Below, in pieces: positions 1 through 64,000 of a stretch of 64,000 nt of DNA. Location: the NCBI RefSeq assembly GCF_000003815.2, contig NC_049985.1, forward strand, positions 10,723,601 through 10,787,600. Reading direction: 5' to 3'. The notes under the pieces are model-generated. The model was not told the origin of the DNA and did not search any database. It saw only the letters and a list, made by a program, of their open reading frames with translations. Each line of letters starts with the position of its first letter. Position 1 is the first letter of the stretch. The stretch is from Branchiostoma floridae. Taxonomy: Eukaryota; Chordata; Leptocardii; Amphioxiformes; Branchiostomatidae. The translations under genes were made by a program, and so were the position numbers.

Positions 1-384
1 CCTCTCAACGCAAAACGCTGCACTTCTCTGAAAGGCAAGCCGAAGTTGTTCTTCATACAGGCTTGTCAGGGGGAGAGGCACCAGAGCCCGGAGCGCACAG
101 ATAGCCTGTTCGATGTCGCAGTCACCTCCACTTTCATTGCCAAAGAGGCTGACATCTTCTACGGTCTCGCCACGGTCCCCGGGTACACAGCCATACGGCA
201 TGACTACGGCGCGCCATATGTGCACCATTTGGAGTGGACTTTTACAAAGTACGGTAAAACACACGATCTCCTGACGATGATGACCATGGTCAACGAAAAC
301 ATGAACGCTAGTGAGCAGGGTCGCCTGGTATCGTCCTTCCACTCTACACTGAGAAAGAAGGTGTACCTTTGTGGAACTGTTTAA
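1..384 (+). CDS. Caspase, C-terminal exon (end of p20 plus p10), partial at 5' end
   Basis: This is a cysteine protease of apoptosis or inflammation. Frame 1 is open from the first base and ends in TAA at 382-384; the start lies outside the window. It reads KPKLFFIQACQGE, the caspase active-site pentapeptide QACQG with the catalytic cysteine. A short acidic and serine-rich linker with aspartates (ERTD, SLFD) follows, where the p20/p10 cut would fall. The p10 part has the typical DIFYGLATVPGYTAIR stretch (the Arg of the S1 pocket is kept), a YVHHLEW segment and the small-subunit helices, ending in KVYLCGTV. About 127 residues are visible, normal for this part of a caspase. QACQG occurs in initiator-type caspases such as 8 and 10, but also in others, so the subtype is not assigned. 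Transcription converges on transporter gene A. Confidence 0.88.
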   Translation, partial: PLNAKRCTSLKGKPKLFFIQACQGERHQSPERTDSLFDVAVTSTFIAKEADIFYGLATVPGYTAIRHDYGAPYVHHLEWTFTKYGKTHDLLTMMTMVNENMNASEQGRLVSSFHSTLRKKVYLCGTV

Positions 385-933
385 TGTTACTAAAACGGTG
401 GCCGAAAAATTACCAAGTTTGGAAATGGCAAGGATGATTATCTTAAGGAGCACTGAAGCACGGTATGATGTGAGAATCGACAGCATTTAATAATCGCTTG
501 TCGAAGAGCAGTAAAGGTCGATGCAATAGGTAAAAATTAGAATAATCTGTGGTCAAAAATATATATACTATAACTTTATAAATCTTTTGGCACTAGAGAA
601 CTAGATTGTCAGTGAGGAACTCATTGCTTTTTTTATTACTAGTAGTTTGTATAGTTGCTATTCTATCCTAACAGAGGCTTTTCTTCGTCTGTTGATTGTC
701 TAATGCTTCCCCTGAAAAGATAAAAAAGAAAGACACATTTGATGAAATTCACCAAGACAGACCAAACATATCACATTTGTATTTGTCTTTAATGATACAC
801 ATGTACAACAAACTGACATTATCCCAAGAATACTTTAAATCCAACAGTAATCTTTCTATAGTATACATGCTGTAATAGTGTAGTTGTTATTTGTAGTTTA
901 TCATTAAAGAGACAAGATCTACCGAACCATTTC
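385..933. other. Convergent intergenic spacer with both 3' ends
   Basis: AT-rich DNA between the caspase stop codon and the stop codon of transporter gene A, which converge here. It must hold both 3' untranslated regions. No coding exon was recognised. In particular, no sequence resembling the STEEE-type exon 15 of genes B-D could be found here for gene A. Confidence 0.5.
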
Positions 934-3900
934 TCACCTTTTTGATCTGTAGCAGGAATCGTAGACATAGAATATAACCATTACTACCGCCTGGAAAGGA
1001 AATGAAATGACAAATCGGATTTAGCACATTGGCACTGACATCACAATCGCAACCTGTGTTATCTGCCCATTGTTTATATCTCTAGATCTGTTGCCACGAC
1101 AAAGACATTACAGCACAACTGATTTTAAAGGGCCGCACGAGAACATCGTACAGTCGAGTGGGTAATAAAATCTACATACAGAATAAAAGTGGAGCTTACG
1201 TAAAATAGAGCAAGTCCACCAAATGCTGTTGAAGCCCAGGGGAGCCCGACCTGTTGTACCAGAGCACTGCTCACTGTGGGTCCCACGAATTCACTGAAAG
1301 TTTCAAACATCATCAAATGAAATTCCCAGACATAGAAGGTCTGTGTTACACAGACTTAACACAGACTTAGCATACTCTGGAATACTGTGCACATGAGTCA
1401 GGAATAAAACACAGACAGCTCTTCTCACCCTAGTTATGTTTAAGTTTAACGTAGGCCGTTGAAGTATTTTCAATGCTGAAATTCGCCTAGTCTGTGTAAC
1501 ACAAACTCCGCTGTCCAGGGCTCTAAACTGGCCCCTCCCCGCGGAGTTTGTGCTCCACTAGCTATAACCTGGGGGAACTGTTGTAGAAAATACCAACACC
1601 AATGGCAAGCCAGGATTTTGGTCAAGCCCCCATTACCGTGGAAACCAGTATATTAGCATGTCTCCACCACCCAGACGGTGGGCGGGCTAGTTGCCTCTCC
1701 CATTGTCTGTGCCAGGCTGTGGTTCTCTGTGTGAAGGACCCATGGGAGCAGAGGCATGTTTGTGTTTAATAGGAAAACAACGTCTTGTGCCAGTTGTGGG
1801 GATTTCAAGAAACTTGAAGGAATCTTGGAGCGCAGACTTTCCTGGAACTATTATTTTGCCTGGTGGTGAGATTTTATGTGGCCAGCAACGAAAGCTTGGC
1901 ATAAAGTACATTTTTTAAAATCTATATAGGCAGAGAACTGCAGAAAAAACAGTTGGTTCACAAAAATGCGCCATGTTGTTGTGACAGTTGAAGCCTGTGA
2001 ACCTCCTTGGTCAAACTTCTCAGAACCATGATATGTCCCTCCAAGGAGGTTGAATAACACCTCCTTGGTCCCTCCTATAATGATTGGCACATCAAAAGTT
2101 ATGCCACAGGCACATCTACCTAAATGAATGCTATTCTATGTATTGAAGGGTAATTTTCACATTAGTTCTTCGGTGTAGCGGTTGTTAAAAAAAGACATCA
2201 TTTTATAATAGTAGAACTCTGTTCCCACCATCAGTACAAGTGGCACAGATCAGAGAGATCAACTACAGATAAGAGGTGTGATGCTGTCAATCACCACATA
2301 GCAACCCAAAGACAGGCTCTGGTGGGCTCCCGGCAATTACATACATTATCCATATATGGAAAACCCAGTTCCCTTGACTAAGGGCTATTCTCTATCAAGC
2401 TGATAGTGGGCCGGCGGATGTTTGGCGGGCTGCTATAAGCGAGATTAATCAGGCTAAATTCGCCTTACCCGATCGCAAAAAATGAGTAAAACAGCCCGGA
2501 GACAACACCGAACGTTGCGATGTTTTCTTGTAGCCCGGCATCTCTGTGGAAAACAGACTTCTTAGTTTCAAAGAAATAAAGAAAGACAATCAAGAATTGA
2601 TTATCAAAATCATTTTAATGATTTTGGGGAAAATATCAAATTTGCCGTTTTTACAATGTCGAGCAAACGTTTTTGACGTAAACTACAGTGAACCCTTGAT
2701 GATGGCACTTGCGTGTTTTCGAAGTAATCAAACATTCTTTTGTCAATGGTCAATTGATGTATAAGAAAAAAGACAAGTTACCTTGCTGTCCATAGTAGCT
2801 CATTGTACACCGGTGAGTACTCAACACCCATGGCCACTGCCATGATCACTAGACCGACAATAGTAATCCAAAGTGGTCTGAAATAAAATCAAGACTTATC
2901 TTTCAAAAGATGAAACTACTGAAAACACATTGAATGCAACAAATAGGATTTGTCTCAAATTCTGACGACACTGTCACTGTTGATAAAAACTTGTCAAACT
3001 TTTGAAAAATGTAATAGCATGAACAATCTGTCATCTGACACGACCCAATTTCTGGCGTCTTGCTTATTTGTTTATCATTTATTTGTTCAAGAAAGTAATC
3101 ACAAAGAATAAGAAAAAATGTATGATAATGATACGACTGTGCAAGAATATCGAAAACATATTATGAAATGGCTATTAACAAATTAAGTACCAAATAAAAT
3201 ACATATTTATGAGAAAAATATCAAGTCACATGATTCAGTGTCCAAGTGTTTGAACCAAAACTGTTCGACTTTATACTTATTCTAAGTATGAAATGATATG
3301 TAATGAGTAAGATTTTTTAAGCAGCGTAAATATTCCCGTTTGTTAGATGACCAAGTTACAGAACTCAGGGCTATAACACAACTTACTTTGCGTTTGGAAA
3401 AATATGTATGTACTCTGTCAAGACCGGAGAAGGTCCAATAAGAAGGCAGGAAACTGCGAACGTCACCATTCCCACTGACGTCATGATTCGACTTGCACCC
3501 TGGGAAAACAAATCAAAGTACGTTCTGGGGCTTGGTCAAATGGAATAGTAGTATCCTGCTCATCTAGATTTTGAAGTAATTTGAGGGTTTGACCAAAAGT
3601 GTAGTCATCAGAAAGATGATGTGGTGCCCACATGAAAACGTTTGTCTGTATAATGCACCTAATATTGTATAATGTTACTCTAGTTGGTCTTGTCATCGAT
3701 CTATTGGCAATGGCTTTAGTATTTCAGTAGAAGTCGCTTAATTGCACTGCCTATTTGCCCGTGAATTTCGTGCAATTATCCGACTGGTGCAATAATGCGA
3801 AGTTATCTAGCTGGACAGCACTGAATTGGGATTTGGAGATTCCGTGCAGTTAACAGAAGTGTATGTTAATCCGTAGTGCAATTAACTGGCTTCTACTGTA

Positions 3901-6900
3901 TGATATAACTGAAATAGCCTGGGTGCCATCCGATTTCCACCGGGCCCCTTACACTCGCTACCGTAACAGCGAGTGTAAGGAGCCCCAGTAGAAATCTGAT
4001 GGCACCCTGGCTATAACTGAAAGCGGTACAATGAGAAAGGTGTTCCAGTATGACCTTCTTGTCGGCCAGCCATCCCCACAGCGGTGCCAGGACTGTGTAG
4101 ACAGCAGAACGCAGCAGGAAGATCAGGCCGATAGTAGTGGGACTGAGGCTGAACTGTGGGGACACGAGGAAATGGTAAGGTGTAACATAACCATTTTTCC
4201 AATGAACGGCGATAGCTCAGCAACATGTTACAGAGTTAAGCATCATCCATGTGTAACATCCATGTGGTATCAACAGCGCTAGCTTACCTGGCTCTCCAGG
4301 AAAGGTTGAAGAATTGGGTCCAAGTATGACATGGCGGCAGCGATGACCACAACTATGCCGCCTGAAATCAGATCAAGTTCGTCAGTGTTTGAAATAACGT
4401 TACTTCACATGCACGTGTGGACGTTCACATGGACAACAGGAGGTTATAGGTACTCACATGTGAGAATGACAGTTGGCACCTTCAACAGCTTCAGCAATGC
4501 TCCTGACTTCTTCTCCTCCTCTCTCTCATCTACATAATACAAAATAATGTTAAAAGACGTTGCCCTTACGACATTCATGAACGTTATTAGCGATAACTAA
4601 TACAAACATAACGTGAACACACATCTCTTGATCAAAAGACGTTGCTCTTAATAACTACATCCATGAATGGGAAATCAATATGGCATTGACATAGAGATCT
4701 TACCGGCTTGTGGAGGCACTAAGATCCACACTATCACCCCACAGGACAGCATCAGGCCTCCCATAGACAGGAACGGCAGCCTGAAGCCTCCTATCTGCTC
4801 AGGGGAAAAGTGCAGCTGTCAAAGCATCCCCTTTACGTCATACATCTGTGATGATTGGTCATTTAAGTCTAACCAAGGTTGCGTTGCATAACGCGTTCCA
4901 GCATAATAAACTTGACATAAAAGTTGATAAACCGACTGACGTAGGCGATTGTCTATAATCAGAACTTACTTTGTATAGGAGACCACCGATTGGCGGACAG
5001 GCCATCAGACCGACTCCTGTGAAGATCTCCAGGATACCCTGTAACATATAGATAAGACATACAGTATGTCAGTATTCTGAAAATCAACAATAATATCTCC
5101 AACATTGCTATCCACAGCACATAGTTAATAATAACCTTGGATTTCACTATGATATCAAGCTGCAATGCTGATAGGGGTGATAGCATAAATTCATGACTGT
5201 TGGCCTCTAAGCTGGAGAAACTAGTAGTTTTGGATAAGCTACAAATCGTGCTTAATGTTTGACCCTTCAAAGTATATCCTTAGACATTTAATATCTATTG
5301 CAGTACCATCAAAATCTGCTAGGAGGCGCATAGTGTTTCCTTTTGCCAGCTCTCACCAGCGTAACATGTATCACGAAGGTCCACAACTTGAGTTACGCCA
5401 CTGTCCACATCACACATAATCCCGCAAACGGCATGGAAACCATGATAACCGTCTTCTTCTATCACTATAGTAACACATATCGTTACCATGACTTTAGCCA
5501 CGTCATTAGGAAACGCGTGTGTGAGTATTGTGGTGCTGGCCGTCGCGTATGCAGACACTCCCAGAGCCTCTGTGGTCCGGATGGCGATACAGAACACCAC
5601 AAACGTGGTCCCTTCCATGTAGTCTAAGAACCTGTTTGGCAAAAACAAATCTTGTTCCTTCAACTATAGACATACTTTGTTATCTAATACGTTGAAATAT
5701 CCTTAAACTTATGTGGAATGCAAGCGGTAGGAATCTAGCCACTGCAATTAAACCACCTATGGTGAAGATAAGATTAAAGGCCAACATATAATCTTACCCG
5801 AATAGGATGGAGGCACACCCTGTCACAAATATCCCCGTTATCAACATGAACCTTGACCCTATAACTGCCACCTACAGTGGAAGATAAAGAATGTACCATC
5901 AAATACATGTGTCATGATAGAGATGACGATCTGATAGAATCCGTAGAGCTCCCAAATAGGAGTCTGACTGTGGACACAGACTCCGATCAGTCGGCTGGGC
6001 ATGTGTTAGGGTCGTCTGCCATTATAAGTCCGAAGCTTCATGTCAATTCATTGATCTATAAAGGGACATGAGTCGAAGTTGAAAAGTTCTGACTGTCTAA
6101 GATTTGCAGATCGGAATATATACCACAGGCCGAATACAAACATCCCCCAAATCCTATCCGATGTTCATAATTGTATAAGTTATCAGGCGCTTGCTGAGTA
6201 TGATTCATATTTTGAAGCAGCTCTTAGACGTAACGTTAACTGTTGTCGATAACGACACTCACACATTTCCCAAAGACTGTTCCAGACAGGAAAGCAACGA
6301 CGGCGTAACAGTCAAAGATGACTCCCACCACAGTCTGAGATGCGCCTCTTTGAATAGCCTGGAACAATGGTCGCAGCAGTTAACGAGCATACAATGTATA
6401 TGTGTATGAACTCTATAAAAATACGTACTCGAATCAGCAAATGCGGACAGTAGGTTTGCATCTTAGTATAACTAATGGAGAAATTATGGGAAAGAATGTA
6501 ATTTGCTGTTGTTGAAATTGACTACTATCTAGGTCAGGAAGTAGTGTTTTTATACTCTTGACTTATTCACAATTATTGGCACTGAGATTAGATTGTCCGA
6601 GTGACATTTTGTGGTAGCAATCTGCCATAACTCGGGGATACTAAAGCGCCGACTCGTAATCCATGACGGTACTGCAGCCTTGGAGCAATATTTCTAAACA
6701 AGATGGCAACCAGAATCTGTCAGAATCCCGAAGTGGTCGTGCCCATCGATGGTGACGAAATCGAAAGTGATGTCTCAATAGCGAACCTGCAGGAATAGTA
6801 TTTCATAATGAAAATTGACAAGAAATACCAGTACGGACTTAAAGATGGTATGGACTAGTATGGACTACTAACCTCGTTCGGAAAGAAAGGCGAGATGATA

Positions 6901-7064
6901 GAATATGTCCCAAATCCAGCGAAGTTGACAACACCGATGCTGATGAAAGTCAAGATCTCAATCTTCGAAGCCTTCCTTAAGCTGAAGCGTGTTAATGTAC
7001 GCTCCAATCCTTCCTCTAGTGTCTCCGTATCGTTTACAGGAACTGCGTCTTCTTTTTGACTCAT
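934..7064 (-). CDS. SLC18B1-like MFS transporter, copy A (no recognisable exon 12)
   Basis: Predicted vesicular amine/polyamine-type antiporter of the major facilitator superfamily. Exons (minus strand): 6873-7064, 6263-6358, 5798-5871, 5487-5631, 4970-5038, 4704-4794, 4458-4529, 4288-4361, 4055-4153, 3387-3499, 2782-2877, 1200-1293, 934-990. All boundaries are AG/GT and all phases agree. Recognisable pieces are PFFPNE after TM1, RGASQTVVG, the motif-A-like IGSRF, LGVSA in TM4-5, GLMACPPIGG, YLDPILQPF, GWLADKK and FVGPTVSSAL. The protein ends ..YRSKR with TGA at 934-936. The first exon is shorter and more divergent than in other copies and has no acidic dileucine. The 75-nt exon 12 of the other copies was not found between 1294 and 2781. 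Joining exon 11 to exon 13 keeps frame. The most diverged copy of the array. Confidence 0.82.
3914..4012. mobile_element. Foldback MITE in intron 9 of gene A
   Basis: About 99 bp that fold almost completely back on themselves: the left arm (GGGTGCCATC, then CCTTACACTCGCT) is mirrored by AGCGAGTGTAAGG and GATGGCACCC around a loop of about 8 nt. The same 9 bases, ATAACTGAA, lie directly on both sides (3905-3913 and 4013-4021), as expected for a target-site duplication. It sits about 35 bp from the splice donor of exon 9. A 7-9 bp duplication would suit a hAT or Mutator-type DNA transposon, but the family is not determined. Confidence 0.7.
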
Positions 7065-7937
7065 TTTTTCAGGATTCCTTTTAGTTCAAAGAGATGGAAA
7101 TCTCAGTCCAGACACCAAACGTCTTTCAAAATGTGTGCGTCTGATTTCTGCGGAAAATTCTAGGCCCAAATCCACGCGTATCCGTACAGGTGACCTCCCT
7201 ATGTACTAGGCGCTACTGACAAGCTGTTTCAATATGCGTCAGTTTGCAAATATATCATAAAGGCTAAAAGCCCTCCTAAGACACGACTGCCAAGCCTCGG
7301 ACACCGTCTTTCGCACCTGCACCTGTATCTTCGTTCACGGTCTACCTTACGACTTCGTTACTGCTACTCCTCTACACTTGTTACAATACTTGTCCACGAT
7401 GGAGAGGTATGAACCTCCGTACGGTATGGTTCCACACGATCTGGCCTGAAGCGTACATACTGTACTGTACCACACTATATTGCACCATACCATGTAATGT
7501 AAAAAAATGTCGACGCCCCCAAAGCTACGTACCGGATGTTGACTTTTTGGCCCTATTTGATCCCAGGGGTCAACAACATACAGTAACCCGTCCTTTACGG
7601 GGGTGATGTTTGTTGTGCATAGCTATAACACTATAGGTGTAGTAAGAGAGTTAATGAATGAAGACCTTTATTGTGCATATACACCCACTGGTTAATCATT
7701 GACAGCAAGGGTGGCATAATACTAGTACCCAGTCTACCAGATGATACCACTAACCAATGACCATGTGGGGGAGGAGTATGTGACATCAAGATATTGCCAA
7801 CTTTATTGTTAGACTTGATGTAGTTTCTCTTTTCCCCTCACAGGTTTTGGGAAGACATTCTCATAGATGATGTATTAGACGCAGAATCAAACGACATCTC
7901 CTTGTAGTTGATATTGGCATGAGGACTTTACAATCCT
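7065..7937. other. Spacer between gene A promoter side and gene B 3' end
   Basis: This stretch contains the putative promoter of gene A and the 3' flank of gene B. On the minus strand AATAAA-type signals occur near 7942 (overlapping the stop of gene B exon 15) and near 7800, the latter followed by GTTGGCAATATC as in gene C. No CRE palindrome like those of genes B, C, E and F was found upstream of gene A. Nothing else coding was recognised. Confidence 0.4.
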
Positions 7938-10900
7938 TTATTTAAGATGAGCTTCCTTCTCAGTTGATGGTCCAGCATGGCATCTGCAGAGAGAACGACA
8001 CCGACTCGTAAATCGACTGGTATACTAAAGCTGGCTCCCCGAAAAACACCCCCCTTACAACTAGCAAGCTCAGCGACCAGAGATTTGGCAGTTCGCCTAA
8101 CGAATGTCATCTATAAAGAAAGAATCTTTGTCTTTTACATTATTTCCTTTTACATCTAGTATCATACTCCAATTTTAAATCAACCGTTATACAAATCCAA
8201 TGTTGGTCGCTGTACGGTTGCTCAGTGATCGCCGTCCAGTGGAAAGGGGGCAGTGCAGACAAGAACGTTGAATAAACTACTCCAGATATTAGAATATGGA
8301 AATGCAGGGATCTGACGAGTCTTACCTCTTGTACACGTTTTCACCGATGGTAAAAGCGACCACCAGCAACATCTGCAATCCAAACGGTAGTAACAAGTTT
8401 TCAACGACCATCAGAAGCAGTTGCAACAGTGAATCAGTAGGTATAAGATCAATAATCATGCATGCTTAGTTAAGACTTATGCAATGAAAATCAATCCTTC
8501 TGATCAAACCGTTTTCAATAATATTTCAAAGGACTGAAGGCGTATTTTTTTATTGTAACATTCTTAATTAGTTGTATCGATCAGCGAAGCTCACTTATCA
8601 TTAAAAACATAAAAAACATGTATAAACCATCTATGATATTTTTGTATCTTCGTATTCGTCAGGTACTTACGGAAAATAAGATATACCCTGAGAATGCTGT
8701 TGAGGCCCATGGCAACCCAAACCTCTCTACCAGCGCACTGCTCACTGTCGGACCCAGAAATGACCTGAAATATCACGGAGACGAAAATGTCGTTGTTTAT
8801 CACTATATCAGTGTGTATGGAAATACTGTATGGTTACACTAAAGCAGTACTTTGAACATGTTGTATCTATTTGCATTTGGGGATTTAGAAAAAAAGTTGA
8901 GACATTGTGGCTTGCCAGGGATTGGACAAAAAATCTAAGGTTCTTAGTCAACAACCCTAACCACAAGAACATGCAACATATCGTAGGCGGACTTCAGGGT
9001 CATAGCAGCATGGTTTATAAGTACAAAGAACAGTTATAAGTGAAATAGAAACTTTATATTCAACATATATGTCAGTTATTGGTGCACAAGTCGAGTGCCC
9101 ACGTTTGCATTGAAGTATAGAGAACATTCCTGTATAATATCATTGAGTGGTAACCTACCCCATGCTCATAAATGCAGCAAAAGTGCCAGATACCAGGCCG
9201 TAAGTAGCAAAGTCGGCCTTCATACCTGCATCGCTTTGAACCAAAACAGGAGCAACAAGAAAACAGCATGATGGGAAGACTACATATAATTTAGCTATTT
9301 AGAAGATGTTTCCTAAAACTTAATTTCCATAAGCCATTGGAGACAAAATAGAAGTGTAATTGGAACAAGACACTATTCAATGTCGATCACTAAGTCATTA
9401 ACTATTTTTGTTGATGGACTGATAGCTGTTATACCTATAGCGTACTACTCACTAATAACGAACCTACTACCCGATGGAAGCTTCAATATCTTATAACTAT
9501 ACAGTCAGAACAATAGGCTGATCGCTGTTACCTGGCCGCCCAAAGCATGACATTGAAGAGTGGTGCTAAAACTGAGCCGACGGACAGTGCAATGACTACA
9601 ACACCGACGATGTTTATCCATAGTGCTCTGAAAAAAAAGAAAGAAATTGCTCTCTAGGCCTTACACATTTACATGCCGCTCACATTTCGCGCAACAGTAA
9701 AATACATGTAGTTAACTGTACCTATTATTATGTTATAACCATTGTTGTTGTCCATATGTCGAGGTGTATTTTGTACAAGGTGTTTTTAAATCAAATTCAA
9801 TTTTTAATTCAACTTGTATTACAATACCTTCTTTACGTGCTCTTTCAAGCATTATTGTATCAGTGTATCGCAAAGTATCATATCACTATATATAGCTAAC
9901 GCAGCGAGAAGCTTACTTAGGCAGAAGTGTGACGTAGTCTGTAAGGAGGGGTGACGGCCCAATGAGGAGTGCCCCAGCTGAAAGCACGAGCAGTCCTAAT
10001 GTCATCATAATCCTGGCATATTTCTGTAAGAACAACAAGAAACCATTACACAAAATTCAACAATGGCATATTTTGAAGCAAGGAGGTTAAATCCTTGCTT
10101 GAATTGAGTTACAAGAGTTCTGTATCATCTCACTAAAGCTTGAATTCGAGTTGTGTAATTCACCTTTTTGTCAGCCTGCCACCCCCATGCCGGCGCGAAA
10201 AGGGCGTACACGCAGGCCAGGAGCAGGAATATCAGACCAACTTGCGGGGCTGTGACATCAAACTGTGAATAATGAACACGAGTCATAACCGGAGATTGAC
10301 AGAACGTAAAGTTTGAGGTTGTCTGGTTGACATGGGAGGTCAAAATGGTTTCTCGCTTACTTTAGTATAGTGAAAATAATGAAAATGCAGAATGTACCTC
10401 TTTGGCTACGTATGGTTGTATTACAGGACTAAGATACTCAATGATAGAGTAAACCACGACGGTTACTCCGCCTACAGAAAGGAAAAAGTCATACTTTAGT
10501 ACAGGCGCATGTTGTAATGTGTCACCAATTTTGAAACTTTGCGGCAACAGAAGACAATAATCAACACCATCGAGGTTGCTGGTTGTCTATTAGACTTCAT
10601 TATCGCTTATAAGTTATCGTTACAAACACAACGATTAGATTCACGTACTGTACGTAATGTAATATTAAAAAGACTACAGGAGTTTGATAAAATTTCATTT
10701 GTGGATAATCACATTATTTCTACTTTACCGGGCCCTTTGTGACATGAGTTTTTGAAAGAAAATGTAGATATATAGTATCAAATACGTACAAGCCATAATG
10801 ACGGTTGGGATGCTAAGAAAGTACAGCAAAAACACGTCCTTTTTGCCTTCCTGTTCATCTGTGCAAACAAAGCAATAGTGTTTTAGTGAGTCTAAGCAAT

Positions 10901-13900
10901 GTACTGGTAGGGATGGTATACAACGTTATATACAGAATCATACATAGAATATTTAGAGGCAGTTAACCAAACTGGGCACTATATATATATTCAGATATCA
11001 TATTACTGTTGCGATATCCATGGAAAATAGACTCAACTGGAAGACAGGCAAGACCTGAATTCGTTGTGCATAAATGAGAAGGAGAAATTATATTCAGTGT
11101 TTAATAAGTTACCGTTATCACACTTACCGACTTGAGGCGGGACCAGGACAGCCAGCACCGCGCAGCAGCAGAACATCAGACCCCCCACCGTGAAGAACGG
11201 CAGTTTGAACCCGCCAAGCTGTTATCGGGGTAAGATAACATGACATCAACGTTTATGCCTGAAGTAAGGACCCTCTTCTGACTGCAAACTGATTTACTAT
11301 TAAAAGCTTTTGCGATCGAGTATGTCTACTGCGTTTATCTATATATAGTAACGTTACGTTGTTGTTAATTTTATGTATTTTTTCAACTATTCAACGTAAT
11401 TCCATAGTAAAAAAAAACAGCAATCTTTATTGACACGACAAAAGTACAGCGACTTTCGTAAGGTCTACATGTATAACAACTACTTACAGTACAACTAAAC
11501 ACATATATATGGATATCTATATATGGATACATCAACATAAAGGGTCTAGCATGTCATTTACACTATTGGTTCTACGGTATAAACAATCGTGGATATATTT
11601 GCCTACTTGTGCACAATGTGGATTATCGCCTCCCAGAATGTACTTGAGTTTATCTATCGAACAGAGAGTAGCAAAGTCTTTAGATCTGACGTTCTATATT
11701 GTACTGATTTCAATGAAAATCGACAAATTGATGACACAATGCGACATCTCTTTTGCAGTACAGCCTACTGTTATCACGCTATAAGACATCGAATGTACAA
11801 TTTATGTAGGCTTACTTACTACTACGAACACAACACGTCACTACGGAAAAGAGTCCAAACCCATCTTGATCTATGGAAACGACTTACGTTGTACAGGACA
11901 CCCCCAATGGGAGGACCCGCCATCATACCGAACCCGGTGAAAATCTCCAGGGTACCCTGCAATGGCAAGTGGTACTTTGATGAACGTTGTGAGAAAGATG
12001 TCTCTCAGCATGGCATCAAAGCTCAAGCCCCTGTCTCACACATGCAGAGCAGTCCCACGATTTACCCCCTACCACTTTCCAACCAAGTCGGCGCTGGGTG
12101 TAGAATTAGCCTAGAATTCACCCGAATTTAGCATCCACCCGAATTTAGAATCCACCCGAGTTCTCTCCTCTATTCTACTAAAGAAGAATATGACTTCTGC
12201 GAGATTGATTTGTCGTCTGGTGGAGACAACGCGTAAAGAACTGTAGGAAACCTCGCCAACCGAGTCCCAATCATAGATGACCTTAATCATGACAATTACG
12301 GCCAGGAGAAGGCGTTAAAAGTACAGTCAAACCTGCCTATAGCGGCCCCTCAAGGGACTTGAAAAATATGGCCACTATAGACAGGTGGCCACTATCGAAA
12401 AAATGTTGATCAATTGACCATGAGCAAGCTACACATGATTTTAGTTCCAACTAATCTTTCTCACCAAGTAACATTGTCTCGATCGGTAAATTCACCGACA
12501 AACACTTGCACTTCAATGCTCAAGGCATGCACACCTTCTGCTACCGCCAAAATGACCGTCAGGAACTCCAAATCCTCGCAAACTATAATTTCAAACTCGG
12601 TGCAGGGTGACATAAGGCTGCAGTATGGTTGCAATAGGCAGTGCTTCTGTATCAACGGGACCGGAATTCGTGTGGCCGTGGCCGCGTTGGACAGGTGGCC
12701 GCTAAGCCTATTTCTTAAAAATTACGAATCCAAGGGACCGACAAAAAGTGCCCACTATGGCCAGGTGGTCGCTATGAAAAGATGGCCGCTAATACAGGTT
12801 TGACTGTATGGATCAGTATGGGATCCCCTGTGAACTCTGGTTGGCAATGTGCGACAGGGGCTTTACTCGGTGAGACTGTCTTTTGGTATGCTTTTGATGC
12901 CGCTAGCAGCAGAGCTTTGGTGTTCTGTAAACATACATCTTTCAAGCCTCTATCTAACTGTTTCATTGTTTTATACCGACTACAGAATCATGACTGTTCA
13001 CGTCTCTCATATGTGTAAGACCAAAAAGACAAGACAAATACAAGAGCGAATGATTTACTAGTACATACCATGACTTTCGCTATGTCGTTGGGGAACTCGT
13101 GGGCCATGATGGTTGTTGCTGCAGTCATGTGAGCAGACACACCCAGGGCTGCCATAGTGCGGATGGCAAAGCAGAAGGCGATAAATGCTGTTCCTTCCAT
13201 GTACTGTAGAAACCTGTAAGTATGTAGATCCACATGCAGCAAGGGGCTGGGGTTAAATTTAGCAGCAAACAGTAGACTAATCGACAACAGGAAAAAGCAT
13301 ATCTTCGACATTCCGCTATTCACACTTACATTGGAGCGCTTCACCAAAACACCAGGAAGTCCTGTACTATTCTACATTTGTTTTACTTTTCAATTTGTAG
13401 ACTAACCACAGTCTTACCCAAACAACAGCGAACAGCTCCCTGCCACAAACACACCACTGATCAACACGAACCTCGACCCAATAGCTGTGATCTATGGAAC
13501 AAAGAGGAAACCAATTTTATATGAAAAGATACTAGCAAATTCAACGTTTATGTCTTTGTAAAGAGAAATAAAAATATCATTCAAAATCTATCCGAGGCAA
13601 TCAGCAGGTTCCCTAGTTGTAGCTATGTGCCTTCTGGTATGACAATTGGGGCGAAAGACGGATACTCACAAATTTGCCGAAGACCAGCCCTCCTAGAAAC
13701 TGGACTGCACTGAAACATCCGAATACAAATCCTACTGTTGTCTGCGAGGCCCCTCGTCGTAAAGCCTGTAGGTTGATACATAGATAACTTAACTAGGTTG
13801 CGAAATTGGTATTTCAAAATCATAATCTGCTGCTCAATCGAGTTATGTCAAAATTACTGGTAATCAATTTATCCACACAAGCCATGTCCAAAGCTAAATG

Positions 13901-14346
13901 TGGTAAACCAAACAAACATTGACACGCTTATCTAAATTTCCACCAAGAACCGTTGAATTAAAAAAAAATCTAAATTTAGCTCAGAAAAAGTCCGCATATA
14001 TAATGTTAGCATGCAGGACAGGTGTATGAATATAGTAGCTCACGTTAAAAATTACCTCATTTGGAAAGAACGGAGCGATTATAGTGGAGCAGGCCGTCCC
14101 TGAAAAGTTCAGAAAAGCGACGCAGAAGAAGGACAGGATTTGTCTTTTTGATGCCCTCCCACAACTGAAGCCTTCTTTCTTCTCAGTAGTCTCTGTGCCA
14201 TTGGCAACTTCTTCCGTGTGTTCGTCCGTCACACTTCCATACGTCACAACATCCGGGGTACTGTCTGAGTCCAGAGATACATGTTTACAGGTGTTCTGTC
14301 CATCACGTAAACGTGACGTCACGATGTTGTTCATCTCTTGTTCCAT
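7938..14346 (-). CDS. SLC18B1-like MFS transporter, copy B
   Basis: Complete 15-exon gene, about 490 aa. Exons (minus): 14056-14346, 13670-13765, 13418-13491, 13069-13213, 11888-11956, 11128-11218, 10790-10858, 10398-10471, 10164-10262, 9917-10023, 9532-9627, 9159-9233, 8671-8764, 8326-8372, 7938-7983. The start MEQEM at 14346 aligns with MEQEK in C and D. An in-frame ATG 39 nt upstream overlaps a CRE palindrome and is less likely. Twelve membrane spans are expected; visible motifs are PFFPNE, AIGSRF, FPNDIAKVM, GPPIGGVLY, GWQADKK (Gln where the others have Leu), PSPLLTDY and VSSALVERFGLPW. The N-terminal dileucine of other copies (ETSRLL) is VTSRLR here, and the last exon reads PSTEKEAHLK instead of STEEExxxLL. 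Translation could alternatively stop at TAA just past exon 14. The role is likely organellar amine/polyamine transport, by family. Confidence 0.88.
8905..8976 (-). repeat. tRNA-like SINE fragment in intron 12 of gene B
   Basis: On the minus strand this has a GTGGTTAGGG D-arm-like block and, about 40 nt on, a degraded B-box-like block (GTCCAATCCC). Equivalent sequence lies at the same place in intron 12 of C and D. The insertion therefore predates the duplication of these genes, and it is decayed. Confidence 0.35.
12324..12806. mobile_element. TA-flanked MITE (Tc1/mariner or pogo type) in intron 4 of gene B
   Basis: The element begins CAGTCAAACCTG and ends with the inverted CAGGTTTGACTG, with TA on both sides (12322-12323 and 12807-12808). 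The sub-terminal regions repeat TGGCCACTATA/TAGCGGCC motifs in both directions. It is 483 bp long with no transposase. An open frame of 129 codons inside it shows no protein-like features. TA target sites and CAGT-type ends fit non-autonomous Tc1/mariner-superfamily elements. It is absent from intron 4 of genes C and D. Confidence 0.72.
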
Positions 14347-14384
14347 GTTGTTGTGGTAGGCGTCCTTGGTGCAATAATTAATCA

Positions 14385-14392
14385 TGACGTCA
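14385..14392. promoter_or_regulatory. CRE palindrome TGACGTCA upstream of gene B
   Basis: A perfect ATF/CREB-type site about 40 bp upstream of the chosen start codon, in the context ATGACGTCATCATCAT. The same context lies upstream of gene C. The site also creates the upstream ATG that extends the reading frame, which argues that the downstream MEQE start is the real one. Confidence 0.5.
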
Positions 14393-15950
14393 TCATCATA
14401 ATCTTTTTTTTATACTTTTACACGTAGGCTTTAAAATTTTACATTTTCCTGTCAGTAATCTAAAAACGAAACCCATCTCTCCACTTTTTCTAATGAATGT
14501 GGTACTGAAGATTACTAGGACTGTGAGTACTTCAAGCTGTCACCCAAAATTTCCATCAAGAATATTTTAAGATAACAAGAGCTGGTCCCTCCGATACCAA
14601 ACAACGTACTTTAGCCTGTGTCACTAAATTGGGCGAAATTTTACGTAAAAACTGTTTAGATTCCCTCAAAGATTCTTTGGAAGTATCAGATTAAATCTTC
14701 TAGCGTCCATCATTGATACCTGTACTTTTTTAAACGAAGGTAAATAGAAAAATGATGATGCAATTGTCTCGACGGATGTACCTGTCAATTACGTAATTAG
14801 TAAAGTACATAATTAGATTGGTTATGAATTGGCAACGAAGTAACGAGTTTTTATAGAAATTTGCCTCAGAATCTTCATAAAATGTGTTTATCTAGATCAG
14901 TGGTATTCTTTGTTTGATATTTTTGCGTGAACATTGGGAAAATGTGATTTATCCATGTGTGTATCCCTCTCTCCGTGGTATGCCGTTAATGAATATACAG
15001 TCCCTGGACACGGTTTTCCATAAAAAGAGTCCGTTATTAGATACCTGGTCATACGTTTCTCAACAATTTACCTCAGAAAAATCGTGAAAATCGCTCTGGA
15101 TGCCAACAGTGTCACTCTTTCCTGACATTTTGCCGGGATTTTTAAGGAAAAAAAAAATACCTTGTTTATCCCTCGGTCCGCCGGAATGAACGCACGGTCC
15201 CCCAGCGGCCGTTGTCAAAAGCAGTCCCTGCAAATCCCAGTCAGAATGTCTCCTCAAATAAGCCCATTCTTAGAGATCAGAACGCATGTGAGGCGACAGG
15301 CATTATTGGAATATGTCAAATGTAAAGGCCCACAAAAAAAGAAAACACAACCCGTCTGACGTTGTTATGCAAATCGAAACAATGGTCGAGACAAGGACTG
15401 TTTTCTTTTTCGAGGCCTTTATCTTTTGACATATAACATAGAAATCCTGTCGCCGCACATGTGTTCTGATCTCTCTGTGAAAGAGCTTATTCAATTTGCT
15501 TATTCAGTCTAAAAACGCGTCTTGTCTTGAGCGAGTCGAGAAAAAAATGATGGAGGAAATCAGGCCAGACGGAAATAAAGCTGTGTCCTTCTACCTATCA
15601 CGTGATCAATCTGACCAACCACGTCGCTTAAATCCTTGCCCCTCCCGTGGTATGTTTCTTTGGTCAGTTTTGTCCTTGTCCTTCTGAAGGAAATCCCATC
15701 GCACGTTCGTAATCAAGTAATGTATATCAATGTGAAAAATCATAATGCTTCACTCGATAAGGTTAATATCATTTAGCGAAGGTATGAGTTCGTGGACCAT
15801 ATGGGGTTGTGTATGTGAAATAAAGATATTGCCAACTTTATTAGATTTGTTATTTTCTCTTTTCCCTTCACCAATTTTGGTTTTAACATCCTCATAGATA
15901 ATGTGTCAATAAAACGAGATCTCCATGTAGTTGGTATTGATATGAGGACT
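14393..15950. other. Spacer between genes B and C
   Basis: Promoter side of gene B and 3' flank of gene C. Apart from the foldback element at 15272-15474 no gene or exon was recognised. On the minus strand an AATAAA followed by GTTGGCAATATC near 15836-15841 is a plausible poly(A) signal for gene C; it has a counterpart near 7800 downstream of gene B. Confidence 0.45.
15272..15474. mobile_element. Foldback MITE between genes B and C
   Basis: About 203 bp with 29-bp terminal inverted repeats starting AGAGATCAGAAC and ending GTTCTGATCTCT; the arms differ at two positions. The interior is AT-rich and non-coding. No convincing target-site duplication was seen, so the superfamily is left open. Confidence 0.6.
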
Positions 15951-18900
15951 TTATGTAAGTAATCCTTCAGCTTCCTCCTCAGTTGATGGTTCAGCATGGC
16001 ATCTGCAAAGAGAACGACACCCACTCGTAAATCAACTAGTATTCTAAAGCTGGCACCCCGAGTACCACCCCTTACCACAAGGCACAGCTAGCAGCAGCGA
16101 CCGCTCAGCCAACAAAGATTTAGCAGATTGCCTAATAAATTTCACAAATAAAGAAATTTTCGTGTCTTTTAAATCATATTTTTACATCTTGCACCGTCCA
16201 GTGGAGAGGGGCAGTGCAGAAAATAACCATGAACAAACTACTCCAGATAGAACATGAAAACGCAGGGATATGTCGAGTCTTACCTCTTGTACACGTTTTC
16301 ACCGATTGTGAAAGTGACCACCAGCAACATCTGCAATCCAAACGAGTGGGGCAGTGAAACAGTCGGCATATGATTAAGAGCCATGCAACGTTAGTTATTA
16401 TATTAGTTAAGACTTACAGAATGAAAATGAATACCCCTGATCCGTCTGCAAAAATTATGCAGGGCCTAAAGTGTATTTTTTAATTGTAACATTCTTGATT
16501 CTACAGGTTATGGTACTTACGGAAAATAAAGTAAACCACGAGAATGCTGTTGAGGCCCATGGCAACCCAAACCGCTCTACCAGGGCACTGCTCACTGTCG
16601 GACCCAGAAATGACCTGAAATATCAGAGACGAGAATGTCGTTTATTAGCAGGTAGGTAGTATGGAAAGACCATATGGTTACACTACAGCAGTACTTTGCA
16701 CATATTGTATATGTTTACCTTTTGAGATTTAGCACATTTGTGGACAGACCAAGTCTGGAAGGTCCTCTACTCTTTGACTTCTCGACAAATGTGGTGGATT
16801 CTTTTACCTGGGTCCTGTGAGTAGAAATAGGTCTTTAGTGCACAGCGGCACAGCGTTGTGGCTTGCTAGTGATTCGACCAAGAAGTTTTAGGTTCTTAGG
16901 CAACAATCGTAACCACGAGAACACCTTGCAACATATCGTTGGCGGACTTCAAGGTACTACCATGGTTTATTAGTACGACGAACAGTTACAAGTGAAATAG
17001 AAACCTGTCACAATTTACATTCAACATATATGCAAGTTATTAATTAGTGGTGCACAAGTGCCCACATTTGCATCTATAAGCTAAGTATAGACAAAATATC
17101 CTTATATAACCTTCTTGTACTAATGAATGGTAACTTACCCCATGCTCATAAATGCACCGAAAGTTCCAGATACCAGGCCGTAAGTAGCAAAGTCGGTCTC
17201 CATACCTGCATCGCTTTGAACAAAAACAGCAGCAACAAGAAATCAGCATGGTAGCAAAGACACTATCCAATGTTGTTCACGAATCATTAGTTATTTTTGG
17301 TTATGTTATTTGCTGATATAGCTGCTTATGCCTGTAGCGTACTTCTCAATAATGACGAACTAATGTGCAGCTACGCTATGGAAGATTCGATGTTTTATAT
17401 ATATGAATAGTCAGACCTATATCCTTATCTGAATGTAAGTAGATGACAAAGGCGATCATTGTTACCTAGCCGCCCAAAGCATCACATTGAAGAGAGGTGC
17501 TAAAACTGAGCCGATGGACAGTGCAATGGCTACAATACCGACGATAATTATCCACAGTTTTCTGAAAAACAAACAAGAAACTCCCTGACATACAGCTGGC
17601 ACCTTCACATGCAGTAAAGCGGAACCTATTATCAACTGGTACTAACAAGCGTCCACTTTCAACTGGTCATATATGTCGAGGTGTATCATGTTGAAGCGAA
17701 ATTGACTGCATGACGTGCACTACCAAACATTTTTACGTACTTGCATGACTTCTTCGAAGCAACATTGCATCGCTGCATTGTAATATATCATAGCACTATT
17801 GTAGCGAGAAGCTTACTTTGGCACAAGAGTGACGTAGTCTGTAAGGAGGGGTGACGGTCCAATGAGGAGTGGACCAGCTGAGAGCACGAGCAGTCCTAAT
17901 GTCATCATAATCCTGGCATATTTCTGGAAGAAGAACAAGCAACCATTAGACAAGATGATACAGAGACACACTTTTTGGAGTTTGAGTGGATGGTAACGTG
18001 GAGTTCTGTATCATCCAAATAAAACTTGGGTTCGAGTTGTGTAATTCACCTTTTTGTCAGCCAGCCACCCCCATGCCGGCGCGAAAAGGGCGTACACGGA
18101 GGCCAGGAGCAGGAATATCAGACCAACTTGTGGGGCTGTGACATTGAACTGTGAAAAATGAAAACGAGTCATTATTTGTCATTATGCTCCATAGCTAGTC
18201 CTGTAAGAAAGCTGAAATAAACATATAGCATATGGTACTCATAGAAAAACTACGAGTACACTCTGATTTACGATTTATATGGTTAACTTCATTCGTAAAA
18301 TTCTAATATAATCCATAATGTCCTTACTTTTATCGGTTCTAATTCTTTTTATCATTGCCTCTTATGGAATTGTATTTCTGTATTTATATGGATGTTTGAA
18401 TGTGGTCTATGTGCTTGTTGTTATCTAAATACAGTAGATTATCAATGAAAAGAATTCGAGTGAAAGATGGTGTATAACTGACAGTAAGTAAAGGTTGACT
18501 TGGAGGTAAAATTGTTTTTCGCTTACTTTAATATAGTGAAAATAATGAAAATGTAGAACTTACCTCTTTTGCTAAGTATGGCTGAATTACAGGATTAAGG
18601 TACTGAATGATAGAGTAAACCACAACGGTTACTCCGCCTACAGAAAGGAAACACATACATTAGTACAGGCGCATCGGGAAGCTCTGTTGTTGTAATGTGT
18701 TAGCAAGTCTGAAAACATTATGGCAACAGGAGACAATACTCAACAGTATCAAGGTATCAAGGTTATTGGTTGGCCGTCTTACTGCATTATCGCTTATCAA
18801 GTTACAAACACAATGATTAGAATAAAGTAGTGTGATAAAAAAAGAAATTCGAGCACGGAAATTTTTCCACATTAACACTGTTATGTCTTTGTCTGTTATC

Positions 18901-21900
18901 ATACAGACGGTGAATTGAATTGCATTTGTTGCCAACTACATAGCTTTTATTTGTCATATATTTATTTTCACTCCGCGTACCGTAGGTACGCTTCGAGTGA
19001 AAATATTGTTTTCATACGGTTTCTTCTTTCTTTCTTTCTTTCTTTCTCCTGTCGCGACCTTTAAAGTGATTCCTCTCCGTCGTTCCTGGACCAAATGGCC
19101 TGAAATTTGGCACAAGGGTACAGTGGACCAATACCCAGACCCGTTTTTCTCATTTTTTTGATAGATACCTTTACAATGATTTTAGGGATGTTTTAAGGTC
19201 ATTTTCTGGCCCGGCTGTATATTCATGTCTCCCGTGCCCAGGTATTACGTCCAGATGACTTGAAAGTTGGTATGATACTGCGTGAGATACTTATTAAAAG
19301 GACCCCGGTATTATTTTTGGCCAAACTTCACTTCAAAATCATTTAAAAGCCAATTTGGCGGGGTATCTACGCATATTTTCACCGAGCTCGCGTTTCGCGC
19401 GTGTAACCATATATGGTCACGTTTGCACGTGCGTCCGTTGCACCATATATGGTTATGGACGTTTCCGCGCGTGACGTAAGCTGTTTACCTGCAGCTGTGC
19501 ATTGTGGCTAATTGAATTTAGAAGGGAACCAATATGCGCCCGACACTTAGCGGAAGCGATGACCTGATTGGTCAGCTCGGGTACAGCCAATGAGGAAGGG
19601 TTTTTCAACTTAGCGGCTGGGAGTACATATATGTCGCCGGGAAGAAGTCCGTTAAAAGTAAGTGAAAAATTGTACTGTTTATCTTAAAATTGGCAACAAT
19701 ACACAAACGCAGTAACAAATTTGGGTAACTTGTCGTCATTATTGTGTAGTTTTTGTTTGATTTACCCACGTTTAGAGTGTCTGGATAAGCGATACCGTAG
19801 CGTCAGAATGCCGCGGTAAGTGGGAGAGCATGCATGGAATATTGTTGCGCTTTGCAGTGACTGATGAGACAGTACTAGTATTGTATCATCAAGCTTTATT
19901 GACACGACAAAAAGTACAGTCAATTTTGTATGGCCAACTTTAAACTGCAACGAAAAAAGAAAGAATACAGAGTATATCTTACAATTCTACAAATTAAACA
20001 TTATGATATGATTCTACTAATTATCGGTGAAAAGTGTACAGTAGTTCTCTTCCATAGTAACGTTATATGATAGTACAGATTTTCAAGGGCAAATCTACTA
20101 GTACAAACGTTACACTATGTTGTGAATTGTCCATTCAGGTTGGTTGTACAAGAATATATGTAATCAGGTGTGGCTTTTTTTCTAATCAACAAACAAAAAG
20201 GATCTTCCTTTTACTCTGGGTGGCAGTACATGAAATTACACAAAGGAAATACTAATTATTGTATTCTATTCTATTTTCTACTAGAGGAAGAGGCTAGGAT
20301 ACACCACCAGGACTGTTGTGCAGACAGGTGGGGTTGTGCCTTGATAGAGGGTGTCAATTTGACAGTGCTAAATTCATTATTGGTCGGGTGCTCGAACTCA
20401 ACTAATTCCACAAAGTCTGGCCTGTCAGAGAACACAATAGTCAACTGGCTACAAAGGTGGCATCAACAGACACCAAGGAGAGGATAGCAAAGTCACGTAC
20501 AAGAAGTGCTACTGTGACAGAAACACCAGCTTTATGTATGATTAGGCTATTTGGGACAATATTGTAACTATTAAACTAAGTGACAATTAGAGATATTATT
20601 ATACCAACCATGAGTTCAAACATTGTATTTCATGACAGACATGAATAAGTTTTTATGACTTTTCAGACACCACGTCATGGTATATGCTGTGTAATTTAGT
20701 AATGCACTGTACTACAAACAGTTAATCAGAATAATTAGATAATCATAAACTGATTAGTTTATGTGGAAAATAAATGGGACGTTAACTTTATAACAGACGT
20801 ATAATAACTGCAATTGCTGCATCCTTTTTTCAGGCAAAAAGCATGCAAAACATTTAGACATGCAAAACAGACTCCGTGCAAACATACAGTCGCTAATTAG
20901 CTTTGTTCATCAATATAATGTATTAGCTGATTAACTCTAAGTATAAAAACAGAATGCGATCCTTTTCGTCTGAATACAATGTGCATACATTTATATGTAT
21001 TTGTAATGATAATGTAATTGCAGTGCAGCCATGATATCCAATTGGATTTTTTTTTTAAATTGCACTTCGCTAAAAACGGCTAATAAGCATATCTTGGTAA
21101 AGAGTTAAAAGTGTAGTGCAGTTTGTTTGGAGAGGTCTGCTTGTATGAAGATTAGTTATGCTTGTGACAACCTTGAATAAGTGCAGTAATTGCCCTTGCC
21201 TTGTGTAAATAAGCAGGAAAACTTTATTCATAACCACGCTATTGTCTGCTGTGGGTACGTAATACCAACGTTTAGGGTCGCATAACGTGTTAACGCATCT
21301 GTAGAAAAAATACAAAAAAACAATTTCCGTTTGTGAAATAAAACCTTTTTTTTCTTGAAGTAAAACGGTGCTTGCTTTGTTAATGTGTGAAACATTAGCA
21401 TGCTGTGTGCGTGTTGTAATAAAGAAATAAAAGTTTGATTACCGTACAGTACTCACATTGGATTTTTCAAGTTCAATTTTGGAAAAGTCCATTTTTGCAT
21501 AAAGGGGAGAGCGGAGTGAAAATAGCTGAATTTGCTCCTAAGCAAATACCGGCCTTTCTAGTTTGATGTATTCTTTGCAATATTGGTTTTTAAAACGAAA
21601 TATAGATATATTTTCAAATACGCACAAGCCATAATGACGGTCGGGATCCTAAGAAAGTAAAGCAAAGACACGTCCTTCTCGCCTTCCTGTTCATCTGTGG
21701 AAAAACAGCAATAGTGGTTCACTGCTTCTAAACAACATTAGGGAGTGACACAGTACACACATTACATTACATTAATAAAAGGGTTGTACAGAAACATTAA
21801 TTGAACATTAGGAGACAGTTGGCACTTTTCGGATACCTTTATTGTTGTTGTGTTATCTATGGTAAAGGGGGATCCGGTTGTGCATCCCATTATTGTTTAT

Positions 21901-24221
21901 CATAATATTGCCAGGCTATGTGAACCAATAAACACCTGCATTCATATTGTTTATACAGCTTTAACGTCATTGTCAGTTTCTAATGACTTTATGATAATCA
22001 CTTTAATGGTTCGTTGTTCCCCCTGTGTTTGTGCTGACATAATGCCTGCCATAACCTATAGCTAATGATTAGCCTACTTCATTATGATACTATATGAATG
22101 AATTATGTTAGCCCTTATTCTTATGTTAACTAGGATGTTAAGCTTTATCCTATATCTCTATTTTGTACTTTATGTAATAGCCGTTCCCATACTTTGTACC
22201 ATGTACAATTGTCGTGCAATAAAGTTCGTCTATATAATCTCCGAATAAACCACTGAGTGAGCGAAGCGCAAACCATTACCGCATCACACTCACCGACTTG
22301 TGGCGGGACCAGGACAGCCAGCACCGCGCAGCAGCAGAACATCAGACCCCCCACCGTGAAGAACGGCAGTTTGAACCCGCCAAGCTGTCATCGGGGTACG
22401 ATAACATAACATTATGTTAATGATGTTCATGCCTAAAATAAGGACCCACTCATTGCCACTTGTGACTGCAAACTGATTTACTATGAAAAGTATTTTGCAA
22501 TCGAGTGTGTCTATGTGGAAATAGAATTTATATACAGTGCTGTTGTTCTCAATTTCATGTATTTTCAATTTAACTATTCAGTGTAATTCAGTACTACAAT
22601 ATCATGATTTTAACGCTTTTCATTGTACCTATTTCTATGAATATGTACAGATTGATTAAATGTCCACATGGAAAGGGTCCAAACTCATCTATAGAAACTG
22701 CCTGGTTACTCACGTTGTACAGGACACCCCCAATGGGAGGAGCCGCCATCATGCCGAGCCCAACGAAAATCTCCAGGGTACCCTGTATTGGTAAGTAATA
22801 CTTTAATAAACGTTTTGGGGAAAATGGTGTGAGACCAAAAGGACAAATGTAAGAGCGAATGACTTACATACCATGACTTTCGCCACGTCGTTGGGGAACT
22901 CGTGAGTCAGGATGGTTGTTGCTGCAGTCGTGTGCGCAGAAACACCCAGGGCTTCCATAGACCGAATGGCAAAGCAGAACGCGATAAAAGTTGTTCCTTC
23001 CATGTACTCTAGCAACCTGTCAGATAGAGCCACATGTATATAACATACAAGCGTGAAGGGTACACCATGGGACAGAATGTGGTACAATTTAGCAAAAGGC
23101 AATGGTCAAATCGATGGGAAGAAAAAAAACGTGAACAGCCTTCTATGTAATCATGATAAAGCCTTTTACGATTGTCATGTTTGTTCTGCATTGTAGCATG
23201 CTGGGAAGAAGTTATCCACGTGATATGTTATATTTACGTTGCTTTTTACGTTGTTTTGTAGACGAACCACCGTCTTACCCAAACAACAGCGAACAGCTCC
23301 CTGCCACAAACACTCCACTGATCAACACGAACCTCGACCCAACGGTTGTGATCTATGGAACAAATAGAAAGAGGAGACCAGTTTGGCATGGAAAGTTACT
23401 GGCAAGTTAAACGTTTATTTTCTTACAAAGAGGTAAGAGAGTAGGAGAGTAGAATCACCAGTATCAAGAAAGAGAAATAAAACCAATGACGTTATGATTC
23501 AAATGATAGATACTCACAAATTTGCCTAACACCAGCCCTCCTAGAAACTGGACTGCACTGAAACATCCGAATACAAATCCCACTGTAGTCTGCGAGGCCC
23601 CTCTCCGCAAAGCCTGAAGGGCGAGAAAATTAAGAACACCGTGAGCAGAGGCTAGAGCGCACACACTAGAGTTTGTCCTTCAGATGTTAGATTCGAAAGC
23701 TGCTGTCCTGTCTTCTGAACACAATCGATATCATAATCCCTTTATTTACATGCACACGCCAAAAGCAGTTTTGCCAGGTAAATCACACAGGATAAACCAA
23801 GCAAATATTGACACGCGTATGTAAATTTAGGTCAGACCAAGTCAGTATAAAATAGCGACCATGTGATTGTGTTTTATAGTGTTAGCAGGACTAGAGTGCA
23901 AATGCAATACCTGACGTATATAATTACCTCATTCGGAAAGAACGGCGTGATTATAGCGTAGCAGGCCATCCCCGAAAAGTTCAGAAAAGCGACACAGAAG
24001 AAGGACAGGATCTGTCTTTTTGATGCCCTCCCACAGCTGAAGCCTTCTTTCTCCTCAGGAGTCTCTGTGCCATTGGCGACTACTTCCGTGTATTCCTCCG
24101 TCACTCTTCCGTATGTCACAACATCCGGGGTTCTGTCTGTGTCGAGCTGTACATGCCTTGAGCCGATATGTCCATTAAGCAAGCGTGACGTCTCGCCGCT
24201 GTCGTCCTTCTCTTGCTCCAT
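15951..24221 (-). CDS. SLC18B1-like MFS transporter, copy C
   Basis: Complete 15-exon gene, about 493 aa. Exons (minus): 23928-24221, 23518-23613, 23279-23352, 22872-23016, 22714-22782, 22294-22384, 21626-21694, 18564-18637, 18050-18148, 17817-17923, 17466-17561, 17139-17213, 16521-16614, 16284-16330, 15951-16002. All splice sites are AG/GT. The cytosolic N-terminus carries the acidic dileucine GETSRLL. The C-terminal exon reads PSTEEEAEGLLT, a second acidic dileucine that, from memory, matches the STEEE..LL tail of vertebrate SLC18B1. Membrane-domain motifs are TPFFPNE, AIGSRF, FPNDVAKVM, GWLADKK, PSPLLTDY and the second-half GPTVSSAL. The 3-kb intron 7 is swollen by a Helitron-like element. 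A strong donor (AG/GTAAG) follows exon 14; if it were ignored the protein would stop there at TAA. Inferred role: proton-coupled vesicular transport of amines or polyamines. Confidence 0.9.
16855..16930 (-). repeat. tRNA-like SINE fragment in intron 12 of gene C
   Basis: Minus-strand GTGGTTACGA block followed about 35 nt later by GGTCGAATCAC, close to a Pol III B box. It is orthologous by position to the fragments in intron 12 of B and D. Confidence 0.38.
18961..21561 (+). mobile_element. Helitron-like non-autonomous element in intron 7 of gene C
   Basis: 2.6 kb. The 5' end forms a long hairpin (TATTTTCACTC...GTGAAAATA at 18963-19005) followed by a TTTC microsatellite. The 3' end has a short hairpin (ATTTGCT/AGCAAAT), then CCGGCCTTTCTAG, so it finishes in CTAG, the CTRR type. 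Comparison with the empty intron 7 of gene D shows insertion between A and T with no target-site duplication. A second, shorter element with the same ends lies at 26206-27618. No Rep/helicase was recognised. The interior holds two CCATATATGG boxes followed by a GTAAGT donor-like site, possibly captured DNA. Confidence 0.72.
19407..19452. promoter_or_regulatory. Pair of perfect CArG boxes inside the Helitron-like element
   Basis: CCATATATGG occurs twice, at 19407-19416 and 19443-19452, each an exact SRF-binding consensus CC(A/T)6GG. They lie in an otherwise CpG-rich stretch with CGCGCGTG motifs, unlike the AT-rich surroundings. A TACATATATG sequence and then AAAAGTAAGTG follow about 200 bp downstream. 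This looks like a promoter and first exon-intron border carried by the element. Activity is not shown. Confidence 0.4.
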
Positions 24222-25134
24222 GATCCCGCCGTGGAAGGCGCCCTGGGGTCTTCTCTTGTACTTTGCCCCGCCCTTGCTGCAGGAAGTAATCATGACGTCA
24301 TCATCATGGTCCAGTTCACCTTTGTGCCTACATTGCAGTCCAGGTTGCGTAGTTACGTTATATTATATGGGAAGAAGTTATTTTCAACTTAGACTCCAAA
24401 TTACTGATTGATACGTAAATCAATGTTTTGTCAAACATCTGCTTTTTGCTTGCCAGTTGCATCATGGTCACATCATTGCAATCGCTGGCATAGGCTCTTT
24501 AGAAGATTAAACTACGTATGTGCGGGCGACAGAAATTATAGGTCAAAGGTGAAAGCCTATGAGACGTTAACAGTTTCACCTCGACCATTGTTTTGATTTG
24601 CGTAACAATGACCGGAACGTAATGACACCTGCAAAATGCCGGGACGTTAGACTTTACAAGTGAGGGGCTTCCACCTTTGACATATTACTAGTACCTACCT
24701 GTCACCTGCACATATGTATGCAGAGTGAAATCTGCGAAAGAGCCACAGCTTACCTCCAAAGTAGTGACGGTCAAGTGCAGACATATATGTTTGTACAGGG
24801 TACCAATTTTGAAAAAAAATCGTCAAATGTGAAGTCAATTGGGTCCAAACTCCTGCGTTCGAGCGATGGAAGCCAAGCGGTACGCAACATCCGTTTTCGA
24901 CTATCCACAAATTTCAGTCCAGAACTGAGAATCTATGAACAAATGAGACTGACACAAGTTGGTCCGAAAGTCAAGTACAGTTTTTGTCATGGTTGACACA
25001 TCTACATTTTTCTCTCTCACAGAACTAAAACAAACCTTTGTGTGAATGCATCAATGCTATGCAAACAGGAACACAGGCAAAAATAGTAGCATTAATATCT
25101 ATCTTAGTCTATTTTCCGAAATAAGAATTATCCC
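24222..25134. other. Upstream flank of gene C, paralogous to the E downstream region
   Basis: The first part is the promoter side of gene C (GC-box-like CCCCGCCC near 24265, CRE at 24293). From about 24800 the sequence is a diverged copy of 37000-37300: both contain GATGGAAGCCAAGCGGTACG/GATGGATGCCAAGCGGTACG-like DNA, GAGACTGACACAAGTTGGT and CAGGAACACAGGCAAAA. No coding exon is recognised. The block marks a segmental duplication between C-D and D-E. Confidence 0.55.
24293..24300. promoter_or_regulatory. CRE palindrome TGACGTCA upstream of gene C
   Basis: About 75 bp upstream of the chosen start codon, in the same ATGACGTCATCATCAT context as in gene B. It again overlaps an upstream in-frame ATG. 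Candidate ATF/CREB site. Confidence 0.48.
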
Positions 25135-25140
25135 GTTCAC

Positions 25141-25698
25141 CATGCCCGTAGCCAGGATTTTGGTTGGGGGGTTCTTTTTAGTAATTGTGGGACCATCGAG
25201 CGGCTCAGGCGCGAGACTCACGCCGAAGGCGTGAGGTACCTAGGGGGGTCCGGGGGTATGCTCCCCCGGAAAAATTGAAATTTTGACCCTCTGAAACGCC
25301 ATTTCCTGCATTTTGACGGGCAAAAATCGCTTGCGAAGTTTAATGGAATTTCTATTAAAGGACAAGGCTTTTGCGTAAGTCTTTGAGGCCAACTCCCTCG
25401 GCATATTTTCACCATGTCCGACACCAAAGGCGCGAGGCGTCGCAATGGAGGTCCGGGGAAATTTTGAAATCTGAACCCTCTGAAAAGCCATTTCCTGCAC
25501 TTTCTGGGGCAATTTTGCTGATTGACTCACTAAGATTGGCTGAAATGTCTATCAGGGAAAAATGCAAATCAGTCATGCCTTTGAAAAAAAATCTTGGACA
25601 TGAAAAAGTGGACCTTCGAATCTGAAAAAGCGGACCTTTTGAGCGTGTGGTGGGGTTCTTTCCGAACCCCCCCGAAACCCACCCTGGCTACGGGCATG
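25141..25698. mobile_element. MITE with CATGCCCGTAGCCAGG ends
   Basis: 558 bp bounded by CATGCCCGTAGCCAGG and its exact inverse CCTGGCTACGGGCATG. GTTCAC stands on both sides (25135-25140, 25699-25704). The paralogous spacer near 37535 has a single ATTCAC and no insert, so this is a confirmed insertion with a duplicated target. Two diverged copies of a CTCTGAAA..GCCATTTCCTGCA block lie inside. No transposase is present. Confidence 0.78.
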
Positions 25699-26205
25699 GT
25701 TCACATCATGTGGATTTGCACAAAACAGAGTCTTTTGGATAGGTTAAGTTACTAAGTACTTTGGGGACCATATTTCGCAGTGAGAGACTGTATAACACAA
25801 ACTTTTCGGTTCGAAGACCCAAGTACACATTAATTCATGCTGGTAGCGTCTGGCTCTCTCCATCGGTTGGTACCACACGGCAATCACTGTAAAGGCATAG
25901 AGTTAACGAACAATTAAAGACAAATCCATGCCTGTTTAACTATAGAGAATTTGTCATCTATTCGACAACGAAAACTGCAGGTGGACCGACAGAAATGAAC
26001 GGACACAAACATTATCTGTACAATCTTTTTTTATTTAAAAGTACGTATAAAAATAGAAATAGAAGTACAAGTACAAAGTGACAGCGTACTCAAGTTGTAC
26101 ACAACTTATTTTAACGCCACCACTTGTACATAAATCTGATCTTGAGGTATCCACTACAAAGATACATTAGCGATTTAATCATAACGTCCCCTATGTGTAT
26201 CGTTA
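25699..26205. repeat. Continuation of the duplicated spacer (paralog of 37540-37900)
   Basis: The sequence resumes homology with the downstream side of gene E: shared blocks include CGTCTGGCTCTCT, ACCACACGGC.ATCACTGTAAAG and ACGAAAACTGCAGGT. It is non-coding and ends at TATCGTTA, where the second Helitron-like element enters. Confidence 0.6.
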
Positions 26206-27618
26206 TTATATTTCAGCCATACCATAGGTATGGTGAAATATATTGTATTCGTAATGTTTCTTTCTTTCTTTCTTTCTTTCTTTCTCCTGTCAAATTTTCA
26301 AAGCGATTCATCTCCGCCGTTTCTGGACCAAATGACTTGAAATTTGGCACAAGGGTAGAGTGGGCCAATACCCAAATGTGTTTTTTTAATTTTTTTTATA
26401 TCTGCTCCTTAAATGATTTTATTGAGGTTTTATTGCAACTTTTGGACCAAGACTGTATATTTTGGCCCCCTGTACAATGGTATTACATCCAAATGACCTG
26501 AAATTTGGCACAGAGGTGCCCTAGATACTTATTCAAAGGATCCATGTATAATATGTACTATAAATCACTTCAAAATTGCTCCTTAAGGAGGTTTTTGTGG
26601 GAGAGTTTAGGATAGGTAAGGTTGGAGTGCCGAGGTCAACGACCTCTAGGTCATTCTGGTGTGTCAGGGCCACAGGTGTGCCAGGTAGATCCAATTATCT
26701 ACCTACCTACCTAGTCCATAGACATCCAGGTGGTTGGTGGACAAGGTAAATCCAATTAATGGCCAGCCAATGAGCGAGCTTATTTTGCTGGAAGAGTCCA
26801 TTGTTGGACAGGGGGTGTATTTTAAAATTTACTTTTAGACTTTGGTGATAATGCCAATGTTTTTTTTAGCGGAAGTGTTTTCGCACTGATCCACTTGACA
26901 TAAGACTACTACTGGGACAGTCCATTTTTGCACATAGGGGGATTTAAAAAAAATCAGTTTTGGACATGGGTGATGATTCCGAATTCCATTTGTTAAATGG
27001 AAGTTTACCCCCACCTGAAGACTGTACATGAGGAGGATTCGGCAGCCAATCAGCAAGCCTTGTTTTATCTGGAAGAGCCCATTCATGCACGGGGGACTTT
27101 TTTTTAAATTCAGTTTTGGACTGGGTTGCTTCTTATACAAAGGCCATGTACTGTGAGTATTTCTGGACTTGTTTATTGTGCAATTTCAAACAGGGTGAGC
27201 TGGGAGATTCCATTCTTCGACGAAGGGGGTATTTTTTTAAAATTCATTTTGTGGACTTCGCTGACTATTTTAGCTGATATATTTTTGGATCGCTCCACTT
27301 TACATAGGGGTATAACAGGAAGAGTCGATTCTTGCACAGAGGGGGGATTTTTTGCAAATATGGTTTTGGACGGCTGATGATTCCAAATTCCATTTCTTAG
27401 CGGAAGTGTTTTTGGAGTCGTCTATTTTTTTGAGTCCATTCTTGAAGGGGTTTTTGTAAGATTCATTTTTGCTCATAAGTGTGATTAGTAGTTTTTTTTT
27501 TAAGCAGAAGTGTTCCATTTTTGCACATGAGTGATTTTGGAACAGTCTATTGTTACATGAGGAGGAAGATGGCTGAAATATGCTGTATTTGCTCTCAAGC
27601 AAATGTCGGCCTTTCTAG
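26206..27618 (+). mobile_element. Second Helitron-like non-autonomous element
   Basis: 1.4 kb. The 5' hairpin is TATATTTCA.CCATACC...GGTATGG.TGAAATATA, followed by a TTTC microsatellite, then a conserved block shared with 18961-21561 (GACCAAATGACTTGAAATT, GGCACAAGGGTA). The 3' end is hairpin ATTTGCT/AGCAAAT and GTCGGCCTTTCTAG. The empty site is 37897-37905, where CGTT joins TTGCC. The insertion sits between A and T without target duplication. The right half is made of diverged copies of a unit of about 100 bp containing TCCATTTTTGCACA and GTTTTGGAC. Confidence 0.74.
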
Positions 27619-27629
27619 TTGAGATATGA

Positions 27630-29520
27630 GGTCTTCATGATGTCAAATATATAAGTGACGGTTAACGTTGAAAAAAATCATGCAGTGACATGAATGGACA
27701 TTTATTAGACTAAACAGTTATTTATTCAAACGACACCTATAACATGTCGATTTGAGGATGCCCTACATACCGCGTGGGAGTGAGGCAGCCATAATTAAAA
27801 TGTTCGCAGCTGAGTTTAGCGAAGTGCTAGCCCACATCTTTAATTCATCTTTAGAAGAAGGATACGTTCCCACTCAATGGAAACAAGCGACTATAACACC
27901 TGTTCCTAAAAAGGCACCAGCCACTATTGAAACTTTGAGACCAATATCTTTAACTTCAATTTTCATTAAAACCTTCGAATCCTATATCACCCAGTGGATA
28001 CTCCAGGATGTTGCGAAAGTGGTGGATACAAACCAGTTTGGTAACAGGAAAGGGATGTCTACGATCCATTATCTCACTAGTTTGATTAACAATATACTCC
28101 TTGGTGCCGAAACCCCTAGGAGTGTTCAAACATTCTTACTGACTGATTTTAGTAAGGCTTTCGACAGGATAAATCATACCAAGTTGATAGATAAAATGAT
28201 TGCCTGTGGTGTACGGACGTCCATTATGCCATGGATCTGTAGTTTTCTTACAAAACGAAGTCAGTGTCTCCGATACCACAACAAATGCTCAGATTTTAAA
28301 GAAATTTCTTCTGGAGTGCCACAGGGCACTAAACTTGGTCCTATTCTATTTTTAGTTTATATAAATGATGCTCTAAAAGACGATATCTTAAATCGATATA
28401 AATATGTTGATGACTTGTCAGTGTGTGAGAGTCGACTCTATTATGAAGCGAGTCTAATGTAATCCTCGCTTGACCAACTCAATACTTGGTCGATCAGAAA
28501 TGACATGATTCTAAATAGCGAGAAATGTATGCTCATGACATTTTCTTTCATGAAAGACTCACCCCCACCCCCTAGTATTTTACTTAATGAAAAGCCCCTC
28601 GACTATACGGAAACTGCTTGTATTCTAGGCCTTTGGTTATCCAATAATTTAAGATGGGACAAACATGTAGATGTCATAACTAAAAAGGCTAGCTCAAGAC
28701 TCTTTTGGTTGAAGAAACTCAAAAGCTCCGGACTCCCAGCTCAAGACCTCTGCGATTTTTACGTGGGTTATATTCGCCCAACCCTAGAATATGCAGCTCC
28801 AGTCTGGAACTCAAATATCACAACGCAACAAGTAATGAAGATTGAACGTATACAGAAGCGAGCACTTAGAATAATTCTCGGCTCTCAGTATGAATGCTAT
28901 ACCAGCGCCCTTGCCCAGTTAGGTTTACCGTCCCTTGAGAAAAGAAGAACCCTCAGCCTAAAGTTTGCAAAGTCGCTACTCAACTCCCCAACTTTCCGCC
29001 ATTGGTTACCTCCTTCCCGTTCTCAGATTCATACAAGATGCTTGAAGGGTGCTAATCTACTTGACATTCCTCTTGCCAAAACAAATCGTTATAAAAATAG
29101 CCCGATCCCGTATTTTGTAGCCCCTCTGAATAAACAGTTAAGATAATCACTGCATGTAAGTTGAGATCTCCCATGTCACTATCGTCAACTACTACCGTGC
29201 TATCTGTATTGTGACAGATTGGTAATTAGTAAAACAAGACACATTTGTGCGATATGATTATAAATGATGGTAACTTGTGTGATATGATTGTAAGCCTTTA
29301 ATATGTTAGCCTAACTGCCCTACCATGTTAAGCTTTTAATGTGTGTGTTTTTAATGCCTAAATACGCAATTCAGCGCCTTAGGGCGCTGCAATGTATTTA
29401 GAGGTTGTCGAAACAATCAATAAACGTTATATGATATACATGCAGATACCAGTACTATAACTATCTAGAAAGGAACGGGCGGGTTTAAAGTGTTTATTGT
29501 ACCAACGGAAACAGCTGCAG
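27630..29520 (-). pseudogene. Fossil terminal exon of an E-type SLC18B1-like gene, split by a LINE
   Basis: Minus strand, two parts around the LINE. The part at about 27630-27795 matches the last exon and 3' flank of gene E (GGCTGCCTCACTCCCACG, then in the E frame TYVGHPQIDML-like residues and TAG). The part at about 29450-29520 matches the end of E intron 13 (AACGGGCGGG, GTGTTTATTGTACCAACGG). The rest of that gene is missing. At about 29515 the similarity switches abruptly to B/C/D-type 3' sequence of gene D. It is evidence for a deleted gene copy between C and D. Confidence 0.68.
27795..29440 (+). mobile_element. 5'-truncated non-LTR retrotransposon (CR1/L2-like LINE) with reverse transcriptase
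   Basis: One reading frame runs from about 27797 to TAA at 29144-29146, interrupted by a single in-frame TAA at 28460-28462. Visible reverse transcriptase blocks are TITPVPKK, LRPISLTSIFIK, NQFGNRKG, TDFSKAFDRINH, SSGVPQGTKLGPILF, the catalytic YVDD (FADD block), then LGLWLSNNLRWDKHV, RPTLEYAAPVWN and IQKRALRIILG. The endonuclease domain and ORF1 are absent. A 3' tail of about 290 bp follows. The element lies inside an old transporter exon. It is inactive as it stands because of the truncation and the stop codon. Confidence 0.88.
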
Positions 29521-29563
29521 AATCAAACGAGATCTCGATGTAGTTGGCGTTAATTTGAAGACG

Positions 29564-32500
29564 TTATGTAAGTAACCCTTGAGCTTCCTCCTCAGTCGAT
29601 GGTCCAGCATGGCATCTGGAGAAAGAGCGATACTCGTAAATCGACTGGTATATTAAAGCTGGCACCCCGAGTACCACCTCTTACCACAAGGCACAGCTAG
29701 CAGCAGCGACCGCTCAGCCAACAAAGATTTGGCAGATCGCCTAAGGAACATTTTCGTGTCTTTTGCGTTATATATTTACATCTTTCATCATACTCCAATA
29801 ATAAAATTTAGCTGTTATACAAATCTAATGTTGGTCGCTGTCGCGATCGCCGTCTAGTGGAAAGAGGGTAGTGCAAAAACAAAATATTGCTGAACAACAT
29901 ATAAGTACTATAGAACTCTAGATAAAACATTAAACGAATGGATCTGACGAATCTTACCTCTCATACACGTTTTCACCGATGGTAAAAATGACCACCATTA
30001 ACATCTGCAATCCAAACGGTAGTAACAAGTTTTCAAGGACCATCAGAAGCAATTGCAGTGAAACAGTCGGTATAAGATCAATAATCATGCATGCCTAGTT
30101 AAGACTTATGCAAAGAAAATGAATTCCTCTGATCAAACCGTTGTAGTAATTTTTCAAAGTGGAAGTCTTTTTTTTAATGGTAACATGTATATATCATTTC
30201 TAGTTTTATATATATCCTTATTCTTCAGTTTAAGGTACTTACGGAAAATAAGATATACCCTGAGAATGCTGTCGAGGCCCATGGCAACCCAAACCTCTCT
30301 ACCAGGGCACTGCTCACTGTCGGACCCAGAAATGACCTGAAATATCAGGGACGAGAATGGCGTTGTTTATCACCATATCAGTGTGCATGGGAATACTGTA
30401 TGATTATACTACAGCAGTACTTTGAGTATGTTGTATTTCTTTACCTTTGGAGATTTAGAAATATGTGTTAAGTGTACAACAGCTTGCCAGGGATTCGACC
30501 GAGAACTTTTAGATTATTAATCAATAACCCTAACTACAAGACCACGTTGTGGAACGCCTTGGAACATATCGTAGACGGAATTTAAGGTAATAGCATGGTT
30601 TATGAGTACGAAGAACAGTTACAAGTAAAATAGAAATCTGACACAATTTGTAGTCATCATCCCTATATAACCTTCTTGTACTAATGAATAATAACCTACC
30701 CCATGGCCATAAATGTACCGAAAGTTCCAGATACTAGTCCGTAAGTAGCAAAGTCGGTCTCCATACCTGCATCGCTTTGAACAAAAGCAGCAGCAACATA
30801 AAATTAGCATGATGGCAAAGACTACTGAGAATCTACTCAGAAAATGTCATTTCCATAAGTCATCTAAAATACATTAGAATTGTAAATAGATACAAGACAC
30901 TATTCAATGTTGTTCAGAAACCACTAGCTATCTTTATGATGTGGTTATAGCTGTTTTGCCTGCAGCGTACTTCTCAATCATGAGGAACTACTGTGTAGCT
31001 ACGCTATGGATGTTTCGATAGTCTATAACTATGAATAGTCAGACCTATAGTCTTATCTGAATGTAAGTAGAAGACAAAAGCGATCACTGCTACCTGGCCG
31101 CCCAAAGCATCACATTGAAGAGATTTGCTAAAACTGAGCCGGTGGACGGTGCAATGACTACAATACCGACGATGTTTATCCATAGTGCTCTGAAAAAGAA
31201 AGGAAGCAAGAGATGGCTCTCTATGCCTTACGGTTGACACATTCACATGCCGCTCATATGATTTCTTGCAACAGTAAAATACATGTATTTAACGGTACCC
31301 ATTATCGTGCGGTGCCCTTTAATTATTGTGTACTTCAGGTTAAGTTCAAATGTCTAGGTGTACATGTATTAATTAAAATGAAATTCAAATTGACCAATAC
31401 GTGACTTGTACTACAATATATTGCATACCCGCATGACTTCTTTCAAGCAATATTGTATCACTGTAACGCAAAGTATCATATAGCACTAACGCAGCGAGAA
31501 GCTTACTTAGGCAGAAGTGTGACGTAGTCCGTCAGGAGGGGTGACGGACCAATGAGGAGCGTCCCAGCTGAGAGCACGAGCAGTCCTAATGTCATCATAA
31601 TCCTGGCATATTTCTGTAAGAACAACAAGAAACCATTAGATAACACGAAACGATGACAGCTTGAAGTTAGAAGAGTCAACGTCGGTTACTTAGAGTTCTA
31701 AATCATCCGAATAAAAAATGGACTCGAGTTATGCAATTCACCTTTTTGTCAGCCAGCCACCCCCATGCCGGCGCGAAAAGGGCGTACACGCAGGCCAGAA
31801 GCAGGAATATCAGACCAACTTGCGGAGAAGTAAGATTGAACTGTAACAAACGATGAACAAGAACCATTTGTAAGCCATCGTGCTACATAGATTGATATTC
31901 TAATATTTGTGGGGCTCAAAGAAAAACCAAGACAATGGTAGGATGCAAAGGCCAACTTGGAGGCTTTCAGGAAGTGGGGGAACTAGCCATTCTATCGGAT
32001 AGAGAAAATAACAGAAATGACGACTGTACCTCTTTTGTAGCGTATGGCTGCAACACAGGGTTAAGATACTCAATGGTAGAGAAGAGCACAACGGTTACTC
32101 CGCCTACGGAAAGGAAAACTCATACATTAGCACAGGCGCATGGGGAAGCTCTGAAGTCTGAAAACATTATGGCAACAGAAGACACATCAGTATCAAGTCT
32201 ATTGGTTGCCTATTTTAGTGCATTATCACTTGTCAAGTTATCGTTATTGTCATTGTTATAAATACACGATTTGATTACATTAGAATATTGAAGTGTAATA
32301 AAAAATTCAGTCATCTCTTTGTCCGTTATAATATACTCATATACAAACGGTGAATTAAAATGCATTTGCTGCCAATTACATTGCTTCTACTTGCATACAT
32401 TTTATTGCATTGTTTGCGATATGGAATTTGAAACGAATTATAGATACATTTTCAAATACATACAAGTCATGATGACGGTTGGGATCCTAAGGAAGTACAG

Positions 32501-35500
32501 CAAAGACACGTCCCTTTTGCCTTCCTGTTTATCTGTGAAAAAACAGCAATAGTGGTTTAGTGAGTGTAGAGATTGAGTTGTATTTGAATACTGCTCACCT
32601 GAATGTCATAAACGTAGATAGAATAGTGTACAGTATGTATATACAAAAACACGGTAAGAACACTCAGAGGCAGTTGGCCAAACAGGGTACCACGTCGTAA
32701 TTATTGTTGTGTTACCCATGGTAAAGAAAGAATCTACTGCAAAATAGGTCAGGACCATCGTCGTTGCACAATAATCAGAGAACAGCAACAGCCTGATCTA
32801 AAATGTATGTTGAAAATAAGAAAGTATATTGGGTGTTTGTTTGTGACCTATTACTGTTCATCATCTCATAGTCGTAAAGCCAGGCTGTGTAAACCAATAG
32901 AAAAATTTAATTCCTAGTATCTATACAGTTATAACGGCAGTGTCAGTTTAAAGCGGCTTTATGGCAATATCGTTAAATAATGGTATGCCTTTCTGTCAAT
33001 GTTTGCGGTCACATAACGCCTGGTCAGTTACTTAATAGTATATAGACCCGCCGAATAAACTACTGAATGAGCGAAGCGCGGGTCATTACCGCCTCACACT
33101 CACCGACTTGTGGCGGGACCAGGACAGCCAGCACCGCGCAGCAGCAGAACATCAGACCCCCCACCGTGAAGAACGGCAGTTTGAACCCGCCAAGCTACTC
33201 ACCAGGGCCGTGAACATAACATGACATCAACGTGCATGCCTGAAGTAAGGACCCGATTGTGACTGCACACTGAATTTTTCCATGAAATGTTTCGCGATCG
33301 AGTATGTCTACTGTAGAAATATCATTTCGTTTCTATGTATAGTGCCGATGTTCTCAATTTTATGTATCTTTTAACTATTCAGCGTAATTCGGTACTGCAA
33401 AATTATGTATCTAACGTTATGTATTGGACTGATTTTAATAAAGATAGACAAATAGATGACACAATACGTCACTTCCTTTGCAGTAAATACTTTCATATAC
33501 GTACGGTGATTACGGTATGAAACATGGAATGTACAGTTCATGTAGGTCATACGTACTACAACTAACACAACATGTTAGTATGGAAAAGAGTCCAAGCCCA
33601 TCAATAGAAATTGCCTGATTACTCACGTTGTACAGGACACCCCCGATGGGAGGAGCCGCCATCATGCCGAGTCCTACGAAAATCTCCTGGATCCCCTGTA
33701 TTGGCGAGTAATACTTTGACAAACGTTTTGGGAAAGTTTAATCTCTGTAAGCAATTAAAAAGCTCAAGCCCCTGTAACACATGCATAGCAGTCCACAACT
33801 TAACTCTCGACCACACCCCAACCAAACGGTGCCTGGTTTTTGGTATCCTTTTGATGTCGCTTGCTGTTTGTGAGTGTTAGTGTTCTGTAAACATAACGTT
33901 ACCCAGCCCGGGCCTCTATTTAACCGTTCCATTGTTTTATACCGAATACACAACCATGACTGTCCACGTCTCTCACATGTGTAAGAGCAAAAGGAAAAAT
34001 GCAAGAGCGAATGATTTACTAGTACATACCATGACTTTCGCTATGTCGTTGGGAAACTCGTGGGTCAGAATGGTTGTCGCTACAGTCAAGTGCGCGGAGA
34101 CACCCAGGGCTTCCATAGACCGAATGGCAAAGCAGAAGGCGATGAATGTTGTTCCTTCCGTGTACTCTAGGAGCCTGTAAGTTTGTAGATCCACATACAG
34201 CAAGCGGATAAGATTTAGCAGCAAACAATAGTCAAATCGACAAGAAGAACAATAACACATTCATAATCTTAGATATTCTTAAGCTGTTCACGCTTACCAA
34301 TTTTGTTCTACATCGGAGGGCTTCACTAAGATACCGGGCCGCGGGAAGATGTTAGTCCTGTGCTATAGTACATTTATTTTACTTTATATCCTCGCAGACG
34401 ACCAACAGTCTTACCCAAACAACAGCGAACAGCTCCCTGCCACAAACACGCCACTGATCAACACGAACCTCGACCCAACAGTTGTGATCTATGGATGAAA
34501 GAGGACACCCGTTTGACATGGAAAGATACTGGCAAGTTAAACGTTTATGTTCTTATAAAGAGGAAAGAGAGAGGCATAATCATCAACATCAATAGAGAGA
34601 AATGAAACTACGACATCATCATCTAAAGTCCATCCATCAGTAGGTACCCTAGTCACGTGGTGTAGTCATGTGCTTTTGAATTTTCGGTACGACCATTTGC
34701 CTATCAGGAGTAGGACAGGTACTCAAAAGTTACCAATGACTGTATAGGACGGGTACTCAAGATTTGTCAATGACCGTACAAGAAGGATACTCAAAATTTA
34801 CCAATGACTGTATGTATAGGACGGGTACTCAAAATTTGCCAATGACCGTACAGGACGGGTACTCAAAATTTGCCAAAGATCGTGTAGGACGGATACTCAC
34901 AAATTTGCCGAAGACCAGCCCTCCTAGAAACTGAACTGCACTGAAACATCCGAATACAAATCCTACTGTAGTCTGCGAGGCCCCTCGTCGTAAAGCCTGT
35001 GGCAACAATATTTAGACGGTTTGAACAGAGACTACGTCGTAAACATGACATTGCCCTGATTCGGATACATAGATACCCCGACTAGAGTTTGTCCCGTAGG
35101 TAATAAAATAGAAAGCTGCTGTCCTGTCAACCGATATTATAATCCTTTATTTGCATGCACATGTCAAAGGCAGCTCAATGCGGGTAAACAGTCTAGGTAA
35201 AGAATACATTTACCTTCTTTATGTACTTTGTACGTGGTACTGTTAAAATAAGTCACTAACTTGAGTACAGTCCCACATCTGTCCCAAAGCAAACAAAAAG
35301 CGGGTACGCCAAACAGTTACCCCGTTACCAATAAATATGGACAAGTGTTACTAGATTTAGGTTAGACCACGCCAGTATACAATGGCGGCCATGTGATTTG
35401 CGTTTTATAATGTTAGCAGGGTCCGTGTGCGAATACAGCACCTGACGTATATAATTACGTACCTCACTCGGAAAGAACGGCGTGATTATAGCGTAGCAGG

Positions 35501-35753
35501 CCATCCCCGAAAAGTTCAGAAAAGCGACGCAGAAGAAGGACAGGATCTGTCTTTTTGATGCCCTCACACAACTGAAGCCTTCTTTCTTCTCAGTAGTCTC
35601 TGTGCCATTGGCGACTACTTTCGTGTTTTCGTCCGTCACACTCCCGTATGTCACAACATCCGGGGTACTATCTGTGTCGAGCTGTACATGCCTTGAGCCG
35701 ATATGTCCATTAAGCAAGGGTGACGTCTCGCTGTCGCCTTTCTCTTGCTCCAT
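29564..35753 (-). CDS. SLC18B1-like MFS transporter, copy D
   Basis: Complete 15-exon gene, about 492 aa. Exons (minus): 35463-35753, 34901-34996, 34415-34488, 34030-34174, 33627-33695, 33104-33194, 32464-32532, 32030-32103, 31742-31840, 31507-31613, 31094-31189, 30700-30774, 30243-30336, 29958-30004, 29564-29615. The start is MEQEKGDSETSPLL, with the N-terminal acidic dileucine kept (ETSPLL). The last exon reads PSTEEEAQGLLT. The first-exon boundary is PFFPSE (Ser for the Asn of other copies). Other motifs: AIGSRF, FPNDIAKVM, AAPPIGGVLY, VLQPYATKE, GWLADKK, PSPLLTDY. Exon 6 is nearly identical in sequence to exon 6 of B and C. A decayed tandem repeat of the exon 2 donor lies in intron 2. The 3' end abuts fossil E-type sequence, a recombination junction. 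Confidence 0.9.
30481..30552 (-). repeat. tRNA-like SINE fragment in intron 12 of gene D
   Basis: The best preserved of three positional equivalents: minus strand GTAGTTAGGG, then CGGTCGAATCCC about 35 nt later, near to Pol III A and B boxes. Confidence 0.4.
34713..34910. repeat. 34-bp tandem repeat derived from the exon 2 splice donor of gene D
   Basis: Five degenerate units of GGACGGGTACTCAAAATTTG type, period 34 bp (one of 37), run into the genuine exon 2 end and donor (GGATACTCACAAATTTGCC, plus strand). Each unit copies the last few exon codons and the donor region. The GTGAGT of the donor has become TTGAGT in the copies, so they should not splice. Confidence 0.75.
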
Positions 35754-38034
35754 TCCGTTGTGGAAGGCGTCCTGGGGTCTTGTACTTGCACTTTGTGCCT
35801 CCCTCGCTGCAGTGAGTACTAGACAAGTAATGATTTGATTCGATGCCAACAACTGTGTATCCTGCGACAAAACTGATTCTTTGATACATTTATTTTGTAG
35901 TAAAATTCAGCATCATCACAATATGGTAACGTTACATCAATTGTCAGATAACGGTGGATTGGCTTTCACTTCAGTATGGGGTTTTCTTGAACAAGTAGCA
36001 TCGTTTTACATCAATCAGATTCACGACATGTTCTTACCTGTCTGTTGTCACTTTATCTTTTGCTGGACATCACATAGCACGGGAATGATCGTGTCAATGT
36101 GAGGTACATCCTCTATTATTGGTTTTATATACATACAGCACAACAGCTCACAAAGACCACGAACCCTCCCACCGGCCGCTGTCCTCTCGGTGACCCCAAT
36201 GGTTTGTACGTCACAGTTGACATTTGACCCACAGACTGCAACCAAAGCAAGGTCGCACGGCTGTGGTCGCACGGTTATGTATCTTCTTCCCGACCACGAG
36301 ATCTATGTACCACTAAAACAAGTCATAACATGCATATGGTCAAAGCATAACTGTGCAGAACAAGAGACCTGAAGTTCTACTACAGTACAGAGGAAAGCCG
36401 CTATGTGGCCTAAGATCTCATAATCCATTCGATAAGACCTAACTGCCTACTGAATTCCATAATAACCTAGTAGCTTCTTTAGTCACGCTTTTCAAATTGA
36501 ACATGCTGTTCAACGGATTATGAACCTCGAGCTTTCGCTCTACCATATGTTTTTATTCCATATACATGTATCTGTAATTTATATATGTTGATAGGTTAAG
36601 CACTACACTGTACCACCATCTAGATAGACATTGTAAACTGAGAATGTTATTGTTATACAACTTCCTTGGTAATACTTTTGCGATGCTGGTATTTTAACAG
36701 TCAACCACGTAGCAATTAGCAAGTTACTTAGCGAGATATTTACACCTTCCGATTGATACTGATGTCCCCTGTTGAATTTAAACGGATTTGCCTCCTTTTG
36801 AAAAGATCGCGTGCACAAATCACGTTGCTGACATGTCGACATAGTTACTAGTAACTTTGCCACAGATGGGCACTCTCCTACACCTTGGCTACAGTTCGCT
36901 ACATTTCGCGCGGTGTCACAAAACTAATTCTTACTGTTGGAAGTTTTTTTAAAGGTGGCTACCATATGTAATATGACAAGTGACATAGTAACAGTCAGGT
37001 ATAGACATCAAGTTTCAAGTCTATCGGTTGCGAGCTTCTGCGTTCAAGCGATGGATGCCAAGCGGTACGTTTTCACATTTTCTTTGTTTTCTGGTATCCA
37101 CAAATTTCAATCTAAATTTAGAATTGAGAATCTACGAACAAACGAGATTATGAGACTGACACAAGTTGGTTTGGTTCGAAAGTCAAGTACAGTTTTGTCA
37201 TGGTCGACATATTTGCATTTTCTTCTCATTGAACAAATGCAAGCATTTCCAGTTGTGTGAATGCATCAATACTACGTAAACAGGAACACAGGCAAAATAG
37301 AAAATAAGGCACATTCAAAGTTCCAGTTATGCAATGATCTGACATGATTCGATGCCGACAAGAAGGTGTATTCTGCAACACAATCGATTCTTTGATAATA
37401 AAATTCAACATCATGAATATATGGTACATTCTCAAATCACACTGGACAAGCTTTCACTTTAGCATGAGATTTTCTTTATACAGGTAGCATCAATATATAT
37501 CTTATTTTACATCCTGAAATAAGAATGATCCCATTCACGATTTGCACAAACAGACAGTCTTTTAGATATGCTACGCTGGGGACCTTACAAAATCCTTAGG
37601 CCCATTAGCCACTGCCAGTGAGAAAACTGTATAACACAAACATGCTTTCCAAAGACCCAGGTACACAGTACGTCATGCTGGGAGCGTCTGGCTCTCTTCA
37701 TCGGTTGATACCACACGGCGATCACTGTAAAGATATAGAATAAATGAATATCACTATAGAGAATTTGTGATTCACCCAACAACGAAAACTGCAGGTAGAC
37801 CGACAGAAATAAACGGACACAAAAATTATCTCTTGATCAGGTATCCAGGCAATAAATTTGCGATTTAAAAATATAACGTCTCCTATGTGTATCGTTCTTG
37901 CCGGATATGGCGTCTTCATGCTGTCACATTCTACCAGACACTGTAAAGTTATCAAACATATATAAGTGACGGTTAGCTTTGAAATTCGTGCAGTGACATT
38001 TATTAGACTTAACAGTGATTTATTCTAACGACAT
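35754..38034. other. Spacer between genes D and E
   Basis: Promoter side of D and 3' flank of E. Three stretches are duplicated elsewhere. 36130-36280 resembles the palindrome core at 46800-47110 (ACAGCTC, CCCTCCCACCG, GACCGCTGTC-like). 36290-36440 reappears inverted at 54759-54960. About 37000-37910 reappears directly at 24800-26205 and inverted at 54130-54480. No CRE palindrome is seen upstream of D, unlike B, C, E and F. No coding exon recognised. Confidence 0.5.
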
Positions 38035-41000
38035 CTATAACATGGCGATTTGAGGACGCCTTACATACCGCGTGGGACTGAGGCAGCCATCATAGATGTA
38101 GAAAACCAGTAAGACAACTATCTGCAAATGAACGGGCGGGGTTTAAGTGTTTATTGTACCAACGGAAACAGCCGTAGAAAGGAGCAATAACGACCAGTGT
38201 TTAACGATAACCACTGGAATTCCAGCATATTTGAAATATATGTACATTGTGACTGGTAAATCGGTAGGTTTCAATGTTTCGGTCCCTGTTGACTGCATGT
38301 ACCATACCCTGTCTCAGTGATTTAGCTGTAGGTGCATATTCCTAATGATACATGTAACGTATATAAATGTAAAGATAGCAACATAAGTCACCAGACATCA
38401 GTTAACACAAAAAGCCAAGCGTTTGGCCTTTACATCTGTCTATTTGTCGTCGTGCTATGGTATCTAGATACATACATAGAACAGGACCAGGCCTCCAAAT
38501 GCTGTAGAAGTCCACGGGAAGTCGAACCGTTCCGTCAAAGCACTGCCTACCAACGGGCCTAGCAGATTCCTGTAATACATCAGTCAACTGTGTCAGAGAA
38601 TAAAGTGTGCAAATCCGATTTCCACTTGAGGCTGCAGTGACCGTTGAGCGATCATTGATTGACAGATCGCTAAACGAACTGTAACGAAAGAAAAACGTTT
38701 TCTTCAGGTTTTGTGTTTATCTATTAGTTGTCTTTTGAATCATACTTCTGCGCCGTGCATCATATTCCAATAATAAAATCAAGGATCACAAAATCAATTT
38801 TGGTCTATCAGCGATTGTTGTCTATAGATCCAGTGGCGCTACAAGCATATTTCAGACGGACTGGAGTTTCAAAACAATTTGTACGCATGTATAATATACT
38901 TAGATCTTCACACGTCCTTCGTTTCTGCCATCTTCAACAATGATTTAACGTCATAATCACATAACAAAATGTTTGTGGAGAAAATTCTCAAAAAGTTTCA
39001 ATATTAAAAAACGTAAAGTGCTTTTGAAATGAAATTTTTTTTATCACGTAGAGCTTTCTTTCAAGATAAAATCAATTGTCTACTGTGTCCAAATTAGTAA
39101 CAGATAGTGAAGCCATAGACAGGATGGTACGCAGTTAATTCTAAGTCAAATAACAGGTACTTAATAAGCAACTAGATATGATTTTGGAATCATATCCAGT
39201 CGCTTGAGTAATTATTATTTGCAAAGTCATTATCTGGATGACGGATGACCAACCTCATCGACGTAGTTGATTTTAGGTTTACATAGTTGTTTTCAGAAAG
39301 ATATTTTTCATTTCACTTCATTCACAGAACCATGTTGCCGTAACTGTGAAAGATGTATGTTGAAAGATTGTTCTAGAAATAGGTGAGATTCACAATTATA
39401 TCAAGGGAATGACATACCCGATGGCGAAGAAGGCGTTCATCACGCCCGATACCAGGCCATATAAGGCAAAGTTGTTCTCCATGCCTGCGTCACTGGTAAG
39501 AAAAGAAATCACCATGTTATGCCTTCCATTCATTTGAGGTGTCAGTTTTAACTCTAGAAAGATATGACGCAACCAATAAAAATTAGACCTTACCTGGCCG
39601 CCCAAAGCATCATGTTGACGATTGGTGTCATGACCGCTCCACACGATGCCGCGATAACTACCAGGGCAATAATGTTTACCCATAGTTTCCTGAAACAGAA
39701 ATAGTCAATTTCACCAAAAAGTTCCGCATATTCCACAAGATCACCCCGGGGCCTCCTTATTCCTTCAGCTTTGCCCCCCTCCCCCGACTTCCACTTCGCC
39801 CCCGCTGTAAATCAGCTTTGCCCCTCGCCCTTCTGCTTTGCCCCCAATGGATGCCGTCAACCCGGATGGTGGAAAGCAAACCAGTAGGGCGGGGGCAAGC
39901 AGAATTACACCGGGGGCAAACAGGAACCACGGGGGCAAAGCTGATTTACAGCGAGGGCGAAGGGAAAGTGTGGGGGCAAAGCTGAAGGAGTTAGGTGGAG
40001 GTGGCAAACAAAGAATGAATAAATGTAGTTTCTTGGGTAGAACCCTACCTTGGTAAAATGTGGGCGTAGTCTGTAAGGAGGGGTGATGGTCCAAGCAGGA
40101 GAGTTCCGACCATGGTCCCCGCCATTCCTAACGTTACCATAACGGGGACACATTTCTGAAAACAAGAAGAAGAAAATAAATAACGATCTACCTATCCAGG
40201 ATGAGTATGGAACTTGTATATTCAGATTCAACTCTTACTCATCAAGCTAAAAGGGCAATCATGGGTAACAGATGTACAGTTCTATACACGAGGGTTTACC
40301 TTTTTGTCGGCCAGCCAACCACATCCCGGCGCCAGAATTGCGTAGACAGCCGCCCACAGCAGATATATCAGGCCGATATGGACAGGGGACGTTTTGAACT
40401 GTAAAAAACATTCAACACACATTGTGCCAAATACCCATTATAGAAAAATTCAACTCCCAATTTGTTTGACTTCAGAATAATCTTGAACACGTGTCTGGCA
40501 CGCAATGACTATTGATGCAAGTAAACATAGAAGCTACCTCTTTGATCAAGTACGGCTGAAGTACTGGATCCATATAGTCCAGCATACAGGCTACCACAAC
40601 GGTCAAACCACCTACAGAAACGTGCAAACGTATTTGATATAGATGTGTAAAAGACATAAAGTGGTGTGAAAAAAACCTAAGGCTGAAACAATACATAACA
40701 CTAAAACTGCCTCTCTCAATTACGTCGTCACATTTTGGTACATGGTGACGGTGAAGTTTTCGATAGAAATTAATGATAAAACAAATGCAGCATTGAATGG
40801 GATTATTCTCCACAGTATTACTGTAAATAAAGATACAACTATACTTTATGATTTCCATGGTTATGTACCGCCAATCTATCTGTAAGACAACCAGACCAGG
40901 GGATTATACTTACAGGCTACAAGAACAGCTGGAATCTTGAAGAAGAACAGTAATGGCACGTCGGTTTTCCCCTCCTGCTCATCTGTACATGTACAATACA

Positions 41001-44000
41001 GTAGTACATTAGGTATACACGGGAAGAGGTCGATGCCTCTGCACAAGCTCTTTATGTAAATCGGCGCGCATGAAAAAGCCATGTTTATAACGAATAAGGA
41101 AATAAATGTATCTGCAACAGCAAGTACGGACAGATCCGCGTTTTGGCGTAATTTCTGTCGGGGTACATATATAATTGGTGGAAGTGGAGATTACATGCTG
41201 TAATTGAGTACTATTTATGCCAAAAAGTTGCGTTTTTTTATATTTTTAATTACTTGCAGTATTGGTGTTAACGTTGAATTGTCAGGGTGACTTTTTTCTA
41301 GCGATATGACAGATAGTGCCTTCATTATTTAATAACCCGGTGGTACTGAATTGAATTCAAAGCGTGAGTAGTAATCCATGACGTACGGTACGGCAACCAT
41401 GGAACTATACACTAGAAACAGGATGACGAACGTTAGTTGTCTGTATTCAAACTTGAAGATGGTGTCGCTAGCTTGCCAAGGGTAACACGTTCAAAACAGG
41501 TTTTGCTATCGCGAACATATAATTCCCTATCGTTAACCTGTAACTACTACTTTTCTATTCTTACGATTAAGTTCAGTAAACCACTACTCTCCAAGCGTAC
41601 GCGTGACCTTTTCAGCCTCCCCACCAACTGATCGAAAAAGACAGCATATAAGGAAAAGGTCACGATTTTCCCCACCAACCTCTGCTTGAAGACCATGGCA
41701 TATTCGGTGTTTATGTTTTCTAGACTTCCCAGTATGTTAATTACCTGGCTGAGGTGGGATCAGGACAGTTACAAACACACAGCAACACAGCAGTAGGAGC
41801 CCCATTGTTATAAACGGGGTCTTGAAGCCCCCAAGCTGTAGACAAACAAGCAACAGGTACACAACTTTTATAAGTCCGATTACACTCAAATAAAGTCAAG
41901 TTCAGTCAAGCATTCTACTCACTTAACCCATAAATTGATGATCGTTCCTGAGTACTTACATCGTACAACACACCACCAATGGGCGGACCGGTCATCAGTC
42001 CAAGGCCTGAGAAAATCTCGAGGCTTCCCTGTTAGAAAGAAAATAGATAGTTTTCTGAACAAATTGGTAAATATGTGTTGGATATGAATTCAGTATTTTT
42101 CAGGCATAACATCGAGGTCTACACAATTTTTTCAGAGATCACCGTCCAGTGGACAAGGGGTTAAGAAGGGAAGAACTGCCTACCATGACTGTTCCCACTT
42201 TGTTTGGGAAGGCATGGGTGAGAATGGCCGTACCAGCGGTTTGGAAGCCAGCTACACCGAGGGCCTCTATAGACCGGATCGTGAAGCAAAACACCATAAA
42301 TGTCGTCCCTTCCGTGTACTCCAAAAGGCTGGAAACGGAAAAGGACAGTTGCTATAAGGCAGACATGCAATCTGGCACACCAAAGTAACTTTTGATTCAG
42401 CTTGACATCGTAAGAAATGAATTCCCGAGTGCCTATTACTCCAAGCCAAGGTTGTCGGACCCGAAGTTAGCGGCCAAGGAACCCTCCTAAAGACCTGGCG
42501 CGGTTGTCAAATAAAACAAAATTGGTAAATCGGTATTTTCTCAGACTTACCCAAACAACACAGAACAACTCCCCGACACAAACACACCACTGGTCAGCAG
42601 GAACCTGGACCCGATGGACGTGATCTGGTCGGTCAAAAGTTTAGAAAATTAAAGAAATAAAATGTAAGAAACAGATACTTAACGACATTTATTGGAATGT
42701 AAGAGACAAAGAATTATCCGTTCTGTCGAATCTTATCCTCCCTTTAGGCAAAATATTTGTTTTCAAAAATCGTAAGCATTCCATGAATTTGTCTGCTTTC
42801 ATATCCTATGTTTCATACTTTTATAAATTAGAAAAAAAACATAGCAATCCGGCAAGGCAAACTGCATAAACGCAGGGGGAAGTGGGGAAACTTAAATAAA
42901 TTATTTTCTGTTAGCACCATATCTTAAATAAATGTATAGTAATATTGTTGAATGAATATGGGCAAAGGGGTTTAGGACTAACGTTAACTGTTGTTACTGG
43001 TTTTTGATTTTATTTCGTGGTTTTTACATGTGCTTTGTTAACGTATTTGTAGCTGCCATGCTTTCTTTTTGTTGTTTGTTTTGCAAAAAGTAATAAAGAA
43101 TGATTGAAAAAAAATAATTATCCGTATGATATTTGGTGCTTCAACAGCCGATCACGATATACATAAGTTAATCTACTAAAATGTATTTTATCGAAAATAC
43201 AATTAGAAACCAAATATTTAGTTGTTCATTATATATACTAGCCATGTCACTATCCTAAGGGTGAGATGTCCAATGTATATTCATAAGTATGGCCAATACT
43301 CACGTATTTTCCGAATACTAGATTCCCAAAGAAGTTGACAACAGCAAAACATCCGAATATGAGTCCCACCACAATCTGCGGTACCCCTCTTTTTAGAGCC
43401 TGCGAAGACATGAAAGATGCCAAAACTTATATTAACTTGAAAGTTCATCTGTGTTGGTAGAAGTCATTCTTGAAATAGAGCTTTACAACCATCCCTGAAT
43501 AGAGACGGTGGGCACCGTAGACTTCCCGCAACCTATATTCCACTGCTCACTGAGTCACGTGTTCTATCTGTATAACGTGACGTCACGACAGCAGTGGATT
43601 GTTCATTCCTTGACAAAGACTTATGCTGTGTAGTCGAAAATTTGGGTGAGCCCAATTTTTGTGTTGGAAATTACAGTTAAACTATTTCAACAAAACTTAT
43701 ATTATTGAATTGTTCACAAGGGGGTATTTGTGTAGTTGTGTCTGTATACTCTAAACCTATATACCTAACGTTACTTAACTCCCATACAGCAAGCACTGCA
43801 TAGAGAATGTCACTGCGAACCAAGGACTTTCTAGATACCTCATTGCCATTTGGGTGAATTGATTTTGCTGACAGTATTTGTTTTTTTTACTCGTTCAATA
43901 TTTGCAAAGATTTTCCTTGTACAAACTCAGTTAAAAAGATGAAAACATAAAGTACAATGTCCTGCTTATTAGAATTTGATATAACGTTATGTTTATGTAG

Positions 44001-44354
44001 TGCTAGTTCGTGATGGTGGGAACATGCAGAATTAGCAGTAACTAGGTTACTTACCTCGTTCGGAAAGAACGGAGCTATAACAGAATAGTAACAGGCTCCA
44101 CAAAAGTTCAGTAAGGCGATGCTGATGAAGGATAAAATCTGTCTTTTTGATGCTCTCCTTAAACTGAAGCCCTCCTCCTCTGTAGAAGTCTCTGTGTTAT
44201 TAGCGACTTCTTCCGTGTGTTCGTCCGTCACACTGCCATACGTCACAACATCCGGGACACTGTCTGTCTCGAGCTGTACATGTCTTGAGGCGTTTTGTGC
44301 CGCATGATCAAGCAAGCGCGAGGTCTCGCTGTCGTCTTTCTCGGCTTTCTTCAT
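38035..44354 (-). CDS. SLC18B1-like MFS transporter, copy E
   Basis: Complete 14-exon gene, about 491 aa. Exons (minus): 44055-44354, 43304-43399, 42551-42624, 42184-42328, 41960-42028, 41745-41835, 40914-40982, 40538-40611, 40300-40398, 40049-40155, 39594-39689, 39418-39492, 38476-38569, 38035-38121. The N-terminus is MKKAEKDDSETSRLLD, with an acidic dileucine. Domain motifs: APFFPNE, SIGSRF, FPNKVGTVM, TGPPIGGVLYD, YMDPVLQPYL, GWLADKK, PSPLLTDY, SDAGMENNFALYGLVSG, GPLVGSAL. The last exon continues past the usual end to ..SPTRYVRRPQIAML and TAG, and no STEEE exon exists. E and F are sister copies, clearly separate from A-D. In family terms it should move amines or polyamines across an organelle membrane. 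A divergent promoter region is shared with F. Confidence 0.9.
39794..39962. mobile_element. GC-rich foldback element in intron 10 of gene E
   Basis: Arms CTTCGCCCCCGCTGTAAATC and the inverse GATTTACAGCGAGGGCGAAG enclose a GGGGGCAAA-rich interior. A related element lies in intron 10 of gene F (52018-52207), so it predates the E/F duplication. Confidence 0.55.
41596..41685. mobile_element. GCAGAGGTTGG-type foldback element in intron 6 of gene E
   Basis: Right arm ends CCACCAACCTCTGC and the left arm is partly lost. Same family as 50116-50243 in the matching intron of gene F. Contains GCATATAAGGAAAAGGTCAC in both. Confidence 0.55.
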
Positions 44355-44408
44355 TTCTGTAATCTTCTTGTGGGTGAATATAACTAATGTTGGCCCGTGT
44401 GTACTTTA

Positions 44409-44416
44409 TGACGTCA
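44409..44416. promoter_or_regulatory. CRE palindrome TGACGTCA upstream of gene E
   Basis: About 55 bp upstream of the start codon, in the context GTACTTTATGACGTCACAAC, which is mirrored upstream of gene F. Candidate ATF/CREB site in the divergent promoter region. Confidence 0.5.
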
Positions 44417-45575
44417 CAACTCACAAGCCTGTAAGTGTAAGAGTAACAGGTGTTATAACGTTAGGGTTAAGAAGTTCTGCACAACTGCACAGCTACAGGT
44501 GTCTGTATTCAACGGACTTACGATTTATAGCACCATTTATTGTATGGTAACAACAAACACTGTTGGCTTACGACAACATAGTGGGCCTGCAAGTTTTTTT
44601 TCTCTCTGCTGAATTCTTCAACGTTAACGTTGCCGGTAAGTTTAACTGGCCGCTTCACCTCCACGTGACCTACGTTTTAACGTTAAAACATATTTGGTAT
44701 TACTGATACTATCAGGCCTGATTTCATGCAAGCGTTGTTGACACATTATTCCTAATCGTTTGTAGTACATGCCGGTACACGCGGGGACATCATATCCACT
44801 TGTTTATGTGACATTAAAGTTCTGTATCTGTATCTATCTGTATCTGTATCTAAATTTTATATAGCCGGTATAACCGCCGTTCGGCGTAACAGTACTAACA
44901 CACCAGATTCGCAGGCATGCGGCGGCAGCAGCTGGTTATATTACACCGAACGACTCATTACACCTAACTTTTGCACATCTATCTGCAAGCGTTCTTTAAA
45001 ACCACCCAGAGAAGCGAAGATGCCCCTACTGTACTTGGTGATAACAAATTCCACTCTAGTTCTGGGAAAGTACGAATTTTTGAACACATCAATCCTAGGT
45101 TGGTAACTCTGGTATTTGAAGGCATGACTGTTTCTTGTTCTTTTTTGAGCTGGTATTAGATACTTATCAGTTGGTACGTCCACCAGATTGTACATCTAAT
45201 TACCTCCTTGCTGCTTAGAAGTCGAATGTAACGCCAGATTGTCCAAATGTCACAGTGTAACACCCACGATCGCAAGCATCGTCACTCGTAGTCGTAACTT
45301 CACAAGATCGTACGCGACAACCACCTTCAGCATAGCTTGCGATCACCACAAAACTACCACATGTTCAAGTACTTATCAGTGGCCTGAACTCTGACCTGAC
45401 CCAACAGTGTGACAGATTCCAGTCGACTCGTTGATGTTGGTCACCTGGTCGGGTCACCTACCCCGAAGAAGAAGGAGACAAATCCACGACATGTTCTTAC
45501 CTGTCTGCCGCGCTGCACAGCACATAGGACGGGAATGATCGTGTCATTATGAGGTACATCCTCTATGACGAGCGA
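44417..45575. other. Left part of the E/F divergent spacer
   Basis: Non-coding. 44417-44580 is the mirror image of 47890-47995 (TAAGAGTAACAGGTGTTA and its inverse). A short (TCTGTA)n-like repeat runs near 44820-44852. GTTTTAACGTTAAAACA palindromes occur near 44675, with a mirror copy near 47725. No exon recognised. Confidence 0.45.
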
Positions 45576-46768
45576 GGCTATTGACACACCCAGTGTGTCA
45601 ATAGCCTAAACAGGCTATTGACACACTCAGTGTGTCAATAGCCTAAACAGGCTATTGGCACACTCAGTGTGCCAATAGCCTGTCAGGCTATTGACACACT
45701 CAGTGCACAATTTTTTTTAAATTTTGACACTAGAAACCACGAAAATGAGAAAATCTTACGATTATATTTGACAGTCAACACTCTGAAAATACAAATGGCA
45801 TTCTGTGCCCATCATCAACCCAAAATACGATCTTTTTCACGTGTTTACGGTATAGGCCGCATGTAGCCAGTCACAAGTATGCAAATGAGCTAACTATATT
45901 TAGTACCATGCAAACACCGCATGTGACCATGTTGGAACACGTTTTCAGCTGTGTTTGCCGACGAATTCATGCCGTTAGGGAGAATTTGCGGCCTCAAAAC
46001 TGATATCACAAGTGAAGCGAAGTTATAGTTGTTGTTTTACTTTCATTATTTTTTAAGTGAAAGAACTTTGTAGCGTCATATCGAGATCAACCGATATGTT
46101 TGGATGACATAGCGGCGGGGAAGTCCGCGCCGCTTCGACGGCGTGAATTTTGAGCAAAAATACCGCAGAATTATGGTTAGAAAAACCCACATTTTATTAT
46201 TTCAGGGTTCTCTGGTCTAAGTGTACCGTCCAAAATAAGAACGTAGCGGGTGGATTCTGCGGCTGAAAATAAAAATAAACGTTAACTGTTAACTAAACAT
46301 GCACTCTTGAAAATGCAGACCAAAAAGTCCCAAAGGTGGGTTTTCATGGTTCTGGTCGCATGACGAAAATATTCTTATATCAAATGGATGTTATAAAAAG
46401 GTAAAAGGACAATTGAAAAAAAAAAACTTTCACACGGTGGATTCGAACCGAGGTCGGCAGTTTCGCGATTCAACGCGCTAACCACTATGCCATGCTAACA
46501 TTCACAATACAGACATTTATTAACAGGTATTCAAATGTAGGGCATAACTTGAATACGTCCGTTAATATTCCAAGATTCAAAGATTCTAATGTCTAATCCT
46601 CCGAAAAATGTCTAATCAACTGTTAATTATGTGAAAAGTTTGTAATGAGACGAGAGCCTGGCAAAATAATGTCGGGAAAGGCATGTTACAAGCTCTGATT
46701 GGCTGGCTGGAATCTCGGTGTGTCAATAGCCTGTTTAGGCTATGGACACACTCAGTGTGTCAATAGCC
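45576..46768. mobile_element. 1.2-kb element with multi-palindromic ends between E and F
   Basis: Both ends consist of repeated palindromes GGCTATTGACACAC..GTGTGTCAATAGCC, joined by TAAACA or TGTTTA. There are about four units on the left (45576-45700) and about two on the right (46717-46768), giving inverted termini. The mirror position in the F arm lacks it, which explains why the E side of the spacer is about 1.2 kb longer. It contains a tRNA-like Pol III block. No transposase was recognised. It is perhaps a foldback or terminal-palindrome DNA transposon. Confidence 0.62.
46430..46498 (-). ncRNA. tRNA-like Pol III promoter sequence inside the palindromic element
   Basis: On the minus strand an A-box (TGGCATAGTGGTTAG) and an exact B-box (GGTTCGAATCC) are spaced as in a tRNA, and a run of T follows the 3' end. 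The T-stem does not pair properly (CTCGG against CCACC) and the anticodon arm is poor. It is therefore more likely a tRNA-derived SINE head or tRNA pseudogene than a working tRNA. Confidence 0.42.
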
Positions 46769-46800
46769 ACAGCGCTCTATTAATGCTTTTATATATACAT

Positions 46801-47110
46801 ACATCGGCATTGTATTGCACAACAGCTCGCAACCCTCCCACCGACCGCTGTCTTCGACTAATCGTGGTGACCTCAATGGTAAATGGTACGTCAGTTGACC
46901 TTTGACTTACATACGGCAACCGAAGCAAGGTAGCACGACTGTGGTCGCACGCCATTGACTGTGGTACCACAGCCGCGCAACCTTGCGCTGATGCCGTCTG
47001 TAGGTCAAAGGTCAAATGTGACGTCAAACCCTTGAGGTCACCGTGAGGACAGCAGTCGGTGTGGTGGGAGGGTTGCGAGCTGTTGTGCAATACGAATGCC
47101 GACGTATATA
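46801..47110. repeat. Core of the E/F inverted duplication (palindrome centre near 46955)
   Basis: GGCATTGTATTGCACAACAG..CGCAACCCTCCCACCGAC on the left is mirrored by GTCGGTGTGGTGGGAGGG..CTGTTGTGCAATACGAATGCC on the right. The arms continue with GACCTTTGAC/GTCAAAGGTC and meet around GACTGTGGTACCACAGC. It joins the E and F promoter regions. A 187-codon open frame on the minus strand across it is an artefact of the palindrome. Confidence 0.75.
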
Positions 47111-47995
47111 TATAAAACCAATAATAGAGACTATACCTCAATATGTATGAGACGATCCGTTTCCTTTCCGTCATATGCACTGTGCAGCAGAAGATAACAC
47201 AGCAGACAGGTAAGGAACATGCCGTGGATTTGTCGTGCGATCTGAAGTTTAATGAGTGACGATGCGTGTCTAGGATGTGTGTGGCGATATCGTGGGTACG
47301 GCAGACAGACAGCACGTTTATACTTACAGGTCAATGACCTCAGGTGTCCTGAATAGCCCATCCCTCATGACATCATCACGTTTCATTTCAAAGCAGATGT
47401 TTGGCTTCATAGATCATGTTTTTACGTCGTTTATTGATTATTGTACTGAACGTGTGGTGAAGTCTGTATTGGGCTGGATGGGAGTGAGCGCTTCTAGTAA
47501 CTTAGAAGGACGGCGAATTGATAGACAGTTGTCCTATACGCCCTGCACTTGATACATGTATCAGTATCTTGATTGATAAAACTAGTTTGTGAACAGCGAC
47601 ACATCCGGGCGTTACACTGTGACATTTGGGCAACCTGGCCTTACGTTCGACTGACGAAATACGAAGAGTTTGTCAATCGTTAACGCTTACCGATGAAATC
47701 AGACCTGATAGTGATATCAAATAATGTTTTAACGTTAAAACGTGCTATGTAGAGTTGAACTTGAAGCGAATAAGTAAACGACAACGATTAGCTTAACGTT
47801 GAATGATTCAGCGGACAAAACAAACAAACATGTAGACCTACTATGTTGTCGTAAATCAACAGTGTTCGTTGTTACAATACAATAAAGGGTGTTATAAATT
47901 GTAAGTCCATTGACTACAGACATGTAGCTGTGTAGTTCTACAGAACGTTGACCCTAACGTTGTAACACCTGTTACTCTTACAGGCGTGAGAGTTG

Positions 47996-48003
47996 TGACG
48001 TCA
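47996..48003. promoter_or_regulatory. CRE palindrome TGACGTCA upstream of gene F
   Basis: Mirror copy of the site upstream of E (GTTGTGACGTCATAAAGTAC), about 55 bp before the start codon. It is kept in both arms although nearby sequence has diverged. Confidence 0.5.
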
Positions 48004-48057
48004 TAAAGTACACACAGACCAACATTAGTTATATTCACCCACAAGAAGATTACAGAA

Positions 48058-51000
48058 ATGAAGAAAGCCGAGAACGACGACAGCGAGACGTCGCGCTTGC
48101 TTGATGCACAAAACGGCTCAAGACATGTTCAGCTCGAGACAGACAGTGTCCCGGATGTTGTGACGTATGGAAGTGTGACGGACGAACACACGGAAGAAGT
48201 CGCTAATAACACAGAGACTTCTACAGAGGAGGAGGGCTTCAGTCTAAGGAGAGCATCGAAAAGACAGATTTTATCCTTCGTCTCCATCGCCTTACTGAAC
48301 TTTTCAGGATTCTGTTACTATTCTGTAATAGCTCCGTTCTTTCCGAACGAGGTAAGTGTCGTAGTTGTTGCTAATTGTACATGTTCCTACCACCACGAAT
48401 AACTAGTACTATACAACCATAACGTTATATCATATTCAAAGCAGGACATTATACATTATGTTTTACTGAGTGTGAACAGTAAAAATGTTTGAAAATCTTG
48501 AACGAGTAAAAAACAAATACTGTCAGCAAAATTAGTTCACCCAAATGGCAATCAGGTATCTAGAAAGTCACCGTGTTGTTCGCCGTGATATTCTCTTTGC
48601 AGTGCTTGCTGTATGGGAGTTAAGTAACGTTAGGTATAGGTTTAGAGTTTACAGCCACAACAGCACAGTATACCCCTTTGTGAACAATTCAATAATATAT
48701 GTTCGTTATCTTTCATGTCTTTACAGGCTATAAAACGAGGGGTATCGCAGACCGTGGTGGGATTCATATTCGGATGTTTTGCTGTTGTCAACTTCTTTGC
48801 GAATCTAGTATTCGGAAAATACGTGAGTATTGACAATACTCCTGACAGACAAATCACCCTTAGGATAGTGCCATGGCCACTATATAAGCTTCTATTTGAA
48901 TTTTGGATAAAAACGTGGCCCATTTTTAAATGACATAGTCATTTATATCGCGATCGGCTGTGGAAGCAACAAATATACAAATAATTCTTTGTTGTTTACA
49001 TTCCAAAAAAATGTCAATTTAGCCAACCGTAAAATCTTAAGTGTCATTTTCTGACATTTTATTGTCAATTTCTTTAATTTTTCCAATTTTTCACTGACCA
49101 GATCACGGCCATCGGGTCCAGGTTCCTGCTGACCAGTGGTGTGTTTGTGGCGGGGAGTTGTTCTGTGTTGTTTGGGTAAGTCTGAAAAAATAGGCACTCG
49201 GGAGTTCATTTCAAGCTGAATCAAATATTACCTTGGTGTGCCAGATTGCATGTCTGCCTTGTAACAACTGTCGCCTTTCGTTTCCAGGCTTTTGGAGTAC
49301 ACGGAAGGGACGACATTTATGGTGTTTTGCTTCACGATCCGGTCTATAGAGGCCCTCGGTGTAGCTGGCTTCCAAACCGCTGGTACGGCCATTCTCACCC
49401 ATGCCTTCCCAAACAAGGTGGCAACAGTCATGGTAGGCAGTAACGTTCTTCCCTTTTTAACCCCTTGTCCTCTGGACGGCAGTCTCTGAAAGAAAATGTG
49501 TAGACCTCGAGCTCGATTTCATAACTGGAAGGCATTGAATTCATTTCCAAGACATATTTACCCATTTGTTCAGAAAACTATGATCTGTTTTCTTTCAGGG
49601 AAGCCTCGAGATTTTCACAGGCCTTGGACTGATGGCCGGTCCGCCCATTGGTGGTGTGTTGTACGATGTAAGTACTCAGGAACGATCATCAATTTTTGGG
49701 TTAAGCAAGAAGAATGCTTGAAAGTAAAAACCTCCCTTTTCTAAGTGTATTCTCTGTGTTGTTTATAGAATTCAGTTCATTAACAGTTCATATGAAAGAA
49801 AACGCCCAACAGTTTTAATTGCATTACCTGTAATCCTATCAAAGCAGCAACATCAGGAAATAGTTTTACATCAGCATTTGACTTGACTGAACTTGACTTT
49901 ATTTGAGTGTAATCGGACTTATAAAAGTTGTGTACCTGTTGCTTGTTATTTGTCTACAGCTTGGGGGCTTCAAGACCCCGTTTATAACAATGGGGCTCCT
50001 ACTGCTGTGTTGCTGTGTGTTTGTAACTGTCCTGATCCCACCTCAGCCAGGTAATTAACATACTGGGAAGTCTAGAAAACAAAAACCAAGTATGCCATGG
50101 TGCACTACTCTCCGAGCAGAGGTTGGTGGGGAAAATGGTGACCTTTTCCTTATATGCCGTCTTTTTTTATCAGTTTGTGTGGAGTCTGATTGACAAAGAC
50201 GGCATATAAGGAAAAGGTCACGATTTTCCTCACCAACCTCTGCGAGCAACGGTTTACTGAACTTAATCGTGAGAATGAAAAATGTCATTGTTAAAGGTTA
50301 ACGATAGGGAATTACAAGTTCGCGATAGCAAAACCTGTTTTGAACTTGTGACCATTCAATGGCGGGCGTCACCATCTTCAAGTTTGAATACAGACAACTA
50401 ACGTTCGTCATCCTGTTTCAAGTGTATAGTTCCATGGTTGCCGTACCGTACGTCATGGATTACTACTCAACGCTTAGAATTCAATTCAGTACCACCGGGT
50501 TACTGAATGATGAAGGCTCTATCAGTCAGATCGCTACGAAAAAGTCACCCTGACAATTCAACTTCAACACCAAGACTGCAAATGATTGAAAGATATAAGA
50601 ACACAACTTTTTTTTACATAAATAATACTCAATTACAGCATGTAATCTTCCATACCACCAATTATGTCACCTGATGACAAATTTCCCCCGACAAAATTAA
50701 ACCAAAACGCGAGTCTGTCCTTATTTGTTGTTGCAGATATTTATTTCTAGTTACATTTCCTTATTCGTTATAAACATAGCTCTTTCCGCATGCGCTCAGA
50801 ATTATACAAAGAGCTCGTGCAGAGGCATTGACCTATTCCCGTGTATATCCCGTGTATTATACAGATGAACAGGAGGGAAAAACCGACATGCCATTGCTGG
50901 TCTTCTTCAAGCTTCCAGGTTTCCTTATAGCCTGTAAGTATGCGCCCCTGGCCTGATTGTCTGACAGATAGATTGTTGATAACCATGGAAATCATGCATG

Positions 51001-53882
51001 TAGTTGTATGTTTATATACATCAACATTGTAGAGAAATGTATGGTCAAATGAATTAATGAATTTCTGTCAAAAACTTCACCGTCACCAAGATGTAATAAT
51101 CTGCATATGTACTAAGTTTGATACTTGTTTTAGTAATAAGGATGATAAGTTTGTTTATTCTTTTTTTTGCCATACATTGTACCGTGTACGATCGTTGCGC
51201 AATAAAGTTCTTCTTCTGTAATGACTTTATTGACGGCAGTTTTATATAGTCCCTATTGTGATGTGTTGCTTCAACATACTATTAGGCTTTCTTGCACCAC
51301 TTTGTGCCTTTCACGCATCTAATAATTATGTCTGCACGTTTCTGTAGGTGGTTTGGCCGTTGTGGTAGCCTGTATGCTGGACTATATGGATCCAGTACTT
51401 CAGCCGTACTTGATCAAAGAGGTATAGATCCTATTTTTACTTGCTTCAATAGTCATTGCCAAATACGTATTCAATATTATTGAGTATAAGATCACATTGG
51501 GAGCCGGATTTTACTGTAATCGTTATTAGGCTATATGTGTGCTGAATGGTTTTTACAGTTCAACACGTCCCCTGTCCACATCGGCCTGCTGTTTCTGCTG
51601 TGGGCGGCTGTCTACGCAGTTCTAGCGCCGGGATGGGGGTGGCTGGCCGACAAAAAGGTAAACACTCGAGCTCGTCAATAGAACGTTTCAATGTTACTCA
51701 TGGTTTCCTGCCTTTTTTTGAACTTGATGGGTAAGAGTTGAACATGAAAATACAAGTTCTATACTCATGCTAGACAGGTTATTCATTTTCTTCATGTTGT
51801 TTCCAGAAATGTGTCCCCGTTATGGTAACGTTAGGAATGCTGGTGGCGGCGGTCGGAACTCTCCTGCTTGGACCATCACCCCTCCTGACAGACTACCTCC
51901 ACATTTTACCAAGGTAGCGCTCTACCCAAGAAGCTACACTTATTCATTCTTTGTTTACCATCTCCACCTGACTCATTCAGCTTTGTCCCTACTCCTTTAG
52001 CTTTACCCCCGCACTTCCCCTTCGCCCCTCTTTGCCCTCGGTGTAATTCTGCTTGCCTTCGCCCCCGCTGTAAATCAGCTTGCCCCTCGCCCTTCTGCTT
52101 TGCCGCCAATGGCCGCTGTCAACCCGAATGGTGGAAAGCCAACCAGTAGGGCTGGGGCAAGCGGAATTACATCGGGGGCAAAGAGGAACCACGGGGAGCA
52201 AAGCTGAAGAATCATTTTCTTTAATGTGGATCTAGTGGAATACGCGGAACTTTTTGGTGAAATGGACAATTCCTTTTTCAGGAAACTATGGGTAAACATT
52301 ATTGCCCTGGTAGTGATCGCGGCATCGTGTGGGGCGCTCATTACACCCATCGTCAACATGATGCTTTGGGCGGCCAGGTATGGTGTCATTTTTATTGGTT
52401 GTTACCTCCATAAAATGTCATGGAATGGAGGTTATATTTTCTGTTATGTGTCTCTGTCTGTGTAGATGATTACTCAAGAACGGCTGGATGGATTGGTTTC
52501 ATACTTGTTGTGTTGGTGGGGTGTGATGTTAAAGCTCGAATCGATGAGATCTTGGGAGCTGTATCTGGCCAAATAGGGGCAAATAAGTTACCATTGGATT
52601 TCATCAGTCTGTCTTTTTTAGCTTATCCAGCTATCACGGTCAGTTCACTCCTAGGCCAATTAACTCCTACTAGACTTTTATTCGTAACTTGGCCAAAGTC
52701 CCTTAATTGTTACTATTCTGCCAGGCCGGAGTCTGGTAGAGACTAGGCATAACATGGTAATTTCTTTTCTTACCAGTGACGCAGGCATGGAGAACAACTT
52801 TGCCTTGTATGGCGTGGTATCGGGCGTGATGAACGCCTTCTTTTCCATTGGGTAAGTGATTTTCTTCGTCGTTTGGTGAATCCAAAACTCACGTATTTCC
52901 AGAATGATTATTTAGTATGGTTCTGTCAAGCCAGACAAACATCTATGTAAACGCAAAATCTACTACGATAAGCCAAATAATAGTTGCTAGAGCAACTATG
53001 AATCCAAAATAATATCCAATTGATTGAGTAACCATAATTTTGCTTAAAGTTAATTGTCTACCGTGTACTCTTTGGTGAGACCAACAGGCAACAGGTCATG
53101 ACATCATTTATATGACGTCACGACGTGTTACGGTGATCGACCAAAATTGACATTGTGTGACCCTTGCTTTTACAATTCTAAATGGGAATATGGTGCACGA
53201 CGATATACAACATGTAAAAGAATGATTTAAAAGACGACTAAACATGCATAACGTGAAAAAAAGCTTTCTTTCGTTGAAGTTCGTTGAGCGAACTGTCATA
53301 TGATTGGTCACTCGGTAATCACAGACTCTAGTGGAAATGAGGTATGGTGTCATTCAATGTCAACTTCTCATTCTCTAACACAGTTGACTGATGCATTACA
53401 GGGATCTGCTAGGCCCACTGGCAAGCAGTGCTTTGGCGGATCGGTTTGGCTTCCCGTGGAGTTCCACAGCATTTGGAGGCCTGGTCCTGTTCTATGTATG
53501 TATCTAGATATTTGGACAAACAGACAAATATAAAGGCCAAACGCTTGACGTTTTACGTTAATCAATAGTTTGGTGACTTTATGTACGTTACATGTATCAT
53601 TAGAAACATGCGCCTTCAACGATATCACAGAGACATGGTATGGTACATTTAATCAATAAGGACCGAAACATTGAAACCTACCAATTATTGACAAGTTACC
53701 ATGTACCTATGTCAAATGTGCTGGATTTTCAGTGGTTATCGTTAACCACTGGTCGTTATTGTTCCTTTCTACTTTTGTTTCCGTGAGTAAAACAAACACT
53801 TTAAACCCCGCTCATTCCCTTGCAGATGCTTATAACAATGGCTTTTTACATCTACGATGGCTGCCTCACTCCTACACGGTAG
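48058..53882 (+). CDS. SLC18B1-like MFS transporter, copy F
   Basis: Complete 14-exon gene, about 479 aa. Exons: 48058-48351, 48727-48822, 49102-49175, 49288-49432, 49599-49667, 49960-50050, 50865-50933, 51348-51421, 51559-51657, 51807-51913, 52282-52377, 52777-52851, 53402-53495, 53826-53882. N-terminus MKKAENDDSETSRLLD with an acidic dileucine; then APFFPNE, AIGSRF, FPNKVATVM, AGPPIGGVLYD, GWGWLADKK (GCGWLADKK in E), PSPLLTDY and SDAGMENNFALYGVVSG. It ends ..DGCLTPTR with TAG directly after. Relative to E four bases (TATG) are missing at this point, which gives the earlier stop. It is the only complete transporter on the plus strand, divergent from E across a palindromic spacer. Same predicted function as E. 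Confidence 0.9.
50116..50243. mobile_element. GCAGAGGTTGG-type foldback element in intron 6 of gene F
   Basis: Nearly perfect inverted arms of about 50 bp, GCAGAGGTTGGTGGGGAAAA to TTTTCCTCACCAACCTCTGC, around a short loop. The same element is decayed in E, and a relative lies at 56933-57029. Likely a MITE. Confidence 0.68.
52018..52207. mobile_element. GC-rich foldback element in intron 10 of gene F
   Basis: CTTCGCCCC..CGCTGTAAATCAGC on the left and GGGGCAAAGAGG..AGCAAAGCTG on the right. Counterpart of 39794-39962 in gene E, less symmetrical. Confidence 0.5.
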
Positions 53883-54639
53883 GGCGCCTTCAAATTAACG
53901 TGTTATTAATGTGGATTGAATACGTCACTCTTAAGTCTAATAGATATGTAGCTACGTCTCTGTATGGACTTCAATGTGCAGTTATCTACGCCCGGTTAGG
54001 TTTAACCGTGTCTGGTAGAATGTGACATCATAAAGACGTCATATCTCAAGAGCAATACACATACATAGGGAACTTTATAATTGGATCGCAAATGCTTCAC
54101 CTCTACATGATTAGTGGATACCTGATGATCAGATTGTAGAGATAATTTCTATATATGTCCATTCATTTCTGTCGGTCCTCCTGTAGATTTCGGTGTCGGG
54201 TGATTCACAAATTCTGTGGTGAAGCAGGCATGAGTTCGACTTTAACCGTCCATTTATTCTATATATTTACAGTGATCGCCGTGTGGTATCAACCGATGGA
54301 GAGAGACAGACGCTACTAGCATGAAGTACCAGTACTGTGTACTTGGACAGCGTGCATATGTTCTGTGTTATACAGCCTCTCACTGCCAGGGGCCCAAGGA
54401 CTCTATAAGGTCCACAAACGTAACCCATCCAAAAGACTCGGTTTTATGTACATCCAAATATGAACGGAATGATTCTTAATTCAGGCAGTAAAATAACTAT
54501 TGATGGCAGAGTAAACACAAAAGGCCGGCTACAAGCTCTAGCAGCGAAATCTCAAATGGCAGCTAATCAGACAAAATGACTGAAGCAGGTCGGTGCCTAA
54601 GCACACTGGGCCGGGTAAAGCACCCCAAAGCCGACCAGC
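53883..54639. other. 3' flank of gene F, mirror of the E 3' flank
   Basis: 54130-54480 matches 37500-37830 inverted (TTTACAGTGATCGCCGTGTG, GGTATCAACCGATG, TGTTATACAG..CTCACTGCCAG). It carries the 3' end of F and extends the inverted duplication beyond the genes. No exon recognised. Confidence 0.55.
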
Positions 54640-54757
54640 AGATAATGGTGACCAGGCTAGACTATTGTTTGCTGCTAAATTTTACCCCACTCATCCCCTT
54701 GCTGTATGTGGACCTACATACTTACAGGTTATTACAGTACATGGAAGGGTTATTATG
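54640..54757 (+). pseudogene. Intron 3/exon 4 fragment of a D-type SLC18B1-like gene
   Basis: AGACTATTGTTTGCTGCTAA, TGCTGTATGTGGACCTACAT and the acceptor ACTTACAG, followed by GTTATTACAGTACATGGAAG, match the end of intron 3 and the first about 20 nt of exon 4 in gene D and B. At 54759 the sequence switches to a mirror copy of the D upstream region (36290-36440). No other exon is near, so it is a relic produced by rearrangement. Confidence 0.6.
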
Positions 54758-56268
54758 GAATTCAGCAGGCAGTTAGGTCTTATCTTAGGCCCCCTAGCGG
54801 CTTTCCTCTGTACTGTAGCAGAACTTCAGAACTTTCCTATCTCTTGTTCTGGACCGTGATGCTTTGACCATATGCATGTTATGACTTGTTATAGACATTA
54901 TTTTTAGTGGTACATAGATCTCGTGGTCAGGAAGAAGTGACATTTGATACCTAAGATCAGCCGCTTGGTGTTTCAATCCTGCATTGGGAAAGCTTCACCA
55001 CTAAAAAACATAACTTTATGCATACTGTACACTGTACATACTAACGCTACCAAAAACATAACTGTATGATTGGTTTATTGAGTGAACTTAACCTTCTAAA
55101 CCTTCTTGGCGAAGGCAATAAGTAGGTCATTTAAAATAAGCCCATGCAGTTCCTTACGAAATCGCTAGATCAAAGCCTCAGTCTGTACCCGAAAGAGACC
55201 GTTAGGGGTCACCAGATGTATTTGACACGCGAGCCGTCGCACAACAGCATTGTACTGTTAGCTAACGAAGAACGCACTGTGCTTCGCCTCATTACAGGAC
55301 AGTCTGCTTTGTCTTGATCCCTTTTATGTGCCATGTGGTCTTATAAATGATCAGTGTTCAAGCCACACCCTTTGTCTATTTCAATAGTTTGATTGCGATC
55401 ACTCGTATTGTGGGGAAATATTTGTGAGCACTTGGGCTGGGTACATACACTAGGCAGGTGGGTATGTATGTACAGAGGCATACTCACATACTAACCCGTT
55501 ACGCCCACAAAATCGATGTTTAAGGTGTGAAAACAATATAGTTACAAACAATGCTAAACACTAAGGTGTTCGAAGGTGTTCATGGATAAGATTTTCGCCT
55601 TCTTCAAGATGAATGTTCTATGATTACTACCATTACCAACGCAGATTCAATGTATATACTAGTTTGTACTTTGTACATTCCTGTGACCCTATAGTACGAC
55701 GATGCACGTCCTGCACGTGATGGCATTCAAGCTAAATCACTCCCGCGTACTACGGTGTGCACGTGTGTAAGGTGTGTGTATCACGTGAATGATTTACTAC
55801 CCTAGCCTCCAAGGTATCTACTTGTATATGAATGTTATCTTTTTTTCATCGCTACTATGCATGTTTCAACTGCTCTGTGAAGACAGTAGCAGCACCCAGA
55901 AAATTGTACATAACTATAGCAGAAACAGCAACTGCTAAAAGCCGTGCTCAAAGACTACTATGGAGGCTATCATAATCTATTATGTAATCCGCTAAAACGT
56001 TTCAAATCCACGCCTTCTTTAATTCTAAAAGGAAATGTACATGTAAGCATTTCTTTAAAAATGTTTGTGAAGTTTGTTATACCTACAAGAGGATACGTAA
56101 TTTCGTCACGTAGTGTAGCAAAACAAATCATGATCAGTGTCACATTGGACAAGGAAGTCACCGAAAGGTGTCTAGTAAATAATTAACCCAGTCCAGTTGG
56201 AGCGCCAGTTCTAGTAGGCGTGGTAAGTAGACAGTTTGTTAGTTCAGTCTGACACTCCTACAAGAAAC
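54758..56268. other. Spacer before the alkaline phosphatase region
   Basis: Up to about 54960 it mirrors 36290-36440 (CTAGCGGCTTTCCTCTGTAC, CATATGCATGTTATGACTTG, CATAGATCTCGTGGTC), the outer limit of the inverted duplication that I can follow. From there to 56268 I see no coding exon. CACGTGA and GCACGTGTG E-box-like motifs occur near 55760-55785. Confidence 0.45.
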
Positions 56269-56341
56269 ATGGCTACAACCCGGACCGTCACACGTCTCTT
56301 TCTTTTGGTGGCGTTTACGGGCACAACGTTCGCCAAACCAG
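56269..56341 (+). CDS. Alkaline phosphatase-type signal-peptide exon 1a
   Basis: ATG at 56269 (context GAAACATGG) opens MATTRTVTRLFLLVAFTGT, a signal peptide ending FAKP, and stops at a donor CAG/GTATTA in phase 1. Length, phase and the final KPG match exon 1b at 58722. It may be an alternative promoter/first exon of the same gene, or the only surviving exon of a duplicated phosphatase gene. No second exon lies between them. Confidence 0.55.
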
Positions 56342-56932
56342 GTATTAACTGTACATGTATTCATTCGTTTTATCGTATTTTACACGTTTGGATGTTTCGC
56401 GGTAAATTTGCGTTGCGTCCGTGTTTCTTTGTTTTCCTTTCGGCATACGCATACATAGGATTCATCTGTTAGCTTGTACTCGACAAGAAGGTGAGAGGTT
56501 TTTAATTTGCGCAATACTTCCTAAGTAGATTTCGTGAGGATTTTTCAGTTTTGCTTTAGATTTTAATACCGTACTCGAGCATCGGCACAGACCGAATGAT
56601 TGTAGGACTTGTCAGGATTTCGTCTCACACCCCGGCCCCTACTCCCACGGGTGTTACCCTATAGCTCGTCTGGATGTGTGCCAACGAGTGATTGTCGTGA
56701 AATAAAGCTTTCCAAATAACAGGCGGTCACAAGACTCTGTTGCAAATTCCTGCGCTATATATCGTGTTCAGGTGTTAACATGTATAAGGCCATCACTCAG
56801 TGTGTTCTTCTTTGGTTAAGAAGGCGTGTGGCACTCTTGGAACAGTAAAATGTGGTTTCTTGCTTACTTTCTTTTATATTACCTTCGCTCAAATATTGGG
56901 AGGGTGCTATGTGCACTTTAGATACCCTCCAA

Positions 56933-57029
56933 GCAGAGGTTGAGTCACGTAGACATAATAGTAGTCGGAAAAATTACACGGGCGCGTTTTGTTTTCCGAC
57001 CAAGTATATCTACGCGACTCAACCTCTGC
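56933..57029. mobile_element. GCAGAGGTTGAG foldback element
   Basis: Arms GCAGAGGTTGAGTC..GTAGA and TCTAC..GACTCAACCTCTGC, 97 bp in total. It shares its terminal bases with the elements in intron 6 of genes E and F but has a different interior (AGTCGGAAAA/TTTTCCGAC). Confidence 0.6.
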
Positions 57030-58721
57030 TTTGAGAGTACCCTATAGAAAGAAAAGACAGTTCCAGTCGTGTTGGATGGCGCACAATTTTTGAAGTCAAC
57101 GCCGCTCCACCTGTGGTGGTCATACCTATGTTCTCTCGTCGACGTCTGTCTAGATCTCTCCATGGCAAACCTTAGCCTCCACCAGGCCTTCCTACGGGGT
57201 TGCGGGGATTGTAGATTTCGTTCGAAGAATCGGGAAATTGGCCAGAGGAGTCAGTCCACGCTTAGGTTTATGTTCCCCTCCGGCCGACCAACTCCTCTGG
57301 TAGCAAAACTCCCCTGACAAATTATTCTCCCTATACCATAATGGCCAGCGTAGTCAGTCTGGTAGAGACTAGGCAAACCTACAGCTGATAAGATGGGTTC
57401 AGCTATCAGAGCATCTCAGTATTGAGGTGTTAAAACTTTTTTTTAGAGTGTAACTCGTTGCCACCAAGTACAGTATGGGCATGCTCATTAGACAGCTCTA
57501 AACAACGCTTGTAGCCAGATGTGCAAAGGTTAGGTGTGACATTGTGTTCACTGAGCTACTGCCGCGACGGGTGCCTACGAAGAAAGTGTGTAACGCCGAG
57601 ATGCGGCACTAGCCCGGGAAGGTCCTTTTAAAGCAAGGTCCAGTGAAAAAACTTCCGCGGCCACAACTGTCCCAAAAATGCACTCAATTTTCTGTCGTAA
57701 TCCTGTCGACGTCATGACAGGACCCAATGTATGTTTGCGGTTTGAAAACAACAGAGTGTTGCGTGTGTTGTGTGTGTTGTGTGTGTTGTTTACGCACATC
57801 TAACACGTGATTAGTGCTTTCCGCAAACAGAGGGACAGGGCATGCTAACAGCGTGTTGATCACATGTAGCACCTCCATTCCACTGAGCGCTTACCTGGCG
57901 ATTTGACAGGGCAGAGTTTGTGCGTTTTGTTTTCTTTTCAACCAAACATGATGTAGATCTACGATATTCCAACAAAATATCAAGTCAATTCGAACTCACC
58001 TAAAAGATTAAAAAGAAAGTTTTCTCCAGAAGGTAAATGATAAACAGAGTTCTGCAATATCATTCCTTTGTCAAGTAGTTTCGTTCCATTACACTGGAAA
58101 CTATATGCAAATGATCGTATTAACATAATCAGCATAATATCATAGCTTGTCCCATTCAACCTCCTTGCTTGTCCAGAACACGAGGCTTCAAAATCGGACG
58201 GTCTACTGTAGTTTTAAGAAAAAACGCCGGGGGCCCCATAAGTTATTCATTTCTTTTGACAAGATAAGTTCGACAAGAACTGCTCACAACCAAATATCAT
58301 GGAAGTCCATCGATAGTACTAGTTATACCAGTAAGTTAATGTACAAGTTAGCATACATGCAAACGCAAACGCTACGCTGGGACGACAACATTAAAGAATG
58401 GACTGGCCTGCCCCTTGCCAGTACCCAGGCACTGACTCACGACAGGGAGAGATGAAGGGAGGTGGACCACCCCCGGTCACTGAGGAACCGGTAAGCGGTA
58501 AGCGTAAACGCTACCAAACTGTAAACACCTGGCGAGGCCTGAAGAACGTGGAGCTTTAATAGCCCGGCGTAACTGGTCTTGACTTTCTTGGAATTTCAGA
58601 GGAAATCCGGACAACCGTTCTCTGTTGGTGAATGGTTAACTAATGCAGGTGACGCTGTTCAAATATGCACTGCCAGTGAGAAATGGCCTAGTTAGCCCAC
58701 TTTAATCACCCGTGAAGAGAG

Positions 58722-61700
58722 ATGGCCACAGTTCACATGATCGCAGGACTGTTCTTCTTCACGTTGGCGTTCATAGCCACGTCTTTCGGCAAACCAGGTA
58801 AGGCTTTCAAGTCCCTGTTACACATTCTTGACCTTCCCCCCAGATTTAATTTGCTCCCGACCTCTTCCCAAGGACGTTGTGTGATATAACGTCCTTGCTC
58901 TTCCCAAACAAGGTCGGCGCTGGATTGGGAGTAGCCTATTGTCCATCCTATCCTAGAGCCGGTTCTCCTCACAGGTAGAATCTGAGCAGAATATGACATT
59001 CCTGACTTTGATTTTTCCACATCTTACAGTCGGTCGGCACAAGTGACTTGTTAAAAGTAGTAGGTAACATCGCCAACTAACTTCCAACCACAGATGACCT
59101 AAATTACTCATGGTCTGGAAACGGTTAGGGTCATAGTAGGACATGTGTGGCAAGGGCTTTATAATTCTTTAAATTCTATGTCCGCCTGACCTTCTCAGCT
59201 GGAGTTAGAATGAGTCAACTTGTGCCAATATAAGTGATATTAATATCACTTATATTGGCACAAGTTGATTCATGATCAGTGACTAAGAATTAATAAGTAT
59301 GGGATCTCCGAACTGGACAGTTAGACCAAGAGGTCCTGAGTTCGATACTCGCCATGCCCCCGACGCTGTGCCCTTGAGAAAGGCCACCGGCTAATTTGCA
59401 AGAGAGGTGCTATTAAACACACATGGATTTGGTGCACCAAGTGTGCCACCAGGAGCCGTACGTTTTTAGACCACGCTGTATAGTAGTGAAACGGGAAAAA
59501 AAGGAAAAGATGCTAGTCTTTATACACTTCTCGACCCAGTGCTTGGGGCAACGGTACTTCACAACGATTGTTTGCCAACTTGCCGAACTCTGTTACATAT
59601 TTCTGTACTATATATCGTGTTCAAGTATTTATATGACTATCACTCAGACTCTCAGTGCGTTTATCAAGAAGCTGCGCGGCACTTTTGACTTAAGTGTGGT
59701 AGTAAAATGTGGTCACATAGCACAACTACCGTACCGTATAACACAAGGACAGGTTTAGGGGTGGGGTTTAACGTTTGCAAAGAACACGATTCAATCAACC
59801 AGTCAATAAGTCTAGAACAGCATACATCAAACATAGTGGCTGTAACCCCCCCCCCCCTTTGTCTGTGTGGATATTTGTAGACGTTTTCTGAGTGGCCATG
59901 TCAGTAGCCAGACGTCACCACTGCCAGTGTCACACACAACAAACATCTTATATCAAGTGTTCGACAAGTGACAACGGCAGGGGCATGGCATACCCTGTTT
60001 AATTGTTTGCATGATAGGCGTAACCAAAGAGTTTTGTATCAGATAATAGTAAGTACAATCTGCATATGTATATATAGGATTATGATGTTTGATTCACACA
60101 TACCGGGATGGACCCCGACTCTTTTCGGTAAGTGTGGTGGGTTCTCAAAATAATCGTGGCTTGGCTCTTCTCAATCACGGGGCCACCGTCCAAGAGTACG
60201 TCCCTAACCGAAGTTGGGTACTTCATTTTCACCTATTAGTAAGTAGAGTAATGAAATAGGCGTAAAGCTTCTTGTCCGAAGGAGCAACATTAGAGCATGA
60301 TTCCATCGATCGATCGAGGAAACTTTAAATTCCAAGCCTAAAACCTTAACCACAAGACCACCTTACCACTCTGGTCTTACCATTTTATTATTTACCTTTC
60401 TTTAGCAGCCGATCGCGACGATGAGTCTTATGACGTGGACCACTCCGGGCAGCTGTGGCAGACCCGGGCCCGCAGAGCGCATGCGCAGTCCAGGACGGTA
60501 CCCACAGACCAGGAGCGTACGCCCGACTACTGGACCAACATGGCGCGGGCCTCCATCGATGAAGCCCTCCGCCTGCAGACCCTCAACACGAACGTGGCCA
60601 AAAACGTGGTGCTGTTTCTGGGAGACGGGATGGGCGTTTCCACGGTAACCACGGCACGGATCCTGAAGGGACAAAAGGCGGGAAACCCGGGAGAGGAGAC
60701 CGTGTTGGCCATGGACTCATTACCTTACACCGCCATGTCTAAGGTCAGTGACGAACAGACAGTTCTAAACACAGACGTTTATGCTGTGGATCTATATGTT
60801 CATGTGAAAATAAAAAGAAATTTTGCTGAAGAAAACAAAAAGAAATAGAAGGCAAAGTTATGCACAAACAACGCGGTTGCCGGTAGACAGGTGACCAAAT
60901 CCTGTTCTCTTATTGGCTAATTGTGATAGCCAGCAAGGGTCCATTGCTATGGGCTACAGCAACAACTTATGGCATAAATGTTATCCTAAAGTATCTTAAT
61001 GTCGCAGCATTTTGAGTCTTTTTGCATCACGTTTACTTTCTAGACCTACAATATCGACGCCCAAGTCCCCGACTCGGCCGGTACTGCTACAGCGTTCTTG
61101 TGCGGGGTGAAGGCGGAGGCCGGGGTCATCGGCGTGGACGGGAGAACACGGTACGGCAACTGCAGTTCCTCCAAGGGTCACGAGGCGGAGTCCATTATTG
61201 TGCACGCAGAAAGAGCAGGTCTGTCCACATTAGACGACACTTTGAAATAACGCACTTTGAAATAACGACTTTATGTGAGAGTGGAACATGTAATGTGTGC
61301 GATGAAAATATCTGTGTTATATTTACAAAAAAACATTTTTCACGGAGGTATGAGATCTTCGATTTCTTGTACAACTTGGACAGATCGATTAATTGGACGA
61401 GGAGTTTTCTAATCGATTAATTGGTTAACTGTCATTTCGTTCCCAAGGGAAGTCGACTGGGATCGTCACCACCGCCCGAGTGACCCACGCCACGCCGGCG
61501 GCGGCATACGCTCACTCGGCCGCACGGGGCTGGGAGGCGGACAGCGATCTGACGGCGGAGGCCCGGGAGAACAACTGTACCGACATCGCCTATCAATTGG
61601 TGGAGGAAGCACCCGATATAGAGGTAAGAATACCAGCGCTTTGGAATTTTATTCGTATAAAGATTTAGCTATGTTTTGATGTCTTGACAGGAATCTTTAA

Positions 61701-62206
61701 AACACCAAGATGGCGGACGCTGGACACGCCATGGTCACGTGACTGCAAACACATTTATTCACTTGCATGTCAGGTTATCCTGGGAGGGGGCAGTCGGATG
61801 TTCAAGCCCCGGAGTTGGGCGGATCCGGAAACCGGTGGGAGTGGAGACCGAAACGACGGCGTAGATTTGGTCCAGCGGTGGCAGGACAGAAAAACCGGCA
61901 GATCCCGCTATGTCTGGAACGGAACGGACTTCAGAGATGTCGACCCGGAATCGACGGATTATCTTCTTGGTCAGCAAACTTTCTTCGTTACTACTAAGTA
62001 TACATGGATTCAACGTTATGTGGAATCTTGAATATTCATTATAACTATGTGTTTTAGATATCAGTATGGCCTGTACATGTTGTTTTGCCGTGACAGCAGT
62101 GCTGTTTTTTCACCTTCAAAGAACACACACACAAACATACACACACACGTGCACACAGTGCACACACGTTCGCACACGTGCGCACACGTGCACACACACA
62201 CACACA

Positions 62207-62247
<41 letters not shown>

Positions 62248-63790
62248 ACACACACACCGCGCGTATATGCTATGTGGAGAATGTACACTCATTGGTAGCA
62301 ATGGATGTTGTTCTCTGTCTCTACAGGTCTTTTTGAAAGGAGTCATATGAAGTACACTGCTGATCGCACGGACGACCCGGCCGAGGAGCCGACCATCGCC
62401 GACATGACCCGGAAGGCGATAGAAATACTCCGGAAAAACGACAATGGTTTCTTCCTGCTAGTGGAAGGTAGGCTGAGTTTCACAATGATACAACTTATAT
62501 ATATAGTCGATCATGTTTCGTTGAATCATTCTTTTAATCTGCCCCTAATTTGTTGTTCATTTAAGTATTATTCGTTTCTACTCAAGGTTTCTACTGTTCT
62601 TTGTTGATAAAGAATAAAAAAACAATAACGTCAGCTAAGCGAAAGTTTTGGAGCTGCCACAGCTGTATGTCCTGTATTGCTAAAGTCAACATTGTTTTTG
62701 CCCAGGCGGCCGAATAGACCACGGACATCACGCGTCCAAGGCGGTGAAAGCTTTAGAGGACACCGTGGCGTTTGATGACGCCGTGCAGGTACGACATTAC
62801 GATGAGGGGGGGGGGGGCAGTATGATAACAACCCACTGCCCTTACGGCATCAAAAAGGCTAACCTTACTTTCTGTCTGCCCTGTGAAGTGAAAACAAAAC
62901 AAAACAAAACACCGACGAGACAACTCTAATTTCATGTACTGCTTTGACAAATACACCTTCAGACGTACCCTAAACTTCCCGGTTTAACCATTGAGCATGG
63001 TGGACAATATTTACGTCATAATTTTTTTACATGGTCAGATAGAGCTAAAAAGTGAACATCAGGAGGTTGAGCGTTGGTGGAAAGGATCATCATACCCATG
63101 TCAGTATGAGTCATGTATGTAAAAAAAATATTTACGTCATAATGAGTGCAAACACCCCGAATAAAAGATTCACACTGATATCTTCTACTGTCGCCAATAC
63201 TGTTTCTACTATTCCCAACACAGGTGGCTAAAGACATGCTGGACACGTCTGACAGCCTCGTCGTGGTGACGGCGGACCACTCCCACACACTGACGTTTGC
63301 AGGGTACCCGGATAGGGGACACCCCATATTTGGTATGATTGCACTCCATATTTGGTATGTTTACACTCCATATTTGGTATGGTTACACTCCATATTTGGT
63401 ATGGTTACGTCTCGTATTTGCTAGGGCTACACTTAGTATTTAGTAGAGCTACACACAAAATGTAGCCTTTTTATCCTCCGTACTTCTATTTGTATGTGTA
63501 TGTGTTTGTGTGGGTCTTTGTATGTGCGTGCGTGCTCGCGCGCGTCTGTGCTTGTGCTTATGTGATCTTATGTGTGTGTACTAGGGGCGAAGTCTGCCTT
63601 CTCTGATTACCATGCTCGCTAACTGTTTCAGGACAAAACGTGTACACGTCATCCACCCCTGATAATACCTGGGATGAGTTACCGTACACCACCCTGCTGT
63701 ACGGGAACGGTCCGGGGTACGCGCTGGTGGAGACTACAAACGGGAACGACACGCAGGTCACACGCCAAAACATCACGGACGTGGATACAG
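58722..63790 (+). CDS. Alkaline phosphatase, exons 1b to 9, 3' end beyond the window
   Basis: Secreted or GPI-anchored metal-dependent phosphomonoesterase of the tissue-nonspecific type. Exons: 58722-58797, 60409-60743 (or from 60406), 61044-61218, 61448-61623, 61774-61969, 62327-62467, 62706-62788, 63224-63332, 63632-63790, all AG/GT and in frame. Exon 1b is a signal peptide ([17 protein letters not shown]). Catalytic features: [11 protein letters not shown] with the metal Asp (about residue 98), [10 protein letters not shown] with the nucleophile Ser (about 148), [13 protein letters not shown] with Glu, Asp and His ligands (about 366-375), and TADHSH (Asp/His about 412-413). About 483 residues are visible. 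The last His ligand (HGGEDV block) and the GPI signal must lie past the right edge. Exon 9 ends at GATACAG/GTGCGG; the remaining 210 bp are intron. Confidence 0.9.
59215..59268. repeat. Perfect 54-bp palindrome in intron 1 of the phosphatase gene
   Basis: 27 bases starting TCAACTTGTGCC are followed with no spacer by their exact reverse complement, ending GGCACAAGTTGA. A few outer bases also pair after one mismatch. It can form a cruciform. There is no gene. Confidence 0.9.
59330..59412 (+). repeat. Possible SINE fragment
   Basis: CCTGAGTTCGATACTC resembles a Pol III B box, and CGCTGTGCCCTTGAGAAAGG resembles the conserved 3' motif (TGTGCCCTTGAGCAAGGCAC) of many deuterostome SINEs, cited from general knowledge. 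No A box or full unit was delimited. Confidence 0.4.
62122..62257. repeat. (CA)n-rich microsatellite in intron 5 of the phosphatase gene
   Basis: About 135 bp of CA repeats with interspersed CGTGCA units. The open frames read across it (TH-rich, VC-rich) are artefacts of the repeat. Confidence 0.9.
63323..63445. repeat. 22-bp tandem repeat of the exon 8 splice donor of the phosphatase gene
   Basis: CCATATTTG/GTATG, the last bases of exon 8 and its donor, is repeated at 22-bp spacing three more times after the genuine border, then decays into TATTTGCTAG and TATTTAGTAG units. The first three copies keep an intact TTTG/GTATG site. Confidence 0.82.
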
Positions 63791-64000
63791 GTGCGGCCTT
63801 TAGAAAAAGATCTTGATGGCACCTCCATGAAAACGGAGGTATTGTTTTTGGTCCGTTTGTCTTGGGGTGTGCGAAGTTTGTTCCTGCTGGCCCGGGTCCA
63901 AGTTTGTTTCTGTGATGAGTTCTAAACAGAGACTGACAGGATCCTAAAGTTGACCTGGATTGCATTGAAATGTGCTTGGTAGGCGGGCAGGAAGTGACTG

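Follow-up and report, generated by a model that had tools for sequence, protein, structure and literature searches.

How does one unit of a tandem gene array come to lie inverted beside its neighbor, and what becomes of the two copies afterwards? The question is raised by a stretch of 64,000 nucleotides from Branchiostoma floridae (NC_049985.1, positions 10,723,601 to 10,787,600; hereafter the window, numbered from its first letter), which holds six SLC18B1-like genes, A to E on the minus strand and F on the plus strand. The initial annotation described E and F as mirror copies within a large inverted duplication. The duplication is real, and the two genes stand head-to-head and are transcribed outward from each other. 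We consider it very probable that an SLC18B1-family tandem array gained one inverted unit, yielding mirror copies E and F joined at their promoter ends, and that the copies then diverged.

Table 1. Coordinates of genes, arms and sequence features in the window.
Feature	Position	Strand	Remarks
Gene A	7064-663	-	spliced model by homology
Gene B	14346-7938	-	spliced model by homology
Gene C	24221-15951	-	spliced model by homology
Gene D	35753-29564	-	B/C-type coding region within E/F-type unit
Gene E	44354-37673	-	spliced ORF, 15 coding exons, 497 aa, SLC18B1-like
Gene F	48058-54324	+	15 coding exons, 495 aa, SLC18B1-like
Left arm (E unit)	36277-46951	-	inverted homology to 46958-54943; limits from matches to D-side block and outer element
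Right arm (F unit)	46958-54943	+	inverted homology to left arm; limits likewise
Inverted match	37502-38813/54496-53131	minus-strand	E-value 0.0 as printed
Inverted match	39570-40703/52401-51254	minus-strand	E-value 0.0 as printed
Inverted match	40743-41910/51088-49882	minus-strand	E-value 0.0 as printed
Inverted match	41906-42437/49721-49189	minus-strand	E-value 0.0 as printed
Inverted match	43694-44736/48703-47682	minus-strand	E-value 0.0 as printed
Outer mirrored element, left	36283-36467		159/168 ungapped columns identical to right copy
Outer mirrored element, right	54746-54938		ungapped match to left copy
Palindromic core	46775-47129		two head-to-head copies of promoter-like block
14-bp perfect palindrome CTGTGGTACCACAG	46959-46972		at axis
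Predicted TATA box of E, TATATAAAA	46787-46795	-	sequence pattern
Predicted TATA box of F, TATATAAAA	47109-47117	+	sequence pattern
TATATAAAA upstream of D	36123-36131	-	block common to D, E, F
Predicted exon 0 donor, F	47203-47214	+	12-mer CAGACAG/GTAAG
Predicted exon 0 donor, E	45496-45507	-	same 12-mer
Predicted exon 0 donor, D	36033-36044	-	same 12-mer
DR1-like site AGGTCAAAGGTCA, F half	47002-47014	+	exact
DR1-like site AAGTCAAAGGTCA, E half	46896-46908	-	mirrored, 1 mismatch
TGACGTCA before E ATG	44409-44416		55 bp upstream
TGACGTCA before F ATG	47996-48003		55 bp upstream
Inserted element, 1208 bp	45567-46774		terminal repeats palindromic; separates TATA box of E from its predicted start
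Homogenised-looking tract, E side	41710-41916	-	intron 5 - exon 6 - intron 6; 205 aligned columns, zero substitutions
Homogenised-looking tract, F side	49711-50083	+	holds 165-bp F-only stretch
Intron 6 foldback, F	50116-50243		84% self-inverted
Intron 10 foldback core, E	39794-39944		compared with 52057-52207
Intron 10 foldback core, F	52057-52207		compared with 39794-39944
3' relic of third E/F-type unit behind D	24823-29522	-	split exon 14; exon 15 at 25835-25886; 3' flank to 24823

An array of SLC18B1-like genes

Each of the six genes has 15 coding exons and is spliced at GT-AG introns, and its only stop codon is the terminal one. The exons of E and F were defined by reading splice sites. 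Those of A to D were located as AG- and GT-bounded segments homologous to these two genes, and manual placement then settled exon 1 of A and, for B, C and D, exons 14-15. Pfam and structure searches were run on E and F, with A to D assigned through their homology to these two. Both E and F carry the MFS_1 domain of the major facilitator superfamily (PF07690; 2e-47 for E and 6.8e-41 for F). Among solved structures, which the comparison covered, their closest relative is human SLC18B1 (the vesicular polyamine transporter, VPAT; entry 9d7u), matched over about 400 residues in each protein (1.1e-74 for F, 5e-70 for E). Entries for the vesicular monoamine transporter (VMAT) come next at about 1e-14 to 1e-15 (the best being 8.8e-15 for F and 1e-15 for E), and within this set both proteins are nearer SLC18B1 than VMAT or VAChT. 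Judged by sequence, E and F are intact members of the SLC18B1 family of vesicular polyamine transporters, polyamines being the putative substrate.

At the C terminus, a predicted acidic dileucine is present in A, C, D and F, replaced by TLPA in E and missing in B. The TLLA of F is TLPA both in E (37673-37724) and in the relic behind D (25835-25886). A change in sorting is possible for the TLPA forms and for the loss in B. Elsewhere in the window, an alkaline phosphatase gene lies at 60342-63421 on the plus strand, with PF00245 in all five ORF pieces searched; ARAGORN found no tRNA genes, and no Rfam family was found at gathering score.

The mirror and its arms

Comparison of the window with its reverse complement reveals a diagonal of inverted identity through the exons, introns and flanks of E and F, and this identity extends past the exons as in a long inverted repeat (Table 1). 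A global alignment of the arms gives 87.0% identity over 6374 aligned columns and 85.0% over the 4886 non-coding ones, figures that are upper estimates because gaps are uncounted and long gaps cheap; with gaps counted, the main BLAST blocks range from 72% to 88%. Segment by segment, identity over aligned columns is 75-100% in the coding exons and 77-97% in the introns; all 14 introns can be aligned, six of them at 77-83%. Exon lengths, said to be the same in both genes, agree in 14 of 15 cases, the exception being exon 1 (300 nt in E versus 294 nt in F).

The arms had been estimated at 8-9 kb, a figure that we revise: they are unequal, with 10.7 kb on the left (46951 to 36277) and 8.0 kb on the right (46958 to 54943). 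Much of the excess on the left comes from the 1208-bp insertion and other E-only stretches. The mirroring of 37500-37830 and 54130-54480 is correct, but these segments do not lie outside the genes as proposed, since they contain the last coding exon (37673-37724 and 54273-54324); with exon 15 inside, an intergenic mirror is ruled out here. Further out, the pair reported at 36290-36440 and 54759-54960 was recovered with slightly different limits (Table 1). It is 94.6% identical without gaps and 76.5% in BLAST over 213 columns with gaps. Because the ungapped value exceeds those of nearby introns 13 and 14 (84% and 82%), this outer element may not belong to the arm but represent a repeat of its own. 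At 54658-54748, in the 3' flank of F, lies a fragment of a B-type gene that covers parts of intron 3 and exon 4. It is 87% identical to B across 91 bp and 80% to D across 89 bp, and stops within a few bases of the start of the outer element.

Foldbacks had been claimed at matching positions in introns 6 and 10 of both genes. The intron 10 foldback does occur in both copies, whereas in intron 6 a self-inverted foldback was found in F only; its partner region in E yields a mirrored alignment of 111 columns at 83%, and a 58-bp piece matches un-mirrored at 93%. The intron 10 cores of E and F agree better un-mirrored (93%, 140/150) than mirrored (78%, 94/120), and this core has therefore probably been flipped in one copy. 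Flipping raises the mirrored identity of intron 10 from 0.835 to 0.897; in intron 6 it brings no gain (0.879 to 0.872).

The axis and the unit ends

The palindromic core noted at 46801-47110 is borne out as an imperfect palindrome, 77% self-inverted, and both of its halves match the block upstream of D at 36016-36275. On the plus strand the axis reads CTGTGGT (46939-46945), CGCACGCCATTGA, and then the 14-bp perfect palindrome. The E-F mirror ends at 46945 and 46966, leaving 20 bp between, and the junction is contiguous; homology to the D block runs to 46951 in the E half and to 46958 in the F half. When the D, E and F blocks are aligned, their ends fall within a few bases of one another. At the far side of F, the outer end (54748-54943) shares homology with the first part of the E unit (36277-36467), which adjoins the D block, and the homology stops at about the start of that block. 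Unit ends match within a few bases at the D/E junction, at the axis and at the outer end of F. Thus, E and F each fill one unit, and their ends are those of the D/E tandem boundary.

Two promoter-like blocks, one of them split

Each end of the palindrome carries a predicted TATA box, one for E and one for F, facing outward with 313 bp between them; the two ATGs are 3.7 kb apart. The names TATA, DR1 and CRE rest on sequence patterns that resemble consensus motifs. Three of the seven occurrences of TATATAAAA in the window fall in the D, E and F blocks, CAGACAGGTAAG occurs exactly only at these three genes, and the same is true of the 12-mer that we read as a splice donor, which appears exactly three times. 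Together with possible splice acceptors, read from the sequence just upstream of the three start codons, this suggests that the block includes a short non-coding exon 0. Simple arithmetic, at about 31 bp past TATA, would put the start sites at 47140 for F, 36100 for D and 46764 for E. The DR1-like nuclear-receptor site has two mismatches in the D block, and two other one-mismatch sites occur in the window, at 24540 and 45385. We infer that the palindromic core comprises two head-to-head promoters, and a shared divergent promoter of E and F is possible.

The E promoter-like block is, however, split by the 1208-bp insertion, which begins 12 bp past the TATA box, ahead of the predicted start site. 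The insertion is flanked on both sides by a 6-bp target-site duplication, CTCTAT, and the corresponding empty sites are found at 36103-36120 (D) and 47120-47137 (F). Inverted repeats of 51 bp near its ends are 94% complementary, so that terminal inverted repeats and a target-site duplication, the marks of a transposable element, are both present; the outermost 6-9 bases show no such inverted match. The ends (45575-45705 and 46714-46768) contain repeated 33-bp near-perfect palindromes such as AGGCTATTGACACACTCAGTGTGTCAATAGCCT. Given this position, a transcript from this TATA box of E would start within the element; failing that, E uses another start or is silent. The insertion thus argues against a simple, equal co-regulation of E and F of the kind first envisaged. 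E need not rely on the disrupted copy, because a further minus-strand copy of TATATAAAA (44855-44863) precedes its ATG by about 500 bp. We found no significant difference in amino-acid rate between E and F, with E-unique versus F-unique changes of 20/11, 19/13, 18/14 and 15/8 for outgroups B, C, D and A, respectively (p 0.15-0.6), and thus nothing here points to decay of E.

A CRE mirrored in front of the two genes had also been proposed. The motif TGACGTCA does stand 55 bp upstream of both ATGs, but with acceptors placed by eye it probably belongs to the 5' leader rather than to a promoter. It occurs nine times in the window, against 1.0 expected under a first-order model, and lies at most 80 bp upstream of the ATG in four of the six genes: B (14385), C (24293), E (44409) and F (47996). 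Because the by-eye acceptors put the site in the 5' leader (E and F) or in an intron (C), a role in transcription, and with it the reading as a promoter CRE, is doubtful.

Divergence of the copies and a homogenised-looking tract

In both codon and protein trees, E groups with F and B with C and D, each with support of 100. The Nei-Gojobori estimates for E and F are dS 0.108 and dN 0.056, giving a dN/dS (w) of 0.52, a point estimate below 1. Synonymous divergence is 0.196-0.207 among B, C and D, 1.21-1.45 between E/F and these three, and 1.9-3.1 with A. Since the E-F value is the lowest, the inverted copy is by this measure the youngest whole-gene duplication in the window, with the proviso that gene conversion lowers dS.

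Gene conversion had been suggested to keep the arms alike. For the arms as a whole this does not hold: with 85% identity in aligned non-coding columns they lack the near-identity throughout of a gene-conversion palindrome, and they have not been homogenised. One local tract, spanning parts of introns 5 and 6 and the exon between, does look converted. It contains the longest substitution-free run of the alignment, 205 columns (with indels), against a maximum of 100 in 1000 column shuffles; in non-coding columns alone the longest run is 114, against a shuffle maximum of 78. A second run above the maximum, 128 columns in exon 4, may be mere constraint. Along the exons, dS is 0.021 in exons 3-6 versus 0.159 in exons 7-15, a split picked after the per-exon values were seen.

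Could selective constraint, rather than conversion, account for the low divergence of the tract? Coding exons are constrained, and the shuffles assume exchangeable sites. The tract nevertheless includes intron, and over the last 60 bp of intron 5, where E and F are identical at 57/57 positions, the B-C, B-D and C-D pairs reach only 75-86%, which makes constraint a poor explanation and, in our judgment, an improbable one. The first 60 bp of intron 6 are 94.5% identical between E and F and 78-82% in the B/C/D pairs. From these alignments, the tract looks re-homogenised by gene conversion. Elsewhere in the array, the exon 2 region of B and D (13657-13769 and 34888-35000) is 98% identical over 113 bp, and C and D reach 93.5% over 108 bp, whereas neighboring B-D blocks are at about 78-82%; the B/D region is a possible conversion tract.

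A mosaic gene D

The sequences of B and C are still alike past the stop codon, and D departs from them at 29517-29522, continuing as E/F-type sequence. Behind D lies the 3' relic of a third E/F-type unit, in which about 1.64 kb interrupts exon 14. Its pieces are somewhat closer to E than to F (84 versus 80%, 83 versus 75%, 76 versus 74%, and 75% versus no match). Upstream, D carries the E/F-type promoter block, and B and C match D only over the first 20-60 bp before the ATG. A third E/F-type unit thus encloses a coding region of B/C type, a mosaic that would most simply have arisen by ectopic gene conversion or recombination.

Origin of the inverted unit

Very probably, the tandem array gained one unit in inverted orientation, leaving the E and F units joined by their promoter ends, and we suggest that the copy arose through fold-back or template-switch duplication rather than inversion of a tandem copy. 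The arms then diverged, by private insertions and by about 15% in non-coding sequence; one exon-intron tract looks re-homogenised through gene conversion. Entry of the 1208-bp element into the E arm would have changed or silenced that E promoter and reduced the symmetry of the palindrome.

Two other accounts of the arrangement have to be weighed. Inverted joins are a known assembly artefact, and F might be an allele or technical copy of E, a second haplotype or a chimeric read having been joined backwards. Between the arms, however, 6.5% of coding columns and 15% of the aligned non-coding ones are different, and each arm has private stretches, one of them with a target-site duplication; for these reasons we judge an artefact very unlikely. 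The window, moreover, contains no N, and the two flanks differ: the far flank of E is the D unit, and past F lies other sequence with the alkaline phosphatase gene, in which one 99-bp match to the array is found at 57444-57537.

Alternatively, F may have begun as an ordinary tandem copy whose unit turned around in place at a later time; recombination between inverted repeats at the unit ends, either the outer 190-bp element or the promoter-like blocks, could have done this. A tandem array is present, the unit ends agree at the junctions, the outer element is inverted at both ends of the E-F block, and the present arrangement would look no different had an existing tandem copy been inverted. 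Such a history requires one more event, whose two breaks both fell at unit ends, and the short spacer and 14-bp axial palindrome fit a one-step fold-back at least equally well, although at such divergence this is not decisive. On balance we regard later inversion as a less likely course, and prefer the gain of a unit copied in inverted orientation.

More tentatively, and as a proposal that we hold to be doubtful, the fold-back could have made a divergent promoter in one step, with two TATA and DR1-like promoters back to back and 313 bp between their TATA boxes. The same promoter unit would drive D, whose coding region would be a B/C-type replacement, and the later insertion would have left F as an intact transcription unit and E as a rewired one while removing a destabilising symmetry.

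The locus offers a clear case of an inverted duplicate persisting in a gene array, one copy with a whole promoter-like block and the other with an insertion in it, and with arms that, one tract aside, are drifting apart. The blocks of D, E and F amount to a three-way natural experiment: chimeric, disrupted and intact.

Comparison with known systems

A mouse study describes Slc18b1 as a polyamine transporter (PMC6927659), and a coral study reports an Slc18b1-like gene going up under putrescine (PMC11461621). Unlike human SLC18B1, the family is represented in this array by six copies. Among the matches listed for SLC18B1 with tandem duplication, polyamine or amphioxus/lancelet expansion, no description of such an array appeared, an absence that is no proof.

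Five of the six genes here are parallel and the sixth is inverted. For vertebrate tandem pairs, one survey gives 72-94% parallel, with convergent and divergent pairs at 3-14% each, and regards opposite-strand pairs as long inverted repeats, tolerated after asymmetric changes have abolished the central symmetry (PMC2547482). E and F resemble the divergent tandem genes described there in being adjacent duplicates on opposite strands with a 1.2-kb insertion near the axis; the asymmetric change in that text is a deletion, whereas here it is an insertion. In Drosophila, tandem duplicates account for 94 (4.3%) of 2,199 divergent pairs whose start sites are no more than 1 kb apart (PMC2670823). The predicted TATA boxes of E and F, set outward at the spacing given above, would resemble those of such pairs, but the starts of E and F are predictions, and that of E is displaced by the insertion. 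The E/F locus fits these descriptions and is in kind a known minority form of tandem duplication.
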